Shown here piece after piece: positions 1 to 64,000 of a stretch of 64,000 nucleotides of DNA. Below the pieces are notes generated by a model, which was not told the DNA's origin, did no database searches, and saw only the letters and a program-made list of their open reading frames with translations. This stretch comes from Liolophura sinensis (taxonomy: Eukaryota; Mollusca; Polyplacophora; Chitonida; Chitonidae), in assembly GCF_032854445.1 (NCBI RefSeq), contig NC_088302.1, positions 13,635,338 through 13,699,337 on the forward strand, written 5' to 3'. The translations under genes were made by a program, and so were the position numbers. How positions within the stretch are numbered: position 1 is the first letter of the stretch; each line of letters begins with the position of its first letter.

Positions 1-110
1 TTCCCCCTTGGCTCTGCCTGCGTTCCTCTCACCATAATGCTGCTCATCATCATATAAGTGAAATACATACTCTTGAGTTTGGCACAAAACACCAATCCAA
101 CAAAATTTAT
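1..110 (+). repeat. SINE family A, 3' part, cut by window edge
   Basis: The copy starts outside the window. It shows the family landmarks seen repeatedly here: a pyrimidine/G-rich stretch, the core CACCATAATGCTG, a TATAAGTGAAAT block, CTTGAG, then AAAACACCAATC before an A-rich tail. The same order recurs at about fifteen other places in both orientations. Two near-full copies (56708-56982 and 62071-62294) have a tRNA-like head, so the family is inferred to be a tRNA-derived SINE. Confidence 0.75.
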
Positions 111-233
111 AATTCTTATCTACCCATAGTCCAATCTGGTGTTTCAACCCATGCTATAATGGTAAAGAATGAACGTGTGACATTTTGAATTTCCACAGCC
201 AGTGTCCAAATCACATTAGATTACAGCAAATAA

Positions 234-267
234 AACACACACACGCACACACACACACACACACACA
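234..267. repeat. (CA)n microsatellite
   Basis: An almost pure CA dinucleotide run of about 34 bases with one G interruption. Confidence 0.95.
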
Positions 268-659
268 TGTTCATGGATGGTCTCTGTTGTTTGTCACTAA
301 CTAATATATTCTTCTGACACAATCCAAATTAGATTTTGACACTTTTTTCTTCTATTTTCTGGGACAAACACTTGATTCCAGCAAAATTTCATTGCAAAAA
401 TGGTAGCTCCAAAAATTTTGACCAATAACTTGGCAGGATGAAAACTGACATTAACCAATAAAATTATTCAAATTGAAAGCGCAGAATGTCAGAATTGCAA
501 TTCTGCCTACACACAAAGATTAAACAATGGCGAACATTCACTTCTGGTCACACATACATGTACATCAGTGGTATGTGTAGAGAGACCAGATTGGACTAGG
601 TGTAGATAAGAGCTGTGCTGTATGACTGGTTGGGTTTTGAGTCCTGTCTGGTGTCCTCA

Positions 660-955
660 ACATGGGATCCTGGGTCGAGTCACACCTTAAAGCTTAAAAG
701 AGGAAGTTGTAACTGCCTTGCTTGGCGTTCAGCATGAAGGGCACAGTGCAACGACTGTTGACCCATATCAGTATAATGCCTCGGGCAGGGCGCCTTACTT
801 GCCTTCGGTAAGGCATTTCAGTGAAGCAGCACTGGATAAAAGAGTGTGGAAAAATCCGTCCTGCAACAAGGAGGCACATTACATGCACTCTAAGGATTCA
901 TTCATCGTCATATGACTGAAAAATTGTTAAGTACGATGAAAAAAAACTCACTCAC
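660..955 (+). repeat. Repeat family B, long copy
   Basis: The right part (GGCACATTACATGCACTC, then GTTAAGTACGA and a CTCACTCACTC tail) recurs at 7137-7248. The GTTAAGTACGA tail also recurs at 55238-55290. The left boundary is uncertain. It is a dispersed element with a (CTCA)n tail, probably SINE-like; its head was not resolved. Confidence 0.6.
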
Positions 956-1146
956 TCTTTAACATGGGTTTCCTGTGGATCAGTATGCTAAGCATGTGAC
1001 CATTGGCAATGGCTTGCTGCAATGAAATTATGATATATGATATATGAACAAAAATTATGATTAGAAATTTCTTTTCCAAGTGTTGATATGGTGTGGTGAA
1101 GATGGATTAATAATTCATTACAGATCTACTTGTACATGTAACAGTA

Positions 1147-1364
1147 TACCCTAATTCATCAACCTTTTCGCATACGAAAGGGCAACTTTCAGTGCAATTT
1201 ATGCACATTTTGAATTTGATTTTGGAGACAAAACTTTGTGTTTGCATTGGCCAGTTTCAGGCTTCACAAGAAGTATGATTTTATCAGTCAACACAGAATA
1301 ATGCCTTCAGAATATGCCTGGATAAACATCTTGCAAGCATGTGAAAAGGTGAAGAATTACGGTA
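1147..1364. mobile_element. MITE, family CCCTAATTC (copy 1)
   Basis: Terminal inverted repeats of about 25 bp flank this 218-bp element: CCCTAATTCATCAACC at the left and, read from the right end inward, CCGTAATTCTTCACC, both continuing CTTTTC. Each end is bordered by TA, consistent with a TA target duplication as in Tc1/mariner-type elements. The interior is non-coding. A diverged copy lies in EFL1 intron 17 in the opposite orientation. Confidence 0.7.
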
Positions 1365-2940
1365 TATGGAGTTGAAATTTTTGGGTCTCCATGTGTAGGC
1401 TTTCACCTGCATTTTGTCGCATATAAATCAGCCAGATTGTTACAAGTGTCAAAATGTCCTTGCTTTCCGTCTGCAAACTGGCATGCCTGAGGCATGCAAG
1501 GCGACAAAATGCCCATAAACAGGTGTTTACTCATTCCTAAGATCTAAATGCTGACCCTGAGCAGAGTTAAAACTGCATGTGCGTGCTAGGGAGGTGAACA
1601 TTATGTAAACTTGGCAGGGGTTATACTCTAGATTCAGGGCCTTACAGGATTACCTTTCTCTTTTTACCCTCTCTCCCTGGAGTGTACTGTGTAACTCTCT
1701 TGTCACATGTAACATTTATGTACACGCACAGCTTTTTAAGTTGCTCACGTACATTCACGGAGATCGTGTATATGTGGTCATTAAGAGTGGGACCTTGAAT
1801 GAAGCTTCATTATTCATTTACATGCATTGTACATGTGTGTGTAGCTCGAGAGTTCAAATCTATATTTTGTCAATTTGTTTTTTTTTCTTCTTTACTATAA
1901 ATGGATTCACCATGCTCGCAACATTTCCCTAAAAGTGAAGAAAAAATAAAAATGAAACACTTTTGAACTATAAATTTTGTTTCAGAAGTCAGTGTTTTTG
2001 GTCAACAGAAGCATTTGTATCCTTCAGGTGTAAGATTTAATTGTGAGAGAGAGAAAGAAAAAAACTGGACTTTTATTTGAGGATAGAACCCTACACAAAG
2101 ACCATGAAGTCTGTAGTGCTCCAGACTGGACTGTCAAGTTTTTACCTGACAAATGCAGAATATGGTAAAATTCAAAATCTGGAAGAGAAAAGTAAAATAA
2201 TTAGCATGCTGCAGTTTCCTATATAATGTTCCTTTATTCTTACCAGTTACCTGTGCCTTTCATCTTGTTACATGGCACACATCATGGAATATAGTGGACT
2301 TGCTGATTGTCATGCACCCAAACTATTTACTCGCGTGTGAATGATTCAAAGTGGTTGGATCATTCCTCCTCTAAGCCATTTACCTAACCCGCATGACATT
2401 TTCTGCTTCACGTGCGAGCAATTCGGCACAGCTCGGAATAATCCTCGCGGTGCTTGCTGCACATTGTTTCCGACATGCCAATCAGACGGGATCATGGTTA
2501 TGTCACTTTTAGAAAAGCAGCAGATGCCAAACATTCGGCCCTGTCTGGAGTGCTTTTTCAAACAATGCTGCCACGTATGATTTCCTCCATCCCAAAGCAT
2601 TTGATAGCCAAAATAGCTCTCCAGATTTGATCCTCGTGTGTTTGCATGTTCTTATCAAAGTCCTGTTATGACGCAATCGCCTGTCAGCATCTGCTAACTG
2701 GGAACGTTTTGTATACACTAGTTCATGAGTGTAGAAACCGCAATGTAACTGCGTGCTGAGATGCTGTCTGATCTCAGGGGCCTAACTTCGTATGTTAGAA
2801 CTTCTTCAGACATATTGTCGGGCAAGAAAAGTTATGAGGGATAAGATGAGGGAGACATCTCTGATAGATTGAGGTCTTGTTTTTTGCCTGTTTCATTCAC
2901 CTTGCGGGTTATATACCTCAATCTAACCCAGTCCCAGAAA

Positions 2941-3044
2941 CGTGTAGATGGCTTGTGGGTTTCCTTGAGGTTTTGCTGGATTTCTTACCAGAAAGTGAAA
3001 TATTCTTGAATATGGCGTAAAACACAAAATAATTAAATAAATAA
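2941..3044 (+). repeat. SINE family A, degenerate 3' part
   Basis: Shows the GTGAAATATTCTTGA block, then GGCGTAAAACAC and an AAATAAATAA tail. The core upstream of these is degraded. Confidence 0.7.
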
Positions 3045-3990
3045 TAATTTAGAAGAAAGCATGTACTGCAATTAATTAGGCTATTGCAATGCTGGTTTAT
3101 TGGACAGTTATGCTTTGCTAAAATATCCAGTGATAAGTAAACGCTCTGTCTGATTCTTTGTGTTTTTCTGACAATTATTAAGTGCTCACCATTACATGTA
3201 CATGTACAGCTCAGTGCTTATGTAAGTCTAAATCCCCTCTACACTAGTCAAATTATGCAGATACAGTGATGTGCTAAAGTCAGGTTACTTAAAATTTTTA
3301 GCCTATGCTGAAAGACAAATTTTTTAGATGCATAAATTCAAAAAGTCGGCTTGGGTGAGGGCTTGTGTGTAATAGGGGAGATTTTGCACGCCAGACAATA
3401 TGTAGAATCAAACATCACTAGCTCATTTAATAAGCCCCATGTCAGTGAAGATTTAAAGGTTGTGAGAAAGTTTGCTGGCATGAGTACATATTATTAGATC
3501 TGTCCTGGGGTCCAAACAGGATGTTTTGAGTATAGTCTCTAGGATGGTGGTGGGGGAGAGGGCTTGGAGCATAAACATCACTGGGGGCAGTGCTCACATG
3601 GTTATGAACCCACTGTGCTTCATTTCCTCTACTTGTACTGTGCACTATTGTCCTGGAGAAAGAATAAAAACATAAAGTTATCACCTATCAAAAAATAATT
3701 CTCTGATTTATACTGCAGAAAGAAATGTACTACATGTCCTGCAACAATATTTTCGTATATTAATAGAGTTGTGTAGGTGAAGGTTACATTCAAATGTGAC
3801 AATCACTTAACTTAGCTTACAAATGTTGAGTGCATATGTAGTGAGTGTGGTCCAAATGCTATCTGTAGTGAAAGTTAAGAGTATTAAAAATATTACATTT
3901 ACATGTAATATGTCATTTTGTAAATGGCATAGTATCGGCAAACTATTAGTATGTATGCACGCATGGTATTAGGTATAATCTTAATAACTA

Positions 3991-4130
3991 GTGGTCTGTC
4001 GGCAGCCTGCGAATGGTTGTGTGTTTTCCCGGAGTTTTGCCAAGTTTCCTCCCACCATAATGCTGGCCTCTGCCGTACAAGAGAAATATTCTAGGATATT
4101 GCATAAAAACACCAATCAAATCAATAAATA
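3991..4130 (+). repeat. SINE family A copy
   Basis: Carries CTCCCACCATAATGCTGGC, a decayed TGAAATATTCT block, AACACCAATCAAAT and an AATAAATA tail. Confidence 0.8.
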
Positions 4131-5007
4131 CATATAGAGAAATATTTTTAATAGGGCATATAACATTATTCAGAATAAATAAATAAATAATCTTCCTTGT
4201 ACAACAGATATGTTTCAATATTTCATGCTTTCATTGTGACTTTAAAATAAAGGAAATCATGGTTGTTATCTACAGTCTTTTAAAAAATAATTTTGTGATC
4301 ATTTTGCAATGTAATAATTTTCTCGAGCCACACCAGCATGATGTTATTGCAGAATGTATTTATTTGCTGGTATTAACATAAAATACCTAGATGCTTGTGC
4401 TTTAGGCTTTAGACATTCTGAGGAAGCTTAAACAGATGTTCTAATTCATCATTTAAGTCATTTAATGTAGCATTGATGTAGAACATATGTGCTATACATG
4501 CAGTGGCTTGCAAGTGTATGGAAATGTAGAATTTCCTGATCTCTAGCCAAATGTTTTGTCTGAAACGAACAAAAAAAAAAAGTGTGTAAAATGAGGATGT
4601 GCTCAAGCATTACATGGAGGTTTTTTATGTAGGCAAATGACGGTATTGAGCAATGTTTATCTGATTGCTGTACGTCTGGTGGTCGAGTCGGCGCACAGAG
4701 GGGTGTGCCTAATCACAGGAAGGGTAAGGCGGGCAGCAGATGTGAAAAAAAGGAACAGGATAAAAGATCAATAAAATGCGGAAACTTCAGAGAGAAGTTA
4801 GTGAGTTCAAAATGCACATGGCTTGTGCAGGAATGATGTGCATGTGTCTAAGCAACACTTAGATCCTGGTTCTTTAAAACTTCACACATGTACTGTAAAT
4901 ACTTGTGGTACTTGTTCCTTATACAGACGTGGCAGCATATATGCACATTACATGTAAAGACATGTATGCAGTGATAATACATGCTTTTCATCTTGTGACT
5001 ACATAAT

Positions 5008-5171
5008 GATGGGTTAGTGGTTAGAGGGTCTGCCACCAACCTGCGGATGGTCGTGGGTTTCCCCCACGCTCTGCCCGGTTTCCACCCACCATAATGCTGG
5101 CCACCGTCGTATAAGTGAAATATTCTTGAGTACAGCATAAAACACCAATCAAATAAATAAATAAATAAATA
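5008..5171 (+). repeat. SINE family A copy, well preserved
   Basis: Starts near GGTTAGTGGTTAGAGG, which resembles a tRNA A-box region. It continues through CCTGCGGATGGTCGTGGG, CCACCATAATGCTGGCC and GTGAAATATTCTTGAG to AACACCAATCAAAT and an (AAAT)n tail. One of the cleaner copies in the window. Confidence 0.85.
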
Positions 5172-5534
5172 GTGGTTAGAGTATGTGCTTCACAGGTGGG
5201 AAGAACAAGGCTCAGTCCTGCATTGGGTCATCGTTTGATGTATGGGCATGGTCCAGGTACTTCCTGGCATGGTGTCCACACACTGTGGTTTGGAAGGGGG
5301 TGTCATTGGCATGGTGCTCCAGTGAGGCAGCATCATAAATTCATGTATATCAGCATTCAGACTGCTATTGTTCCAGTGTATTGGGAAGTACAAGAAAACT
5401 TCCTTTCAAAGCAAAATACCAGGTATGGCCCTATAGTATTAAACATACCGAGATGTGTATGTGGTAATACGTAAAAAAAATTCATGCATGACTTAACAAG
5501 ATTCTCATTTTCCCTGATTCTGAAAATTCTTTTC

Positions 5535-5640
5535 ATCTTAGAAAGATGTTTTTGAGGTTTGTGTCGTAGATAGGATGAAGGGAAAACTACAAGTTTCAAC
5601 ACAAGTTGAAACATAATATTTTAACATTTATTGGCTTCTA
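5535..5640 (+). repeat. Dispersed repeat family D (copy 1)
   Basis: Shares an ordered series of blocks (TTAGAAAG, TGAGGTTTG, AGTTTCAACAC, ACATTTATT, CTTCTAA) with 32985-33085, at roughly 70% similarity by eye. A shorter inverted match lies near 44375-44465. No coding potential; class unknown. Confidence 0.45.
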
Positions 5641-5982
5641 ATAATGCGCAAATGTTAGGTTAATTTATTGTAGTCAGGAAGTTCGAGAAGTGACACATAC
5701 ATACAGGCATGTGCAGTGCAAGTAATTAGAATGAGTACTAAATTCTGATGAACCATCACCTTATTAAATGCTCCATTTCCTGGGTTACTCATACATGGAC
5801 AATCAAATAATATCACAGTTTTGTGGTACATGTAATTTGTCATGTCTATGTATCAGATTTAGCGAGTATAAATGTCTTAATTGACATCACAATTAGGCCC
5901 TTAATTTCATTCCGTGGGCCATTGATGCAGTACTATGAAGATAATTGCTGTACACGCTCAGGCAGCAGTTTGATGTCACAGG

Positions 5983-6087
5983 TCAGACAATCTGATATAC
6001 ATGTACCAGGGCAGACAATCTGATATACCAGGGCAGCAGTCTGATATACCAGGCCAGACAGTCTGATATACCAGGCCAGACAGTCCT
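5983..6087. repeat. 22-bp minisatellite, about 4-5 copies
   Basis: The unit is built on CAGACAATCTGATATACCAG, repeated with small changes (GGCAGCAGTCTG, GGCCAGACAGTCTG). Confidence 0.85.
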
Positions 6088-6268
6088 TTATTTTCTGATA
6101 CTGTCGGTTAACTTAATCACTCTGTACAATGTAAAGTTAATGAGGCTTAGTCCTTATTTTGGACATGCTGTATTTCACCTAAAGTTTGTTACTGGTATAT
6201 ACAAATGCTCTTTCGAAAGCACATAAAGGCACTAAAATGGTACTTATTTGTAACTAAGCTAAATGTGG

Positions 6269-6366
6269 ATAGTGGTGTCCTCCATTGAGGAAGATGAGCA
6301 TGCACCAGCGTATATGAGAAATACTTTTGAATGTAGCGTTAAATAGCAGAAAAATAAATAAAATAA
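6269..6366 (+). repeat. SINE family A, degenerate
   Basis: Only the ATATGAGAAATACTTTTGAA block, GTAGCGTTAAATA and the AAATAAATAAAAT tail remain recognisable. Confidence 0.5.
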
Positions 6367-7104
6367 AGTAAGAACAGAAATTTTAAGTTGGCATATGCGA
6401 AACATTCTTAATGTGCACTATAAAATAGCACAAAATAGCACTTGCATCGTTTTAAGCCACAATATGTCTCTCTGGAGATCATTCTTGTGTTCAACTATAA
6501 ACCACCAAACTGCCATTTAAAACCCAAGACCTCATGCTGCGAGGGTGTCAGAAATCTGTTTACGGCCTCTCCACGTTTAGTACAGTTTATGATTGAAAAC
6601 CAGATTATGCTTAAAATAAAAGTTATATCAGAATTTTTGCAGCTCATTGGTAGTGTTACTACATTGTATATGAGCTTTATATATATTATTACGTGTCAGC
6701 ATTCCTTTCAGCCTGATGGAGACACTTCTGTTTGAATCGGGTGAAGTTCACAATCAAGGATCTAGCCACCATGGTGGTTACAAAAAAACAGAAAGATTGT
6801 GAATGGATAACACATGTAGCTCTAGCTAACTTTAATATTGTGATTTATTTTAACTGTGTGATATCACACATTATCCCCATTAGTTTTAGAAAGTTTAAAC
6901 ATATGTTTTAGAAATAACTATTTTTTTTTTTTTTATCTACATAATCTTTTGTTGTACATTTTATAGCACATAAGTATGGAAGGTTTCGAAGTTTGCAATG
7001 AGGTGGTGCAAACATTTCCCACTTAAAGTAATTCTGGACAAAGCTGTGTAAGAACTTATTGTTTGTCTGGCTTTGCATTGATGATTTTTGGACTGCAACT
7101 GGGC

Positions 7105-7248
7105 CCCTAATTCCTCGACCTTTTCGCATATGAAAGGAGGCACATTACATGCACTCTAAGGATTCCTTTGTGGTTATATAAGTGAAAAATTGTTAAGTAC
7201 GACTTTAAACCCCAAGCACTCACTTGCTCACTCACTCGCAAGTAAGAA
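7105..7248 (+). repeat. MITE end fused to repeat family B
   Basis: 7105-7136 reads CCTAATTCCTCGACCTTTTC, like one end of the MITE at 1147. It runs directly into the 3' part of repeat B (GGCACATTACATGCACTC, then GTTAAGTACGAC, CCCCAAGCACTCAC). Repeat B may therefore have inserted into, or recombined with, a MITE copy. Confidence 0.55.
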
Positions 7249-7988
7249 AGCAAACATGTGGATGAAAACCTTTGCATGTTATGTTAGCATTCTACATGAA
7301 TTGAAATTATCATTGTTTCAGTAATTCCATTATAGGCTTTAACCAAAAAGAATAAGTGCTTAGGTGAAATCAGAAAATTTGTAGCATTTGTCACTGTCCA
7401 GTATGGGAAACTTGAAAAGCCTGGAATTTGAAAGTAACTTTTTCCAGACCTTGAAAAGCATAGAAAGTAGATATGTTTTTAGCATAATTTAGCCTGGAAA
7501 AGCGAGGCCATAGAACCAACCAGATACATGAGCTGTGTAGAGTATATATGTGGACTTTCTGTTTGAGAAAATTGTTCTCCAACAACTTTTGAATTTTGTG
7601 CTTAATGAACTGCTGTGTATATATGCGTAAGACTGAAAGATAATTTAATTACATTGCTTTAAGCTTGTATACTAAACTAGATGTGAGTGTAGAATACATT
7701 GTAGTTATTTCCAGGAGGCCAGGAAAATACGAAATTTGGGCCTGGAAAAGCTTTGAAAATGCCTGAAAATTTGAAATTTTTAAAGTGTAGGAATCCTGAA
7801 TTGTAGGGCAGGTTTAATATGCATTACCGTGTTAAAGTGACCAACAGTTTAATACCTGTACAACAGCATGGACTGTAACACAAAGTACATGCTGGTAAGG
7901 GAATGGTCTTAATTACAAACACTTGAACAAAGGAATTCCTGAAGGTTCAGTTACATGGACATGAATACATGTAGATCCTAACCCCTCT

Positions 7989-8003
7989 CCCCCCCCCCCC
8001 CCC
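7989..8003. repeat. Poly-C tract
   Basis: A 15-base run of C. Similar runs lie at 30520-30536, 41261-41272 (followed by poly-A) and 58747-58760. Confidence 0.95.
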
Positions 8004-9191
8004 TCTTCAATCCTCCATGTACTGTGTAGCTTACAAGATCTGCCTCAAACCATTGCTTCAGATTCATTCATTAATTTGGTGTAAGTCAGAGAGGACTAGA
8101 TGGCTACCCCTGTACCAACCTTCCCCTTCTTACCAATATCACAGTATCTGAGGAGGGTGGTTTTAAGTTTCCCTGGGTCACTGAGCCTGGCTCAGCAACA
8201 TGTGGCACCAATGTGTCATCCTGCCCGCTATTGTATAGTAGTATAGTATGCACCCCCACCTCTTCCCAACACATCTCCTTCCTCACCCCTCATTTCTCTC
8301 TGGTGACCAACATCACCCCATCTTAGATCAACACTGGCCACTTCATCCCCTTGTCATTCATGGTCGCCAGTTTCCTGTTGTATTCACCCCCACCCTCCCC
8401 CCTCTGCTGAGGAAAACCACAAGAGTTAGTTTTAACATTGTCTCAAATGGACCTCCTCTCTAGTAACTGATCTCACTGCACTGAATTACTCCTTGTTTTA
8501 ACTCCAGCCACCCTGCTTTCCCCTCTTCCTGAACTGTCAGAGCTGGGTCATGAACTTTTTGTGTCTTATGAAATACCCTCTTTGTGTGCCTACCAACATG
8601 TAGTTAATGTCAAATATACTAGTTAAATGGTCTTAATTATTACTGTAAAGTTGTACATTTCTAAGTGTGCTGAACTTGTCAATGTCAAATATACTATAGT
8701 CTGTTTCTTTTAACTTGTCACCTATGTTCAGCTATCTATAAAATTATAGTTATACTCGCTACCAGAATTGCCTGTCATTAGTGACAATAAACACAGCAAA
8801 CTCCACATGTCTACATTATTGCAAAAAAATAAATATAATAAATAAAAGAGTACTTATTCTAATTTATGATGTTAGCCTCCGTGAGTTTGGTTTTGACCTC
8901 AAGAACTCAGGTGACAACATGATTATTCATGCTAAAATTATAGCAAAATTCATATTTTGCTAAAAATCTCTGGTATAGCCTCTAATTTTAAAAATGACTT
9001 ATGGTAGAAGTGATAGATACAACATATGCCATCCTTCTGTTGGGATACTGTTTATGTAATTTTCTTCAAAATGATTGGACTAACATCTGAATGTAGAGCT
9101 ATCTGATAACATATGCAAATATTACTCAAAAGCTTGAGTTGGGCTTACATGAATTTCATACCTTAATGTTTGCCGTTTCTCGGTGTTGTAG

Positions 9192-10799
9192 ATGCAGCAT
9201 CTGTTTTATCACAACTACCGTGAAGAGAAGGGCAGCTTCACCCACACTTTGGGACTGAAGGAGGTCAACCGTGCCATCACACTGCACCCGGTGAAGGAGC
9301 CTAGGTATCTGTTCAGGATGGACAAGTACTTCAAGTCGCGGAAGATCATGGAGCTGTTCCAACGGGAGCTGACACTTCATAGGGAAATGGCAAGCCTGAG
9401 CGCTCTGATTGATGCCAGGGGAGACGAGGATAACATGCCTGACCGGACTACACCTAAACAAGGTCTGCAGCCATCCCTGAATAAGTATGTCCCACAGCGT
9501 CCAGAAGACGTACTGCCCTGGGAGTTCATGGCAAAATCAGTATTTTCTCATTCCAGTGCCAATCCATCGCGTGGCATTGAACTCGCTTTACGACAGTCTC
9601 TAGATGACATTGTTATGCAAATTATGACAATGGTCAATAAAAACGCCAGACAGAGAGGCAGAACAATAGACTTTAAAGAAATTCTGTATGGTTATCGTAG
9701 GACTAACCCATTATATGGGGCAGACTATGTGCTTGATTTGCTTTTGATATATCGGAAGCACAAAGGGCGTAAAATGACGGTCCCTGTCCGTCGTCACGCC
9801 TACCTTCACCAAACATTTTTGGAAATGCAGTTTGCTGAAGAAGACCTGTCAGGGGAGACTACCCTTACAAAGATAACAGAACCACCGAGTTTCTTTGATA
9901 CTGTGCGGAGCAAACTGGGCTTTAGGTCTAGCGCAAGTTCACTGTTAAATAAAGCGCCCAAGGAAACGATACATTTCATTCTCCCATTGTCAGGGCGCTA
10001 CGACATATTCAAACGTTTCATGGCTAACTTTGAGAAACAATGCCTGAAGCTTGGGGAGCCTGTATTTCTTCATGTCATACTGTACAAGTCGAGTAACACT
10101 GCAGAATCGGACAAAACTATCGCCTTAGTCCACAAATACCAGCGACTTTACCCTGCAGGCAAAATGGAAGTTGTTCTCGCTTCCGGCACTTTTTCCAGAG
10201 GGGCAGGGCTAGATCTCGGTGTTCAGCTCTGTGCAAACAACTCACTGCTCTTCTTTGTTGATGTTGATATATATTTCACCGCTGAATCTGTGCACAGGAT
10301 ACGTGTCAACACAAAGCGCGGTAAACTGGCATATTTTCCCATCGTCTTCAGCCAGTATGACTTTGAGACTGTGCCAGGCTGTTCAAACTCATCTGGGACA
10401 ATCCCACTTTGTGGGTGGAGCAACCTTGACAAAATAACAAGCGATTACGGCTACTGGCGTCTCTTTGGTTATGGGATAGCCAGTGTGTACAAATCTGATT
10501 ACATGGCTGTCGGTGGCTTCGACAAAAACATCCACGGCTGGGGAAAGGAAGACGTTGATTTGTTCCAAAAATTTCTTACCAGTAATATGACAGTGTTTCG
10601 TTCGATAGATCCAGGACTGATTCACATATTTCATCCAATCAGGTGCGACCCGGACCTGGAACCATCACAATACCGGATGTGCACCGGGTCAAAAGCATCG
10701 AGCTACGGATCTGTAGCCCGCCTGTCCCAAATTATTCGCGACACTCCAAACTTGATTGACACTGCTGGTAACTTGTCTGAAGGGAAAGAGGCTTCTTGA
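9192..10799 (+). CDS. CHSY1: Chondroitin sulfate synthase (CHSY1/3 type), last exon
   Basis: This exon encodes 535 residues of a Golgi type II membrane glycosyltransferase that extends chondroitin by alternately adding GlcA and GalNAc. It covers the end of the N-terminal GT31 (GlcA transferase) part and the whole C-terminal GT7 (GalNAc transferase) part. Recognisable segments include MQHLFYHNY at residue 1, REALDDI-like LRQSLDDIVMQIM, LYGADYVLDLLLIY, KMTVPVRRHAYL, LPLSGRYDIF from residue 264, the DVD metal-binding motif at 357-359 in LLFFVDVDIYF, GWGKEDVDLF from 449, and a C-terminal MCTGSKASSYGS. The first Met is not a translation start: it follows an intron acceptor (TTGTAG) in phase 0, and in human CHSY1 the same Met is internal. 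The protein ends at TGA 10797-10799. The N-terminal transmembrane segment and the GT31 catalytic motif are encoded left of the window. CHSY1 and CHSY3 cannot be told apart from this part alone. Confidence 0.96.
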   Translation: MQHLFYHNYREEKGSFTHTLGLKEVNRAITLHPVKEPRYLFRMDKYFKSRKIMELFQRELTLHREMASLSALIDARGDEDNMPDRTTPKQGLQPSLNKYVPQRPEDVLPWEFMAKSVFSHSSANPSRGIELALRQSLDDIVMQIMTMVNKNARQRGRTIDFKEILYGYRRTNPLYGADYVLDLLLIYRKHKGRKMTVPVRRHAYLHQTFLEMQFAEEDLSGETTLTKITEPPSFFDTVRSKLGFRSSASSLLNKAPKETIHFILPLSGRYDIFKRFMANFEKQCLKLGEPVFLHVILYKSSNTAESDKTIALVHKYQRLYPAGKMEVVLASGTFSRGAGLDLGVQLCANNSLLFFVDVDIYFTAESVHRIRVNTKRGKLAYFPIVFSQYDFETVPGCSNSSGTIPLCGWSNLDKITSDYGYWRLFGYGIASVYKSDYMAVGGFDKNIHGWGKEDVDLFQKFLTSNMTVFRSIDPGLIHIFHPIRCDPDLEPSQYRMCTGSKASSYGSVARLSQIIRDTPNLIDTAGNLSEGKEAS

Positions 10800-12142
10800 C
10801 CAGAGTTTGTGTTAGTCTAGGGATTTCTGTCTGTTTGACTGGGTTGTACATTTATTAGTAGGTATCATTATGCACACCTTTAATTCATACGTGTACGTGC
10901 AAACTTGGTTAAAAAATGATCATCAGAAGTTGTTCTACATTTCAAGTTCCGTTATGTGTTTGAACATGTATATGTGTTTATGATACTGATTATGCAAACA
11001 GCTTTTGGTGAAGAAAAGCTTCATTCTTTTCATCTTTTGTCAGGCTCATTTCTACATCTTCTACATTTTTTTAGATTTCTACATTTTCTGGGGCCCTGAA
11101 CAGAAGTACATGTACTGTACCCTCAGAAAAGATGTCATGTGTCCAAAATTGGATGATAAAGGGGCGTAACTCAAGCAAAGCATTAAACAGTTAGGTCCCT
11201 TGTTTTGGGGATGTCAATCATGACGCATTTGTCTTCACACATGAATATTTAGAGCTGAATTGGAATGTATGAACAGAACACTTTCAAATTCTACAGCTTT
11301 AGAGCACGGCCTTAAGAAACACTGCTTTAAATTTTTATTGCAGAAAAAAAGAAAGAGATAGTACTGAGGATGGAGAGAAAATGAAAGTGAAACTTTGCAC
11401 AAGAAATTTTGTGTATTTTTATTTGCGAATCTCACTTTTTGTGGTGATAGGTGTTCGCATAAAGTTGCTGTGTATATCATAAAACATTTTTATACTAAAT
11501 GTGTAAATTCATTTGCTATTTGCTTGTACTTTACCATTGCAATTCTTTCCATCTGTCAGTGTATAGAGTACTTTCAAGCCCAAGTTGGTAATTTCATGGT
11601 CCATTGTACAAGCATGTTTATACATCCCATTCCTGTAACAACTTCTTTGGAACAGATCTGTTTTAAACAGTGTAAGAACAAAAATTTAGCAGTTTTCTAA
11701 GATGAGTGGTCAAATGTTCTTGGTGGACATTGGCTTCATGTATATCTTCCAACTTCTGCAGTATGGCCACATAATTTATATTTACAAAATTTTTAGCGGT
11801 ATTTTGAGGTATTTAAAATTTGTTGCAGGGCTTTCAAACCCTGCTGGAGAACACCATCAGATCTGAAATCTTACCGGGATATGATTGGCTTGTCTATCCG
11901 ACTTGCAGTATTATTGTGTAAAGCAGACAGGAACAAGTTGACAGCCTTTTGCGTCATGTTTCCTGCCCAATTCATAATCCAAGGGGCGTCATCCTGAATT
12001 GGAGCATTCAAGCTTTACACCCGAGTTTATGGGCGATTTGAAAGCTTGTAATGTACCGAAATCCAGATATAAGGGAGGCAATAAGGAAAAAATGTTACCT
12101 CCTTGAGGGATGTGTGAAAATTGTTTGTCAACCCCCCTACCA

Positions 12143-12145
<3 letters not shown>

Positions 12146-12175
<30 letters not shown>
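12146..12175. repeat. (TA)n microsatellite
   Basis: Thirty bases of alternating AT. A second, partly interrupted TA run lies at 12661-12690. Confidence 0.95.
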
Positions 12176-12179
<4 letters not shown>

Positions 12180-13495
12180 TTTACTACATGTAGTTTGGAA
12201 CATACCAAATACATATCCTATTGTCAACATTAAGTTGTTCGTAGTAGTTTTGAATAATTCTTCCTCAGTTCAACACTATATGTTCGACAGCTTTCTATGT
12301 AGATGATGAAGCCTTGTTTACCATATTTTTGACAACAGCATTTACATATTTTGTGGGGTAGTCTCACTCAGAATTCGAAAGGACAGTATACATGTACATG
12401 TAGCCAGCCATGAAAATGATGGAGATCTTACAAGACACTGTTGCACAGTTCTCTTACTGTATACAAGTAGATATATGTGGAGATTCAAGGCAGTATTAAA
12501 CTGGACAAAAAATGTTTTTCTTATGTGTATTTCATGCTAATTTACATTCTGATTTGTATTCATTATTATTGTTATTATTACTATTTATTTCTCTGGTTCA
12601 TTAGTACCCTAACATTTATAAGATTTTTCAGTGAGTGTAACTAAACATGCCAAAAAGCAATATATATATATATATATATCTATATCTATATGCTGTTTGT
12701 TAATGAATTAAGTCATATTTACTTCAGTTTAAAGTTTTACATGTACATAAATATACCCATTGGAGACTGCTGACAAAGCAAATACATGCATGTTAATTAT
12801 AGAATTTTGATCATGATTGAAAATATGAACCTATCCAGGGTAGTAACAGAATAAGTGTGTTTCTATTCTAGTCTATGGCACAGGTATCAATACATGTAAT
12901 TTCTTTAAATATGATGCAACAGGCCTACTGGAAATTGATGAACTCTAGTCCAATGTCATATATTTATTCAATCGACAAGCTGACTGTTAGTATGCTTATT
13001 TACATGTACTTGTATATTACAAATCTTATTTCATGATTGTTTTTATGAGAATACATGAATATTCAGAATTTAATGTTGGCCTAGAATAGATGGCACATAA
13101 ATAAAAGAAAAGAACGAGCAATTTTTAAAAAAATAAAATCACATGTATACAAGTATTTACTCTAGGTCTTCATATTATTAGAGCGAAGGGAGGCAACTCT
13201 ATTCATTACTGTACTATACTGTAATATATTGTACAGTTACTCCCCTTATTTTTGGCTGCAGGTGTCGGTGAATCAAAGCATTTTGTATTGCTATGGTGAT
13301 TTCTAGTGACAGTTGTCTTACATAGAGAGACAACACAAAGTCTGAAAACTTTTACTGTTCTATAGATCTGTTCTATTGGAATAGCACATGAACAAATGTA
13401 TATAAACTTGGATGGTATGCAAGTTGTAATGATGTACTGATATATAATATGCATTATGCATTTATTCTTGTCCTCAGCTGTGAATTGTACACAGT

Positions 13496-13715
13496 TTGCA
13501 TGTGACTGGGTTATCAGTATTCACTTTTCATGTTGCAGGGCTCTCAGTATTCATGATTAATGTTGCAAGGTTCTCAGTATTCATGATTAATGTTGCTGGG
13601 TTCTCAATATTCATGATTAATGTTGCGGGGTTCTCAGTATTGACTATTCATGTTGCTGAGTTCTCAGTATTCACTATTCATGTCATTGGGTTCTTTGTAT
13701 TCGTTTTTCATGTGG
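13496..13715 (+). repeat. 30-bp minisatellite with an open decapeptide frame
   Basis: About seven copies of a 30-bp unit with the core TTCTCAGTATTCATGATTAA followed by TGTTGC. Because 30 is a multiple of three, the + frame stays open for 78 codons with a hydrophobic period of ten residues (FSVFMINVAG and variants). I see no homology or gene context, so I treat it as a minisatellite rather than a gene. Confidence 0.8.
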
Positions 13716-15084
13716 TTTACATTCAGTTGTGAGGACTTGTCACATTTGTAAACAGAAGGATTGGTTAGGCGACATTAGAATGTGCCTTCTTCATAATTCT
13801 GTGGAGTTCATTTCTTTCAAAGTGCAGTTGAGAAGTTCAGATTGGAGATTATGAAAAAATTATGAAAGTCCATCTGTGATAGGACTGAAACTGGCACTCA
13901 CACAACATAAATCTGGTTCACTTTTTCTACATTTCTAAGCAACTTCCTCATGATATCTTAACATATTGACAAGCAGGATCATCACAGTAACTTTGTAGAT
14001 CAAATGAAATAAGTTGTGATTAAAGAAGTTACCAGTATCAAAAACAAATTTCAAAACATCACATCTACTAAAATTAAGAGTATACCTGTTTACTGTTCAG
14101 GAGGACATGTTGCAAAAGAAAAAATCATTGTCAGTTATTCGTGTGATACACTGTCGGAGGATAATATTTTTATTCATAAGAAAAATATTCACAAAAAAAG
14201 ACAAGCAGAATGCTCTGAAAGAGAGCCTTCCAGCTAAGTAGGCCTTCATGTACCATCACTTGAAGACAGCATTGCTTTTTTATTTACTAAGGTATCAATT
14301 ATTGTTTGTGTTGATGTAAATATGTTGTGATTTGTTAAGTACATGTGACCTGATATGTATCAACATGTACATGTACTTCTATTCCTCTTTTGTTTTTGTT
14401 GGTCCAATATATGTTGATCGTTATACATGAACTTGTATATTTTGTTTGTTTCCTTGTGAAGTATTTTTGTTGAAAACCAGTAATCGGAAATGTACGCCTG
14501 TCTCTGGCTGGTAGGGGGACTGACAAAAATGGACTATTCTCTAAAGGATGAGGATGGTTTGTCAGAAATTTTGATAAATATATCCGACTAGACCCAGATC
14601 TGACCACAAATCATGTTGTTTACAAACGTTAGTTTTTCTTGTAGGCACATGTGGCAGCGAGCATTATCAAAAATGAAGTAGTCACAATAAAAAATGTCAA
14701 ACTTAAAAGCTTTACCTAATGTTTGCATGCATTTAAAAAATTTACACCTATCTTGCCTTACCTTTTTCTACATGAGCCGTTACTATTGTTGTTAAATCCT
14801 ACACTGTTGTATATCCCACTTGTAGTGTACTTGACATTTGTTAACGGTTTAAACTTTACATACATGAAAAATCAATTTCCACATCGGTTGAATTGTATTC
14901 TCTTCATGTTAAATTTGATTGAGATACAGAGTAATGGAGAATAAATTATTTATTTTTGAGACTCAATGTTTTGTTGTCATTAAACAGCAGTACCTGTAAT
15001 AAAAGGTGAAGGGATAAGATTTCAGTTAAAAAACACCGTCAGTGGACATCAGCGATTATTGAATGGATGATTTGAAAATTTGAC

Positions 15085-15232
15085 GTAAGTAGGAAGCTCT
15101 GTCAGCACATTGCTGGTGGTCCTGGGTTTCCTCCGGTGTCTGCCCAGTTTCCTCCCACCATAATGCTGGCTGCCGTCGTATAAGTGAAATATTCCTGAGT
15201 CTGCCGTATAACACAAATAAAATAAATAAATA
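15085..15232 (+). repeat. SINE family A copy
   Basis: Contains TTTCCTCCCACCATAATGCT, GCCGTCGTATAAGTGAAATA and a CACAAATAAAATAAATAAAT tail. Confidence 0.85.
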
Positions 15233-15354
15233 GAATATTTGATTGCATGCCTACATGCAGATGTAATCAATATTTTGCTCCTATTTATTTTTATTTCAGG
15301 CCACACCAATTAAAATTGTTACTCCAGTTTAAGGTTGTATTGTTCCAAGTTTAA

Positions 15355-15540
15355 AGTTGCCTTGGCAGAGGTTACATAGCGCAACGGTGAAAATTACATC
15401 TTGAATTGCCGGATGACACAAATGAGGATGGTAATACCGGCCTATCAGAGCAGAATGGCAACTCCGGAATCTGATGTTCAGTTACAGCAGAAATGTAACG
15501 ATATCAAGGCAGTATGCAAATCTTGATACATGTACTCCAG
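15355..15540 (+). repeat. Left member of a repeat pair flanking the minisatellites
   Basis: About 185 bp matched in the same order at 16930-17110: TAGCGCAACGGTGAAAA / TAGCGCAGTGGTGAAAA, then GACACAAATGAGGAT, then ATGGCAACTCCGGAATCTGA, and a closing TACATGTACTC. The two copies bracket the 19-bp and 76-bp arrays. TAGCGCARYGGT resembles a tRNA A-box, so this may be another tRNA-derived SINE (weak inference). Confidence 0.65.
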
Positions 15541-15851
15541 TTTAAAACAATTTTTCCAGAGCCTCCATATTAACTTTTATTCTGCCAGTTTTAGTCCAGT
15601 ACCAAGGTAATGTGAAAACACTCAGAAATGTATTAACTGAGCAGCAATTAGTGCTAAGGGGGTACATGGTTTTCCCTACATCACCTGTGATTCTCCATTG
15701 CCATTCGCTGAACAGTGGGTCTAAAATGTTGACACACACTTGTCAGAGCTACAGACCATGCACATAAGGGGTATATAAAATTTAAACCAGCTGTGCAGGC
15801 TAACACCAGTTTTCTTTGTAGCCCTGCGTTCCATGGCATGTCATTATCCTT

Positions 15852-15965
15852 GTAACCTGACCATATCTGCGTAACCTGACCATATCCGCGTAACCTGACC
15901 ATATCTGCGTAACCTGACCATATCCTCGTAACCTCACCATATCCGCGTAACCTGACGATATACCA
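15852..15965. repeat. 19-bp minisatellite, six copies
   Basis: The unit GTAACCTGACCATATCTGC is repeated six times with one or two changes per copy. Confidence 0.95.
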
Positions 15966-16245
15966 AGGCTGTCTGCAGCCGACATAATTAGCGTGATTTT
16001 TCTTAGCTCAGCTGTACAGATATGTGATACTGGCTTTCCATTTGATAAATATTGTGAGGGCAAAATCGTTACCCGCTTGTTGAGAAAGGTATACAGGGAT
16101 TTAAACCCTGGGTAGGACATGATGCCTGGCATTGCAGCAAGGTGTTTTTAGGTCTGCTACCTGGGAATATACACTGAGCTGCATGATCAATTTCCTGATC
16201 TGCACACAACATTATTAAATGGCAGTAGCATGTATTTTATTACCT

Positions 16246-16921
16246 GAATACAGTCAACATGGCCTGGCAACAGAAACCCCCAGTGTAGGCAGTATTGACT
16301 GAGTTCAAAGTAGCCTTGACAGAATACAGTCAACATGGCCTGGCAATGGAAACCCCCAGTGTAGGCAGTATTGACTGAGTTCAAAGTAGCATTGGCAGAA
16401 TACAGTCAATGTGACCTGGCAACAAACACCCCCAGTGTAGGCAGTATTGACTGAGTTCAAAGTAGCCTTGGCAGAGTACAGTCAATGTGACCTGGCAACA
16501 AACACCCCCAGTGTAGGCAGTATTGACTGAGTTCAAAGTAGCATTGGCAGAATACAGTCAATGTGACCTGGCAACAAAAACCCCCAGTGTAGGCAGTATT
16601 GACTGAGTTCAAAGTAACCTTGGCAGAATACAGTCAACGTGAGCTGGCAATGGAAAACCCCAGTGTAGGCAGTATTGACCGAGTTCAAAGTAGCCTTAAT
16701 AGAATACAGTCAACATGGCCTGGCAACAGAAACCCCCAGTGTAGGCAGTATTGACTGAGTTCAAAGTAGCGTTGATAGAGTACAGTCAATGTGGCCTGGC
16801 AACAGAAACCCTAAGTGTAGGCAGTATTGACCGAGTTCAAAGTAGCCTTGATAGAATACAGTCAACGTGACCTGGCAACAGAAACCCCCAGTGTAGGCAG
16901 TATTGACTGAGTTCAAAGTAC
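16246..16921. repeat. 76-bp minisatellite, nine copies
   Basis: The motif CAGTCAAC/T starts at 16251, 16327, 16403, 16479, 16555, 16631, 16707, 16783 and 16859, an exact 76-bp spacing. Units carry CCCCCAGTGTAGGCAGTATT, GACTGAGTTCAAAGTAGC and a variable joint (CTTGG, ATTGG, GTTGA). Copies differ at only a few positions. Short minus-strand open frames across it are a by-product of the repeat. Confidence 0.97.
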
Positions 16922-16929
16922 ATACATGT

Positions 16930-17110
16930 AGCACAGTGGTCACACACCTGTAGCGCAGTGGTGAAAAATGCATCTTGAGTATCAGGACGACACAAATGAG
17001 GATAGCAATACTTGTCTTTTGCAGCACAATGGCAACTCCGGAATCTGATACTCCAGACAGAAATGCAATGGTATTAAGGAAATACTGGGGTCATTATACA
17101 TGTACTCTCA
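16930..17110 (+). repeat. Right member of the flanking repeat pair
   Basis: Homologous to 15355-15540 in the same orientation. The sequence just before it (GAGTTCAAAGTA) is the final partial unit of the 76-bp array. The left copy is preceded by a similar string (GTTTAAAGTTGCCTTGGCAG). The 76-bp unit may therefore derive from the edge of this element. Confidence 0.65.
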
Positions 17111-17405
17111 GTAAATAAAACACAATTCAAACGCAGATAACTTCTAATATGAGTGACCAGACTAAACCTCCAATCTTTGGCAAGTTACTGTTGCACTTTC
17201 CACATGTGACACCCAAGATCTGGCCCTCAGTGACAGGCCAAGACGGATGCCATGTTGGAGTAAGACAGCAAGTGATCTGTAACAAACTTGATGTAAGGCC
17301 ACCCTAAAAGGCCCAAAATAATTCTTTCAACCAGTTAATCCCACCAAATCCCAGAGAACTGTGAAGACACGAGACTCCCAAAAGTTACCTGTCTGAGGCT
17401 GGGAT

Positions 17406-17645
17406 TGATTGCAATGCTTCATGGCATGCTCAAGAATATTTCACTCAAGAAAAAGACGGCAGCCAGCATTATTGTGGGAGGAAACTTGGCAGAGCTCAGG
17501 GAAACCCATGACCATCCGCAGGTTGCTGTCAGATCTTCCCACGTACAGCCAGAGAAGAAGTCAGGATGAGCTGGACCTGAACTCATGCTGACTGCATTGG
17601 TGAAAGGCTCCTGGGTTATTGCTCCAGGCTGGCATACTAACTCCC
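17406..17645 (-). repeat. SINE family A, near full length
   Basis: In reverse orientation it shows CAAGAATATTTCACTC, CCAGCATTATTGTGGGAGGA, CCCATGACCATCCGCAGG, then GAGCTGGACCTGAACTCA and CACCAATGC-type head sequence. The B-box-like GAGTTCAGGTCC on the minus strand supports a tRNA-derived head. Confidence 0.8.
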
Positions 17646-18202
17646 TGCCTAGGATTGAACCCATCACCTTGTCCCAAAAATTCAAAGACAAGCATCTGGC
17701 TTGATGATGTATTTACTGGAGAACAAATAAAATCAAAAACAAAAAGGTTGGTGGACCAATATTTATCACCCCCAAACAACAGACTCCATTTTCAAGCATA
17801 TTATAGATGGTTGCAGATACTTCTGGTAGCATTTACTGTTTCATGATGGCCTGCCACTGCCTACTGTGTACCCCTTTCCCTGCAGGAACACGCATAACAA
17901 CTGCTTGCCAGTTAAGGCATATTTGCCAGATAATTTTATGCATCACAATTTCCTTTCATGCAGTTTGTGTAAAACCCATAGCTATGTCTTTTACTGCTTG
18001 ATGTTATCTACTTTCCACTTGGATGGCTCCCACTTCACTTTTCAAACGCTCTGTACTTGTTTTGGTTTCCACGTTTCCTCACCACATCAGATATACATGT
18101 TTAAAAACATCTTTCAGATATACCAATCACTACCATATGTAATTCTTCCACTACTTAGTCCAACATGTACATGTACAGACTTGAAGATGGCAGCTGATAT
18201 AC

Positions 18203-18208
18203 TTTAAT
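18203..18208 (-). terminator. Possible EFL1 poly(A) signal (ATTAAA)
   Basis: TTTAAT on + reads ATTAAA on -, about 36 nt after the EFL1 stop codon. No canonical AATAAA was noticed closer. Weak candidate. Confidence 0.3.
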
Positions 18209-18243
18209 ATGCTTCAGGTATCCCTCATGCATATTCCCCAGTC

Positions 18244-21200
18244 CTACTTATTTTTTGAAAGTGTCCTCTGTTTTTCTGCGTGCTCAACAAGTTTCTCTTC
18301 CACATGCAGTCCCTTCCTTCTGCGTACAGCGTTCATGTAAGCACGTGCTCTGTTCTCGTTGTCAGCTTTCTCCCCATAATGAAGGTATTCCTCCTCTGTT
18401 GTGGGCACCCAATACGGGTCCACGTCTAGGAGCTGAAACAGAAAATACAGAACACAGGGTAATGTAACACCGAGAACATTCGGGTAAATGTACATGTACT
18501 CGCACAATAGCTGACAGACAATAAGAGTAAATAGATTAACTAATGACAATATACATGTACCTGAACAAAAAAATTCAAGGGATTTTAAAGATATTAACAC
18601 GGAGGGAAATTACAAGAAATTCCACCAAAAGTCAAAAAAAACCATTTTTGAAATGCTGGTTGAGTTACCCATAACAAGCATACTTTCAATGCTAACACTA
18701 GTAGATGGAGAGACAAATAAGCTGAGTGTCTGGAATCTGTATTTCACAGACATAACTCACCTCCCAGTGACTGAAAGTTAGCTGAGGCCTAGCTAAGCCA
18801 CTCGTTTTCTTCCTGAAGTCATCCGCAAAGCCAAAACTTTCGACTACAGGGAGATGAGCTTCAATGTTAAAGATCTGTGAGCCTTCTCGCATATCTCCTG
18901 CGACCACACAGCCAAATCTCTTCCCCAACACCGCATACAATTTGCCTGAAAATGAAAAAAGGAAGACTTTGTTGCAGACTTTCACATGTTAAAAATTATG
19001 GTTTTAAGTGATCATCTTGATCAGAGCTAGGCAATTTCTGTACTACTTTTGGCATGCCTGAACTACACTAGAACAAAATTGCCAAAATAATGGACATTTC
19101 TAAAAAATTGTTTAACTTATCCTGTGAATAAGAATACGATTGGGAAATGATATGATTATCAAAGTTAAATGTCCCGTGGCGCATACTTCCATTTTGTTCT
19201 TAGCTCATTAAAAATGACACCACAAAATGGTCCATACAGCCGTGTACCATGGATGTTAAATTATTACCTTCTATCAGACAGGTAATATCATCACACAGGT
19301 GTTTGACCCAGATGCCTCAAATCTGAGGTGAGCGCTACATGTAAGAATGAAGTTAGGCAATGTCTGGATTACGAGATACCAATATCTAGGTCGACACTAT
19401 GTGGTCTGCGAGGTAATCCTTGCCACACATTATTTAATGTACATGCAACACAAAGCTACTAAAAGATTTGAATGACCTGACCTACAGGGGTTTACCCACC
19501 TAAAACCTCAGAGGTAGCCTGAATCTCACACTTGTACATAGCCACGTACAGCCTCTGGGGCTGCGTCTGAAAGGCTTTCCTACAGCCGTCCTTCACACAT
19601 GACATCAACTGCCCAGAAAACGGGCCATACGTCTCCTGTTTTCGTTTCAACCTGGAGACATCTTCATCTGTTTGAATGTTATCACTGGAGTTATTTCCCT
19701 TTGTCTCCATACTTGACTTGGGATAAGCAGGTTGCTGAGAATCTGAGGGCTGCTCTGACTTGGGAATTCTTTCTAAATGTGAAGAGAGCCAATTTGATGA
19801 CTCTGTTACATTTTCTTTTGCACTATCAACAACATTTTCTTCATTTTCACCCCAACGGGAGTTATTCCCTTTTGTTGTAGTCCTGTCACAGGATTGGTCT
19901 GTATTTCTTGCACCACTATTTTCCCACTGTTCTATAACAAAACAGACCCCTAGCATGGGTTCTTCGCACATTGGTCCTGCTAGTGTCGCCATCTGGAATC
20001 CACTGACAATGCTGCTTTCAAAGGGGCGTAATTCTGATTTCTGCTGCTGCTGCTGTTGTTGTTCTTCTGTCTCCAAACAGTCCCAGACAGAAGGGCGTTG
20101 ATAATCTGGTACTCTGTTTAGAAGGATGTTCGGTCCGGTTCTCCGTGGGCCAAACGACCAAATCTGATACTCAGCTCCTCTCCATTCTTTACCAGATGAC
20201 TGAAATGCTGAGCTCAGATTTGCTCGGAACTCTGCTAAAGATTTCCTCACTTCTGCACTCAGCTTCATACTTTTTGAGCTTTCCTGAATTTTCCCGGAGA
20301 ATTTCTGTTTGTGATACTCATCAAGTGTTTTAATTAAGAACGCATTTGGTTCCAACAGTTTGATTACGTCCTCTGGCAAAGGCAATGCCCGGATGCGAAT
20401 GGTGCACTTCCTGTCTGCCGTCATGGTAACCACAACACCAGGAGAAATCACTTCCGAGTCATCCTCAAATTCCAAGTAACGAGCCAGTTTCACCGGCTGA
20501 TTTGTGTCCTGGATTGATTCGTTCACCATGTCCACTTTAGGTGGTTTGATGATGGTTTCTCGAAAAGGCACAATTGGCTTTGAGGCATTGATTTCAATTT
20601 TTGCAAACCTAAACAAAAGACAAGACATTTAGTAACAATCTTGGAACCTGTAAAAATTATAAATTTATGTGTCTGCAACCAACATAATATTGTATGTCAT
20701 AAAATAAGTGTGCACTTATAGACAATGCATGTGATGGGAAACCTGCAGATGGTCATGGGTTTCCCCAGGGCTCTGCTGGTTTTCTCCCAACATAATGCTG
20801 GCCGACGTTGCATGAGTGAAATATTCTTGGGTTCTTGGGAGCTAAAAACCAATCCAACAAATAATGAAAACTCTGATTAGAACGGATTGAATTTTTCATC
20901 TGATATGTAACAGCAGTCATTTTTGTGGGTGTAAAAAACTGGAGTGGCTGGAACAAACAATCACCCTTCGTCAGGTACCAGACAAAACCTCGTGAAAGCT
21001 GCGGCTGAAACATTAAAATTTGTTTGAACAGCTTGTAGAGCCTGACAGTCACAGCAAGCAAGTGCACGGCTGTAGGTGTACCTCACCTGTCGCTACAATC
21101 ACATGATGCACCTGATAACTCACCGGTCGGTGAGGTAGTCTATACACCTCTGCAGGTGTACCTCACCTGTTGCTATGATCACATGATTAACTCACCTGTC

Positions 21201-24200
21201 AGTAAGGTCATCTATGCACCTCTGTAGGTGTACCTCACTTGCCGGTATGATCGCATGATGCACCTGATTAACTCACCTGTCAGTAAGGTCATCTATACAC
21301 CTTTGTAGGAGTACCTCCCCTGCTGCTATGATCACATGTTCTCCTGTCTCCTGTACCAGTATCTCCAAACAAGGGTCAGCCTGATTTAACAGCGTCAAGC
21401 CCTGTACCAGTTTTGTCATCTCACCTGTCAGTAAAGTGGGCTATACACCTCTGCAGGTGTACTTCCCCTGCTGCTATAATCACATGTTCCCCTGTCTCCT
21501 GTACCAGTAACTCCACACAAGGGTCAGCCTGATTTAACAGCGTCAAGCCCTGTACCAGTTTTGTCATCTCACCTGTCAGTAAGGTCGTCTATACACCTCT
21601 GCAGGTGTAATTCCCCTGCTGCTATGATCACATGTTCTCCTGTCTCCTGTACCAGTACCTCCACACAAGGGTCAGCCTGATTTAACAGCTTCAAGCCCTG
21701 TACCAGTTTTGTCATCTCACCTGTCAGTAAAGTGGGCTATACACCTCTGCAGGTGTACTTCCCCTGCTGCTATAATCACGTGTTCTCCTGTCCCCTGTAC
21801 CAGTAACTCCACACAAGCGTCAGCCTGACTTAACAGCATCAAGCCCTGTACCAGTTTTGTCAACTCGCCTGTCAGTAAGGTCGGCTATACACCTCTGCAG
21901 GTGTACTTCCCCTGCTGCTATGATCACATGTTTTCCTGTCTCCTGTACCAGTACCTCCACACAAGGGTCAGCCTGATTTAACAGCGTCAAGCCCTGTACC
22001 GGTTTTGTCATCTCACCTGTCAGTAAGATCGTCTATACACCTCTGCAGGTGTACTTCCCCTGCTGCTATGATCACATGTTCTCCTGTCTCCTGTACCAGT
22101 ACCTCCACACAAGGGTCAGCCTGATTTAACAGGGTCAAGCCCTGTACCAGTTTTGTCATCTCACCTGTCAGTAAAGTGGGCTATACACCTCTGCAGGTGT
22201 ACATGTACTTCCCCTGCTGCTATGATCACATGTTCTCCTGTCTCCTATACCAATATCTCCGAACAAGGGTCAGCCTGATTTAACAGGGTCAAGCCCTGTA
22301 CCAGTTTTGTCATCTCACCTGTCAGTAAAGAGGGCTATACACCTCTGCAGGTGTACTTCCCCTGCTGCTATGATCACATGTTCTCCTGTCTCCTGTACCA
22401 GTATCTCCACACAAGGGTCAGCCTGATTTAACAGCGTCAAGCCCTGTACCAGTTTTGTCATCTCACCTGTCAGTAAGGTCGTCTATACACCTCTGCAGGT
22501 GTACTTCCCCTGCTGCTATGATCACATGTTCTCCTGTCTCCTGTACCAGTACCTCCACACAAGGGTCAGCCTGATTTAACAGCTTCAAGCCCTGTACCAG
22601 TTTTGTCATCTCACCTGTCAGTAAGGTCGTCTATACACCTCTGCAGGTGTACTTCCCCTGCTGCTATGATCACATGTTCTCCTGTCTCCTGTACCAGTAC
22701 CTCCACACAAGGGTCAGCCTGATTTAACAGCTTCAAGCCCCGTACCAGTTTTGTCATCTCACCTGTCAAATATGCGAAAAGTTTTGGACCAGAAATGCAT
22801 TTTCAAAGCATACTCTCAAACAAATACCAAAAAATGCCAGCACAGATGTCACAAGTGACAACAAAATTAAAGGGAGGAAAAGACTACACTGTAATTCTTC
22901 AACTTTTTCGGATGTTTACGTGATGTTTATTCAAGCCTATTCTGAGGGTACTTCATGTACCACTGTGTGTAGATTGACAAAATTACACCTTTTGTGAGGC
23001 CCTGAAATTGTCCAACCACACCAATGTAGTTTAATCGCCAAAATGAATTGCAAAAAGTAAATAAATCACCCTGAAAGTTGCTCTTTGATATGTGAAAAGG
23101 TTGAGAAATTGGAGTAGGTTGAATCTATTCATGATTTTTTAATTTAATTACTGTTCAATACCATGCTCAATAATTTTTCTCTTTTACAAGTGTTATGTTT
23201 GTAGGAAACTGAAGTACCTGGTCCTAAATCACCAACCAGCTAAGCGATCGGCACCAAATGTTTATTGTTACCAAGGCCCCAAAAACAGAGAGAGTGCAGG
23301 AATCTACAATTTCCCTGTCTAAGGTTGGGTTTGAACCCACACCTAGTGTGTCATACAAACTGAAAGACTGTAAAGCCATAGATTACCTGCTTGCTTTGGT
23401 TCTATTGCTACCCTGACGATAGGAGCAGCTTCAAAGTAAAGGTCTGTGAAGGGTGGGCAGGCTACAGTGCTGGAGATGGTGGCAGACTTCAGTATGTGTT
23501 CCTCCAAACCACCTATACCTGCCAATGGATTTGTCTTACATACATATAGAATGTCCAACAGAATTTGGCGAACATGTTTATTTTGTGTTTACCAACCAGA
23601 AATACTCATTAAACAAAAAAGATGATGAGGAATTAACAGTCAAAAGCAGGCTTTTTTGTATTATGGGGATTTTCAGGCAGCTATGCATTCTCCTCACAGC
23701 ATTCTCTTTACATCACTTGTACCACCAGCAGATTTTCAGGAAAATGGTATAAATAATACCAAAATATTGAATGATGTATAGCCTTGTGTCAATCGTGGGA
23801 GTTGCCATAATACTCGGTTACTTTTACATAATCAGATTTGACGGAGAGAGGACAGAAAAGGTTGATTATGTGAGGAACAGTGTTGTTTGTTCATGGCCCC
23901 ACGCAAATAAATGTAACAAATCAGCATACAAATGTACATCAGCAATAAAGACATGAGGGATAAATATTTATCTTTAATCTCCCAGTAAAATGCCATCAGA
24001 GTTTGCAATTTGCCACACATGCATTGTTTCGTAAAACTTGAACTGTCCTCTCATTGCAGAAGCGTCATATTTTCCCGCCATATCAATTTGAGAACCTTCA
24101 ATTAACAAAGACAACCTGGACTTCAGGCACGGTTTCCGAAACTAAGGCATGTTCAAACCTTGTGTTCGCATTATTGTGACAGCAGTGACCTACGACAATC

Positions 24201-27200
24201 AGATGAGAGGATTCATGGCATACACTTGGGAAATCTCAGGGCGAATCTATGGGGTATTTACCTTAGATCTGGCATATGAATGATAAATGTCAGTAATTTT
24301 CTTATATTCAATGCAAATGGCATGGCAAACAAAAAATACAAAAAAAAAAAAAAAGAACAGAAAAAAAGGGGGAAAAACTAGAAGGCACCTATAATGTTTC
24401 CAGCTGGTACTTCAGTGAGAGACTCCAGTTCTCTGCCCATACATAGGTACAGCTCCTCCACAGTGAATGAGGTGATGTGTCTGGTACTTGTCAGGTCAGA
24501 TAAACAGTCACTGGTCTCTACTTCACCCTTCTCTTTCAGCTGAAATAACAGTAAATCATCACTAAAAAAACTGTCAATAAGTAAGTCTACAGTACGTTTC
24601 TTTAATTAAGTAAATGATGGCAATGATGTCACAGCCCACAATGTCACAGGCCATGATATCACAGGCCACAATGTCACAGGCCAAGACATCACAGGCATGA
24701 TATCACAGGCCATGTTGTCACAGGCCATGATGTCACAGGCAATGATGTCACAGGCAATGATGTCACAGGCTATGATGTCACAGGCCATAAATTGCCAGCT
24801 ATTTATTTACTTATTTCATTGTAATGTAGGGCTATACTCAAGAAGTTTTCATTTGAAGGCTGTTAATTTTACAGATGGGGGAAACCATTTTGCCCTGTAT
24901 AAATCACCGACCATTGGCAAGTTTCTAATGAACTTTCCCACATGTGACATACAGATATGCAAACAATATTAATGGAAGACTTGTGGTTTTCAATGGATGT
25001 TAGATGCACATATGGCCGCACAAGTGACAATGACCCTTTACCCTAATTCTTCTAAAATTTGGGACAGATATTAGTAGTGTTAACAGTAAAATATTACATT
25101 TCTTTACCAGCCTTTTGGAAAAGTAAAGATATGAGTATGTTGTTCATTAAATGATCTAACCATGTGAGTAAAAAGAAATTCAATGTTCCTGCCAGAATTA
25201 CATATATACTGGCTAAAATGAGTAGATCAGGTGTCCCAAATTTTAGAAGAAATAGGGTACTGTCAGCTATGACTGTTCATTCACAGATTTGCCAACTATA
25301 ACGTAGGCTATAACCAATACTGTAAGACACATATATATTTAAACAAAGATTGTACATTTTCACTTTTACTTTGAACAATGACAATTTATTAGCCTATTTT
25401 ACCAATCCTTATTCTATCTTCATCTTAAAGGCGAAGACAGCACCTGGCTAAAACATGTTTCAATCTACAATCCGCAAGCTACTTAAATGGTAAATGATAA
25501 AGCACGCTTACTGTATCAACAGTTCAAGCAGTGAATGAAATATCTTTCTAGTATGCCAATTTCTCAAGAAAGCTATTTATCACTTGGACCTTTATTGCCA
25601 AAGTCCACAAATTTTATCTACCATAGGCTACTGCTTTGATTATAATATGTAAAATAACTTCAACGCTAGAGAGCCACAGTAAACGCGACGTCCTCTTGCC
25701 GTCGATTATGTAGAAGCACTGGAACTGTATCTAGAGGAAGTTTCACTAAACTTTTACTGGGTTGAAAAAAATCTAAAAAAATATTTAATGCTGGTTAAAC
25801 ATAACATGTCTTTCAGTTCACATAAACATTAGTCAGGTGCTGTCTTTCACTTTAAAAAGGGCTTATCCGAGCAGCTAATGCCACTTTTGAACAACAAGGA
25901 AAATGACCAGATTGCTACCGTATTAACTTTGATCAAAACTCCCATTTTACATGACTTAATTCTCTGTCAGGTAATGTAGTTGGCAACATTTCGAAAGTGG
26001 CATTCAACCCCAGAAGAAACTGAAACCCATGTCTAAAGAATGTTTCAAGTTTAAATATCCTTACCTCTTCCAGTGCCTTGGTTGGGTCATGTTTTGGCCC
26101 CAGGACGTACAACTGCTGTCCCTTTCTGACAGTCCCACTGAAAACCCTCGCAAAGGCCAGAAACACCTGGTCTCCCTTCAATGGACCCTCTTGCTCCCCT
26201 GGTTTCTGCTGTAAGTTGTCAGGATGAATGGCAATACAATTTTCTGAAAAAAAAAAAAAAACATTAGGTGAATACTGCAACTGTCCACAGTGTACACAAT
26301 TACAGCTGCGTTAGGATATTTTGCTGACAGAACTCTTGGATCAGAATTGTATCTTTAAAATACTGACACTAGCCCTCTGAGTTTGGTATGACAGACATAA
26401 CAAACAGGTAAACAATTACTAACTACCGGTAACTGGAGCAAAATAAACTCATCATCATTCTTTTCCACACATCCTCAAAACTGCTATGCTCATGGGGTGG
26501 TTAGCGAAAAAGACATTAACCCAACTAGAAAACTTTGGTTTACTTTGGTTACTTTGGTTTCATTTATTTGGTTGATGTTTCACTTGTGCATCAGTAGTTA
26601 GGTTAATGGGTGGAGTGCCCAGAGTAAAGCCCACAGCTACATGTACATGACAACCCTCCTGATCAGAAGCTACAGCTGAAGATATTCAAATATGGTACCT
26701 GGATTTTGAATGGATGCACTTTCTTCATTTCGGACCAATGCCTCTTCCCGTCTCACAGCAATACGTTGTCTGGCCTGCAGTCTTCTTTCTTCAATCTCGG
26801 CATTGGTTAATGGCCTAAAACATATGCACAACTGGAGATACACAGAACTGGCGAGTTTCTCTGTTATTGGTGGGACGTACATTGTATATGTAAGAGCAAT
26901 AAAATTAAAGCAGTAAGAGAAGGGCTGTAGGCAAGAGCAGCAAAGAACAAACAATAAACCAAAAGGAGAAAGAAAACAGGCAATAAGATTTACTCATTTT
27001 TTTAATTTGATTGGTGCTTTACTCTGTACTCAAGAATATTTCACTTATAGAAGGGCAGCCAGCATTAACCGCACAGAGCCTGGGGAAAAACACGGCCCTC
27101 TGCAGGTTCCTGGCAGAACTTCCCCACCTACGTCCAGAGAGGATGCAAGCATGAGCTGGACTTGAACTCACAACAACCGCATTGGAAGGAGGCTCCTGGG

Positions 27201-30200
27201 TCACTGCAGCCACAGAGGAATCCCGGTGATAAGATAAAAGCAGGAACACAAGAACACCAAGATAAAAGTGGCAAGACTAAAACACTTAACACGAAGCAAT
27301 GAACTTTACCTCTGCCTGTTCTGGGGAAGGGATTTCCTCTCCACAGCGAACATTTTGGACACATACACTATGACCGGTGAGTCTTCTGAAGCATCACAAG
27401 CTATAAAATCTGTAAAATAACACATTTTACCACTTTAGATCATCACAAGCTATAAAATCTGTAAAATAACACATTTTACCACTTTAGATCATCACAAGCT
27501 ATAAAATCTGTAAAATAACACATTTTACCACTATAGATCATGAACCAAATGCAGACATTAATACTGATTAATGTATTTCACCTAAAGTCTGACCTGTAAA
27601 AATACACTTTCACATGTACAGAAAGGCCTTAAAATAATGCCTTTGATACCAACACTTAAGTATTTCTGGTAAGAAATTAAACAAACTTCGCAAACAATCA
27701 AAATGTGTCACTTGAAAAATGCTTAACGTTAGGTGAAGCACACTAATTCTCAGCTCACATTTCATCACAAAATACCAGAAAATCTTGTCTACTGCTTGAA
27801 AAAACAGACTAAGCCTGCACACACTACCAGATATTGAAATCACCTGAAAGACTGCAATAAGGTACTGCATTTGATTATTCTGTCAAACTTTAGAGAACCT
27901 ATGAAAAGCACTCAAAACACAGGACGACCGCTAGGCTCCCAGAATAAGTGGGTGCCAGTTAGATTTTAACTGTGACTCGCCTATTTAAACCAGCAATCTA
28001 TGTGTTTTGAGTCCTCACTTCTCCCACAGGACTAAAGGGAAATTCCATCCCCTCCAGAAGTACAGTCGACAGTGCTTTAATACATTCCACCCTGTCACAT
28101 AGCCACTATAAACACGTTAACGCAGTAAGGATTAAAGAAAACGGTTAAGCAGAACGTATCCACGTCACTCATGTACAACATTATTTCAACTCCTTATCTT
28201 AACGACTTAAGTGCCTCAATGAACCTGTACCCAAAAATATTTAATGTGTAATTACTTGCTTATTTTACTTGTGTTCGAAGCTCTTAAAACAAGCCGATGA
28301 GAACAAGCTGACTGCTGATCCAGTGATGGCCATTTTACCCATCACATCTGCCCATCACCAGTTACAGTCGAGAATTGTTTGATGTTACTACAGAATTGTG
28401 ACTTTGAAAACCTGACAGAAGATTCAACGTCTTCCCAGCCCGGTATATTCAAAGAGAGATAACAGACTGGATTGCACAGATGCTGAAGACAAAAACTAAA
28501 GCTCTTACTATTCTTTAACTGCTGGGTTTGGACTGGTAGCGAATCAAACTGTCGTGCTCGACTGCACATTAACTTTTCAATTCTTTCCTCTGATAGGCTC
28601 AGTGGGGACAGCAGCTTCTCTGTTACCATACCTAAAACAAGAACAAAGTTCAGACATAAAAATCTAATTTATTTGATTGGAGTTTTACCCCTTTTAACAA
28701 GAATATTTCACCTATACGATAACAGCCAGCGTTACGGTGGGAGGAAATTGGGCAAAACTGGCAGACCTTCCCACACATTGACCGAAGAGACTGCCAGCAT
28801 GAAATGGACACATAAATAAGGCAAAAAAACACACAACACATATCTATGCATCTACACATCTTGGTAAGTATGATATATCACACACATGTTCATCATCAGG
28901 CAAATGTATGTGCATGGGCGGCTGATCTTCCAAATTATTCACAAACGCAATGATTATTTATTTGATTTGCATTTGAGTCCATACTGGGAATTTTTGGCAA
29001 AAAATTCCTAATCCTATCAAAATTTTCAGTATTTACCAAGAATGGCTCAAATTATTGCCTTTCAATAAATTTCAAACTCGTACCCTTTCTATTAACACAA
29101 TGCGACTTGCTATATAAATTTTACAAACTTTATTACCGATAGCAACAAGTGCACAGGCGAGGCCGATATTTTCTGAAAGGTAATTACTTGAGCTATTCTG
29201 TTAATATAACACCAAAAATTCAAGTTGATTCACTCTAATCAATACTTTGCCAAGAATCTCTTGGTAAAGCCTCTTTAATGCGGACCACAAACAATACTCA
29301 TCTTACATGAAGGACAGGTATTAATTAATTACACAATTACTCTGTGATAGAATACACAAATATATGGTGTCAATAATCCTCATACTGGGTTTTATACTGT
29401 AAAGACCCATCAATTTACTCCAGAAAACCGATAAATAGGTGAATCACGTCAGAGATATGACCTCTGCTGGATCCCAATGAAGGGAGATAACCTACTGAGA
29501 AGGCACATTTGACATTGTCTGCAGGAATCGAAAATATATATGTAGCCCATGTGGCCGTTGTTGTCCAATGAAAAGCGGAGTATTTTGTCTAATGCGGGAT
29601 GAATCGGTTTATCAGGACATCAGACAGAATTTTTCATGACAAGGATGCCCACTAAGCCACTACTCTCCCACAGGTACATGTACTTGACAAACCTATCTTA
29701 AAGCCGCAGCTGAACTAGCAAGAATTAGCAGAATTAACAAGAGAGTTTAAATGCAGGTACATGAATATCTAAAACTGTCTCCAAAGCGTAGTGATAACCG
29801 AATTGTCAGTTGTCACTAATTTTTAAAACTCATCCTACGGGTACGACTTACCCAGAACAGCCCCCGAAAGTGGTAACCACTGGTTACAGACAGCCTGGAG
29901 ACAAACGCGGGCATCTGTATGACGGGCATCACGTGGGGCAATCTTCAAGTCAAGCGACTTCACTATCTTTGCCATTTTTTCTTTATCCCTACAGAGCAAG
30001 GTATACACAAACATATTACTTTAAGTTCATTAATACATTGACAGAAAAAAAAATACTGTTGCATGCAATCTAAAACTTAGAATATTTGTCCTACAAATTT
30101 TACATACACTATAAGATTTGAAGACAAAGTTCATATCTTACTTTCTGATAAGGACGGCCTCATAGACAGCCCATAGATTCTCCAAGACACATTGCACAAA

Positions 30201-33200
30201 CAATGGCTTCTTGGCTTTCATCTGAAAAAGAACTAGAGTTTAGAGTGTGGCCTTATACATGTGTGGTCAAATAGTACACTCTTTGGAACATAAGCAAACT
30301 GTTAAGCCATCCAACATGCTGAAAAGGCCTCTGGCAAGGGCAAAAGCAACCAACCCTCAAAGATAAAACAGCACTATTTGAGTTTCTTACGTTCCAACCA
30401 CAACACCATGAGCTTGAGCACTGAATGACGGTTAGAAGAGTAAGGGGGATACAGAATGACAATTAGTTAACTCATTTAGTCACAAGTGAAGTATTTATCA
30501 ACTTCAACAAGGACTCCTCCCCCCCCCACCCCCCACCAATGCGATCACTGTAAATTCCAGTCCTCTATGAGCGTAGGTGGGAAGGTCTGCAGTAAACCTG
30601 CAGATGGTTGTGGGTTTAGCCCCTGGTTTCCTCCCACCATAATGGGTGGGCCACTGCCCTATAAGTGAAATAAGTAAGTACAGCGTTAAACACCCATATA
30701 AATCAATAAACAAATAAACAACAAGGATTTACAGTGAAAAAAAACTTAGTGTCTTCTAAATGAATACTGGTTTTTGTTCATTAAGTATTCACCTGTGCTC
30801 CTGTCATGATCTTCTTCGTTTTACCGTTGTAATAAAAATCTCCCCACAGTGACTTCTGCAAAACAGCTGGATTTACTTCCAGTTTCTTCGAGTACATTTC
30901 AGAGAACTGAGCAATGCTGTAAAAAGGCAGATAAATCACTGAGGTAATGGTCAGGTAAAAATATGTTAATGATACTTAAAATGCCTGCAATAAAGCTGAA
31001 GTGGCTTCCAGTTTTCAGGTAATACTGTTTTTTGATCAAGACATGTCAATTTTACTGAAGTAAAAGGTAATATAACAAAGAGAATAACCAATGAAATTAA
31101 CTGCTGTAGACTCTTTAGTGCATGTAGTTTATACGTATCTCTAGAACTCTTTTTATCTACTACATTTTTTTTTTCATGTAATCCTAATTTGCATCACGTT
31201 TTCCACAGTTTTATATCAAGAAGGATAACTCACCTAAACCCCCATCCATCTAGAGCACTGGCAAAGATTACATTCCTTGGTCTGGAGAGAAGTAGATGTG
31301 GGAGTCATCAGAGTCTTCAATACTCCAGTCGTAGACCTGCATGTAACATGACATCAAACAGTGTGCAACTACAACAAAACTATTCCAAAACGTTCCCAAA
31401 AGATGTTTTTGCTTTGGGAGGATGGGCTAGGAAAAGGAAATATAATGAAGGTAGGTCTGTTGAGTAACATAGCAACTCAGGGCAATTCTGCCTCAATTCA
31501 GTATATTCAAATGTTCTTTTCCAAAATTACAGCATTCACATGTATATCAATCATGCCAATTTATTTCAATCTAGAAATGAGCGTTAATATAAAGTAGGTG
31601 CAAATGCCACATTATAACTTTTCATGGAAAATGCCTAAAATGTTTATCTATCAAACCTTTCATTTTCTTTGAAAAAAAAAAGAAGTTTAACATCTGTAGT
31701 GATGTTAGAAAATGGGTTACCTGTTCACTGTTGGAGTTTACTCTGGTTCTTCCAGTTGTGCTTTCAGACACCTGCATAATACAGAAACAAGTAAATCTAC
31801 AAATACCTTACTCTCATAGCTGTATATAACTCCAAAAATTTAATTATTTCAAATACCAGATTTCTGAAATTACAAATAAGTAAATAAACTATTATTAAAG
31901 AATACTGTAATATAAATACTGGAATGATTGAACAACTACAGTGGACTCTCTCAACACTGACACTTTAATTAACCGACATCTTGTCAAAACCAACAACATT
32001 TCGTGGTCTGTTTTCTGCTCCATTTGACAGTAATGTTAATTGCCTTCAGTAAACGGACTCTTGTCTATTCTGAACACCGAATGTGGTTTGCAGTAAAAAC
32101 ATTTCCAGAGAGTGTTAAAATGTCTTGTCTAATCTGATGCAGCTTGACGCACGACGTCCGACGGAGTCCGAGTTTGGCTTCGACGTCCCTGCTCGCCAGG
32201 TGACGGAAGATCAGTGGGAAGGGAGATCATATGCTTATGTGAACTCTTGCCTACTTCAGCAGGTGGTGGTCTCCTGTCTTGACACTGTGCCATACCTCCC
32301 GCGGAGATCAGAGTTTAGTCACTGTGTGAGTGAAAGATGAGTCTGACACTGAGTAGCTCAGTGAGTGAATACAAATGCCTTAAACAACAGCTGCCTGCAC
32401 AATTTTCCTTGCAAAGTTGTAGGCTACTTGCCCACATTTATTACAGTGACATCTTGTCTAAACTGACATTTTTGTTCGGTTCCCTGTATGGCTGGTTTAC
32501 AGAGAGTCTACTGTAGTTATTTGTTAATGTAGGTTGACTTACATTGGCCGTCTTCTCCAGATGTTCAGAGGTGAAAAGTTCACTGGTGATCACATTAATC
32601 TGGTAACATGAATCAGTATCATTGTGATGAAATAACGTAGATAATGCCATTTACAATAAGCAATATTCAGACAATTGATATCCCAAAATAAGCATGCAAA
32701 TTTATGCAGGATTCATGCTGGATTTAGATTTTGATCCAAGTGGTCACAAAATGAATCTGCACAAAAAATTTAATTAAAACTGGACTCAGACAATATTTGA
32801 AGCAGTTATAGCATGGAGATTACCCAACCTGAATGGAGGAAGTCTTACAATATGCAAAAGTTGTACACAGATCTAGCTTGTACTCGAACATGATCTATAC
32901 ATATACATACCCTACATGAGCATAAATTTTGTCCACGACTAACTTGCTCTTTTTTCCTAATCCTGAGCCGAGAGTTCTATAGATTTTAGAAAGGTGTTCT
33001 GAGGTTTGCTTGGAACGTGGGATGATATTCTACTGGAAAAGTTTCAGCACCAAAAATTATATTTTGTGACATTTATTTGCCTCTAAAAAAGCACTTCTGT
33101 GGGTGAAAGTTTAGGCCATTTAGGGTAATATGTTTTCAAAATTGGATGACATCTGAGGCAGTTATTACCCAGAAACCAACATCTATAAATGAGAATCACA

Positions 33201-36200
33201 GAATACACTAAATATACAAAACCTGCACACATCCATCTGTCCCAATGAGAATCATAGAATACACTAAATATACAAAACCTGCACACATCCATCTGTCCCA
33301 ATGAGAATCATAGAATACACTAAATATACAAAACCTGCACACATCCATCTGTCCCAATGAGAATCATAGAATACACTAAATATACAAAACCTGCACACAT
33401 CCATCTGTCCCAATGAGAATCATAGAATACACTAAATATACAAAACCTGCACACATCCATCTGTCCCAATACGGCGGGGTTTCTGCTATTGTAGGAAAGT
33501 GAGATTCTGACCATTTTCAACCATTTATAAATCTGTTTTGTGTCCTTGTTAACATCTTTTTCTCACCTGTTCTAAGATCTTCTGCAGGTGTATATAAGCC
33601 TGTAGAGGTTCCATTTTCACTTCTGTGATCAGGCGATCTATCTTGTTCAGGATTAGCACAAGTCTGATGTTCTCTAGCCAGGCTTGTCGTAACACAGCAT
33701 GTGTCTGTCAAAGACAAATTAGAACAAAATCACATGTATGTTCACAGGTGCTCCGAGTGCTTAAATATGGATAGAGCTTAAAAAGGATGTTCGTTGATTT
33801 ACTTATCTTATTTTGTTGATTTTCAGCTCTTCTACTCAAAGGGATCAACTTTATGGTTACTGAAAACCAGAAAAAACCCGTAGGACAACAACAACACGGT
33901 TGACTAACTTCTTATCTTCAACATATACTCCCAAGAATGTGATATTTGCCTTTTAGAAATCATGGTCAAAATGTCAACATGTGAAGCTGTATATAAGGGG
34001 TAAATAGATTCAGTGATAAAAACTGTTCCATATTATTCAGTAGAACCCTATGGAATGAGTATATTGCAGTTTAATGTAGGTGGTTCATGAGATGTCACGA
34101 TAACCACCATAGCCAACAAATATCCAGCAGGTGTTTTGCTCAACATATGTCTAACTCTGGTTGCGGATGCATTTTGAAATTTGCATTCAAACTTGTCGGT
34201 CAGTTTTCACACATTCAGTGATAAATTATATCATGCCTAAACATACATGCCTAAACATATCTGTATATCATGCCTAAACATATCTGCATATCATGACTAA
34301 AACGTATCTGTATATGATGCCTAAACATATCTGTATATCATGACTAAAACATATCTGTATATCATGAATGAAACATATCTGTATATCATGACTAAAACAT
34401 ATCTGTATATCATTTCCTTTGTCAATATCTCAGTGGATTTGACAAACTGTTCATCTAATTTAAAGACTTTGTATATTAACAGCTTTGTGCATTTATACAG
34501 AATATCCTCTATTTGTTTTTGATAGCATATTTATAGTGCTGCCTCAATGAAGTAGTTAGAAAAAGACACCATAGCTGACACCACACCATTCTCAACCTGC
34601 CACCCCAAATGACAGGGTTTAGTGAGAATCCCACCCCGACTCACATACCTGAGGGCTGACCCCCTCCACAACATCCACCACCATCAGGGCTCCGTCACAC
34701 AGCCGCACAGCTGTGGAAACCTCACTGGAGAAATCCACATGACCAGGAGAGTCAATCAGGTTGATGAGGAAATCTTCACTGTCTGAAGTAAGAAAAAGTT
34801 CGACGAATGTGAATATTGAGGTAATCAAATACTCTTACATACAGTCTCAGCTTCACAGCATTCTGTCAATACTGTAACATGAGATCTGGTAACTATATGA
34901 ATAGGGTAAGAAACCCCATGCTTCCTACCAAGATTTAAAACATGAATCTCTCATACACATTAAAGGGGTTCCTTTTCCTGCGTAATGGTGAATTAAGGTC
35001 TACAATGAATTGATCACTGTTCACTGGCAATACATGGGTAATACGTTACCAGTTTGCAAACAAATCATAATTGCAAAGGCAGGAATGACTGATATGCTAA
35101 TGGCACGCTTAATGGCCCCCCAACACAAATGTCTGCTTATAAAGAGTTGTGCTGTTGTGCTTGTACCTTTATGATAAAACAATGAAATTCCGCTTGACTT
35201 CATGGTGATTCCTCTAACCTGCTCATCTTCCCTGCTGTCCATATACCGCAACTGTTAACAAAACAACAGCAGATTGAAGGACTCCATATTGTATATATTT
35301 CATACATTCAATATAAATGTAAGTTTTACCCCTTTCCACCATACAAAAGTTCTTAGTTGCCAGGTTTTGGGTGAAGGAAACCCGATAGACCTTAAAAGAA
35401 ACCACTGAGGGTGTATGACAAGCTTTCAAACATTGGGCTGCCGTTGAGCCGAAGGAACAAAGATTCAAATGCCCAAACTATACCAGACGGTACAAGGGTA
35501 AAGGCTGGTTTTCTTCTCATTAGAACCCATTAGACAGCTTGAAGATTTGACAGCTAGAACCATACTATATAAGGAGTAATAAACTGTCCTTATCTAAAAC
35601 ATGAACGAACTGTTAAAAGGGCAAGAGAGAACCGTGAAACTCCAGGCATGAGAGTGCATGGGACAAGTATATACTCACATGACTCATACAAGTGAAAGTT
35701 GCCATGGAGAAAACAAGAACATTTCCAGCAACACATTGCTGGAAGACCTTCCCACTTACAGCCGGAGAGGAAGCCAGCATGGCTTGAACTCACAGCCACC
35801 ACATTGGTGAGGGGCACCTGGATCACTGTGCAGTGCTGGCATGCTACGGAGCAACATTTCCAGCATGTCAGTCCTTAGATGGAGCTCCCCTTATGAGAGT
35901 ACTCACCTTTCCAGCCATGCGAGGGGAGATAATTCCATTGCTGGCAACCAAGGCATCTGCAATAGTTGTCTTCCCTGAAATGCATTAAAGCCAAGGTGTA
36001 TGTTAGATAACAGGAGTCAAAATCAGCTGTATCAGCCAGTGGACCAATCTTGATGTGGTAAAAGACTGCTAGTGTAATTTGTGAAAACTAAATAGTAAAA
36101 GTAAAATTAAAATTCTTTCTGTCTACACCGCCTCAATAGGAGCAATCATAACCTCACAGAAACTGTATGCACAACATATATATGAAGCATCCCAATCATG

Positions 36201-37327
36201 CAAATATGTGTATGTTTGGACATTTCTCACTACTACTTGTAGGTTAATACCTAATTCAAAGGCTTCAATGCAGTACATGTGTATATCAATGCATGGCATT
36301 CCATACTACCCACAAATATATTTTTATATTGTATTATAGATTTCTTATTCAATACGTTAGATGGGAATATAAGGTTGTCTAGGTTTAGGTCTGGGTGACT
36401 CCCTCACCTACAGATATATGTACTTTGAAATCAGACAAATTCTAACCAAGATGACTATTTTAAGTTTCTGGCCCCATGGCCAGGTTGCTCAAATATGTAT
36501 TAGAAGTTACGTCCTGCTAAAATCTCAATACCGGTGTTATAATGCAAAACTACTGGAAATTTAGATTAAAGTTAATACCAGGCTTAACTACTTATACACT
36601 TTTGAACAACAGGGGCCTATTGTTCAGACGCGAATTTAGATTAGGTAGCAAGGCTACCAAAGAGTTCGCATGAATGCAAAACTTCAGCTCAATACATACA
36701 GCACTGACATTGTGAATTTAGTAATTTACCGTAATTAATATGCAGAGCATCAGTGATAGAACATCACCCTGGTATCAATGTGGTTTATGTGCATGTAAAA
36801 CTTCAGGTCAATACATGCTGTCCTTTTTAAGATACCACCCCTAACACTATGTTTAACATTGCTTGTAATTATGTACAATACACTAAGTCAAGAATTTGGT
36901 AATTTACGATGTTTAATATGCACACGTTATCAACAATGGAATATCCCCCTCGTGTTATTGTGCTCGTCATGTGTGCAATCCCTAATGTTAATAAATGCAG
37001 TACTTTTTAAGATTCCACCCTTAACATTCTGTTTAACATTGCTTTCCCTGTTATTGAAAACCGATGCTCAGAGTACAACATTTATAAGCTACAGCAGTGC
37101 TTTGTACAGGCGGGTAAAAAATACAAGGATGTTCAAGTATTGTTAAGACCTACAGCACTATTTCTCACATACACTCTATATGCATGGTAATATTCCATAT
37201 TGCGTGATGATTACACCCCATATAAAATGCTCTTACCATGATCTACATGGGCCAGGATGCAGATGTTTCTCACATTTGCTGGATTCTTCTGGAGTTGTGC
37301 AAGCTTTTCTGGAGGTGTAGTTCTCAT
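18244..37327 (-). CDS. EFL1: EFL1, EF-2-like GTPase of 60S maturation (21 coding exons)
   Basis: EFL1 is a cytoplasmic GTPase that, with SBDS, evicts eIF6 from late pre-60S subunits. Exons traced from the start codon at 37327 (GT-AG, phases consistent): 37237-37327, 35907-35974, 35167-35251, 34649-34782, 33567-33704, 32543-32599, 31721-31771, 31234-31336, 30793-30916, 30142-30221, 29852-29988, 28509-28631, 27310-27409, 26699-26814, 26065-26243, 24389-24539, 23387-23518, one unit of the exon-18 array (for example 22615-22762), 19500-20608, 18761-18945, 18244-18432. Motifs: AHVDHGKTT from residue 26 (P loop), [17 protein letters not shown] (switch I), [12 protein letters not shown] from 92, NKIDRL from 146, [28 protein letters not shown] (domain II), [11 protein letters not shown] (domain III), [16 protein letters not shown] and YGPFSGQL (domain IV), ending [12 protein letters not shown]. 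The sum is 3500 nt; one base appears missing in exon 8, which would give 3501 nt (1166 residues; human about 1120). The start has A at -3 and an upstream acceptor at 37352. Confidence 0.95.
19500..20608 (-). CDS. EFL1: EFL1 exon 19 (domain IV, with insert and polyQ)
   Basis: The largest coding exon (1109 nt, phase 2 in and phase 1 out) begins [19 protein letters not shown]. It carries the domain IV segments [17 protein letters not shown] and [17 protein letters not shown] run of seven Gln (CAG5/CAA2, 20041-20061) and a roughly 100-residue Asn/Ser/Glu-rich linker follow family positions where human EFL1 also has a poorly conserved insert. Conserved sequence resumes at [20 protein letters not shown]. 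The acceptor is TTTGTTTAG and the donor GTGGGT. Confidence 0.95.
20735..20866 (+). repeat. SINE family A copy in EFL1 intron 18
   Basis: AACCTGCAGATGGTCATGGG, TCCCAACATAATGCTGGCC and GTGAAATATTCTTGGG are followed by AACCAATCCAACAAAT. It lies between the exon-18 array and exon 19. Confidence 0.8.
21068..22762 (-). repeat. EFL1: Tandem array of EFL1 exon 18: ten full and three partial copies
   Basis: Each 148-nt unit encodes one version of the domain III segment (G)[18 protein letters not shown], then [20 protein letters not shown], then [11 protein letters not shown]. In gene order the full units are: U1 22615-22762, U2 22467-22614, U3 22319-22466, U4 22165-22318 (154 nt), U5 22017-22164, U6 21869-22016, U7 21721-21868, U8 21573-21720, U9 21425-21572, U10 21277-21424. 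Partial units are 21196-21276, 21124-21195 and about 21068-21123. No intron separates them. Boundaries read TGACAG|GTGAG on the minus strand, which fits both an acceptor and a donor. The unit has phase 1 in and phase 2 out, so one unit joins exon 17 (ending A+g) to exon 19 (starting g+TTT) in frame, whereas reading across a junction usually gives AGG TGA. All full units but U4 (an internal TAG and a 6-nt insertion) are open. U6/U7 has GCGAG in place of GTGAG. Two 3' subtypes occur: IDDLTDR (U1, U2, U5, U8, U10; U6 is IADLTDR) and IAHFTDR/IALFTDR (U3, U4, U7, U9). Confidence 0.93.
22884..23116 (-). mobile_element. MITE, family CCCTAATTC (copy 2)
   Basis: On the minus strand it matches the element at 1147 through ordered blocks: CTCAACCTTTTCACATAT, GCAACTTTCAGGGTG, TTTCAGGGCCTCACAA, TCTACACACAG. 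Imperfect inverted ends (ACTGTAATTCTTCAAC and ACTCCAATTTCTCAACC) are bordered by TA. It sits in EFL1 intron 17, about 120 bp upstream (in gene order) of the exon-18 array. Confidence 0.7.
24620..24790. repeat. 15-16 bp minisatellite (TGATGTCACAGGC)n
   Basis: About eleven copies of a unit close to AATGATGTCACAGGC in EFL1 intron 15, next to exon 16. TGATGTCA resembles a CRE-like half site, but the array looks like a simple minisatellite. Confidence 0.9.
25041..25257. mobile_element. MITE, 217 bp, TA-flanked, CCCTAATTC ends
   Basis: The left end CCCTAATTCTTCTAAAATTT and the right end, read inward, CCCTATTTCTTCTAAAATTT match at 18 or 19 of 20 bases and continue GGGACA. TA lies at both borders (25039-25040 and 25258-25259). 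The terminal CCCTAATTC links it to the MITE at 1147, but the interior is different. Confidence 0.8.
25425..25855. mobile_element. MITE, about 430 bp, TTAA-flanked
   Basis: A 27-bp terminal inverted repeat with about three mismatches: left TTAAAGGCGAAGACAGCACC, right read inward TTAAAGTGAAAGACAGCACC. Both outer ends begin with TTAA, which would fit a TTAA target duplication (piggyBac-like); the family is otherwise unidentified. No transposase frame. Lies in EFL1 intron 15. Confidence 0.75.
27003..27216 (-). repeat. SINE family A, near full length
   Basis: Reverse copy: TTTGATTGGTGCTTTACTCT, CAAGAATATTTCACTTATA, GCCAGCATTA, then GAGCTGGACTTGAACTCACA and GGCTCCTGGGTCACTGCAGC. In EFL1 intron 13. 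Confidence 0.85.
27392..27538 (-). repeat. EFL1: Three 49-bp copies of the EFL1 exon 13 acceptor
   Basis: The unit starts at 27392, 27441 and 27490. On the minus strand each copy holds AAATGTGTTATTTTACAG followed by the first coding bases of exon 13 (ATTTTATAGCTTGTGAT). Three equivalent acceptors therefore exist, at 27409, 27458 and 27507. Only the most downstream one (27409) continues into exon 13 in frame. Because 49 is not a multiple of three, use of either upstream acceptor leads to a TAA within about ten codons. The third copy differs by a single base. Confidence 0.93.
28666..28808 (-). repeat. SINE family A copy
   Basis: Reverse copy in EFL1 intron 11, close to exon 12: TTTGATTGGAGTTTTACCCC, AAGAATATTTCACCTATACG, CCAGCGTTACGGTGGGAGGA. 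Confidence 0.8.
30571..30722 (+). repeat. SINE family A copy
   Basis: CGTAGGTGGGAAGGTCTGCA, CCTGCAGATGGTTGTGGG, TTTCCTCCCACCATAATGGG and TATAAGTGAAATAAG are followed by an A-rich AATAAACAAATAAAC tail. In EFL1 intron 9, next to a poly-C run (30520-30536). Confidence 0.85.
31234..31336 (-). pseudogene. EFL1: EFL1 exon 8 with an apparent one-base deletion
   Basis: The exon encodes [20 protein letters not shown] and then, one frame over, [13 protein letters not shown], matching the human segment ending SAIDGWGF. Around 31273-31276 the minus strand reads CAAGGAATG where family comparison calls for CAAGGNAATG, so one base is missing and the literal frame hits TAA at 31268-31270. Flanking splice sites (GCAG acceptor, TTTAG|GTGAG donor) and all other exon phases are intact, and the gene's exon total is one short of a multiple of three. 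I typed this exon as pseudogene only to flag the break. An assembly or sequencing error in the A run, or a null allele, are the main readings; the gene as a whole looks functional. Confidence 0.8.
31939..32513. mobile_element. Tc1/mariner-pogo-like MITE, 575 bp
   Basis: The ends are CAGTGGACTCTCT on the left and, read inward from the right, CAGTAGACTCTCT. TA lies immediately outside both (31937-31938, 32514-32515). CAGT... ends with a TA target site fit pogo/Tigger-type elements. GACATCTTGTC occurs near both ends. The middle (about 32134-32370) is GC-richer with a 71-codon frame that I do not recognise; no transposase. Lies in EFL1 intron 6. Confidence 0.75.
32985..33085 (+). repeat. Dispersed repeat family D (copy 2)
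   Basis: Block-wise match to 5535-5640 (TTAGAAAGGTGTTCTGAGG, TTTCAGCACCAAA, ACATTTATTTGCCTCTAA). The string TATTCTACTG...TTTCAGCACCAAA also occurs inverted near 44430-44460. Confidence 0.45.
33187..33470. repeat. 56-bp minisatellite, five copies
   Basis: AATGAGAATCA starts at 33188, 33244, 33300, 33356 and 33412, an exact 56-bp spacing. Copies are nearly identical, suggesting recent expansion. It lies in EFL1 intron 5, roughly 100 bp downstream of exon 5 in gene order. Confidence 0.95.
34228..34412. repeat. 22-23 bp minisatellite
   Basis: About eight copies of ACATATCTGTATATCATGAC with CTAAA/ACTAAAA joints, in EFL1 intron 4. Confidence 0.9.
35684..35840 (-). repeat. SINE family A, head-biased copy
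   Basis: Reverse copy showing CTTCCCACTTACAGCCGGAG, GAGGAAGCCAGCATG, GCTTGAACTCACAGCCACCA and GGGGCACCTGGATCACTG, i.e. the tRNA-like head side. The 3' part is degraded. In EFL1 intron 2. Confidence 0.75.
36660..37055 (+). repeat. Degenerate tandem duplication, about 178-bp period
   Basis: GAATTTAGTAATTTAC at 36714 and GAATTTGGTAATTTAC at 36892 start two related segments, each ending TTTTTAAGATACCACCC or TTTTTAAGATTCCACCC and TGTTTAACATTGCTT. Lies in EFL1 intron 1. Confidence 0.65.
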
Positions 37328-37352
37328 TTTGGGGTCAGTCAGTATATGTGGT
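37328..37352 (-). other. EFL1: EFL1 5' UTR part of the first coding exon
   Basis: The minus strand reads AAAATTACAG|ACCACATA, a plausible acceptor, so the exon carrying the start codon probably begins at 37352 and is joined to an upstream non-coding exon. Confidence 0.55.
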
Positions 37353-38103
37353 CTGTAATTTTGAGAGGGGTATACATACAACGACCTGTAGCACAGAAGC
37401 TATGTGTAAACAACTTCCAGAAGACAACAAGTACACAGTTTAGCGTCAAATATTTAACACTGCTGATTGGTTGAATTTTGAAGATAATTCCACAAGGCAA
37501 CGTCAAAATGCAAGAGTTCAGCTTCTTAAATACCAAAGGAACTTAGTACAAGATGAACAGGGTTTCATAAGCTATCCTCAACCATGTCAAATTAAATGTT
37601 GACAGTGGCGATATTTGACGATCTGATAGTTGAAGGCCAAGTCAGTGTTGAGTGAAGCAAACTTTCAAACGCAGCTGGATTTTTCTGAGGGTTTGCTATT
37701 AAACTCAAAATCACATCTCAACCAGCTGTTTGGTCAACTTCTTACATTTGGCTGTTAAGTTTGTATCTCTACTCATAGCGTTCAATGATTTTACCCTGCA
37801 CTCATTAATCTAACAGCTATTTTATTGGAAGGAATTGACAGCCAGATGCTTATTTGTCCTATGTCTAATCTCACACATTGCTGGTGTACTCAAAATGCAG
37901 ACTGGCTCACAGCTCAGCAAAAATTTGTAGCTGGGAAGAATTATCCTTGGGTTCTCTCCGAAGTTTGCAAACAAATGATCAACAAGCCTCTTGCTCTTTT
38001 CTCCTTCCAAAACTAGTTCAGTTAGATTAACCAATGTGCGAAAAAAATCGCAGCAAGTAAAGTACACAGATATAAAACATGTACAAATTAATCAGAACAG
38101 GAT

Positions 38104-38225
38104 ATTCATTCATTTTATTTATTTATTTTATTATTTATCTACTTTAAACAGTGGCCAGCATTATGATTGGGAGAAACCAGGTAGAGCCACAAAGAAACCC
38201 ACCACCATGGCAGATCAATGTATGA
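38104..38225 (-). repeat. SINE family A, partial
   Basis: An (ATTT)n tail is followed by GTGGCCAGCATTATGATTGG and GAGAAACCAGGTAGAGCC, the reverse of the family core. Confidence 0.6.
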
Positions 38226-38256
38226 TCGCAGAGGCTGGTGCTGCCTCTTCCAATTA

Positions 38257-38384
38257 GGCTTCCATGGCACAAACTCCTCAGCCACTGCCGCCATCATGAG
38301 CACCTAAGCGCATGTCCTGCTTCTTTGTGGAGCAGCTTGAAGATGATGACATGCACTAGTTGAGGAGTGTGTGCCATGGGAGCC
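38257..38384. repeat. Foldback: 24-bp inverted repeat, 80-bp loop
   Basis: The left arm GGCTTCCATGGCACAAACTC continues CTCA. The right arm TGAGGAGTGTGTGCCATGGG continues AGCC. They are complementary at 22 of 24 positions. It could be a short MITE or a hairpin; no target duplication was recognised. Confidence 0.7.
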
Positions 38385-39877
38385 TTCATGACTGTAATAA
38401 ATCTATTTTAAAGTGAACAGGGATATATGGCTGCAGTGCGGTAGGTGCGGAAAAGCAGGTCTTTAGATTGGTGTCTTTTATTTTGACGAGACTTGTTTGA
38501 TACCAATGCCTATCAGCCTGGGCCTTCACTGAGTACGAAATTAACAATGTTAGGGTTCAGACTCTAACGACGCTAGGCCAGCATAAGAAAAGGATCTGGA
38601 GTTTTTTGACGCCAACTTGAGGTCTGTAGCACCTTATGCTAAGATGTCATGGTTCTGGAGTTACCAGTGCAGACTTTTTTGAGTGGACAGAAGCAAAAGG
38701 AGACTGTGAGAGTTATGTATGGGTCATCTGAGTATGAAGATACCGGGAGTTTTTCAGATGAGGTTGCTGTCACAGTTCACTTAAGGTACTTGACTACTTC
38801 CATAACAACTTCTTGTCAGCAAAAATTCACAACAAAACTTAACGTAACATAAGCCTGGTGTAAATGACTTATCATCACTTACAACACACGATGTGGAAGT
38901 TGAAACTGAGAGCGTTCAGTCCACTCCAGCTGTCAGTGTCACTCAGGAAAGCAGGTTGTTGTTGATGACTGATGAAGTTTTAGCCTGGACAGCGGAAGAA
39001 TCAAAATCTGATCACACTCCTCTCTGAGCACAACTGTAAACCCTCTATACAAACTTCCACCAAATTTCACATTTAACAGTTAAAGCTGTTCTCATATTTG
39101 CAGTCAATCTTCCTTACGAAAGCTTATGAAACGGAAACATGTGGTGAAATTGTGAAATCTTGAAATTACCTCCACAACAGAAGAGCGATATAAGGGCGAT
39201 AACCTCCAGGCTTTCATATGCCTCAGCCCACTACGACAAATTTAAAAGCCAACCACGAGGTCTATTCTACCTCTATATGCCAAATTAGGTGTCCAGCTAA
39301 TGTTCAAACCTGACATACCTAACAACGCGTTGTAGGAAATTATTACTTTTTTTTTTCAACCATCCCGAAATTTGATGATTATTTTAACTCAATTTTTTCG
39401 GCATAGTTGACGGAAATGATTTTTCGCTCTATAGGCGATCTCCTCAGTCATATTTATGTGTTGTCTTCAAATTGCGATACTTTGGCCTTTCATTATGCTG
39501 CCTGTGCGCGCGCGCACGTGTGTGGGTGTATGTTGATTTCCACCCTTTTATTTTGTTTCTCTCTTTTTCTGCTGGGGAAGACAAGTATCAGATAGCTATT
39601 GGAACAAAAATCAATAATATCAGATACAGTATGTACTAAATTAAGAAGAACTGTATAAAATTCATTTTGTGCATTGATAAATTCATTCATAAAGTTCAGC
39701 CAGGTATAGGATTTTTTTCTAACATAGAGCCATACTGGGTTAGACAGGGCGTGTAGAAGCGGATACCTTAAAGCTAGGCTACCGTTCTGCAATGTACGAT
39801 TTGATCAAGTAAACAATATAGGGCCTACAGCATATGAACGTAACAGTGCATGTCGTATCTACACAACCACGACTCAC

Positions 39878-39935
39878 CAGCTGAATGCGCAAAACAGCAC
39901 GTGACGTTTGTCGCCGTTTTGCACACGGCACTGCG
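39878..39935 (-). other. EFL1: Predicted non-coding first exon of EFL1
   Basis: The minus strand shows ATTCAGCTG|GTGAGTCG, a strong donor, ending at 39878 next to the CpG-rich promoter. The 5' end is a guess. It would splice to the acceptor at 37352. Confidence 0.4.
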
Positions 39936-40108
39936 CAGGCGTTTCCAGGGTGGTTGCCAACCACCATATTGAATAAACAGCTTTCACTCGAATGCTTGAC
40001 GACGTGTACACGGCCTCAAGAAACTGACAACTTCACGGAACATCACTGATTTTAAAGTATCCGGCCGCCCAACCTTCGTCTTTCTGAGCGGCAAGGATAT
40101 ACAGCACG
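39885..40108. promoter_or_regulatory. Probable bidirectional promoter EFL1 / SAXO2
   Basis: A CpG-richer stretch between divergent genes. It holds CACGTGACG (E-box plus CRE-like) near 39898, CTGCGCAGGCG (NRF1-like) near 39931, the inverted repeat GGTGGTTGCCAACCACC at 39949-39965 and CCATATTG just after it (YY1-like on the minus strand). GTTGCC is a half site of the RFX X-box, which is common at ciliary genes, and SAXO2 is one. No TATA box is evident. Motif assignments are by eye. Confidence 0.55.
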
Positions 40109-43100
40109 ATGGTGAAGAAGTGTATATGCGAGATCTGCACTTGTGGGTGAGTAATGGCTGTAATTTGTGGTTTTATTGCCGCCGCCGGCTGTCGAATATT
40201 CTCGTAATCTGTTAATCGACTCGACACGATCGGTTGTCAAATCCGTTGACTGGCTGACCTCACGATAAGGGCAGTTCAACTATCGTCTTAAAGAAAAGGT
40301 GATTTAGTTACCATTCCCATTAACATCACCCTGACCTAGCTAACTACATTACCAATTGTAATTTCTAATCTGCCAAGGAACAACGTGGACAAACTCTGAG
40401 ATGTCGTTGACAGAACTGAGTTCAAACCCCACCCCGGCACCCTCCCCCCACCCTGCCCCGCCCATAAAACTGCTGTCGTAATGTAAGCTACAGTTCGCCA
40501 TCTAAAAGCCAACATAGAGGGTTGGACTGTAAGTTTCGAACTAAGTAATTTGGATTAAAATCAACTCATCCGGAATGAATGATAATGGCTTAACGCCACA
40601 TCGGCAGTGTTTCAGCCACATCGTAGCGAAGCACATCAGGAAGGTTTAATCCGATGTGATGATGGTACAGTGCTTTGCCCTGTACTGGTAGTAAGATGTC
40701 ATAGAAAAACAGTCACGGCATCATGTACATTTGAATTGTTTAAAAGAAGGGATAACACCAGACAGTCAATAATGCATTGATAAGGTATACCAATATGAAG
40801 TTTAAAAAGTATAACATTTTATCGTTGTGATGTTGCATAACTGAGATATTCCAGTGTAAAGTAAGCAAAATCATACACATTGAGAAAACTGAAAGTGCTG
40901 CCATGCTATCAGTTTTGATTTATCAGGAGCAAGTTATCTCTATAACCAGAGAACGCATTTGTTTCTGCTCATCATGAGAATCCTTGTTTGCCTTTTAACC
41001 ATAGGGTACAAGTGATGTAAGATCGAGAGCAGCTGTGGCTGTTTAGGGCTGTTTCCACCCATCTTCCTGAATTTTTTACTTTATATTGTCCTTTCTTTTG
41101 AATAGAAATTTACTGTCAGTGTCCAGTATAGTCTGTGTGACAATACAGGGTCAAATGCAGGACATTTTCAGACTGGGTGAATCTGTTTATCTGAAGGAAA
41201 TAAAATTTTTTAAAAACCTGAATATCAGAAAAGATATACATGTATGCCCCTCCCTCTCCACCCCCCCCCCCCAAAAAAAAACAAACAAAACTACAACAAC
41301 CATAAAAAAAAAACAAATAAAAAATAAATAAAACAGCTTTGTGTGCTTACTTTGAGATGATTAAAAAACTTTTAAGTGACGAATTTAAGATTAGTTATTG
41401 TCTTGTAAATACTGTTAGTTGCATGACATGTAGCATGACCTAATATTAAGTGCAGTACATGTATAAATAATACATATCAGCACTTCTTCAATTTTAGCCT
41501 AATTATCAGGACTCAGTAGGGCTCAAATCAAAAGCTGTGCTTGACCCTGTCAAAATATAGAACTAAAATCCAAGAAGTGCTGTTGACCAGGGGTTCATAG
41601 TTGTTACAAAAAATCAGCCTTCCACAGCAGACTTAATCTTGCTTTCAAAGAAAACATCCTTTTCTCATCTTACATACGTGTATGTATAAACAGTTATGGT
41701 AACTCCTCAGAGACTAACATAGTTACAGCTGATGAAGCTGATATCTGCTATCATTGCTAACTTGTGATATACCTGTTCCTACTTTAGCCTCTCAGGTGGC
41801 ACTATTGATTACTAATGCTGTATATGGACTAATACGATTACCCTCAAACTGAGGTACGTACATGTATCTAAGTGAACTTGTTGAGGATATGTTTACGCGT
41901 GTAAATTCATTAGCAGTTAAATTATTTTTAAATATTCTTTCTGTTTTTCAGATTGAGATTTTCATTTCAAGCACTAAAAATTTTGTTGATGAAACATGAA
42001 AAATGAAAGAAAAAAAATATATATATTACCTTTGTTTATTTGCTTATTATTGTACGTGATAATCTAGAATATTTTACGTGGCAGTAGAGAAAACCACTTT
42101 TTAGTACCTCATCAAGTTCCTACCCTTTTCACAAAGCCAGGGCCATAGTTGAGCTATAAAGAGCTGGATTTGAACACTGGACCTCAGTGAGAGTCTAGAT
42201 TACAATGGCTAATGAGTGTGTTGGCATATATACAGGTATGCAGGTATTATTTATATCTACAGAGGTTATGTTCACCGGAAATTACGCCTAGTCAGATGAT
42301 GTACCCAGTCAAATGACGCATCCATCTTTTTGAAAATAAATAACAAAAAAGAAAAAAAAGAAAAAAGATGCAGGCCTGTACAAGTTTCTGCTGAGCTGTG
42401 GCTGGAAATAGCCTACCAGTGCGAGTGACACACTTTCAGACAATGCACACTTAAGAGGCATAACATATTTTTTCACTGGACTTTCAGGTATTTATTCACC
42501 AGGTTACTGTTGTGGACAGTTGCTAGGTAGAAAACAAAGGAACGTCGCTAGCCACTTGTTTAGATGTGATAAGATGACATTAAATCAGTACAGGAGTCCT
42601 AGAAACTCAGATGCATTAACAATATTTAATTGATGATAATCAATAGGAATTGGTTGATTCTATAATGCCAGTGGCCTGTTCTGCTCTAAGTTATCAAAAG
42701 AAACTTTGTCAACATGCTATGTTGATGTAGATATTTTTTGAAAGCTGCATTGTTTTCAAAAGATTTACAGGAGATATTTACCTCTGCTAAGCTTGCTATA
42801 AAGAGCTTATAAGAAATTTTTAGTTTTCTTGACTAATTGTGGTATATTGTGTAGTATAAAGTCTCTTCAAATGTTACCGAAGCATGTCTCTATGTACATG
42901 TATGGCATATTGTTTTCCCAGTTCAGACTGATGGCATTATCGTGGAAATGAAAGATGCCACACTTGTAGAAAATACATAATTTTAGAAGACAAAAAATAG
43001 AATTTTAGAAAAGATGGATCTTTACAAAGTGGTCATTTTGGCATAGCTTTACATTCCCCTTTGTTTTTTTTAAATAACATTTAGAATTTTGGATGAGAAT

Positions 43101-46100
43101 TAGAAATTTTGACAATGGCTCCAGATGAAGCTGATGATTAAAATGTTAATTGGTGATCATGTTTGTACCTAAATGTACTCAGCTTGAAGAAAAATAAATA
43201 AAGAAATATGGACTGGTGAATAATATGTGTCACTGAAAAAAAAGTTGACACTGATGAATAATACAGCACTGTTGTGTTTAAGGTAACAAGTGTTAATATG
43301 TTGTTTCATTCATTTGAGTAGATGAATCTGATATACATCAGTGAGTTGGAACTCAAGCTGGCCTAGTGCTCATTAGGCTGTTACTAAGTACATGTTGTGT
43401 ATTAAATAAAATGTTTACCCATGGCAGTTTGAGAGAAAATGATTTATAGACTTTTGATGTTATATTATGACTGTCTCTTTTATACTCAAAACAAGGCCTG
43501 ATTTGTAACTTTTCATTTGAACCATTGTCAATGTCTTTTTATGGCGGGGGTATTTTTGTCAAAAGTGAAACATGTTGATATTATATATGACATGGTTTTA
43601 CAGCACAGGATCATAAATCCTCCAAGTGATAAAAATGGTTGAACAATGTACATGGAAATTATGTAAACATCCATTCAGTCACCCATTGTAAAATAAGTGT
43701 GTTTGCTCTGTACACATAAAGTGTACTTGTAGAAACCATTTGAGAACCTTGCAGTAGTTGTGTAGAAAATGTATTGAGAGTTAAGTCTCACTTAAACTGG
43801 GTCACCTCAAAGCCTTGTCTTGGCTTTACAAAGTGAAAGGAAAGAAAGAAAAAGGCAAATGCTATTGGAAACTACTGTTAGAATTTAATTATTAATTATT
43901 ATTAGAATTTTATTATTATTATTATTTCATTTAACTTGTTTAAAAAAATCACATCCAGTCAAATGTTTGAATTCTGCTTCCGGTTCTATAATTAAAACTC
44001 TGCACGAAACATTTGAATGTATAACAAGTAAACTTAGTGGAACTTAAATGAAAGTCATTACTTTGTTCGAATAATGTTAATACATGTACCAGACTGAAAT
44101 CTACTCGTATTTTTGAACAACTGGATTGGTATCTTAATTAAACTCTTCAAATGCTTTTATATGTACAGTAGGTCATCATATTCACAATCAATTCCATCTG
44201 TTTTGGGGAATATTAACCTCCAACTCTAGTCCCTATTTCCCTGCATTTATGTAAAAATATAAAAAAAGAATTTGTACTGTTGTGTACTTCAAGTAAACTA
44301 CATGTAGTAGGCTAATAATAAGATTTTTTTTAAATCTACCGCGGTACTTGTTCAAATTTTACAATTATTTTATTTGCCTTTATAATTCGGCTGGACAAAT
44401 GCATGTCTAGGGGAAAATAACGATCATTAAATATTACTTTGGTGCTGAAACTCAGTAGAATATTATTTTGCTTTCCCGACAAACCATATAACATCTTTCT
44501 TCGATGATTGATAGAGCTCTCAGAATCAGACAAAATGATTAACTTTATACAGAATATTGATTGTTATATTTTGCGCCTTTCTTTGACCAGCCGCCATCGT
44601 TGTCCACATCGTCCGTATGCAGGGCCCACAAGAGGTGACGAACCATGTGCTCTGTCCGAGTACACCACCAAATACCCAGCTCACCCGGTACAGCTGCGGG
44701 AGAGCTTCAAACCACAACAGGTGCCCATGACCGGAGAGGGGCCCATAGCTGATAAAACTACACACAGGTATGTGCAAATGCCATATTTGAGACGACCCTC
44801 AAATACTGCTTTAGAAAAAGTTGGTAATTAAATTCTTTGTCTGTACCTGAACTGCTTTTTAAATGTGTTTAATGTATCTTGGACGAAATTGTACAGTGCT
44901 GAAGAATGTTTCAGCGTTTGTGTGAGGTTGTTGACTGGAAACATGGGATAGCCAGTGGGAAACCACAGCCCCTGGTCATGTATATTAGACTTCCAAGAGT
45001 AAAACAGGCTGCTGTTTTGGTCAAGGTTAGGTGGTCGATGTAGCCAGATTGCAGTAGGCCACTTGGTCAGCAAGTGTAGCTTTGACCAAGTTTCATGAAA
45101 GCATTCCCAGCACTTTGTACCGCCTCCCAGTGATGTATGCGGTACTCTAATTTCGTGATCAATACATAAAATGTGGGAAAACAGCGCGGACAAGTACGCA
45201 CTGACCCATCGACAAACGTGGTTCAGTCCCTCTCTGGGGACTCGCATTGTTAGTTGATCGTGCGTGATGGTCCGAATGTGGCGCTTCCATAATGAGCTCT
45301 GAGTATCAATATATTTACCCATGCAAATGGCAGAGCCTTGTAAACCCATCCAGGTTATAGCCATTGATCAGTTGTTGGTTTTGTTTTGGTAAACAGAAAC
45401 AAATTCTTATTGATTATTTCATATTTAGAAAGCATCGTGATCCACACAATAACCAACAAAACAACATAAAGACATGTATACATGTACATATGTCAACGGG
45501 GTGTAATTATGTTGCATGCTCATGTGTATATACCGATGTAAGAGGTCCTTTTTGAAGATATGTAACGCGATAAGCATACCAGTGCTCATGTTACGATCAG
45601 TGGATGAAAATTTGAAAGACAGCTCTACCTCGTTGTATATGATACTTTTTGCGCCTACCTGTTTCAACTCGCTATAGGGCATTTTAAACAAACGCTACTT
45701 TGTTTGCCTGCACTGTTATTTAACCCTTCGAACAGCAAAAGAAACGATCAAGACCGGCTAGAGTTGTTAATAGGTGGAATTATAGATTGGTTCCATTTTG
45801 TTAAGTATTGATGCCAAGACATTTTACCTGGCACAGACACCTGGAACAGTCTCGCGAGTATGTGGCCTACATTGGCTGTTCAAGGATTCTTGGCAAAGTC
45901 ACAAATTATGCTGTAAAACTGGATGTCTTTTATTACTATTTACTGCCTGGTATAGTTTTACTGGGCGATCTATTGCCTGTCATAAGTGATCAAGTATTTG
46001 TGGACCCTGGAGATTATAGTAGACAAGCGGGTTTATTATCTTGGTAACGCTGGTACAAGGAAAGCGGCGTGCCTTGTGGTACTGGTAAAGGTCCGGCGAC

Positions 46101-49100
46101 CGCAGCAACGTCTTAATATCGTATACACTTGTCTTCCTCTGAAGCTGTCAGGTTTAAATTCTGGATCTTTAAAATGGTGAAATTTCCACCGATTGGTGCC
46201 CCACCCGCCTCTGTGGAGTCTCCTCGTCAGAGGGGCAACTACGTCCGCCCTGTATCCCAGGTGGGTGGTATCATAAAACCTGACTCCTCTGAATATCGCC
46301 CTTCTCAATACAGGGTGGACTACGTTCCGTACAAGGTTGAGAAACCATGGAAAAAGGGATCGGAGGAATACAAGAAACCCGAGGGGGACATGGAGACCCT
46401 GACGTCTTATAAACAAACCTACACAGGTGAGTTGTGACAGGGTGTATACCTGCAAGAATATCTAAATAACTGATTAACGGGACGAAATAGCGCCCAAATC
46501 AGTCAAGAACCAATAGGAAATGCTGCTGCCTTCCTGTCATTCACTGATACTATAGCCCCACTAATTTGCCAACGTTCCGTCTTGAACATACACATTGCCA
46601 GATGATCAACCACATTCGTTATAAAACTGTTTTAAAACTATATATTTTTGAGATGCACACCGCCAAATCTGGAATTAAAACTAAAGTCTTCCTCGCGGTG
46701 CCTTATTGATTTGGGTTTTATGCCAGTTTAGGCTTCTTAAGTTCATAAAACTATCCAATTTGAGAACCAGATTAAAGGCTTCTTCTTTTTGATGTTCCGG
46801 GATATCGAATTTCAATATGAAATGCAGCTGTTGTAGGTATTAAGTATGATCCAATGTAAAAGTAACACTGTCACTATATAAATGTTCATGTCTTCTCACT
46901 GAAATCAACCGCCTGAACACACAAAGACAACATGTGGACACACAAAACTTCTATCTTATAATAGTTTGTATGTTAAGATTACTATTGTATAAAAGTGTGT
47001 ATCTTTAGATGTGTATCAAAACCATAACATTTTGTCCATTTTGCATGTATGGGGAAAAATCGTCACCAATTTCGCAGTGTTGTAAAGACACTCACAGCTT
47101 GGCAATCAGACTTAGTTTTCTCCCACATTAATGAGATAAATTTCCTTTGAGAAAGCCTAAACAAATGAAGAAAAATTTCTCAACGTTTTAAGACAATAAT
47201 ATACATGTACATCACATTTTTTGGCAACTATCCATTAAAAAGTTAAGAAGCAAGCCGAATATTTCAGAGAACTCTGAAAGCTATTTGTTCCCGTTTGAAG
47301 AAGTACCTCTACAAGACCTAAAAATAATGCTAGCAGAAAGTGGCCGCGAAAAGCAATACTGACATGTCCTTATGTACTTCAGGAGAAAATAAAATTTAAT
47401 TTAAAGACAGAAGACTAAATACAGAAGCTACGACAAAATATCTAAGTATACTCTTAGAAATTCTCTCCGTCTGATACGTCCATGGAAGCTTTGTTTTACC
47501 CACCAAGTTCTCAACCAGGATTGGATGTCTGACGTCTTGATCGTAACGCCATAGGCATGTAGAAGTGACGTCACTAAGGACGTGCAAGGCTGCAATGGAT
47601 GTACGACCTTTTTTATCCATTTTCAACAAACTTCGTACATCAACTTTCGTAATTAACGTTGTCTTATCAGTTACGGCGCCATAGCGTAGACAGCGTCAAT
47701 TGCACATAAAGTTACGAGAAATTGAACTTAAGAAGCTTTGTGGACGTGGCCTTTGTTTCACAGCGCTGTCGTGTTAGTTGAAACCACTAAAACAATATAT
47801 GTTAAACTTAATGCATATTTTGCCACGGTAGTTACAATCAATGTAGCCTGCCATAACTTTGTTAGTCGGGTCATTGGATTGCCACTTTCAGATTGTCATT
47901 GGTTTACAAAGAGCTGTAAAAACACAACACATAAGTGAGGAGATCTTCCAGCAAACTGCCGATGGTTATGGATTTCCCCTGGACTCTGCCCATTTTACTC
48001 TTACCATAATGCTAGCCGTCGTCGTAGAAGTTAAATACTCGACGTAAAACACCAATCATATAAATAAAAATGCCACAGGATCGTATTGTAAAACTAAGTG
48101 GTTGCATGAAATGTTATTTTAAAATTCATCGTATCGGTTATGGAAATTTGCTACTTTCCCCTTCTGAGAAAGTCGTATTTTCAGATGCTTTTGTTTAGTG
48201 CAGTACAACAAGCCCTGTCGCTGCGCTCTTTTTAGTTAGCATTAGGAAACGGAAAAAAAATGCTTATATCCTGAAAGGTTGTTCATTGTAAATATTTCGT
48301 TTGCAGGCAAATATGGCACTCCACCCAAAGCAATCCGAAGGGACGCTACAAAATCACTTCCTGCAAAGTTTGAAGGGGAACCAACATACCGCAGTAAGTA
48401 AACTTTTAGGTGTGGATTGAAATTGTGTTCCCTAATCGAAAATAACAAGACGTTTTGGGTGTTATTTTATGAACCCACGCAAGGTTTACATGTACTACAG
48501 ATATTGGGTGTCCCATTTCTAATATATGCCATGCCTGATATTTGAGGCAGTATTTATGCGGCCGGCAAATTTTATCATTGTCTTGCTTGCCTCGTTGCTT
48601 CTTTGCACATGCTATGACTGGAAGAATGATTTCCACCAAAAGTTTTCTGTGATTCAAAATACAAAATGTGAAACAAGCGTGAAAACGGTTCAAAGATTTT
48701 CAAATGAGCCAAGAGTCATGGATCCGGTGCAAAATGTTTTTTGTGTGTTTGGAACTGTGCATTTGCTCTTTGTCTGGAATCGTTGGTGCGTAGTTTAAGT
48801 GCTTTGCACCTAGCTCAGGAACACAGGAGAACCATACCCTGTGCCATGGTATAGAAAAGACTGAGGCCGTTACCTGCTCATTGTTATAATACCAACCATG
48901 TGTGTGTGTTTGTGACATGCTGAATGACATTCCGCGAATTAGCATTTGGACATTATGGCCTAGGTAAATAAACTGTAGGCCCTGTGAATAACGTATGCTA
49001 TGGATCGGTTTATCGCCTATATATAGGGGCCTGTTTGTATGTACAACTATGGCTTTATTCGAATAAGCTAAGCGTCAGAAACATTGGCCTTTTAAACACC

Positions 49101-52100
49101 TGCACTCGCTGCTTTTCTGTATGGACAACGGATGACAGAAACATGACTTTCATGAAACAATGTGTTTCTTTACCCACCAACCACAGCTTCTGCCACAGAG
49201 CCGAAATTGAACTGATTCCATATCTTGTACCATATGATGAATTGTATATTTCTCGTTGATTTCGATTAGGAAGCACTATTTCGATGCAAATAAATAATAG
49301 TAATAATAAAAAAAAACCCAGAAAAAGTAGTTTTATGCTTTTATTCGTGGAGTTACATAAGAGTCATACAAAAGTTATCTTTACTCTTCGATACCACATA
49401 TATGCAAACTTGATAACTGCTTACTCTTTGTTTAACTTATAAAATTCTGAGGGAAATTAGGCCGAAATAGTGGTCACTGTGCTATTCATGGCCTTTGAAG
49501 CGGTTATCGATATTGATTCTTCTAAAGACTTATTATAGATCCACAACTGATGCGTTTCTCACATAGTTTCAATAAAACTATCATTACCCAGTTTCATCGA
49601 ATGCTGGTGTTGTTAAGAGTGCTCATACAATCCTTGAACAAGGACTCCTCTTCTACATATTGGTACTCTAAATCACACGTCCTACTCTTTTTAAATCATT
49701 ATTCTTTTGTCGTTGATGACTGCCCGTTGGCCACTGACGATTTGATTAGCTGTATATAATGACTCAGAAGTTTCACAGTGCTTGTTTATGTCGACTGTTT
49801 CTTTTGACTTTATCTGTACATGGATATTGATTTACCAATCCCACTGTCCTGACCATCGGTGTTAGATTTCAACAGTGAGCATTTAACCTGCTAAGGTGAC
49901 ACAGAAGTGGCATATAGTACTTGTTTATATGGCTCTTCAACCGTGTATTCTTTATACACTTTATCTATATATTGATTCCCCAATCCGGTGTCCTTCTAGC
50001 AATGGCTTTTCTATGGGCGTGTCCTCATGCGATGGCCTGTGGGAATTGTATAACAAGGAACTCAGTCGCTTGTGGGAGTAACTGGACCAAGAAACGACCT
50101 AGTCCAAATGAGACATTGTCACGGCATTGGAAAGTAATTAACGGATGTGTTTACAAAGGCCGTGCCAAAGGCCGTGCTATAGCTCTTTTAAACTGATCCC
50201 CATCGGCATACTTCTGTCAAAACCGTTAGCGTAATTTAAATCAAATTAATCTTTGATCATCAACCTACAGTTGATCGTGTTAGAAAAGTTCATGCAATGT
50301 AGATTTAGAACGCGTATTTGATGAATGTATTCGCAAGCACTCGTTGTGTATATATAACTTAACATTGTAAAAGGCACCAATATTTCAAGTGTTTTGTACC
50401 GTCTTGTCCAAAACTTGGGTAAACATTTAAAGTAAAACAAACATATTAACTTTGATTTTGAAACACGTCCTATTGGCACGCACAATGAGAGAAATTGAAT
50501 TTCTTCATATCTTCTGTAGAGGTTCACCTTTTACTCAAGTGTAGAAAACATGAAAAGTTAGAAATTAACCATACATTAATGCTAATTGTATTTACCAGCA
50601 TTTGTGCATCACTATATAAGTTCTGTGTAGCCTGTCAGAGCTATATATTTGCAGGGCCAATATGGCCTGCTAGGCGGCCTCACAACATACCGTGACCATG
50701 GAGCCCGTGTTTGGAATGTTTCTCTTACTGTATTGACCGAGAGCGCCTTGACAACCGCGCTGAGCGAGGAGTCGCCTTGGGCCTTGGTAGACACAAACGT
50801 AAACCACGATCGTGAACTTTAGTTGAACACACCCAGTGTATGTAGGCTCTATCGAATCTAAGACGCCATTGTCAGTCTTGTTCATACATTAAGGTCAATC
50901 GATATGTAGAGTCAATTCCTGTCAAGGGCATTGATTTTGTTTAAAACTTGGTTTATGTGGAGTATGACAAATTATGAATAAAAACATACAGAGCACGATA
51001 GCTGGAGAGTTCATGTCTGATGAAGTTGTTATAGAAATGTGTGTGTGTTTTTTCAATTAACTGTTAAAATTTAATTTACCCTAGCGTTCACCGGGCGCCG
51101 GTATATGATGTCCAGTGTATACAGTATATGTACCTTATACTTATACATAAGTTTGGGTATGTTCAAGTTCAGGGGACTGCGTAAGCCTATAACCACAAGG
51201 CGTATAGTGCTTATGTAAGCTTCATTTTTACTGCAATTTTTGACAGTCAGATAATACCGCAAACAGTCATCGTATAACATGCGTTAAGTTTTAGATTTAC
51301 CTATACATGCGTATAGATTTTATCACAAATTAAAACATTTTTTTTTCAGACATCTATATTCTGCTCGGCGATTGACCGCAACTGATCCATATGTCACTAG
51401 ACCTAACTTTTGTTCTTGTCATGTTCACATTGCTAATTGCGTAACACGGCTGTCTTATTGCCTCAGGCGACGAAAGATCTGAATTACGGTATAAATTCAA
51501 TTGTCTCACCAAAATTACGTGACATATTCTAATCTGGGACTTTTTCGGTTCCGCTCTTTGACACCAGCTTGCCCACAAACTTTTCTCCAGAACAACAGAG
51601 TCAATTTTGGCCAGATTTGATTTGTGGCTTCACCTCGAGGACCTTCAAATTTGACCACACACCCGCACTTTCACCAGGTTATCCACTTTTATGCAATCTG
51701 AGGCAGAGCTACTTGAATTTCTTCCCTGCAGAAGATCTCATAATGTAAATCATAATGTAACCAAATTTAGTATGTCTTGCTACAAATTTACATTTTCGGC
51801 ATTTGTTCTTTCCTCTGTTCCCTGCTGTTCGGATATTTGACGTGCAAGTTGTCTGAAAACTTTGCTGTCTTTTAAGATGTCTCGTGCACTGAAAAGAATT
51901 ATTGTGAGTCTTTAGTAAATCGAGCTTAGCAAATTCCTCAGTATTTAGTGCCGGTTTGTAGGCCTCTTTGGTTTCATCTCAACCGGACGTCTGTCTTTGG
52001 CTGTTTGATTGTATCTTATCCGTGATGGACAGTTACTTGTATAAACTCAAGAATGACTGACCTGTCCATGTTAATTATTATGCTGGTTGCTTTTCATTCT

Positions 52101-53452
52101 CATCTCCAGGTTAAAAAATGACGGACCAGTATTTTTTTTTTCGGCTGCTTCCGTTGGTCCATTCATTTCTTCTTCATCACAGTGCAGTGTTCTTTATTCC
52201 CATTCTCTTGCTAGGAATCTATGCGTCGAAGCAGATATTCATATACCAGCCGTCAACCAGTAAGGACTAGGTCTATAATCACAAGGCCAGTTCCCGAAAC
52301 GACGTTTTACACAAACCACCAAAGAACTAAGAAATTATATAAAGCACGAAAACAGGACGGAGTAGGACTCTTTTCAGGTTTTATTCTATTGTGGTCACAC
52401 TGTCTGCACTAATTACCATACATTTTCTCATGAGTTTTCTTCTGATTTCAGTTGATTACAGAAAATGGCCGATGACGGGTCGTCCTGATAAGTTCGGACA
52501 GGAGCCTGATTGGCAACCGCCCACCCAGAGGTTTGAAGGTGTCAGCACATTTACCGATGATTACAGACGCTACAACGAAAAGCCTCGACAGAGCATGCGC
52601 CCCACCGAGGCTGCCAAGATGTCCGATGCGCCTATCGATGACCACACTAGCTATCGAGAATCATACATCCGTCATCCTCTTCAGCCCAAGTGGGCCAAAG
52701 AAAAGGAGCATTACAAACCCACAGGTGTCCCCTTTGACGGTCTGTCAACTTTCAGGAGAGACTACCGGGGACAAGTGGCACCCAGAATGGAAAGCTGTAA
52801 ACCCGATGCACAAGCGTTCCAGTCCGACAAACCTTTGGATAGCATGACAACGTTCAGGAACGACTATCGTAAATGGCCAACTGAAAGGCCACATCAGCAT
52901 CAGCCCGATCAGTACGTCAAGCCCGATGGAGACTTCGACATGAACACCACACACAAGATGCAGTTTCGTCAGTTCCCAATCCAGCGCTCCTTGGCCAAGA
53001 AGCCCGACGACGCCAAGGTGCGCGGTGGACCGTTCGATGGCACCACCAACTACAGACAAGACTACAAGAAATGGGAAATGGGCAAGATCAACCGACCTGG
53101 CGCGAAGAATGATTATGTCGCCAGTGGCGCGCCATTTGAGGGTATGTCTACACACACGGCTCATTTCGTGCCCCACGCAATCCCACCGGCTCGGTCTTGC
53201 AAGCCGGTCACCGGCGCCGTCCAGAGCGATGCGCCATTCGAGGATGGCACGATGTACCGCATAGATTACACCCCGAAGAGAAGCGAGCCATGTCCCGCCG
53301 GTCTCCTGGATACGAATACATCTCGGTACGTCTACAGGGAGACGGCCACTACCGGCCACAAGTTCTACCAACCTATCATAGAAACTGTTACCGAACTGCC
53401 ACGGCCAGCAAACGACTCCACTCAAAGAATAGCCGCTCTTTCTGTTGCATAA
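40109..53452 (+). CDS. SAXO2: SAXO2/SAXO1-like axonemal microtubule stabiliser (5 exons)
   Basis: SAXO (FAM154) proteins bind and stabilise microtubules of cilia, flagella, centrioles and basal bodies through repeated Mn modules. Exons: 40109-40146, 44591-44767, 46152-46426, 48307-48393, 52452-53452. All junctions are GT-AG and phases agree; the sum is 1578 nt (525 residues; human SAXO1 about 474, SAXO2 about 400). The N terminus MVKKCICEICTCGRHRCPHR is the family's Cys-rich signature (human begins MKTKCICELCSCGRHHCPH as I recall), followed by LSEYTTKYPAHPVQLRESFK. Repeats of the pattern F-x-G-x-(S/T)T-(F/Y)-x-x-(D/H)(Y/F) occupy residues about 90-500, for example FDGLSTFRRDYRGQVAP, DSMTTFRNDYRKWP, FDGTTNYRQDYKKWE, FEGMSTHTAHFVPH and FEDGTMYRIDYTPK. 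The repeat YRIDYRKWP is created by the exon 4/5 junction. The start follows a 5' UTR beside the shared promoter. The exon 3 acceptor (46151) is the least certain. Confidence 0.94.
40147..44590 (+). other. SAXO2 intron 1
   Basis: A 4.4-kb AT-rich intron between donor GG|GTGAGT and acceptor TTGACCAG. It holds a poly-C/poly-A run (41261-41300), an A/T-rich stretch around 43880-43930 and an inverted family D repeat fragment near 44375-44465. No exon was recognised. Confidence 0.75.
44768..46151 (+). other. SAXO2 intron 2
   Basis: It contains a 178-codon open frame on the minus strand (44828-45364), listed separately. The rest shows no repeat or gene I can name. Confidence 0.7.
44828..45364 (-). 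other. Unidentified 178-codon open frame inside SAXO2 intron 2
   Basis: The frame is rich in Trp, His and Leu (segments LSALFSHILCIDHEIRVPH, ECFHETWSKLHLLTKWPTAI, SSLFYSWKSNIHDQGLWF). No domain, signal or repeat recognised. It is longer than most chance frames here, but one frame this long is borderline for 64 kb of such sequence. It could be a transposon remnant or chance. Confidence 0.25.
46427..48306 (+). other. SAXO2 intron 3
   Basis: AT-rich intron. A SINE copy occupies its 3' end. 46430-47930 holds nothing else I can identify. Confidence 0.75.
47937..48069 (+). repeat. SINE family A copy
   Basis: GATCTTCCAGCAAACTGCCG, ACCATAATGCTAGCCGTCGT, GAAGTTAAATACTCGACG and AACACCAATCATATAAATAA. 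Confidence 0.8.
48394..52451 (+). other. SAXO2 intron 4
   Basis: A 4-kb intron between donor A|GTAAGT and acceptor TGATTTCAG. No SINE or tandem array was recognised and no coding exon. The pyrimidine-rich last 350 bp contains a short Arg-rich frame (52221-52412) that I regard as chance. Confidence 0.7.
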
Positions 53453-53491
53453 GCTGGGAGAAAGCTTCATTGACCAGTAGTCCGCTGAACT

Positions 53492-53497
53492 AATAAA
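53492..53497 (+). terminator. SAXO2: SAXO2 poly(A) signal AATAAA
   Basis: AATAAA lies 40 nt after the stop codon, followed by a T-rich stretch. Confidence 0.6.
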
Positions 53498-54659
53498 ATC
53501 AATCTTTTATAATATGGTTAAATCTTGTAGATAAAAATATTGTAAAGCATTTTGATGCTAAGTCATATACTCCTCCATGTATATGACTTTTTGCTCTGGA
53601 CATCATAAGTCCATCTGAATCAAGGTATTTTTGACCTACTGCTGTCGTACCTTCATCAAACTATCTGTGATAATGGGTGGGTTTCCCTTCTATAGTAGCC
53701 AGTGGAGAAATCCCAACTTTGTATACTTTAGTATTTACACTTTCAGGAAAGGTTTGTCAGGGTTTTGGGAGCAATAAACTACAAGATCTTGCTATCAGTT
53801 TCGTATTGTGATGAATTTACATCTGAATCAGCAATGTATTTCGTATCAAACAAGATAGCTGGCAATCTTGTAAGCATTGTTGATATTGTTTCATAAATTT
53901 TTTCTGAAGGCTATGCTTATTATTATTTTTTTTGGTTACCGTTAGCATAGAGTGACGCTTTTATATTAAACTTTTGTAGATAACAAACCTGTTATTTATC
54001 ATTTATACATGTATATATATTGTTATAAGCCATAGGCAGCAAGTTCTTCGTTTTAGACGTGTCCTTTTTTCTGAACATTCAAAATTTGGACATTTTGCCC
54101 AGACCTTTAGATTTAAATCAGTCCTAGTTAAATTTATTTTAGAGTCGCCTTTGTCATGTTGACAACTTCAAAATGATATATAGATACATTGGTTTCCACA
54201 GCTCATATAAATCATGAAAGATCTGTGATTTGAATGTGTTACATACAAGAAACATTTATATTAGAGACCTTGTGCTTTTTATTTTTAGTGATATTAACAC
54301 GTCTGTTTACACTTCGGTGTACAATGTCATACCAAGAGACGCCGTCCGTGGCAGTGTGTTATTAGAGGAACGGCTGAATGAAACTATTAATAACTGCCGC
54401 AAACAGAAATGTTTTCTCGAATAACAGAACCTAATTTGTATATATTTATGTAAGAAAATGTTTCGGATCATGAATGAATGATGTATAATAAACACCTAAA
54501 CTCCCCAATTCGGACTTCTTTTCTTACTTTCATTCAAGCGAGGGTATTGTTGGATTCCTTCTAGTGTTAAAGTCATTTTGGAATTCGATAAGTGATCGTA
54601 AGTAGGGAAAATCTGTTTGAAAATGAACCTAAGTTTTTTACCAACTCTGTCACCAATAT

Positions 54660-55230
54660 TTGGTGTTTTAATAGGAGTTGTAGTCCGGACACGAAATCAT
54701 TTCTCTTTATATAGTATATATAAGGAAAATGGCAATCTGTTAACCATGACAACCGCAGAAATGGACACATGTGAGTCGCGACACACCGTCATCTGTGTAT
54801 CTATGGATCCACCAAAAATTAAAACTGTACGTGAAAAACAGTTAGAGTTATAGCAAGGACACGAAATCATATTTATTTATATAATATACATGCACGACAA
54901 CGGCGGAAATGACCAAATGTGAGTCACGAAAATCAACACCTGTGTATGAATGTATCCACCAAAAATGAAAACTTTACGCGGAAAACAGTCAGAGTTGTAG
55001 CCGGACACAAAATCATATCTGTTTATATAGTATATATAAGGAAAATGGCTATCTGGTTACCATGACGACCGTGGAAATGGACAAATGTGAGTCGCGACAC
55101 ATCGTCACCTGTGTATCTAAATATTTACCAAAAAGTAAAACTATGTGGAAAACTGTTGGAGTAATAGCCCGGACAGAAATACGGACGGACAGTCGGACTA
55201 CATCGCTATAACATAATACGCTCCACCTAA
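54660..55230 (+). repeat. Three tandem copies of a roughly 165-bp element segment
   Basis: Units near 54675, 54850 and 54990 share CCGGACACGAAATCAT (or GGACACAAAATCATAT), TTTATATAGTATATATAAGG, ATGACAACCG, GTGAGTCGCGACAC and CCACCAAAAATTAAAACT. The middle unit lacks part of this. The block ends with GGACGGACAGTCGGACTACA and CATAATACGCTCC, an ending I associate with common molluscan dispersed repeats. Confidence 0.75.
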
Positions 55231-55352
55231 TGGCGGGGACATACAAAATTGTTAAGTACGACGTAAAATCCCAAGCATACGCACATACATACATACATAC
55301 ATACATACATACATACATACATACATACATACATACATACATACATACATAC
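55225..55352 (+). repeat. Repeat B tail and (CATA)n microsatellite
   Basis: ATTGTTAAGTACGACGTAAA and CCCAAGC match the 3' end of repeat family B. Where other copies have (CTCA)n, this one has about 17 CATA units (55283-55352). Confidence 0.8.
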
Positions 55353-56070
55353 GTGTAAATATTTTTTTCAGATTTCAGATTTAATCTGCTCGTTTTCTAA
55401 AGACTGAAAACTTGTGTTGCATAAGATGTGACTGATGAGATTATACTCATTTGCCCACAAGTGGGCGATAATTTCTGTATGGCTCAGAGGGTGCATGTGG
55501 TAGGTGTTAGTGTGGTGGACGTGGTCAGTGCAACAACTCAATGCCATGAACAAACTCAGAGGGACAAAATTTGGATGAAGAAAAAAAATATACTTCACTG
55601 GCCCCGGGAAGCTATCACGAAGCTATCTTAAAATTTAGTCAAAATTTCAAATCACTTTTATAATTATTATTTCTAATGTAACAAGGTCAAAATATTGCTT
55701 GACACCATCAATTCAGGGTACGTTACTGCACAACAAATTTTAGCTAAATTAACGGAAAGCAACATACCAAATTTAAAGCTTAACATTTTGAGTTAAACCT
55801 GAGATAAAACTGTACTACATATGTATAGCTCCTCTAAAGAAATTTAACTTTGCCAAAGAATTCCCTACACATTTTTTATTTTTAAAGTTTTTTGTACGGA
55901 ATCGCATACAGTTATAATGGTTGGTGGCCCCATCTACAATGTGTCGTTCCTGAATGGCATGGCGTCAGACTGATCACTTAAACCAGATGATTTATTGATC
56001 AGATTATTCATTCATTTGATTATTGTTACACGCATTGCCGAATGATATGTACTTAATATACACTCAAAAA

Positions 56071-56218
56071 AATAATCTGTTAATTTTAACAGAAAGTCTG
56101 CTGTCTGAGTGATATCAGAGTGTATTCTGTTGTTAAAGTTTATTATTACTGTGTAACATTCAACACACTATCTTATTCTAGTCTAAAAGAATCTTTCTGT
56201 TGAATTAACAGAATATTA
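56071..56218. mobile_element. MITE-like element, 148 bp, palindromic ends
   Basis: The left end has CTGTTAATTTTAACAGAAAG; the right end, read inward, has CTGTTAATTCAACAGAAAG, preceded by AATAAT and TAATATT. Each end is itself a near-palindrome (CTGTTAA..TTAACAG). No coding capacity. Confidence 0.65.
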
Positions 56219-56707
56219 TGCGTTCTAGCATAGGTGAAACCTATAGATTCACTCAGTTTCATCACTCGGCTGCACCTCTGAATCAAGGGAGAGCACTCTT
56301 AACGTACAAAACTGCTCTGGGCAGAAATACACGTCTTTTCACGCACCTGGACGGTAACAGTTTAACGTCGCGGTTTATTACTCATTTGCCTAATTCTACA
56401 CCTATACTCTACACTAAGAAGACTTAGATGAAGCTATCAATCAAACCTCTAAACCGCGTTGTGTTTCATTCTATGTACGAATGCATTGCCGATTTTATCA
56501 GGACCACTTTTATTCACGAAGAGACTGTTTTGCCCTTTTCGAACGAGTCTTCAATTTTCGTCCTTAGGACACATAACTTGAGCTCTATTTATTGTATATT
56601 TACATCCCTTATATAATCTACGCGATCATAATTATTCGTGGCGTAACTGTAAAGCAGGTGATACGGAATGGTTGATAAAAACAAGCTGCAAGTTTCACTG
56701 AGAGATA

Positions 56708-56982
56708 GGTAGCCTCCGTGGCTGAGCGGTTAGCGCGCTAGCGCAGCAGAATGACTTAAAAGCTTCTCACTGATGAGGTGAAGTCCAGCTCAAACTGACT
56801 TTCTCTCCTGTCTTAGGACGGCAGGCCTGTCACAAACCTGCGGATGGTCATGTTTTTTTGTTTTTTTTTCCCCGGGGTTTTACTGGGTTTTCTCCCACTC
56901 CCACCAGAATGCTGGCCGCCCTTGACAGTGAAATATTTGTGAATACGGCGTGAACAAGAATGAACTAAATAAATTATGAAGA
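56708..56982 (+). repeat. SINE family A, full length with tRNA-like head
   Basis: The head GGCTGAGCGGTTAGCGCGCT is a good A-box type sequence (TGGCTnAGYGG). It is followed by GAGGTGAAGTCCAGCTCA (weak B box), AACCTGCGGATGGTCATG, a T-rich insertion, CACCAGAATGCTGGCCGCC and GTGAAATATTTGTGAATACG. This copy supports the tRNA origin of the family. Confidence 0.85.
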
Positions 56983-57462
56983 CGATGACTAAAATCCACA
57001 GCTTTATACTTCAGTTCTTTTGCAAATGTTTGGAGTGCCGTTCACAGCACCTGGGAAAATATTAAATACCAAATACATTAGTGTTGAAAATGAGTGTGAT
57101 TAAATATGGAAGATATACACTGTAGTTTCAAAAATCCAGCGTGTCCAGAGCATTCTCTTCTAATACTTCCTTACACTTCCTCGAGACCAGCTGCAAAATA
57201 AAACACTTAGAGTCAAAATACAACACAGGTTTTCGTATACAGTTGATTTCTTTTCCTGGGTTCAGCTATCCGCGACTGTTTGGAATATTTTTTTTTCTGA
57301 ATTCCGCACACATGTTCTTCTTCTATGTTCCTAAACAGATTTCCATGCGGCAAGCAAAAACTTAAGCGGCTCTTAACCGGAAGAAAATGAGCTTCAAAAA
57401 CAACTTGATCTCCCTCCTGGTTGCAAAAGGCATCCTAATTGCGTACTAATCACACTCTTAAT

Positions 57463-57525
57463 GAAAGCTCTGATGTTTCTGGTAAATGCTCTGATGTTGC
57501 TGGTAAAAGCTCGGGTGTAACTGGT
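57463..57525. repeat. 21-bp minisatellite, three copies
   Basis: AAAGCTCTGATGTTTCTGGT is followed by two variants (AAATGCTCTGATGTTGCTGG, AAAAGCTCGGGTGTAACTGG). The minus frame reads a seven-residue repeat (NIRAFT-type), an incidental effect. Confidence 0.75.
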
Positions 57526-58654
57526 GAAGCAACTCAAGGGAGATTTTTTTGACGATGGTAAATGATACTCTCTTAGATATATAGGCGAGATCCTGTGTAT
57601 CATGGCTCTTCGTCTTAACAGCTGAATAAGCTTGTTGTCACATCGCATGTGTTACACGTTGCCACGTGCCTGCACTAAAGATCATTGTGTTGGGTAGAAG
57701 AACAAACCTTAACGAAAACAACCGTTTAAGAAAACAGGGACAAAACCTTGCATAAGGGAAAACATTTGTCATCATTTATCTCTGCCGACCTCTTAAGACC
57801 TGACAATTAACAGATGAGAAAACAAACCCTCCGAGCTGCAAAGTTACGTGCTTATTCCCATCAGTTCTCACATAACTTTCCTGGAGAAGCGAAGACGTGG
57901 ATATCCACACATATCTTCCCCAGCAGGGCTGTTCGGGCAGTGTCTTTATCCACGTTTTGACACAGAGTTCCTTCCCGAGGCTTGTCTGGAATGGTTACGA
58001 GGTCGACGTAAATTCCCCTCAACAGTCAAAGCGGTTGCCTAAATCAGATATTATCCCAACCAGTGGCACCAAAATCTGACGAGAAACATGTACATGGGGA
58101 TTTTCTTAGTTGTGGTAAAAATAATCATGGACAGCAAAAAAGAAACTGAACATGCTCCTTGGAAAGCTCAACAGAAAGTACATTGTAAATCAAAGCTAAA
58201 AACCTAGAAGAAAGCACAGCTTAGCTCAGACACAAGAGCAAGGTAGCTGTTTCCCAAAATCAAGCTTCTTTCCCAAATACATATATACCTTTAGGGCCTG
58301 ATTCGTTTGTAATGCTTAATATTAGTCTGATAACGCGATGAATGTTTCTTGTATTTCGTTGTATTAAAATCTCATACATCTGTTTGAATTGTTTTGACAT
58401 TGATGCTATATACAAGTAAGTAAACACACTGGATTCTTTATTGTCGCGATGTTCATTTCTCTTTAGCCACTAAATTGCAGAGAGTTTATGAAAACATAAA
58501 TCACGTCGCGGTTATTGTTACATGTAGTTTGCGCTTTGATTTGGAAGTCTTTATTGTCAAAAGGTGGAATTCTTGTATTGTATGACATACTGTTATATGT
58601 TGTGTTTCGTATGCTTCTATTCATCTCAGCCAATCACTTACGTGCCTCTGCTTT

Positions 58655-58885
58655 CCAGGTAGCGTAGTGGTTAAAGGCGATTGTCTTTCAGTGGGCTGGA
58701 CACAAGTGATGTGGGTTCAAACCCGGTCAGGGAATTTGTAGAATCTCCCCCCCCCCCCCCTTACACTTCTATCCATTGCTGCCATACACAAACGCACTGT
58801 TGTTTTCAAGGTAAGGCAGTAGTTAAAGGTGATTACATGAGGTGCAGGTCCAAACCCCGTCAGGGAATTAATAAATCTCAACCGT
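58655..58885 (+). repeat. Two tRNA-like SINE heads (family C) around a poly-C tract
   Basis: The first, about 58655-58740, has GGTAGCGTAGTGGTTAAAGG (A box) and GGGTTCAAACCCGGTCAGGG (B box). The second, 58806-58885, has GGTAAGGCAGTAGTTAAAGG and GGTCCAAACCCCGTCAGGG. Spacing and boxes fit a tRNA-derived SINE; neither folds as a real tRNA gene by eye. Confidence 0.7.
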
Positions 58886-61599
58886 TTACTGAGTGTTTAA
58901 GAACTTTTAGTTCCTTTAACAGTTATTAATACGAAAGGCAAGCGAACTTTTGCGCGAATATATCATACCGTGTCATTTCAATGGGCAGGTAACTCATCAC
59001 GAAAAACGCGTTCCTAAGAGTAAAAGACTGCACATTACCTTTTGTGCTCTTTCCCTCTGAGCCAAACTAAAAATGGGAAAAATCATTGAAAGAAAGACTA
59101 AGGAACAGACCGAGAAAACCAGCTTATCGAGCATACGACGAAGCAAACGACACAGATCACTCCCGATTTAGGAATTCATCTATGACAGCCTCTTGAAAGC
59201 CATGCCTGAAAACGTTTATACCTACTTTAACCCTGTCATATATTTGAATTTGAATATGATAGATTTAGTAGATCTTTTTAATGCTCAGTCCTTTTCATTT
59301 ACTAGGATTCATATTGATGATCTAGTATCCCTAAACATGTCCAATGCGGTGAAAGAAATCTACCCACCTTTGTTGGATTTTCTTCATCATTTAAAAGCTA
59401 ATAAATTGCATTGTAAGCATCACTGCATTTTTTTTACCTCATTCTGCTTAAGCCTTGGTGCTAGAGGGCGCGTAATTTGCTACTATTTATGTGTTTCCAT
59501 GAACAGATGGAATAAAAGTCTGACTGAGGTAAATTGACACGAGGCAGTATTTCACCGGTTACGTGTAACCATTTGCCAACTATCACACTGTCGCCACTGC
59601 TGTGTTTTTTTCTCTGTATGCTGTACGTCTTAATTACGACAAATCTCTCTTACGTGTTACCAGCTTTATTTACGGTTCATACATTATTTCTTACATATTC
59701 CTTCCGGAAGTGGTGAATTAGGTTATTTTGGAGATGAGTATTGAGAATACAAGTATGGACTTGTCCGCGTCTGTAAATGGTCTACGAGTGGCATACAAAT
59801 ATCAGACCAAGGTTCAATTATACCGACATTGTAGTTCGCTGGTGTTTGCACTTTATTTATTTAACTGAGGTTTAACGCCATATTCAAAAACATTTCAGCT
59901 GGTTCTGTGCGTCAGTAGCCATGTCTACATGATGGATGAAGGGAACCGGAGATCCTGGACGAAAATTGTCGACATTTGGAAAGTAAATGACGAACTTTCT
60001 CACGCGTAGAACATACCTTGCGTATTTCCAGCATCCTTGAAAACTGTTGACTACCTGATTCCGTCTTATTTGCATACCTTATATACTTCCTTAGTTCTTT
60101 GGTGGTTTGTGTTATACGTCGTTTTGGGAGCGGGTCATGCGATTATTGACGTGGAACCTCCTTATTGGTTGACGGCTGATATATGAATGTTTCGACACAT
60201 AGATATACGAGCTGAAAAAGTATGGGAAGCATTTCGAATGAATGGCAAGTGGTCTCATGGAAGACCATACTGATTTAGCGGCCTTGTGAGCACGCTCGAC
60301 CGCTTAACGTCACCAAGGCCTTGGGGACGGTGAAGGCATCAGGACCTCGAGGATTCAATTCCAAGGCTGGAATTGCAGAAACACCTTTGTGTCATACTAT
60401 TTTACAGGTGACGTACACGCGACGTACTTTCAATCAGGGAAGTGATCACCCCTATGGCAATTGATAGCAATCAACTAGACCACGACTTCGCAGAGGTAGC
60501 ATTTTGCACGAAACCGCAACTCTCATCTCACTGCGAAAGACGCGGATCAAGAGTGCATTATACGCTTTGACTCCTGTTGCACAAGATTACGTTGCTTATA
60601 ACTACTGTACCATATATGGCAACATATGTTCTCACCAAGACAGTTGCAATCAACAATTTGAACTGGAAGTCGAGAAAAGAAGTCAAATCTCTAAATGAAT
60701 TACTGATGTTTATTTGGCAGTCTGGACACAAAAGAGCAAAATATTGCAGTGCATAATAGTATTTCTTGTCTCAGAATATCATGATATTTCTGTTTTACTT
60801 AAGGTATATATTTCCATAGTCACTCTTGAAATTTTCAGTTCAGTCTTATCCTGAGAATAGTTGTACACCTTAAAGTACAGACGTACAAGTCTAAAAGAGT
60901 TTGCCCCAAAGCCTCAGTTATTTTCTGCTATAGTAATCCGAAAAAAAATCATGACGAAACAGTTATTCTAGAGCTTCAGCGTTTTCGAGATTAAACGTTA
61001 TAAGAACCGTATGTCTTGAACAAAACGTGTTTTACACGTTGATTAGTACAGACTAGAATAACCATTGAAGAAATACGTTTGCTCTCTGAACAGACGCGAT
61101 TTCAGTTTTTCAAACTCCATTGAGAAAGAATATGCCAAATGGGTAGCTTCGGATGAGATATTATATTACTTCTTTTGTACACCCCACTTTTATTGTTTTC
61201 AAGAAAAGACATACATTTTGCACATAGATGCAGAATCATAACGGTTCAATTGTTTTGAAATGTAACATGTCAGTTCAACTATTCATTATTATTATGTAGA
61301 GTTTTGGCATGGAAGTTTAACAAATATATATCATTATCTTGAATTTTAACAGATCATTTTATCATTTCTGTAATATTATGCTGGGTTTTACATGGCAGTT
61401 GAAACATTCATTATCATCATATTGAGTTTAACATATGAGAACCACGATTCATCACCGTTACATTGAATGTTTGCACGATACTTTGGGACACACAATGTCA
61501 CAACAAATTTTTATATTGCATGTTACGATTGCCACAACACAGTTAAATTATGTGCCGTAAGAAATAAGAATTGTATAATGCTGATTGTAAAACTGAAAG

Positions 61600-61760
61600 A
61601 AGTAGTCAATTACTCAGTTCGTATACGTTACAGCGCATGCGCCGCTCTATACGTTTGCTTTACATCATGGCCTCCACTTGAGCTTGAAAAACGTCAAGGT
61701 CACTGTTGTCACGGTGACGAGGCAGAAAGTGATGTCAGAACACATCAAGGTTCTAACGGA
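61600..61760. promoter_or_regulatory. Promoter-like cluster (NRF1 palindrome, CRE/X-box-like sites)
   Basis: GCGCATGCGC (61633-61642) is a perfect NRF1-type palindrome. GTTGTCACGGTGACGAGG follows near 61704, with an inverted GTCACGGTGAC and a TGACG half site, then GTGATGTCA. No gene start was recognised beside it, so this is only a candidate regulatory region. Confidence 0.3.
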
Positions 61761-62070
61761 CACCTGAAACAATTATATTGGCCTATGCTAATTATAGGAC
61801 CTTAGTGATGTGGCTGAGTCCACAAAAGGGCACGTCCGTCGCACAGGACCCAAAGGTAGTGACAGTAATGTAAAGTGAGCCTAGGGAGCGGCACATGCGC
61901 TGGGAGGAGTATTCACACAGTTTGTTTGCTTTCTTTGTACACCATGTCCATTAGCTGTCTTCTATATTTAACGTTAACAACTGCGTATCGCATTTTCAGA
62001 GGACTTACATACTTAAGTGGTGAAATAGTAACGGTTAAATTAATACCCTGGTTTTAAATGGTCGATTATA

Positions 62071-62294
62071 TTGTTATTTATTGATTTATTAATTTATTTC
62101 ATTAACGCAGAACTCAAGAATATTTCACTTATACAGCGGTGGCCAGCATTATGGTGGGAGGGAAACCCAAAACCATACGCAATCTTTCCACATACGACTG
62201 GAGAGGAAGCCAATGTGAGCTGGACTTGAACTCACAGCGACCGCATTGGCCAGAAGCTCCTGGGTCACTGAGCTGCACTACCACACTAGCCATT
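62071..62294 (-). repeat. SINE family A, full length
   Basis: Reverse copy: AT-rich tail, CAAGAATATTTCACTTATAC, GGCCAGCATTATGGTGGGAG, TACGACTGGAGAGGAAGCCA, GAGCTGGACTTGAACTCACA (B-box side) and CTGCACTACCACACTAGCC (A-box side). One of the best examples for building a consensus. Confidence 0.88.
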
Positions 62295-64000
62295 AGCCAC
62301 GAGGAAAACACGAGTATATTGTTAACATCAAGTGTCATCTTTTTAACTATACATAGGCACGTCCGACAATGCCTAATAGGGAATATGCTACATCTGGAAA
62401 AGCACCAGGTTGAATTTCTAGCTTAATAATATTTTTCGTCATTCAGCAGTTGAAAAGATGTCCCCTATTTACTACGGACACGAGTGTGTTTACATCGTAC
62501 CCTGATAGCACAATCCAATAACTGAGGACAAATATCTGACAATTATTAAGCCTTCATCATAGTAACTTTAAAACAGGTGAAGCTGAAACTTTGCTGTGTT
62601 TATGTGGAATATTGAAGAACAATCATTCAAAATGATATACCATTTAACAATCCTACTACAAATGCTCACCATGCTGACATGGTGAAAGAAAGTTCCATCT
62701 ACAGAAAGGTCTGTAGCAGAAAATCGAACATTATGTCCAGGAAGAATTACCCCTGACTTACTAAACAGCACGTATTATGCAGAACAATCTCTGTCTCTGC
62801 GCGTTGAACAATGCCGTTGATTACCCTGAGATTTGCGGTTCGGTGCATAACCGACTCTATTGATATAGAACGGTTAATCGTAATACAAATATACCATAAA
62901 ATACACAACATGTAATAGTATGCGAATTTAAGCGGTGTATACATGGAAGATACACGTTGTCGTTATCATGGCACGTGTTTCAAGGAACACCAAACAATTA
63001 ATCCCAATTAACACCAAATATACTATTTCGTGAAGGACAACTTCACTCTCTAATGATTTGTTCCGGACAGTTATCATTTCTTCAGTTGGTCTAGTGGTCC
63101 TCAGCTAAAGTCGAGCTTCATCATTTGGATTGCGTAATCTCAAATCTCTTTCAGTGACCAAAGTCGTAATAGCATTCCTTCAAACGTTTCCATCTGGGCA
63201 GTCCAAACAGAACGTAAAATCGTCACCACAAGCGATTGTCTCTTCCAGCTATAGATCATTTGATGAGCTGAATTGCCTTCTCGCAAAAAGCCAGAGGACA
63301 CTTTTTTAAAAGCTCTGTAGCGATTGGCTACTTTCTACTAGTTGGACAGAAATGTCAGTATCTGACAAATATTCGGCGTCGCAAAAGTCACTCTGCATTT
63401 AAGTTCCAAGCCAGATACAAATCACAAATATCTTCAGATTATCTATTAGAGCAAAATGCTTTCAGAAATGTCATAAAAATCTGTTCCACAGCCACGGTCA
63501 GACACCGTTACCCGCGTTACTTTTAACACTGGTTCACTGTCTACTGGAGTCAGAAAACGTTGTTCCTACAACTTGGTATAGGTCAGCTGTGATAATATAT
63601 GACTAACACCCGTAGTTTGATAAGACCCTCAAGTATAAAGGGAAGGGTCAAAATGTAGTGTGCTTTGATCCTTGAAAACACATTCACAGACAATGTTTGT
63701 ACTCAGTAATTTTCAGCGAGTTTTGTGTCCCAAATCCACCCTTATTAAACTGGATTTATCTGGAGTGGGAGTAAATGAACCACTGCCATGACAACACCAC
63801 CACCGCGAAAAGAAGTTCTCGTGGTCGCTTTCCCAGCCACGTAACCCAACGTGACTTCAGAGTCTTGATGTGTTGTGTTATTAGTGAGGAAAACATCCGT
63901 TGTCAATGACAACACTGGATATGGGTATTACTGTTTGTGGCAAGAGCAATCGAGAAAACGCAGCAAGTTTATTGATGGCGTTGGCTGCTATAAATTCTGC

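Follow-up and report, generated by a model that had tools for sequence, protein, structure and literature searches.

A tandem array of one EFL1 coding exon in Liolophura sinensis, probably an exon minisatellite whose surplus copies fall in an intron

The stretch of Liolophura sinensis DNA analysed here (64,000 nucleotides, hereafter the window) holds a predicted EFL1 gene of 21 coding exons on the minus strand at 18244–37327, its frame broken once, by 1 nt, in exon 8. EFL1 is an essential factor in ribosome maturation. The predicted gene falls in the EFL1 class by full-length similarity and by its EFL1/EF-G domains, and named EFL1 proteins of Lingula and bivalves matched it at 56–59%, mostly over 100% of the query, among the matches listed (120 of 7863). 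Predicted exon 19 (19500–20608, minus strand) holds the Pfam EFL1 domain. In the PDB it is matched best by 5anb chain K, which is EFL1 under the name elongation factor Tu GTP-binding domain-containing protein 1. Predicted exon 17 (23387–23518, minus strand) ends AAGCAAGCAG|gtaatc in phase 1. The gene model and the homology both bear out the sequence-only reading in naming EFL1 as the gene and exon 18 as its repeated exon. An assembly-wide search found exon 19 at a single locus, and array DNA used as a query (21068–21362, 295 bases) gave nine matches, all at the EFL1 locus, in a search that scores the best candidates only. EFL1 is apparently single-copy here, with one locus detected. A near-identical protein from the same species was absent among the matches listed (120 of 7863, 120 of 412 and 120 of 136), and the window gave no match to known RNA families at gathering scores.

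Exon 18 of the predicted gene is present as ten complete head-to-tail copies on the minus strand, running from 22762 down to 21277 with 0 bases between them. TRF detected the array independently (21272–22768, period 148, 10.1 copies, 93% matches), in agreement with inspection of the copies and with the earlier description of ten full copies with nothing between. That description had also given a 148-nt unit and a span of 21068–22762. The unit length holds for nine copies but not for copy 4, which has 154 nt with a 6-nt insertion; the span covers the full copies and, down to 21068, also a pair of truncated units and part of a third. The first two, of 81 and 72 nt (21124–21276, minus strand), have an intron head joined to an exon tail, with tail identity to copy 2 of 53/62 and 54/60. 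The third, partial unit (21041–21123, minus strand) is identical to copy 2 at 29 of 36 positions over the matched part.

The full copies, all on the minus strand, differ pairwise at 1 to 18 of 148 positions. Copy 1 (22615–22762), the inferred working exon, has the intronic acceptor ATTTGACAG upstream and would take its donor, CAG|GTGAGA, from the first bases of copy 2. Its peptide alone scored 22.3 bits against EFG_III, below the cut-off of 27. Copy 2 (22467–22614) is 1 nt different from copy 1, encodes the canonical protein and has a weak acceptor. Relative to copy 2, the open copy 3 (22319–22466) carries K10T, V21I, D44A, D45L and L46F. Copy 4 (22165–22318) contains an in-frame TAG, while copy 5 (22017–22164) is open and differs from copy 2 by K10T (two bases) and one silent change. 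Copy 6 (21869–22016) is open with L5P, K10T, E28K and D44A, and its own donor would be GC. Copy 7 (21721–21868) starts GCGAGTTG, is open and departs from copy 2 at nine residues (M2L, K10M, N13S, P17A, V21L, E25G, D44A, D45H and L46F). Copy 8 (21573–21720) is canonical but for V37L and is preceded by a copy 7 tail with a strengthened pyrimidine tract. The last two copies, 9 (21425–21572; K10T, V21L, D44A, D45H, L46F) and 10 (21277–21424; K10T, V19L, V21I, H38L), are open, and copy 10 adjoins the ancestral donor GTGAGTTA. Some copies can be told apart by private codons: copy 1 has CGG at codon 7, copy 8 has TTA at codon 37, and copy 5 combines ACC at codon 10 with GAT at codon 45.

Both borders of exon 18 carry the 11-mer TGACAGGTGAG, at the ancestral acceptor border (22758–22768, minus strand) and, as the matching arm of this 11-nt homology, at the ancestral donor border (21272–21282, minus strand). 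It occurs 11 times in the window, ten times at full-copy borders and once between truncated units, a count reached in 0 of 100 shuffles; the eleven sites lie within 1.6 kb. AGGT stands at both unit edges, as CAG|GTGAG at eight of the nine internal joins and both outer borders, and as AG|GCGAG at one join. The repeat edges coincide with the splice junctions because both exon borders share this 11-mer. The exact coincidence pointed out before is less independent than it seems, since the edges may be placed at any point along this 11-mer. Among exon-18-sized reading frames in other proteins (14 inspected, from 120 listed of 136), unrelated sequence is followed by G-E-M or G-D-M in eight, a hint that the exon 18 border is old; the array junction was seen in none of the 14. 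A protein search with exons 16–19 returned a contig protein (P0122; 95% over 54% of the query), apparently from a close relative. It begins just upstream of exon 19, its ends resemble intron sequence, and it is uninformative on the array.

Exon 18 is entered in phase 1 and left in phase 2 in the predicted gene model, as had been proposed, and its 148 nt (1 mod 3) are not a multiple of three. Copy combinations were read through exons 19–21, disregarding splice-site quality. Nine of the 1023 copy subsets stayed open, all of them single copies (1–3 and 5–10), as did nine of the 55 contiguous inclusions, again all single. Multi-copy products were all closed, and skipping exon 18 entirely broke the frame. 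The claim that exactly one copy keeps EFL1 in frame therefore stands, and the copies are formally mutually exclusive, with one copy per open mRNA. Reading from one copy into the next was said usually to give AGG TGA; it does so at all joins but the one before copy 7, where AG|GCGAG gives AGG CGA.

The 28 in-codon variable columns are distributed 10:9:9 over the codon positions. At least 20 replacement or stop events among the copies compare with 10 silent ones, with 26% silent expected (p = 0.40 versus neutral, in a small sample of events), and one stop was seen among the 30 events where 1.09 were expected. These counts, small as the sample is, give no sign of coding constraint on the alternative copies. 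Nine of the ten copies are open, which is compatible with drift and not required by it.

Comparison with 120 homologues separated the copies further. Lys/Arg at position 10 is kept in 120/120 homologues examined and lost in seven of the ten copies (all but 1, 2 and 8), which cluster in the copy tree with a support of 0.86. The open copies 3, 5, 6, 7, 9 and 10 have at this position a residue unseen in the 120 homologues. Copies 3, 6, 7, 9 and 10 have further unseen residues and break near-invariant columns, while copy 5 has none beyond position 10 and the shared Thr3, a residue present in all copies including copy 1 and itself unseen in the homologues. No near-invariant column is broken by copies 1, 2, 5 or 8; copies 1 and 2 are canonical and copy 8 is nearly so. 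Copy 1, at the true acceptor, has all 22 near-invariant residues intact, and copy 10, at the ancestral donor, has lost a His present in 120/120 homologues, a polarity that would count for copy 1 as the working exon. The sequence-only reading had proposed up to nine mutually exclusive exon versions. This is unsupported, with an unseen position-10 residue in six of the nine open copies and no codon-position bias; nine functional protein versions were rejected as the main reading on account of the residue losses together with that lack of bias.

Predicted splice sites were scored with a rough, hand-typed matrix. Eight of the nine internal donors score 6.5 and the ninth is GC; the gene model has 20 donors, among them the copy 1/copy 2 junction itself, and these range from −0.4 to 7.9. 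The first bases of the exon, GTGAGATG, following the CAG of the preceding copy, have a donor score as good as most other donors of the model. An intronic acceptor is present at copy 1 only. It scores 5.0 and the nine internal acceptors score −1.1 to 3.8; those before copies 4, 5, 8 and 10 (2.0 to 3.8) lie inside the gene-model acceptor range (−2.2 to 13.0), and those before copies 2, 3, 6, 7 and 9 reach −1.1 to 0.1. The copy tails hold six variable columns in one run (p = 0.004). Of the six changes there, three turn a purine into a pyrimidine and three turn C into T, and each of them increases the pyrimidine-tract score. In a test picked after data inspection, this shift gave p = 0.002 to 0.005 by itself, varying with the assumed transition bias, and p = 0.02 versus the rest of the exon. 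The tail changes could reflect selection for acceptors.

The array is most probably a minisatellite with a whole coding exon as its unit, in which copy 1 is spliced as the exon and copies 2–10 fall in intron 18. Slippage or unequal exchange between the two 11-mer arms would duplicate exactly one exon, and each duplication would be born nearly silent because the first bases of the exon, after CAG, score as a donor. The spliceosome is predicted to use the true acceptor before copy 1 and the donor at the copy 1/copy 2 junction (GTGAGA), so that copies 2–10 would be removed with the rest of intron 18 (2,006 nt, including 1,338 nt of full copies). The surplus copies would later have drifted and been re-copied among themselves. 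Transcripts with more than one copy or with none would contain a stop or frameshift and be expected to undergo nonsense-mediated decay. The existing intron 18 would be lengthened in this way, with no new intron position. Every splice choice here is predicted from sequence, and several observations pull the other way: the acceptors before copies 4, 5, 8 and 10 lie within the gene's own range, the tail changes all raise the tract score, copy 2 has kept the canonical protein and copy 8 almost all of it, and the near-invariant columns are intact in copies 5 and 8.

Stochastic, unregulated use of the sites is possible, though distinctly less probable. Copy 1 would be dominant, copies 2, 8 and 5 would appear as low-level noise, multi-copy products would be cleared by nonsense-mediated decay, and EFL1 output would be slightly lowered or buffered. 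Splicing at the dual-specific sites of UBC is stochastic, and neither tissue control nor feedback was found there according to the available text of PMC10809524; the array presents eleven 11-mer sites in 1.6 kb; nevertheless, no sequence feature demands such use. It is compatible with surplus copies lying in intron 18, and the probabilities of the two overlap. A cluster of mutually exclusive exons with zero-length introns is rather improbable. Each AG|GT junction would serve as acceptor for the next copy and donor for the previous one, giving several EFL1 domain III variants. The junctions would be dual-specific splice sites, and more than one EFL1 would arise from intronless copies: mainly from copy 1, alternatively from copy 8 (V37L) or copy 5 (K10T), whose acceptors would have been strengthened by pyrimidine-rich changes in the preceding tail. 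The reading frame would impose exclusivity. The nine open, in-frame single copies and closed multi-copy products, the intact donors at eight of nine internal junctions, the four acceptors with strengthened tracts and the dual use of AGGT junctions shown in the human UBC tandem coding array (PMC10809524, available text) are consistent with this, but the residues broken by copies 3, 6, 7, 9 and 10, the loss of position-10 Lys/Arg from seven of ten copies, the absent codon-position bias and the poor acceptors before copies 2, 3, 6, 7 and 9 count against it. Moreover, copies 1, 2 and 8 would yield nearly one protein. With zero-length introns there is no space between copies for selector sequences.

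That the assembler inflated one exon to ten is very improbable. The coverage of 14x HiFi is modest, the same assembly has an apparent mitochondrial concatemer (C99), and exon 8 carries its frame break; however, the copies differ mutually, more diverged truncated copies adjoin the array, and the mean HiFi read of 8,347 bp is about five times the array length (1.7 kb), so reads can span it. The worry is weakened, not removed, by these read lengths, and the exact copy number is as assembled. Decay of the entire gene into a pseudogene, with the array as part of that decay, is likewise very improbable. The 1-nt break falls inside the G domain, as decay might produce, but the assembly search met EFL1 exon 19 nowhere else, the model exons other than exon 8 have no stop when read through, and 281 of 285 near-invariant columns are retained. 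The break is more likely to be a consensus error, or else a null allele carried by a single individual.

Mutually exclusive tandem exon copies as a rule have introns between them, and their exclusivity comes from competing RNA structures or spacing. The EFL1 array, unlike such clusters, has no intron between copies, and it would be the reading frame that makes them exclusive. It shares with such clusters (Dscam, myosin heavy chain and U2AF1; see also PMC9013439) homologous copies of which one and only one is usable. Human UBC likewise has head-to-tail coding units with AGGT exactly at the unit borders, where the sites act as donor, acceptor or neither, and its unit number varies widely between species (PMC10809524, available text). 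Each UBC border site is usable as donor or acceptor; in EFL1 the donor score is 6.5 at eight of the nine internal joins, and the acceptor scores there are weak to moderate (−1.1 to 3.8). The UBC unit of 228 nt is a multiple of three and any number codes, whereas the EFL1 unit of 148 nt meets TGA at all joins but one and is readable singly. UBC encodes tandem protein repeats and EFL1 needs the segment once; site use in UBC was shown by RNA, and that in EFL1 is predicted.

Intron gain via tandem duplication of an AGGT-bearing exonic segment is a known route (Rogers 1989; ATP2A1, Hellsten 2011; fission-yeast 24-bp repeats, where the intron covers several duplicates; as cited in the available text of PMC4974935). 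In that route duplicated exon sequence becomes intron with the protein unchanged, and the same is predicted for EFL1. There, an exonic segment gives a new intron, whereas here a whole exon is duplicated and the surplus would merge with the existing downstream intron. Five probable cases of novel Drosophila introns from tandem duplications with a proto-splice site have intron positions 10 to 31 nt apart (PMC2891723). They too involve a duplicated acceptor-then-donor proto-splice site with one copy intronised, but they are old, their duplication footprint may be lost and the available text describes no surviving array, whereas EFL1 retains its array. The sequence-only reading had held that no gene built this way was described. 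UBC (PMC10809524) and exon-segment duplications leading to introns (PMC4974935, PMC2891723) come close, but an array whose unit length is indivisible by three, whose joins nearly all bring a stop and whose protein is repeat-free was not found in the literature searched, as far as the available texts go. A search with thin coverage of subscription papers found no literature joining EFL1 with exon duplication.

Tandem repeats are common in the sampled 200 kb (20 stretches of 10 kb, all on contigs C1–C7), with 39 merged loci of period at least 20 and at least three copies; periods of at least 100 with at least three copies gave five rows in four of the 20 stretches. This abundance fits the minisatellite reading. 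An exon that starts with a donor-like GTGAG would bring its own splice donor with each exact duplication. The EFL1 locus suggests how an exon can rise to ten copies with no obvious harm to a gene that is conserved and apparently single-copy, and it yields a rule, open to testing, on which exons can turn into minisatellites or supply sequence to introns. It may capture exon-to-intron conversion under way, with many comparable copies, and provides a natural test of spliceosome choice among eleven near-identical donor/acceptor sites, with one choice giving protein.

On the minus strand of the window, ten full copies of EFL1 exon 18, numbered in the direction of transcription, fill 22762 to 21277 with zero bases between neighbours. 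All copies start with GTGAGATG except copy 7, which has GCGAGTTG, and all ten end with ACTGACAG. Any two copies are separated by 1 to 18 differences over 148 aligned positions, the 6-nt insertion of copy 4 being excluded. The ancestral donor, GTGAGTTAATC, lies directly beyond copy 10 and is followed by three shorter units in which the head of the intron is fused to the tail of the exon (identity to copy 2 of 53/62, 54/60 and 29/36); the donor border has therefore undergone more than one kind of duplication. With a slash at the junction, the sequence is ATATTTGACAG/GTGAGATG across the acceptor border and CTTACTGACAG/GTGAGTTA across the donor border. Common to both is the 11-mer TGACAGGTGAG, within which the repeat edge can be placed anywhere. 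It occurs 11 times in the window against 0.01 expected, ten times at full-copy borders and once between truncated units. An exchange between the two border 11-mers would duplicate exactly one exon.

The sequence-only reading held that including exactly one copy keeps EFL1 in frame, and the enumeration bears this out. Exon 18 is entered in phase 1 and left in phase 2. The frame stays open through exons 19–21 for 9 of the 55 contiguous inclusions and for 9 of the 1023 non-empty ordered subsets of copies. These are the identical nine, each a single copy; copy 4 is excluded by its own TAG. Skipping exon 18 also breaks the frame, and the formal point is therefore right.

As protein alternatives, the copies were compared with the best 120 homologues, which define 22 near-invariant columns in exon 18. 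Copies 1, 2, 5 and 8 break none of the 22. Thr3, common to all copies, is seen in 0/120 homologues, as is the leucine of V37L in copy 8. Position 10 is Lys or Arg in 120/120 homologues, Thr in copies 3, 4, 5, 6, 9 and 10, and Met in copy 7. Two further residues present in all 120 are lost, Asp45 from copies 3, 7 and 9 and His38 from copy 10. Among the 29 variable columns, the 28 in full codons are split 10:9:9 across codon positions. Counted per column with no fitted model, and with column 2 and the insertion omitted, the minimum is 20 replacement or stop events versus 10 silent ones (neutral expectation 26% silent, p = 0.40); one stop was seen versus 1.09 expected. Copies other than 1, 2 and 8 form one group in the copy tree (support 0.86), which suggests that the majority share an ancestral copy already lacking a conserved residue.

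Splice sites were scored with a rough matrix. The acceptor of copy 1 scores 5.0, versus −1.1 to 3.8 at the nine internal joins. Eight of the nine internal donors score 6.5, within the range of the 20 donors of the gene model (−0.4 to 7.9), and the ninth is GC. A canonical copy adjoins the true acceptor and a damaged copy adjoins the ancestral donor, the polarity predicted by a model in which copy 1 serves as the exon and takes its donor from the first bases of copy 2. Intron 18 would then measure 2,006 nt, of which the surplus copies contribute 1,338 nt. All of columns 133–138 vary (p = 0.004 for a run of this kind), and 6/6 changes there raise the pyrimidine-tract score versus 11/24 elsewhere in the exon (p = 0.02, in a test picked post hoc). 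Part of this pattern could be explained by one shared multi-base change. The tails of copies 3, 4, 7 and 9 give copies 4, 5, 8 and 10 acceptor scores of 2.0 to 3.8, and copy 8 is nearly canonical. Copy 8 or copy 5 may thus be used occasionally.

The EFL1 model comprises 21 predicted coding exons from about 37327 to 18244 on the minus strand. Exon cores were picked by eye with human EFL1 as a guide, and searches afterwards gave confirmation. Among the 120 listed of 7863 matches, the joined protein matched named Lingula and bivalve EFL1 at 56–59%, mostly over the whole length. Exon 19 matched 5anb chain K, which carries the former EFL1 name "elongation factor Tu GTP-binding domain-containing protein 1"; it also contains the Pfam EFL1 domain; copy 1 alone reached 22.3 bits against EFG_III, below the 27-bit cut-off. 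The model as a whole breaks 4 of 285 near-invariant columns. A 1-nt frame break lies in the G domain, near 31274 in exon 8 (31234–31336, minus strand), with SPDQG in one frame and the next 12 residues in another. Either an error in the consensus or a null allele may account for it, the exon 19 query having found a single locus in the assembly.

A tandem-repeat scan placed a 49-nt unit (3.1 copies, 27392–27541) at the predicted exon 13 acceptor, which is present in three copies together with the first 9 exon bases; EFL1 thus has a second duplication at an exon border. EFL1 introns also hold minisatellites of 56 nt × 5.1 (33188–33470) and 47 nt × 3.7 (34242–34413), and a 76-nt unit × 8.9 with 91% matches lies beyond the coding 3′ end (16246–16920). 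The neighbouring genes, both on the plus strand, are a chondroitin N-acetylgalactosaminyltransferase-like reading frame (9195–10796) and a SAXO1/2-like one (52343–53449).

The assembly searched has 609,464,459 bases in 632 contigs, the window being C8:13,635,338–13,699,337. The published total for GCA_032854445.1 is slightly higher, 609,495,693. The chiton was first published as Liolophura japonica, a name later corrected to L. sinensis (PMC11068029; PMC12441733). PMC11068029 describes a hifiasm assembly from HiFi reads of mean 8,347 bp at 14x. Seven COX1 matches spaced about 15.5 kb apart lie on contig C99, and one further match lies on C632; the assembly thus seems to retain mitochondrial DNA as a head-to-tail concatemer. 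Twenty 10-kb stretches at preset places on contigs C1–C7 held 39 merged tandem loci with a period of at least 20 and at least 3 copies. With a period of at least 100 and at least 3 copies there were five repeat rows in four stretches, including 144 nt × 18.2. This genome is generally prone to tandem arrays, and one of the EFL1 size is therefore not rare in it. What stands out is the exon as unit, rather than the array size.

The nearest described case is human UBC: its ubiquitin units, 228 nt each, carry AGGT sites at their bounds that serve as donor, acceptor or neither (PMC10809524). Next come introns gained when exon segments bearing AGGT were duplicated in tandem, among them fission-yeast introns that span several 24-bp duplicates (as cited in PMC4974935), and Drosophila introns that probably arose by exon duplication (PMC2891723). 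Unlike these, the EFL1 unit is a complete exon with a length not divisible by three, a stop arises at all joins but one, and the surplus would extend an intron already present. The proposed mechanism is inferred from these sequence features.
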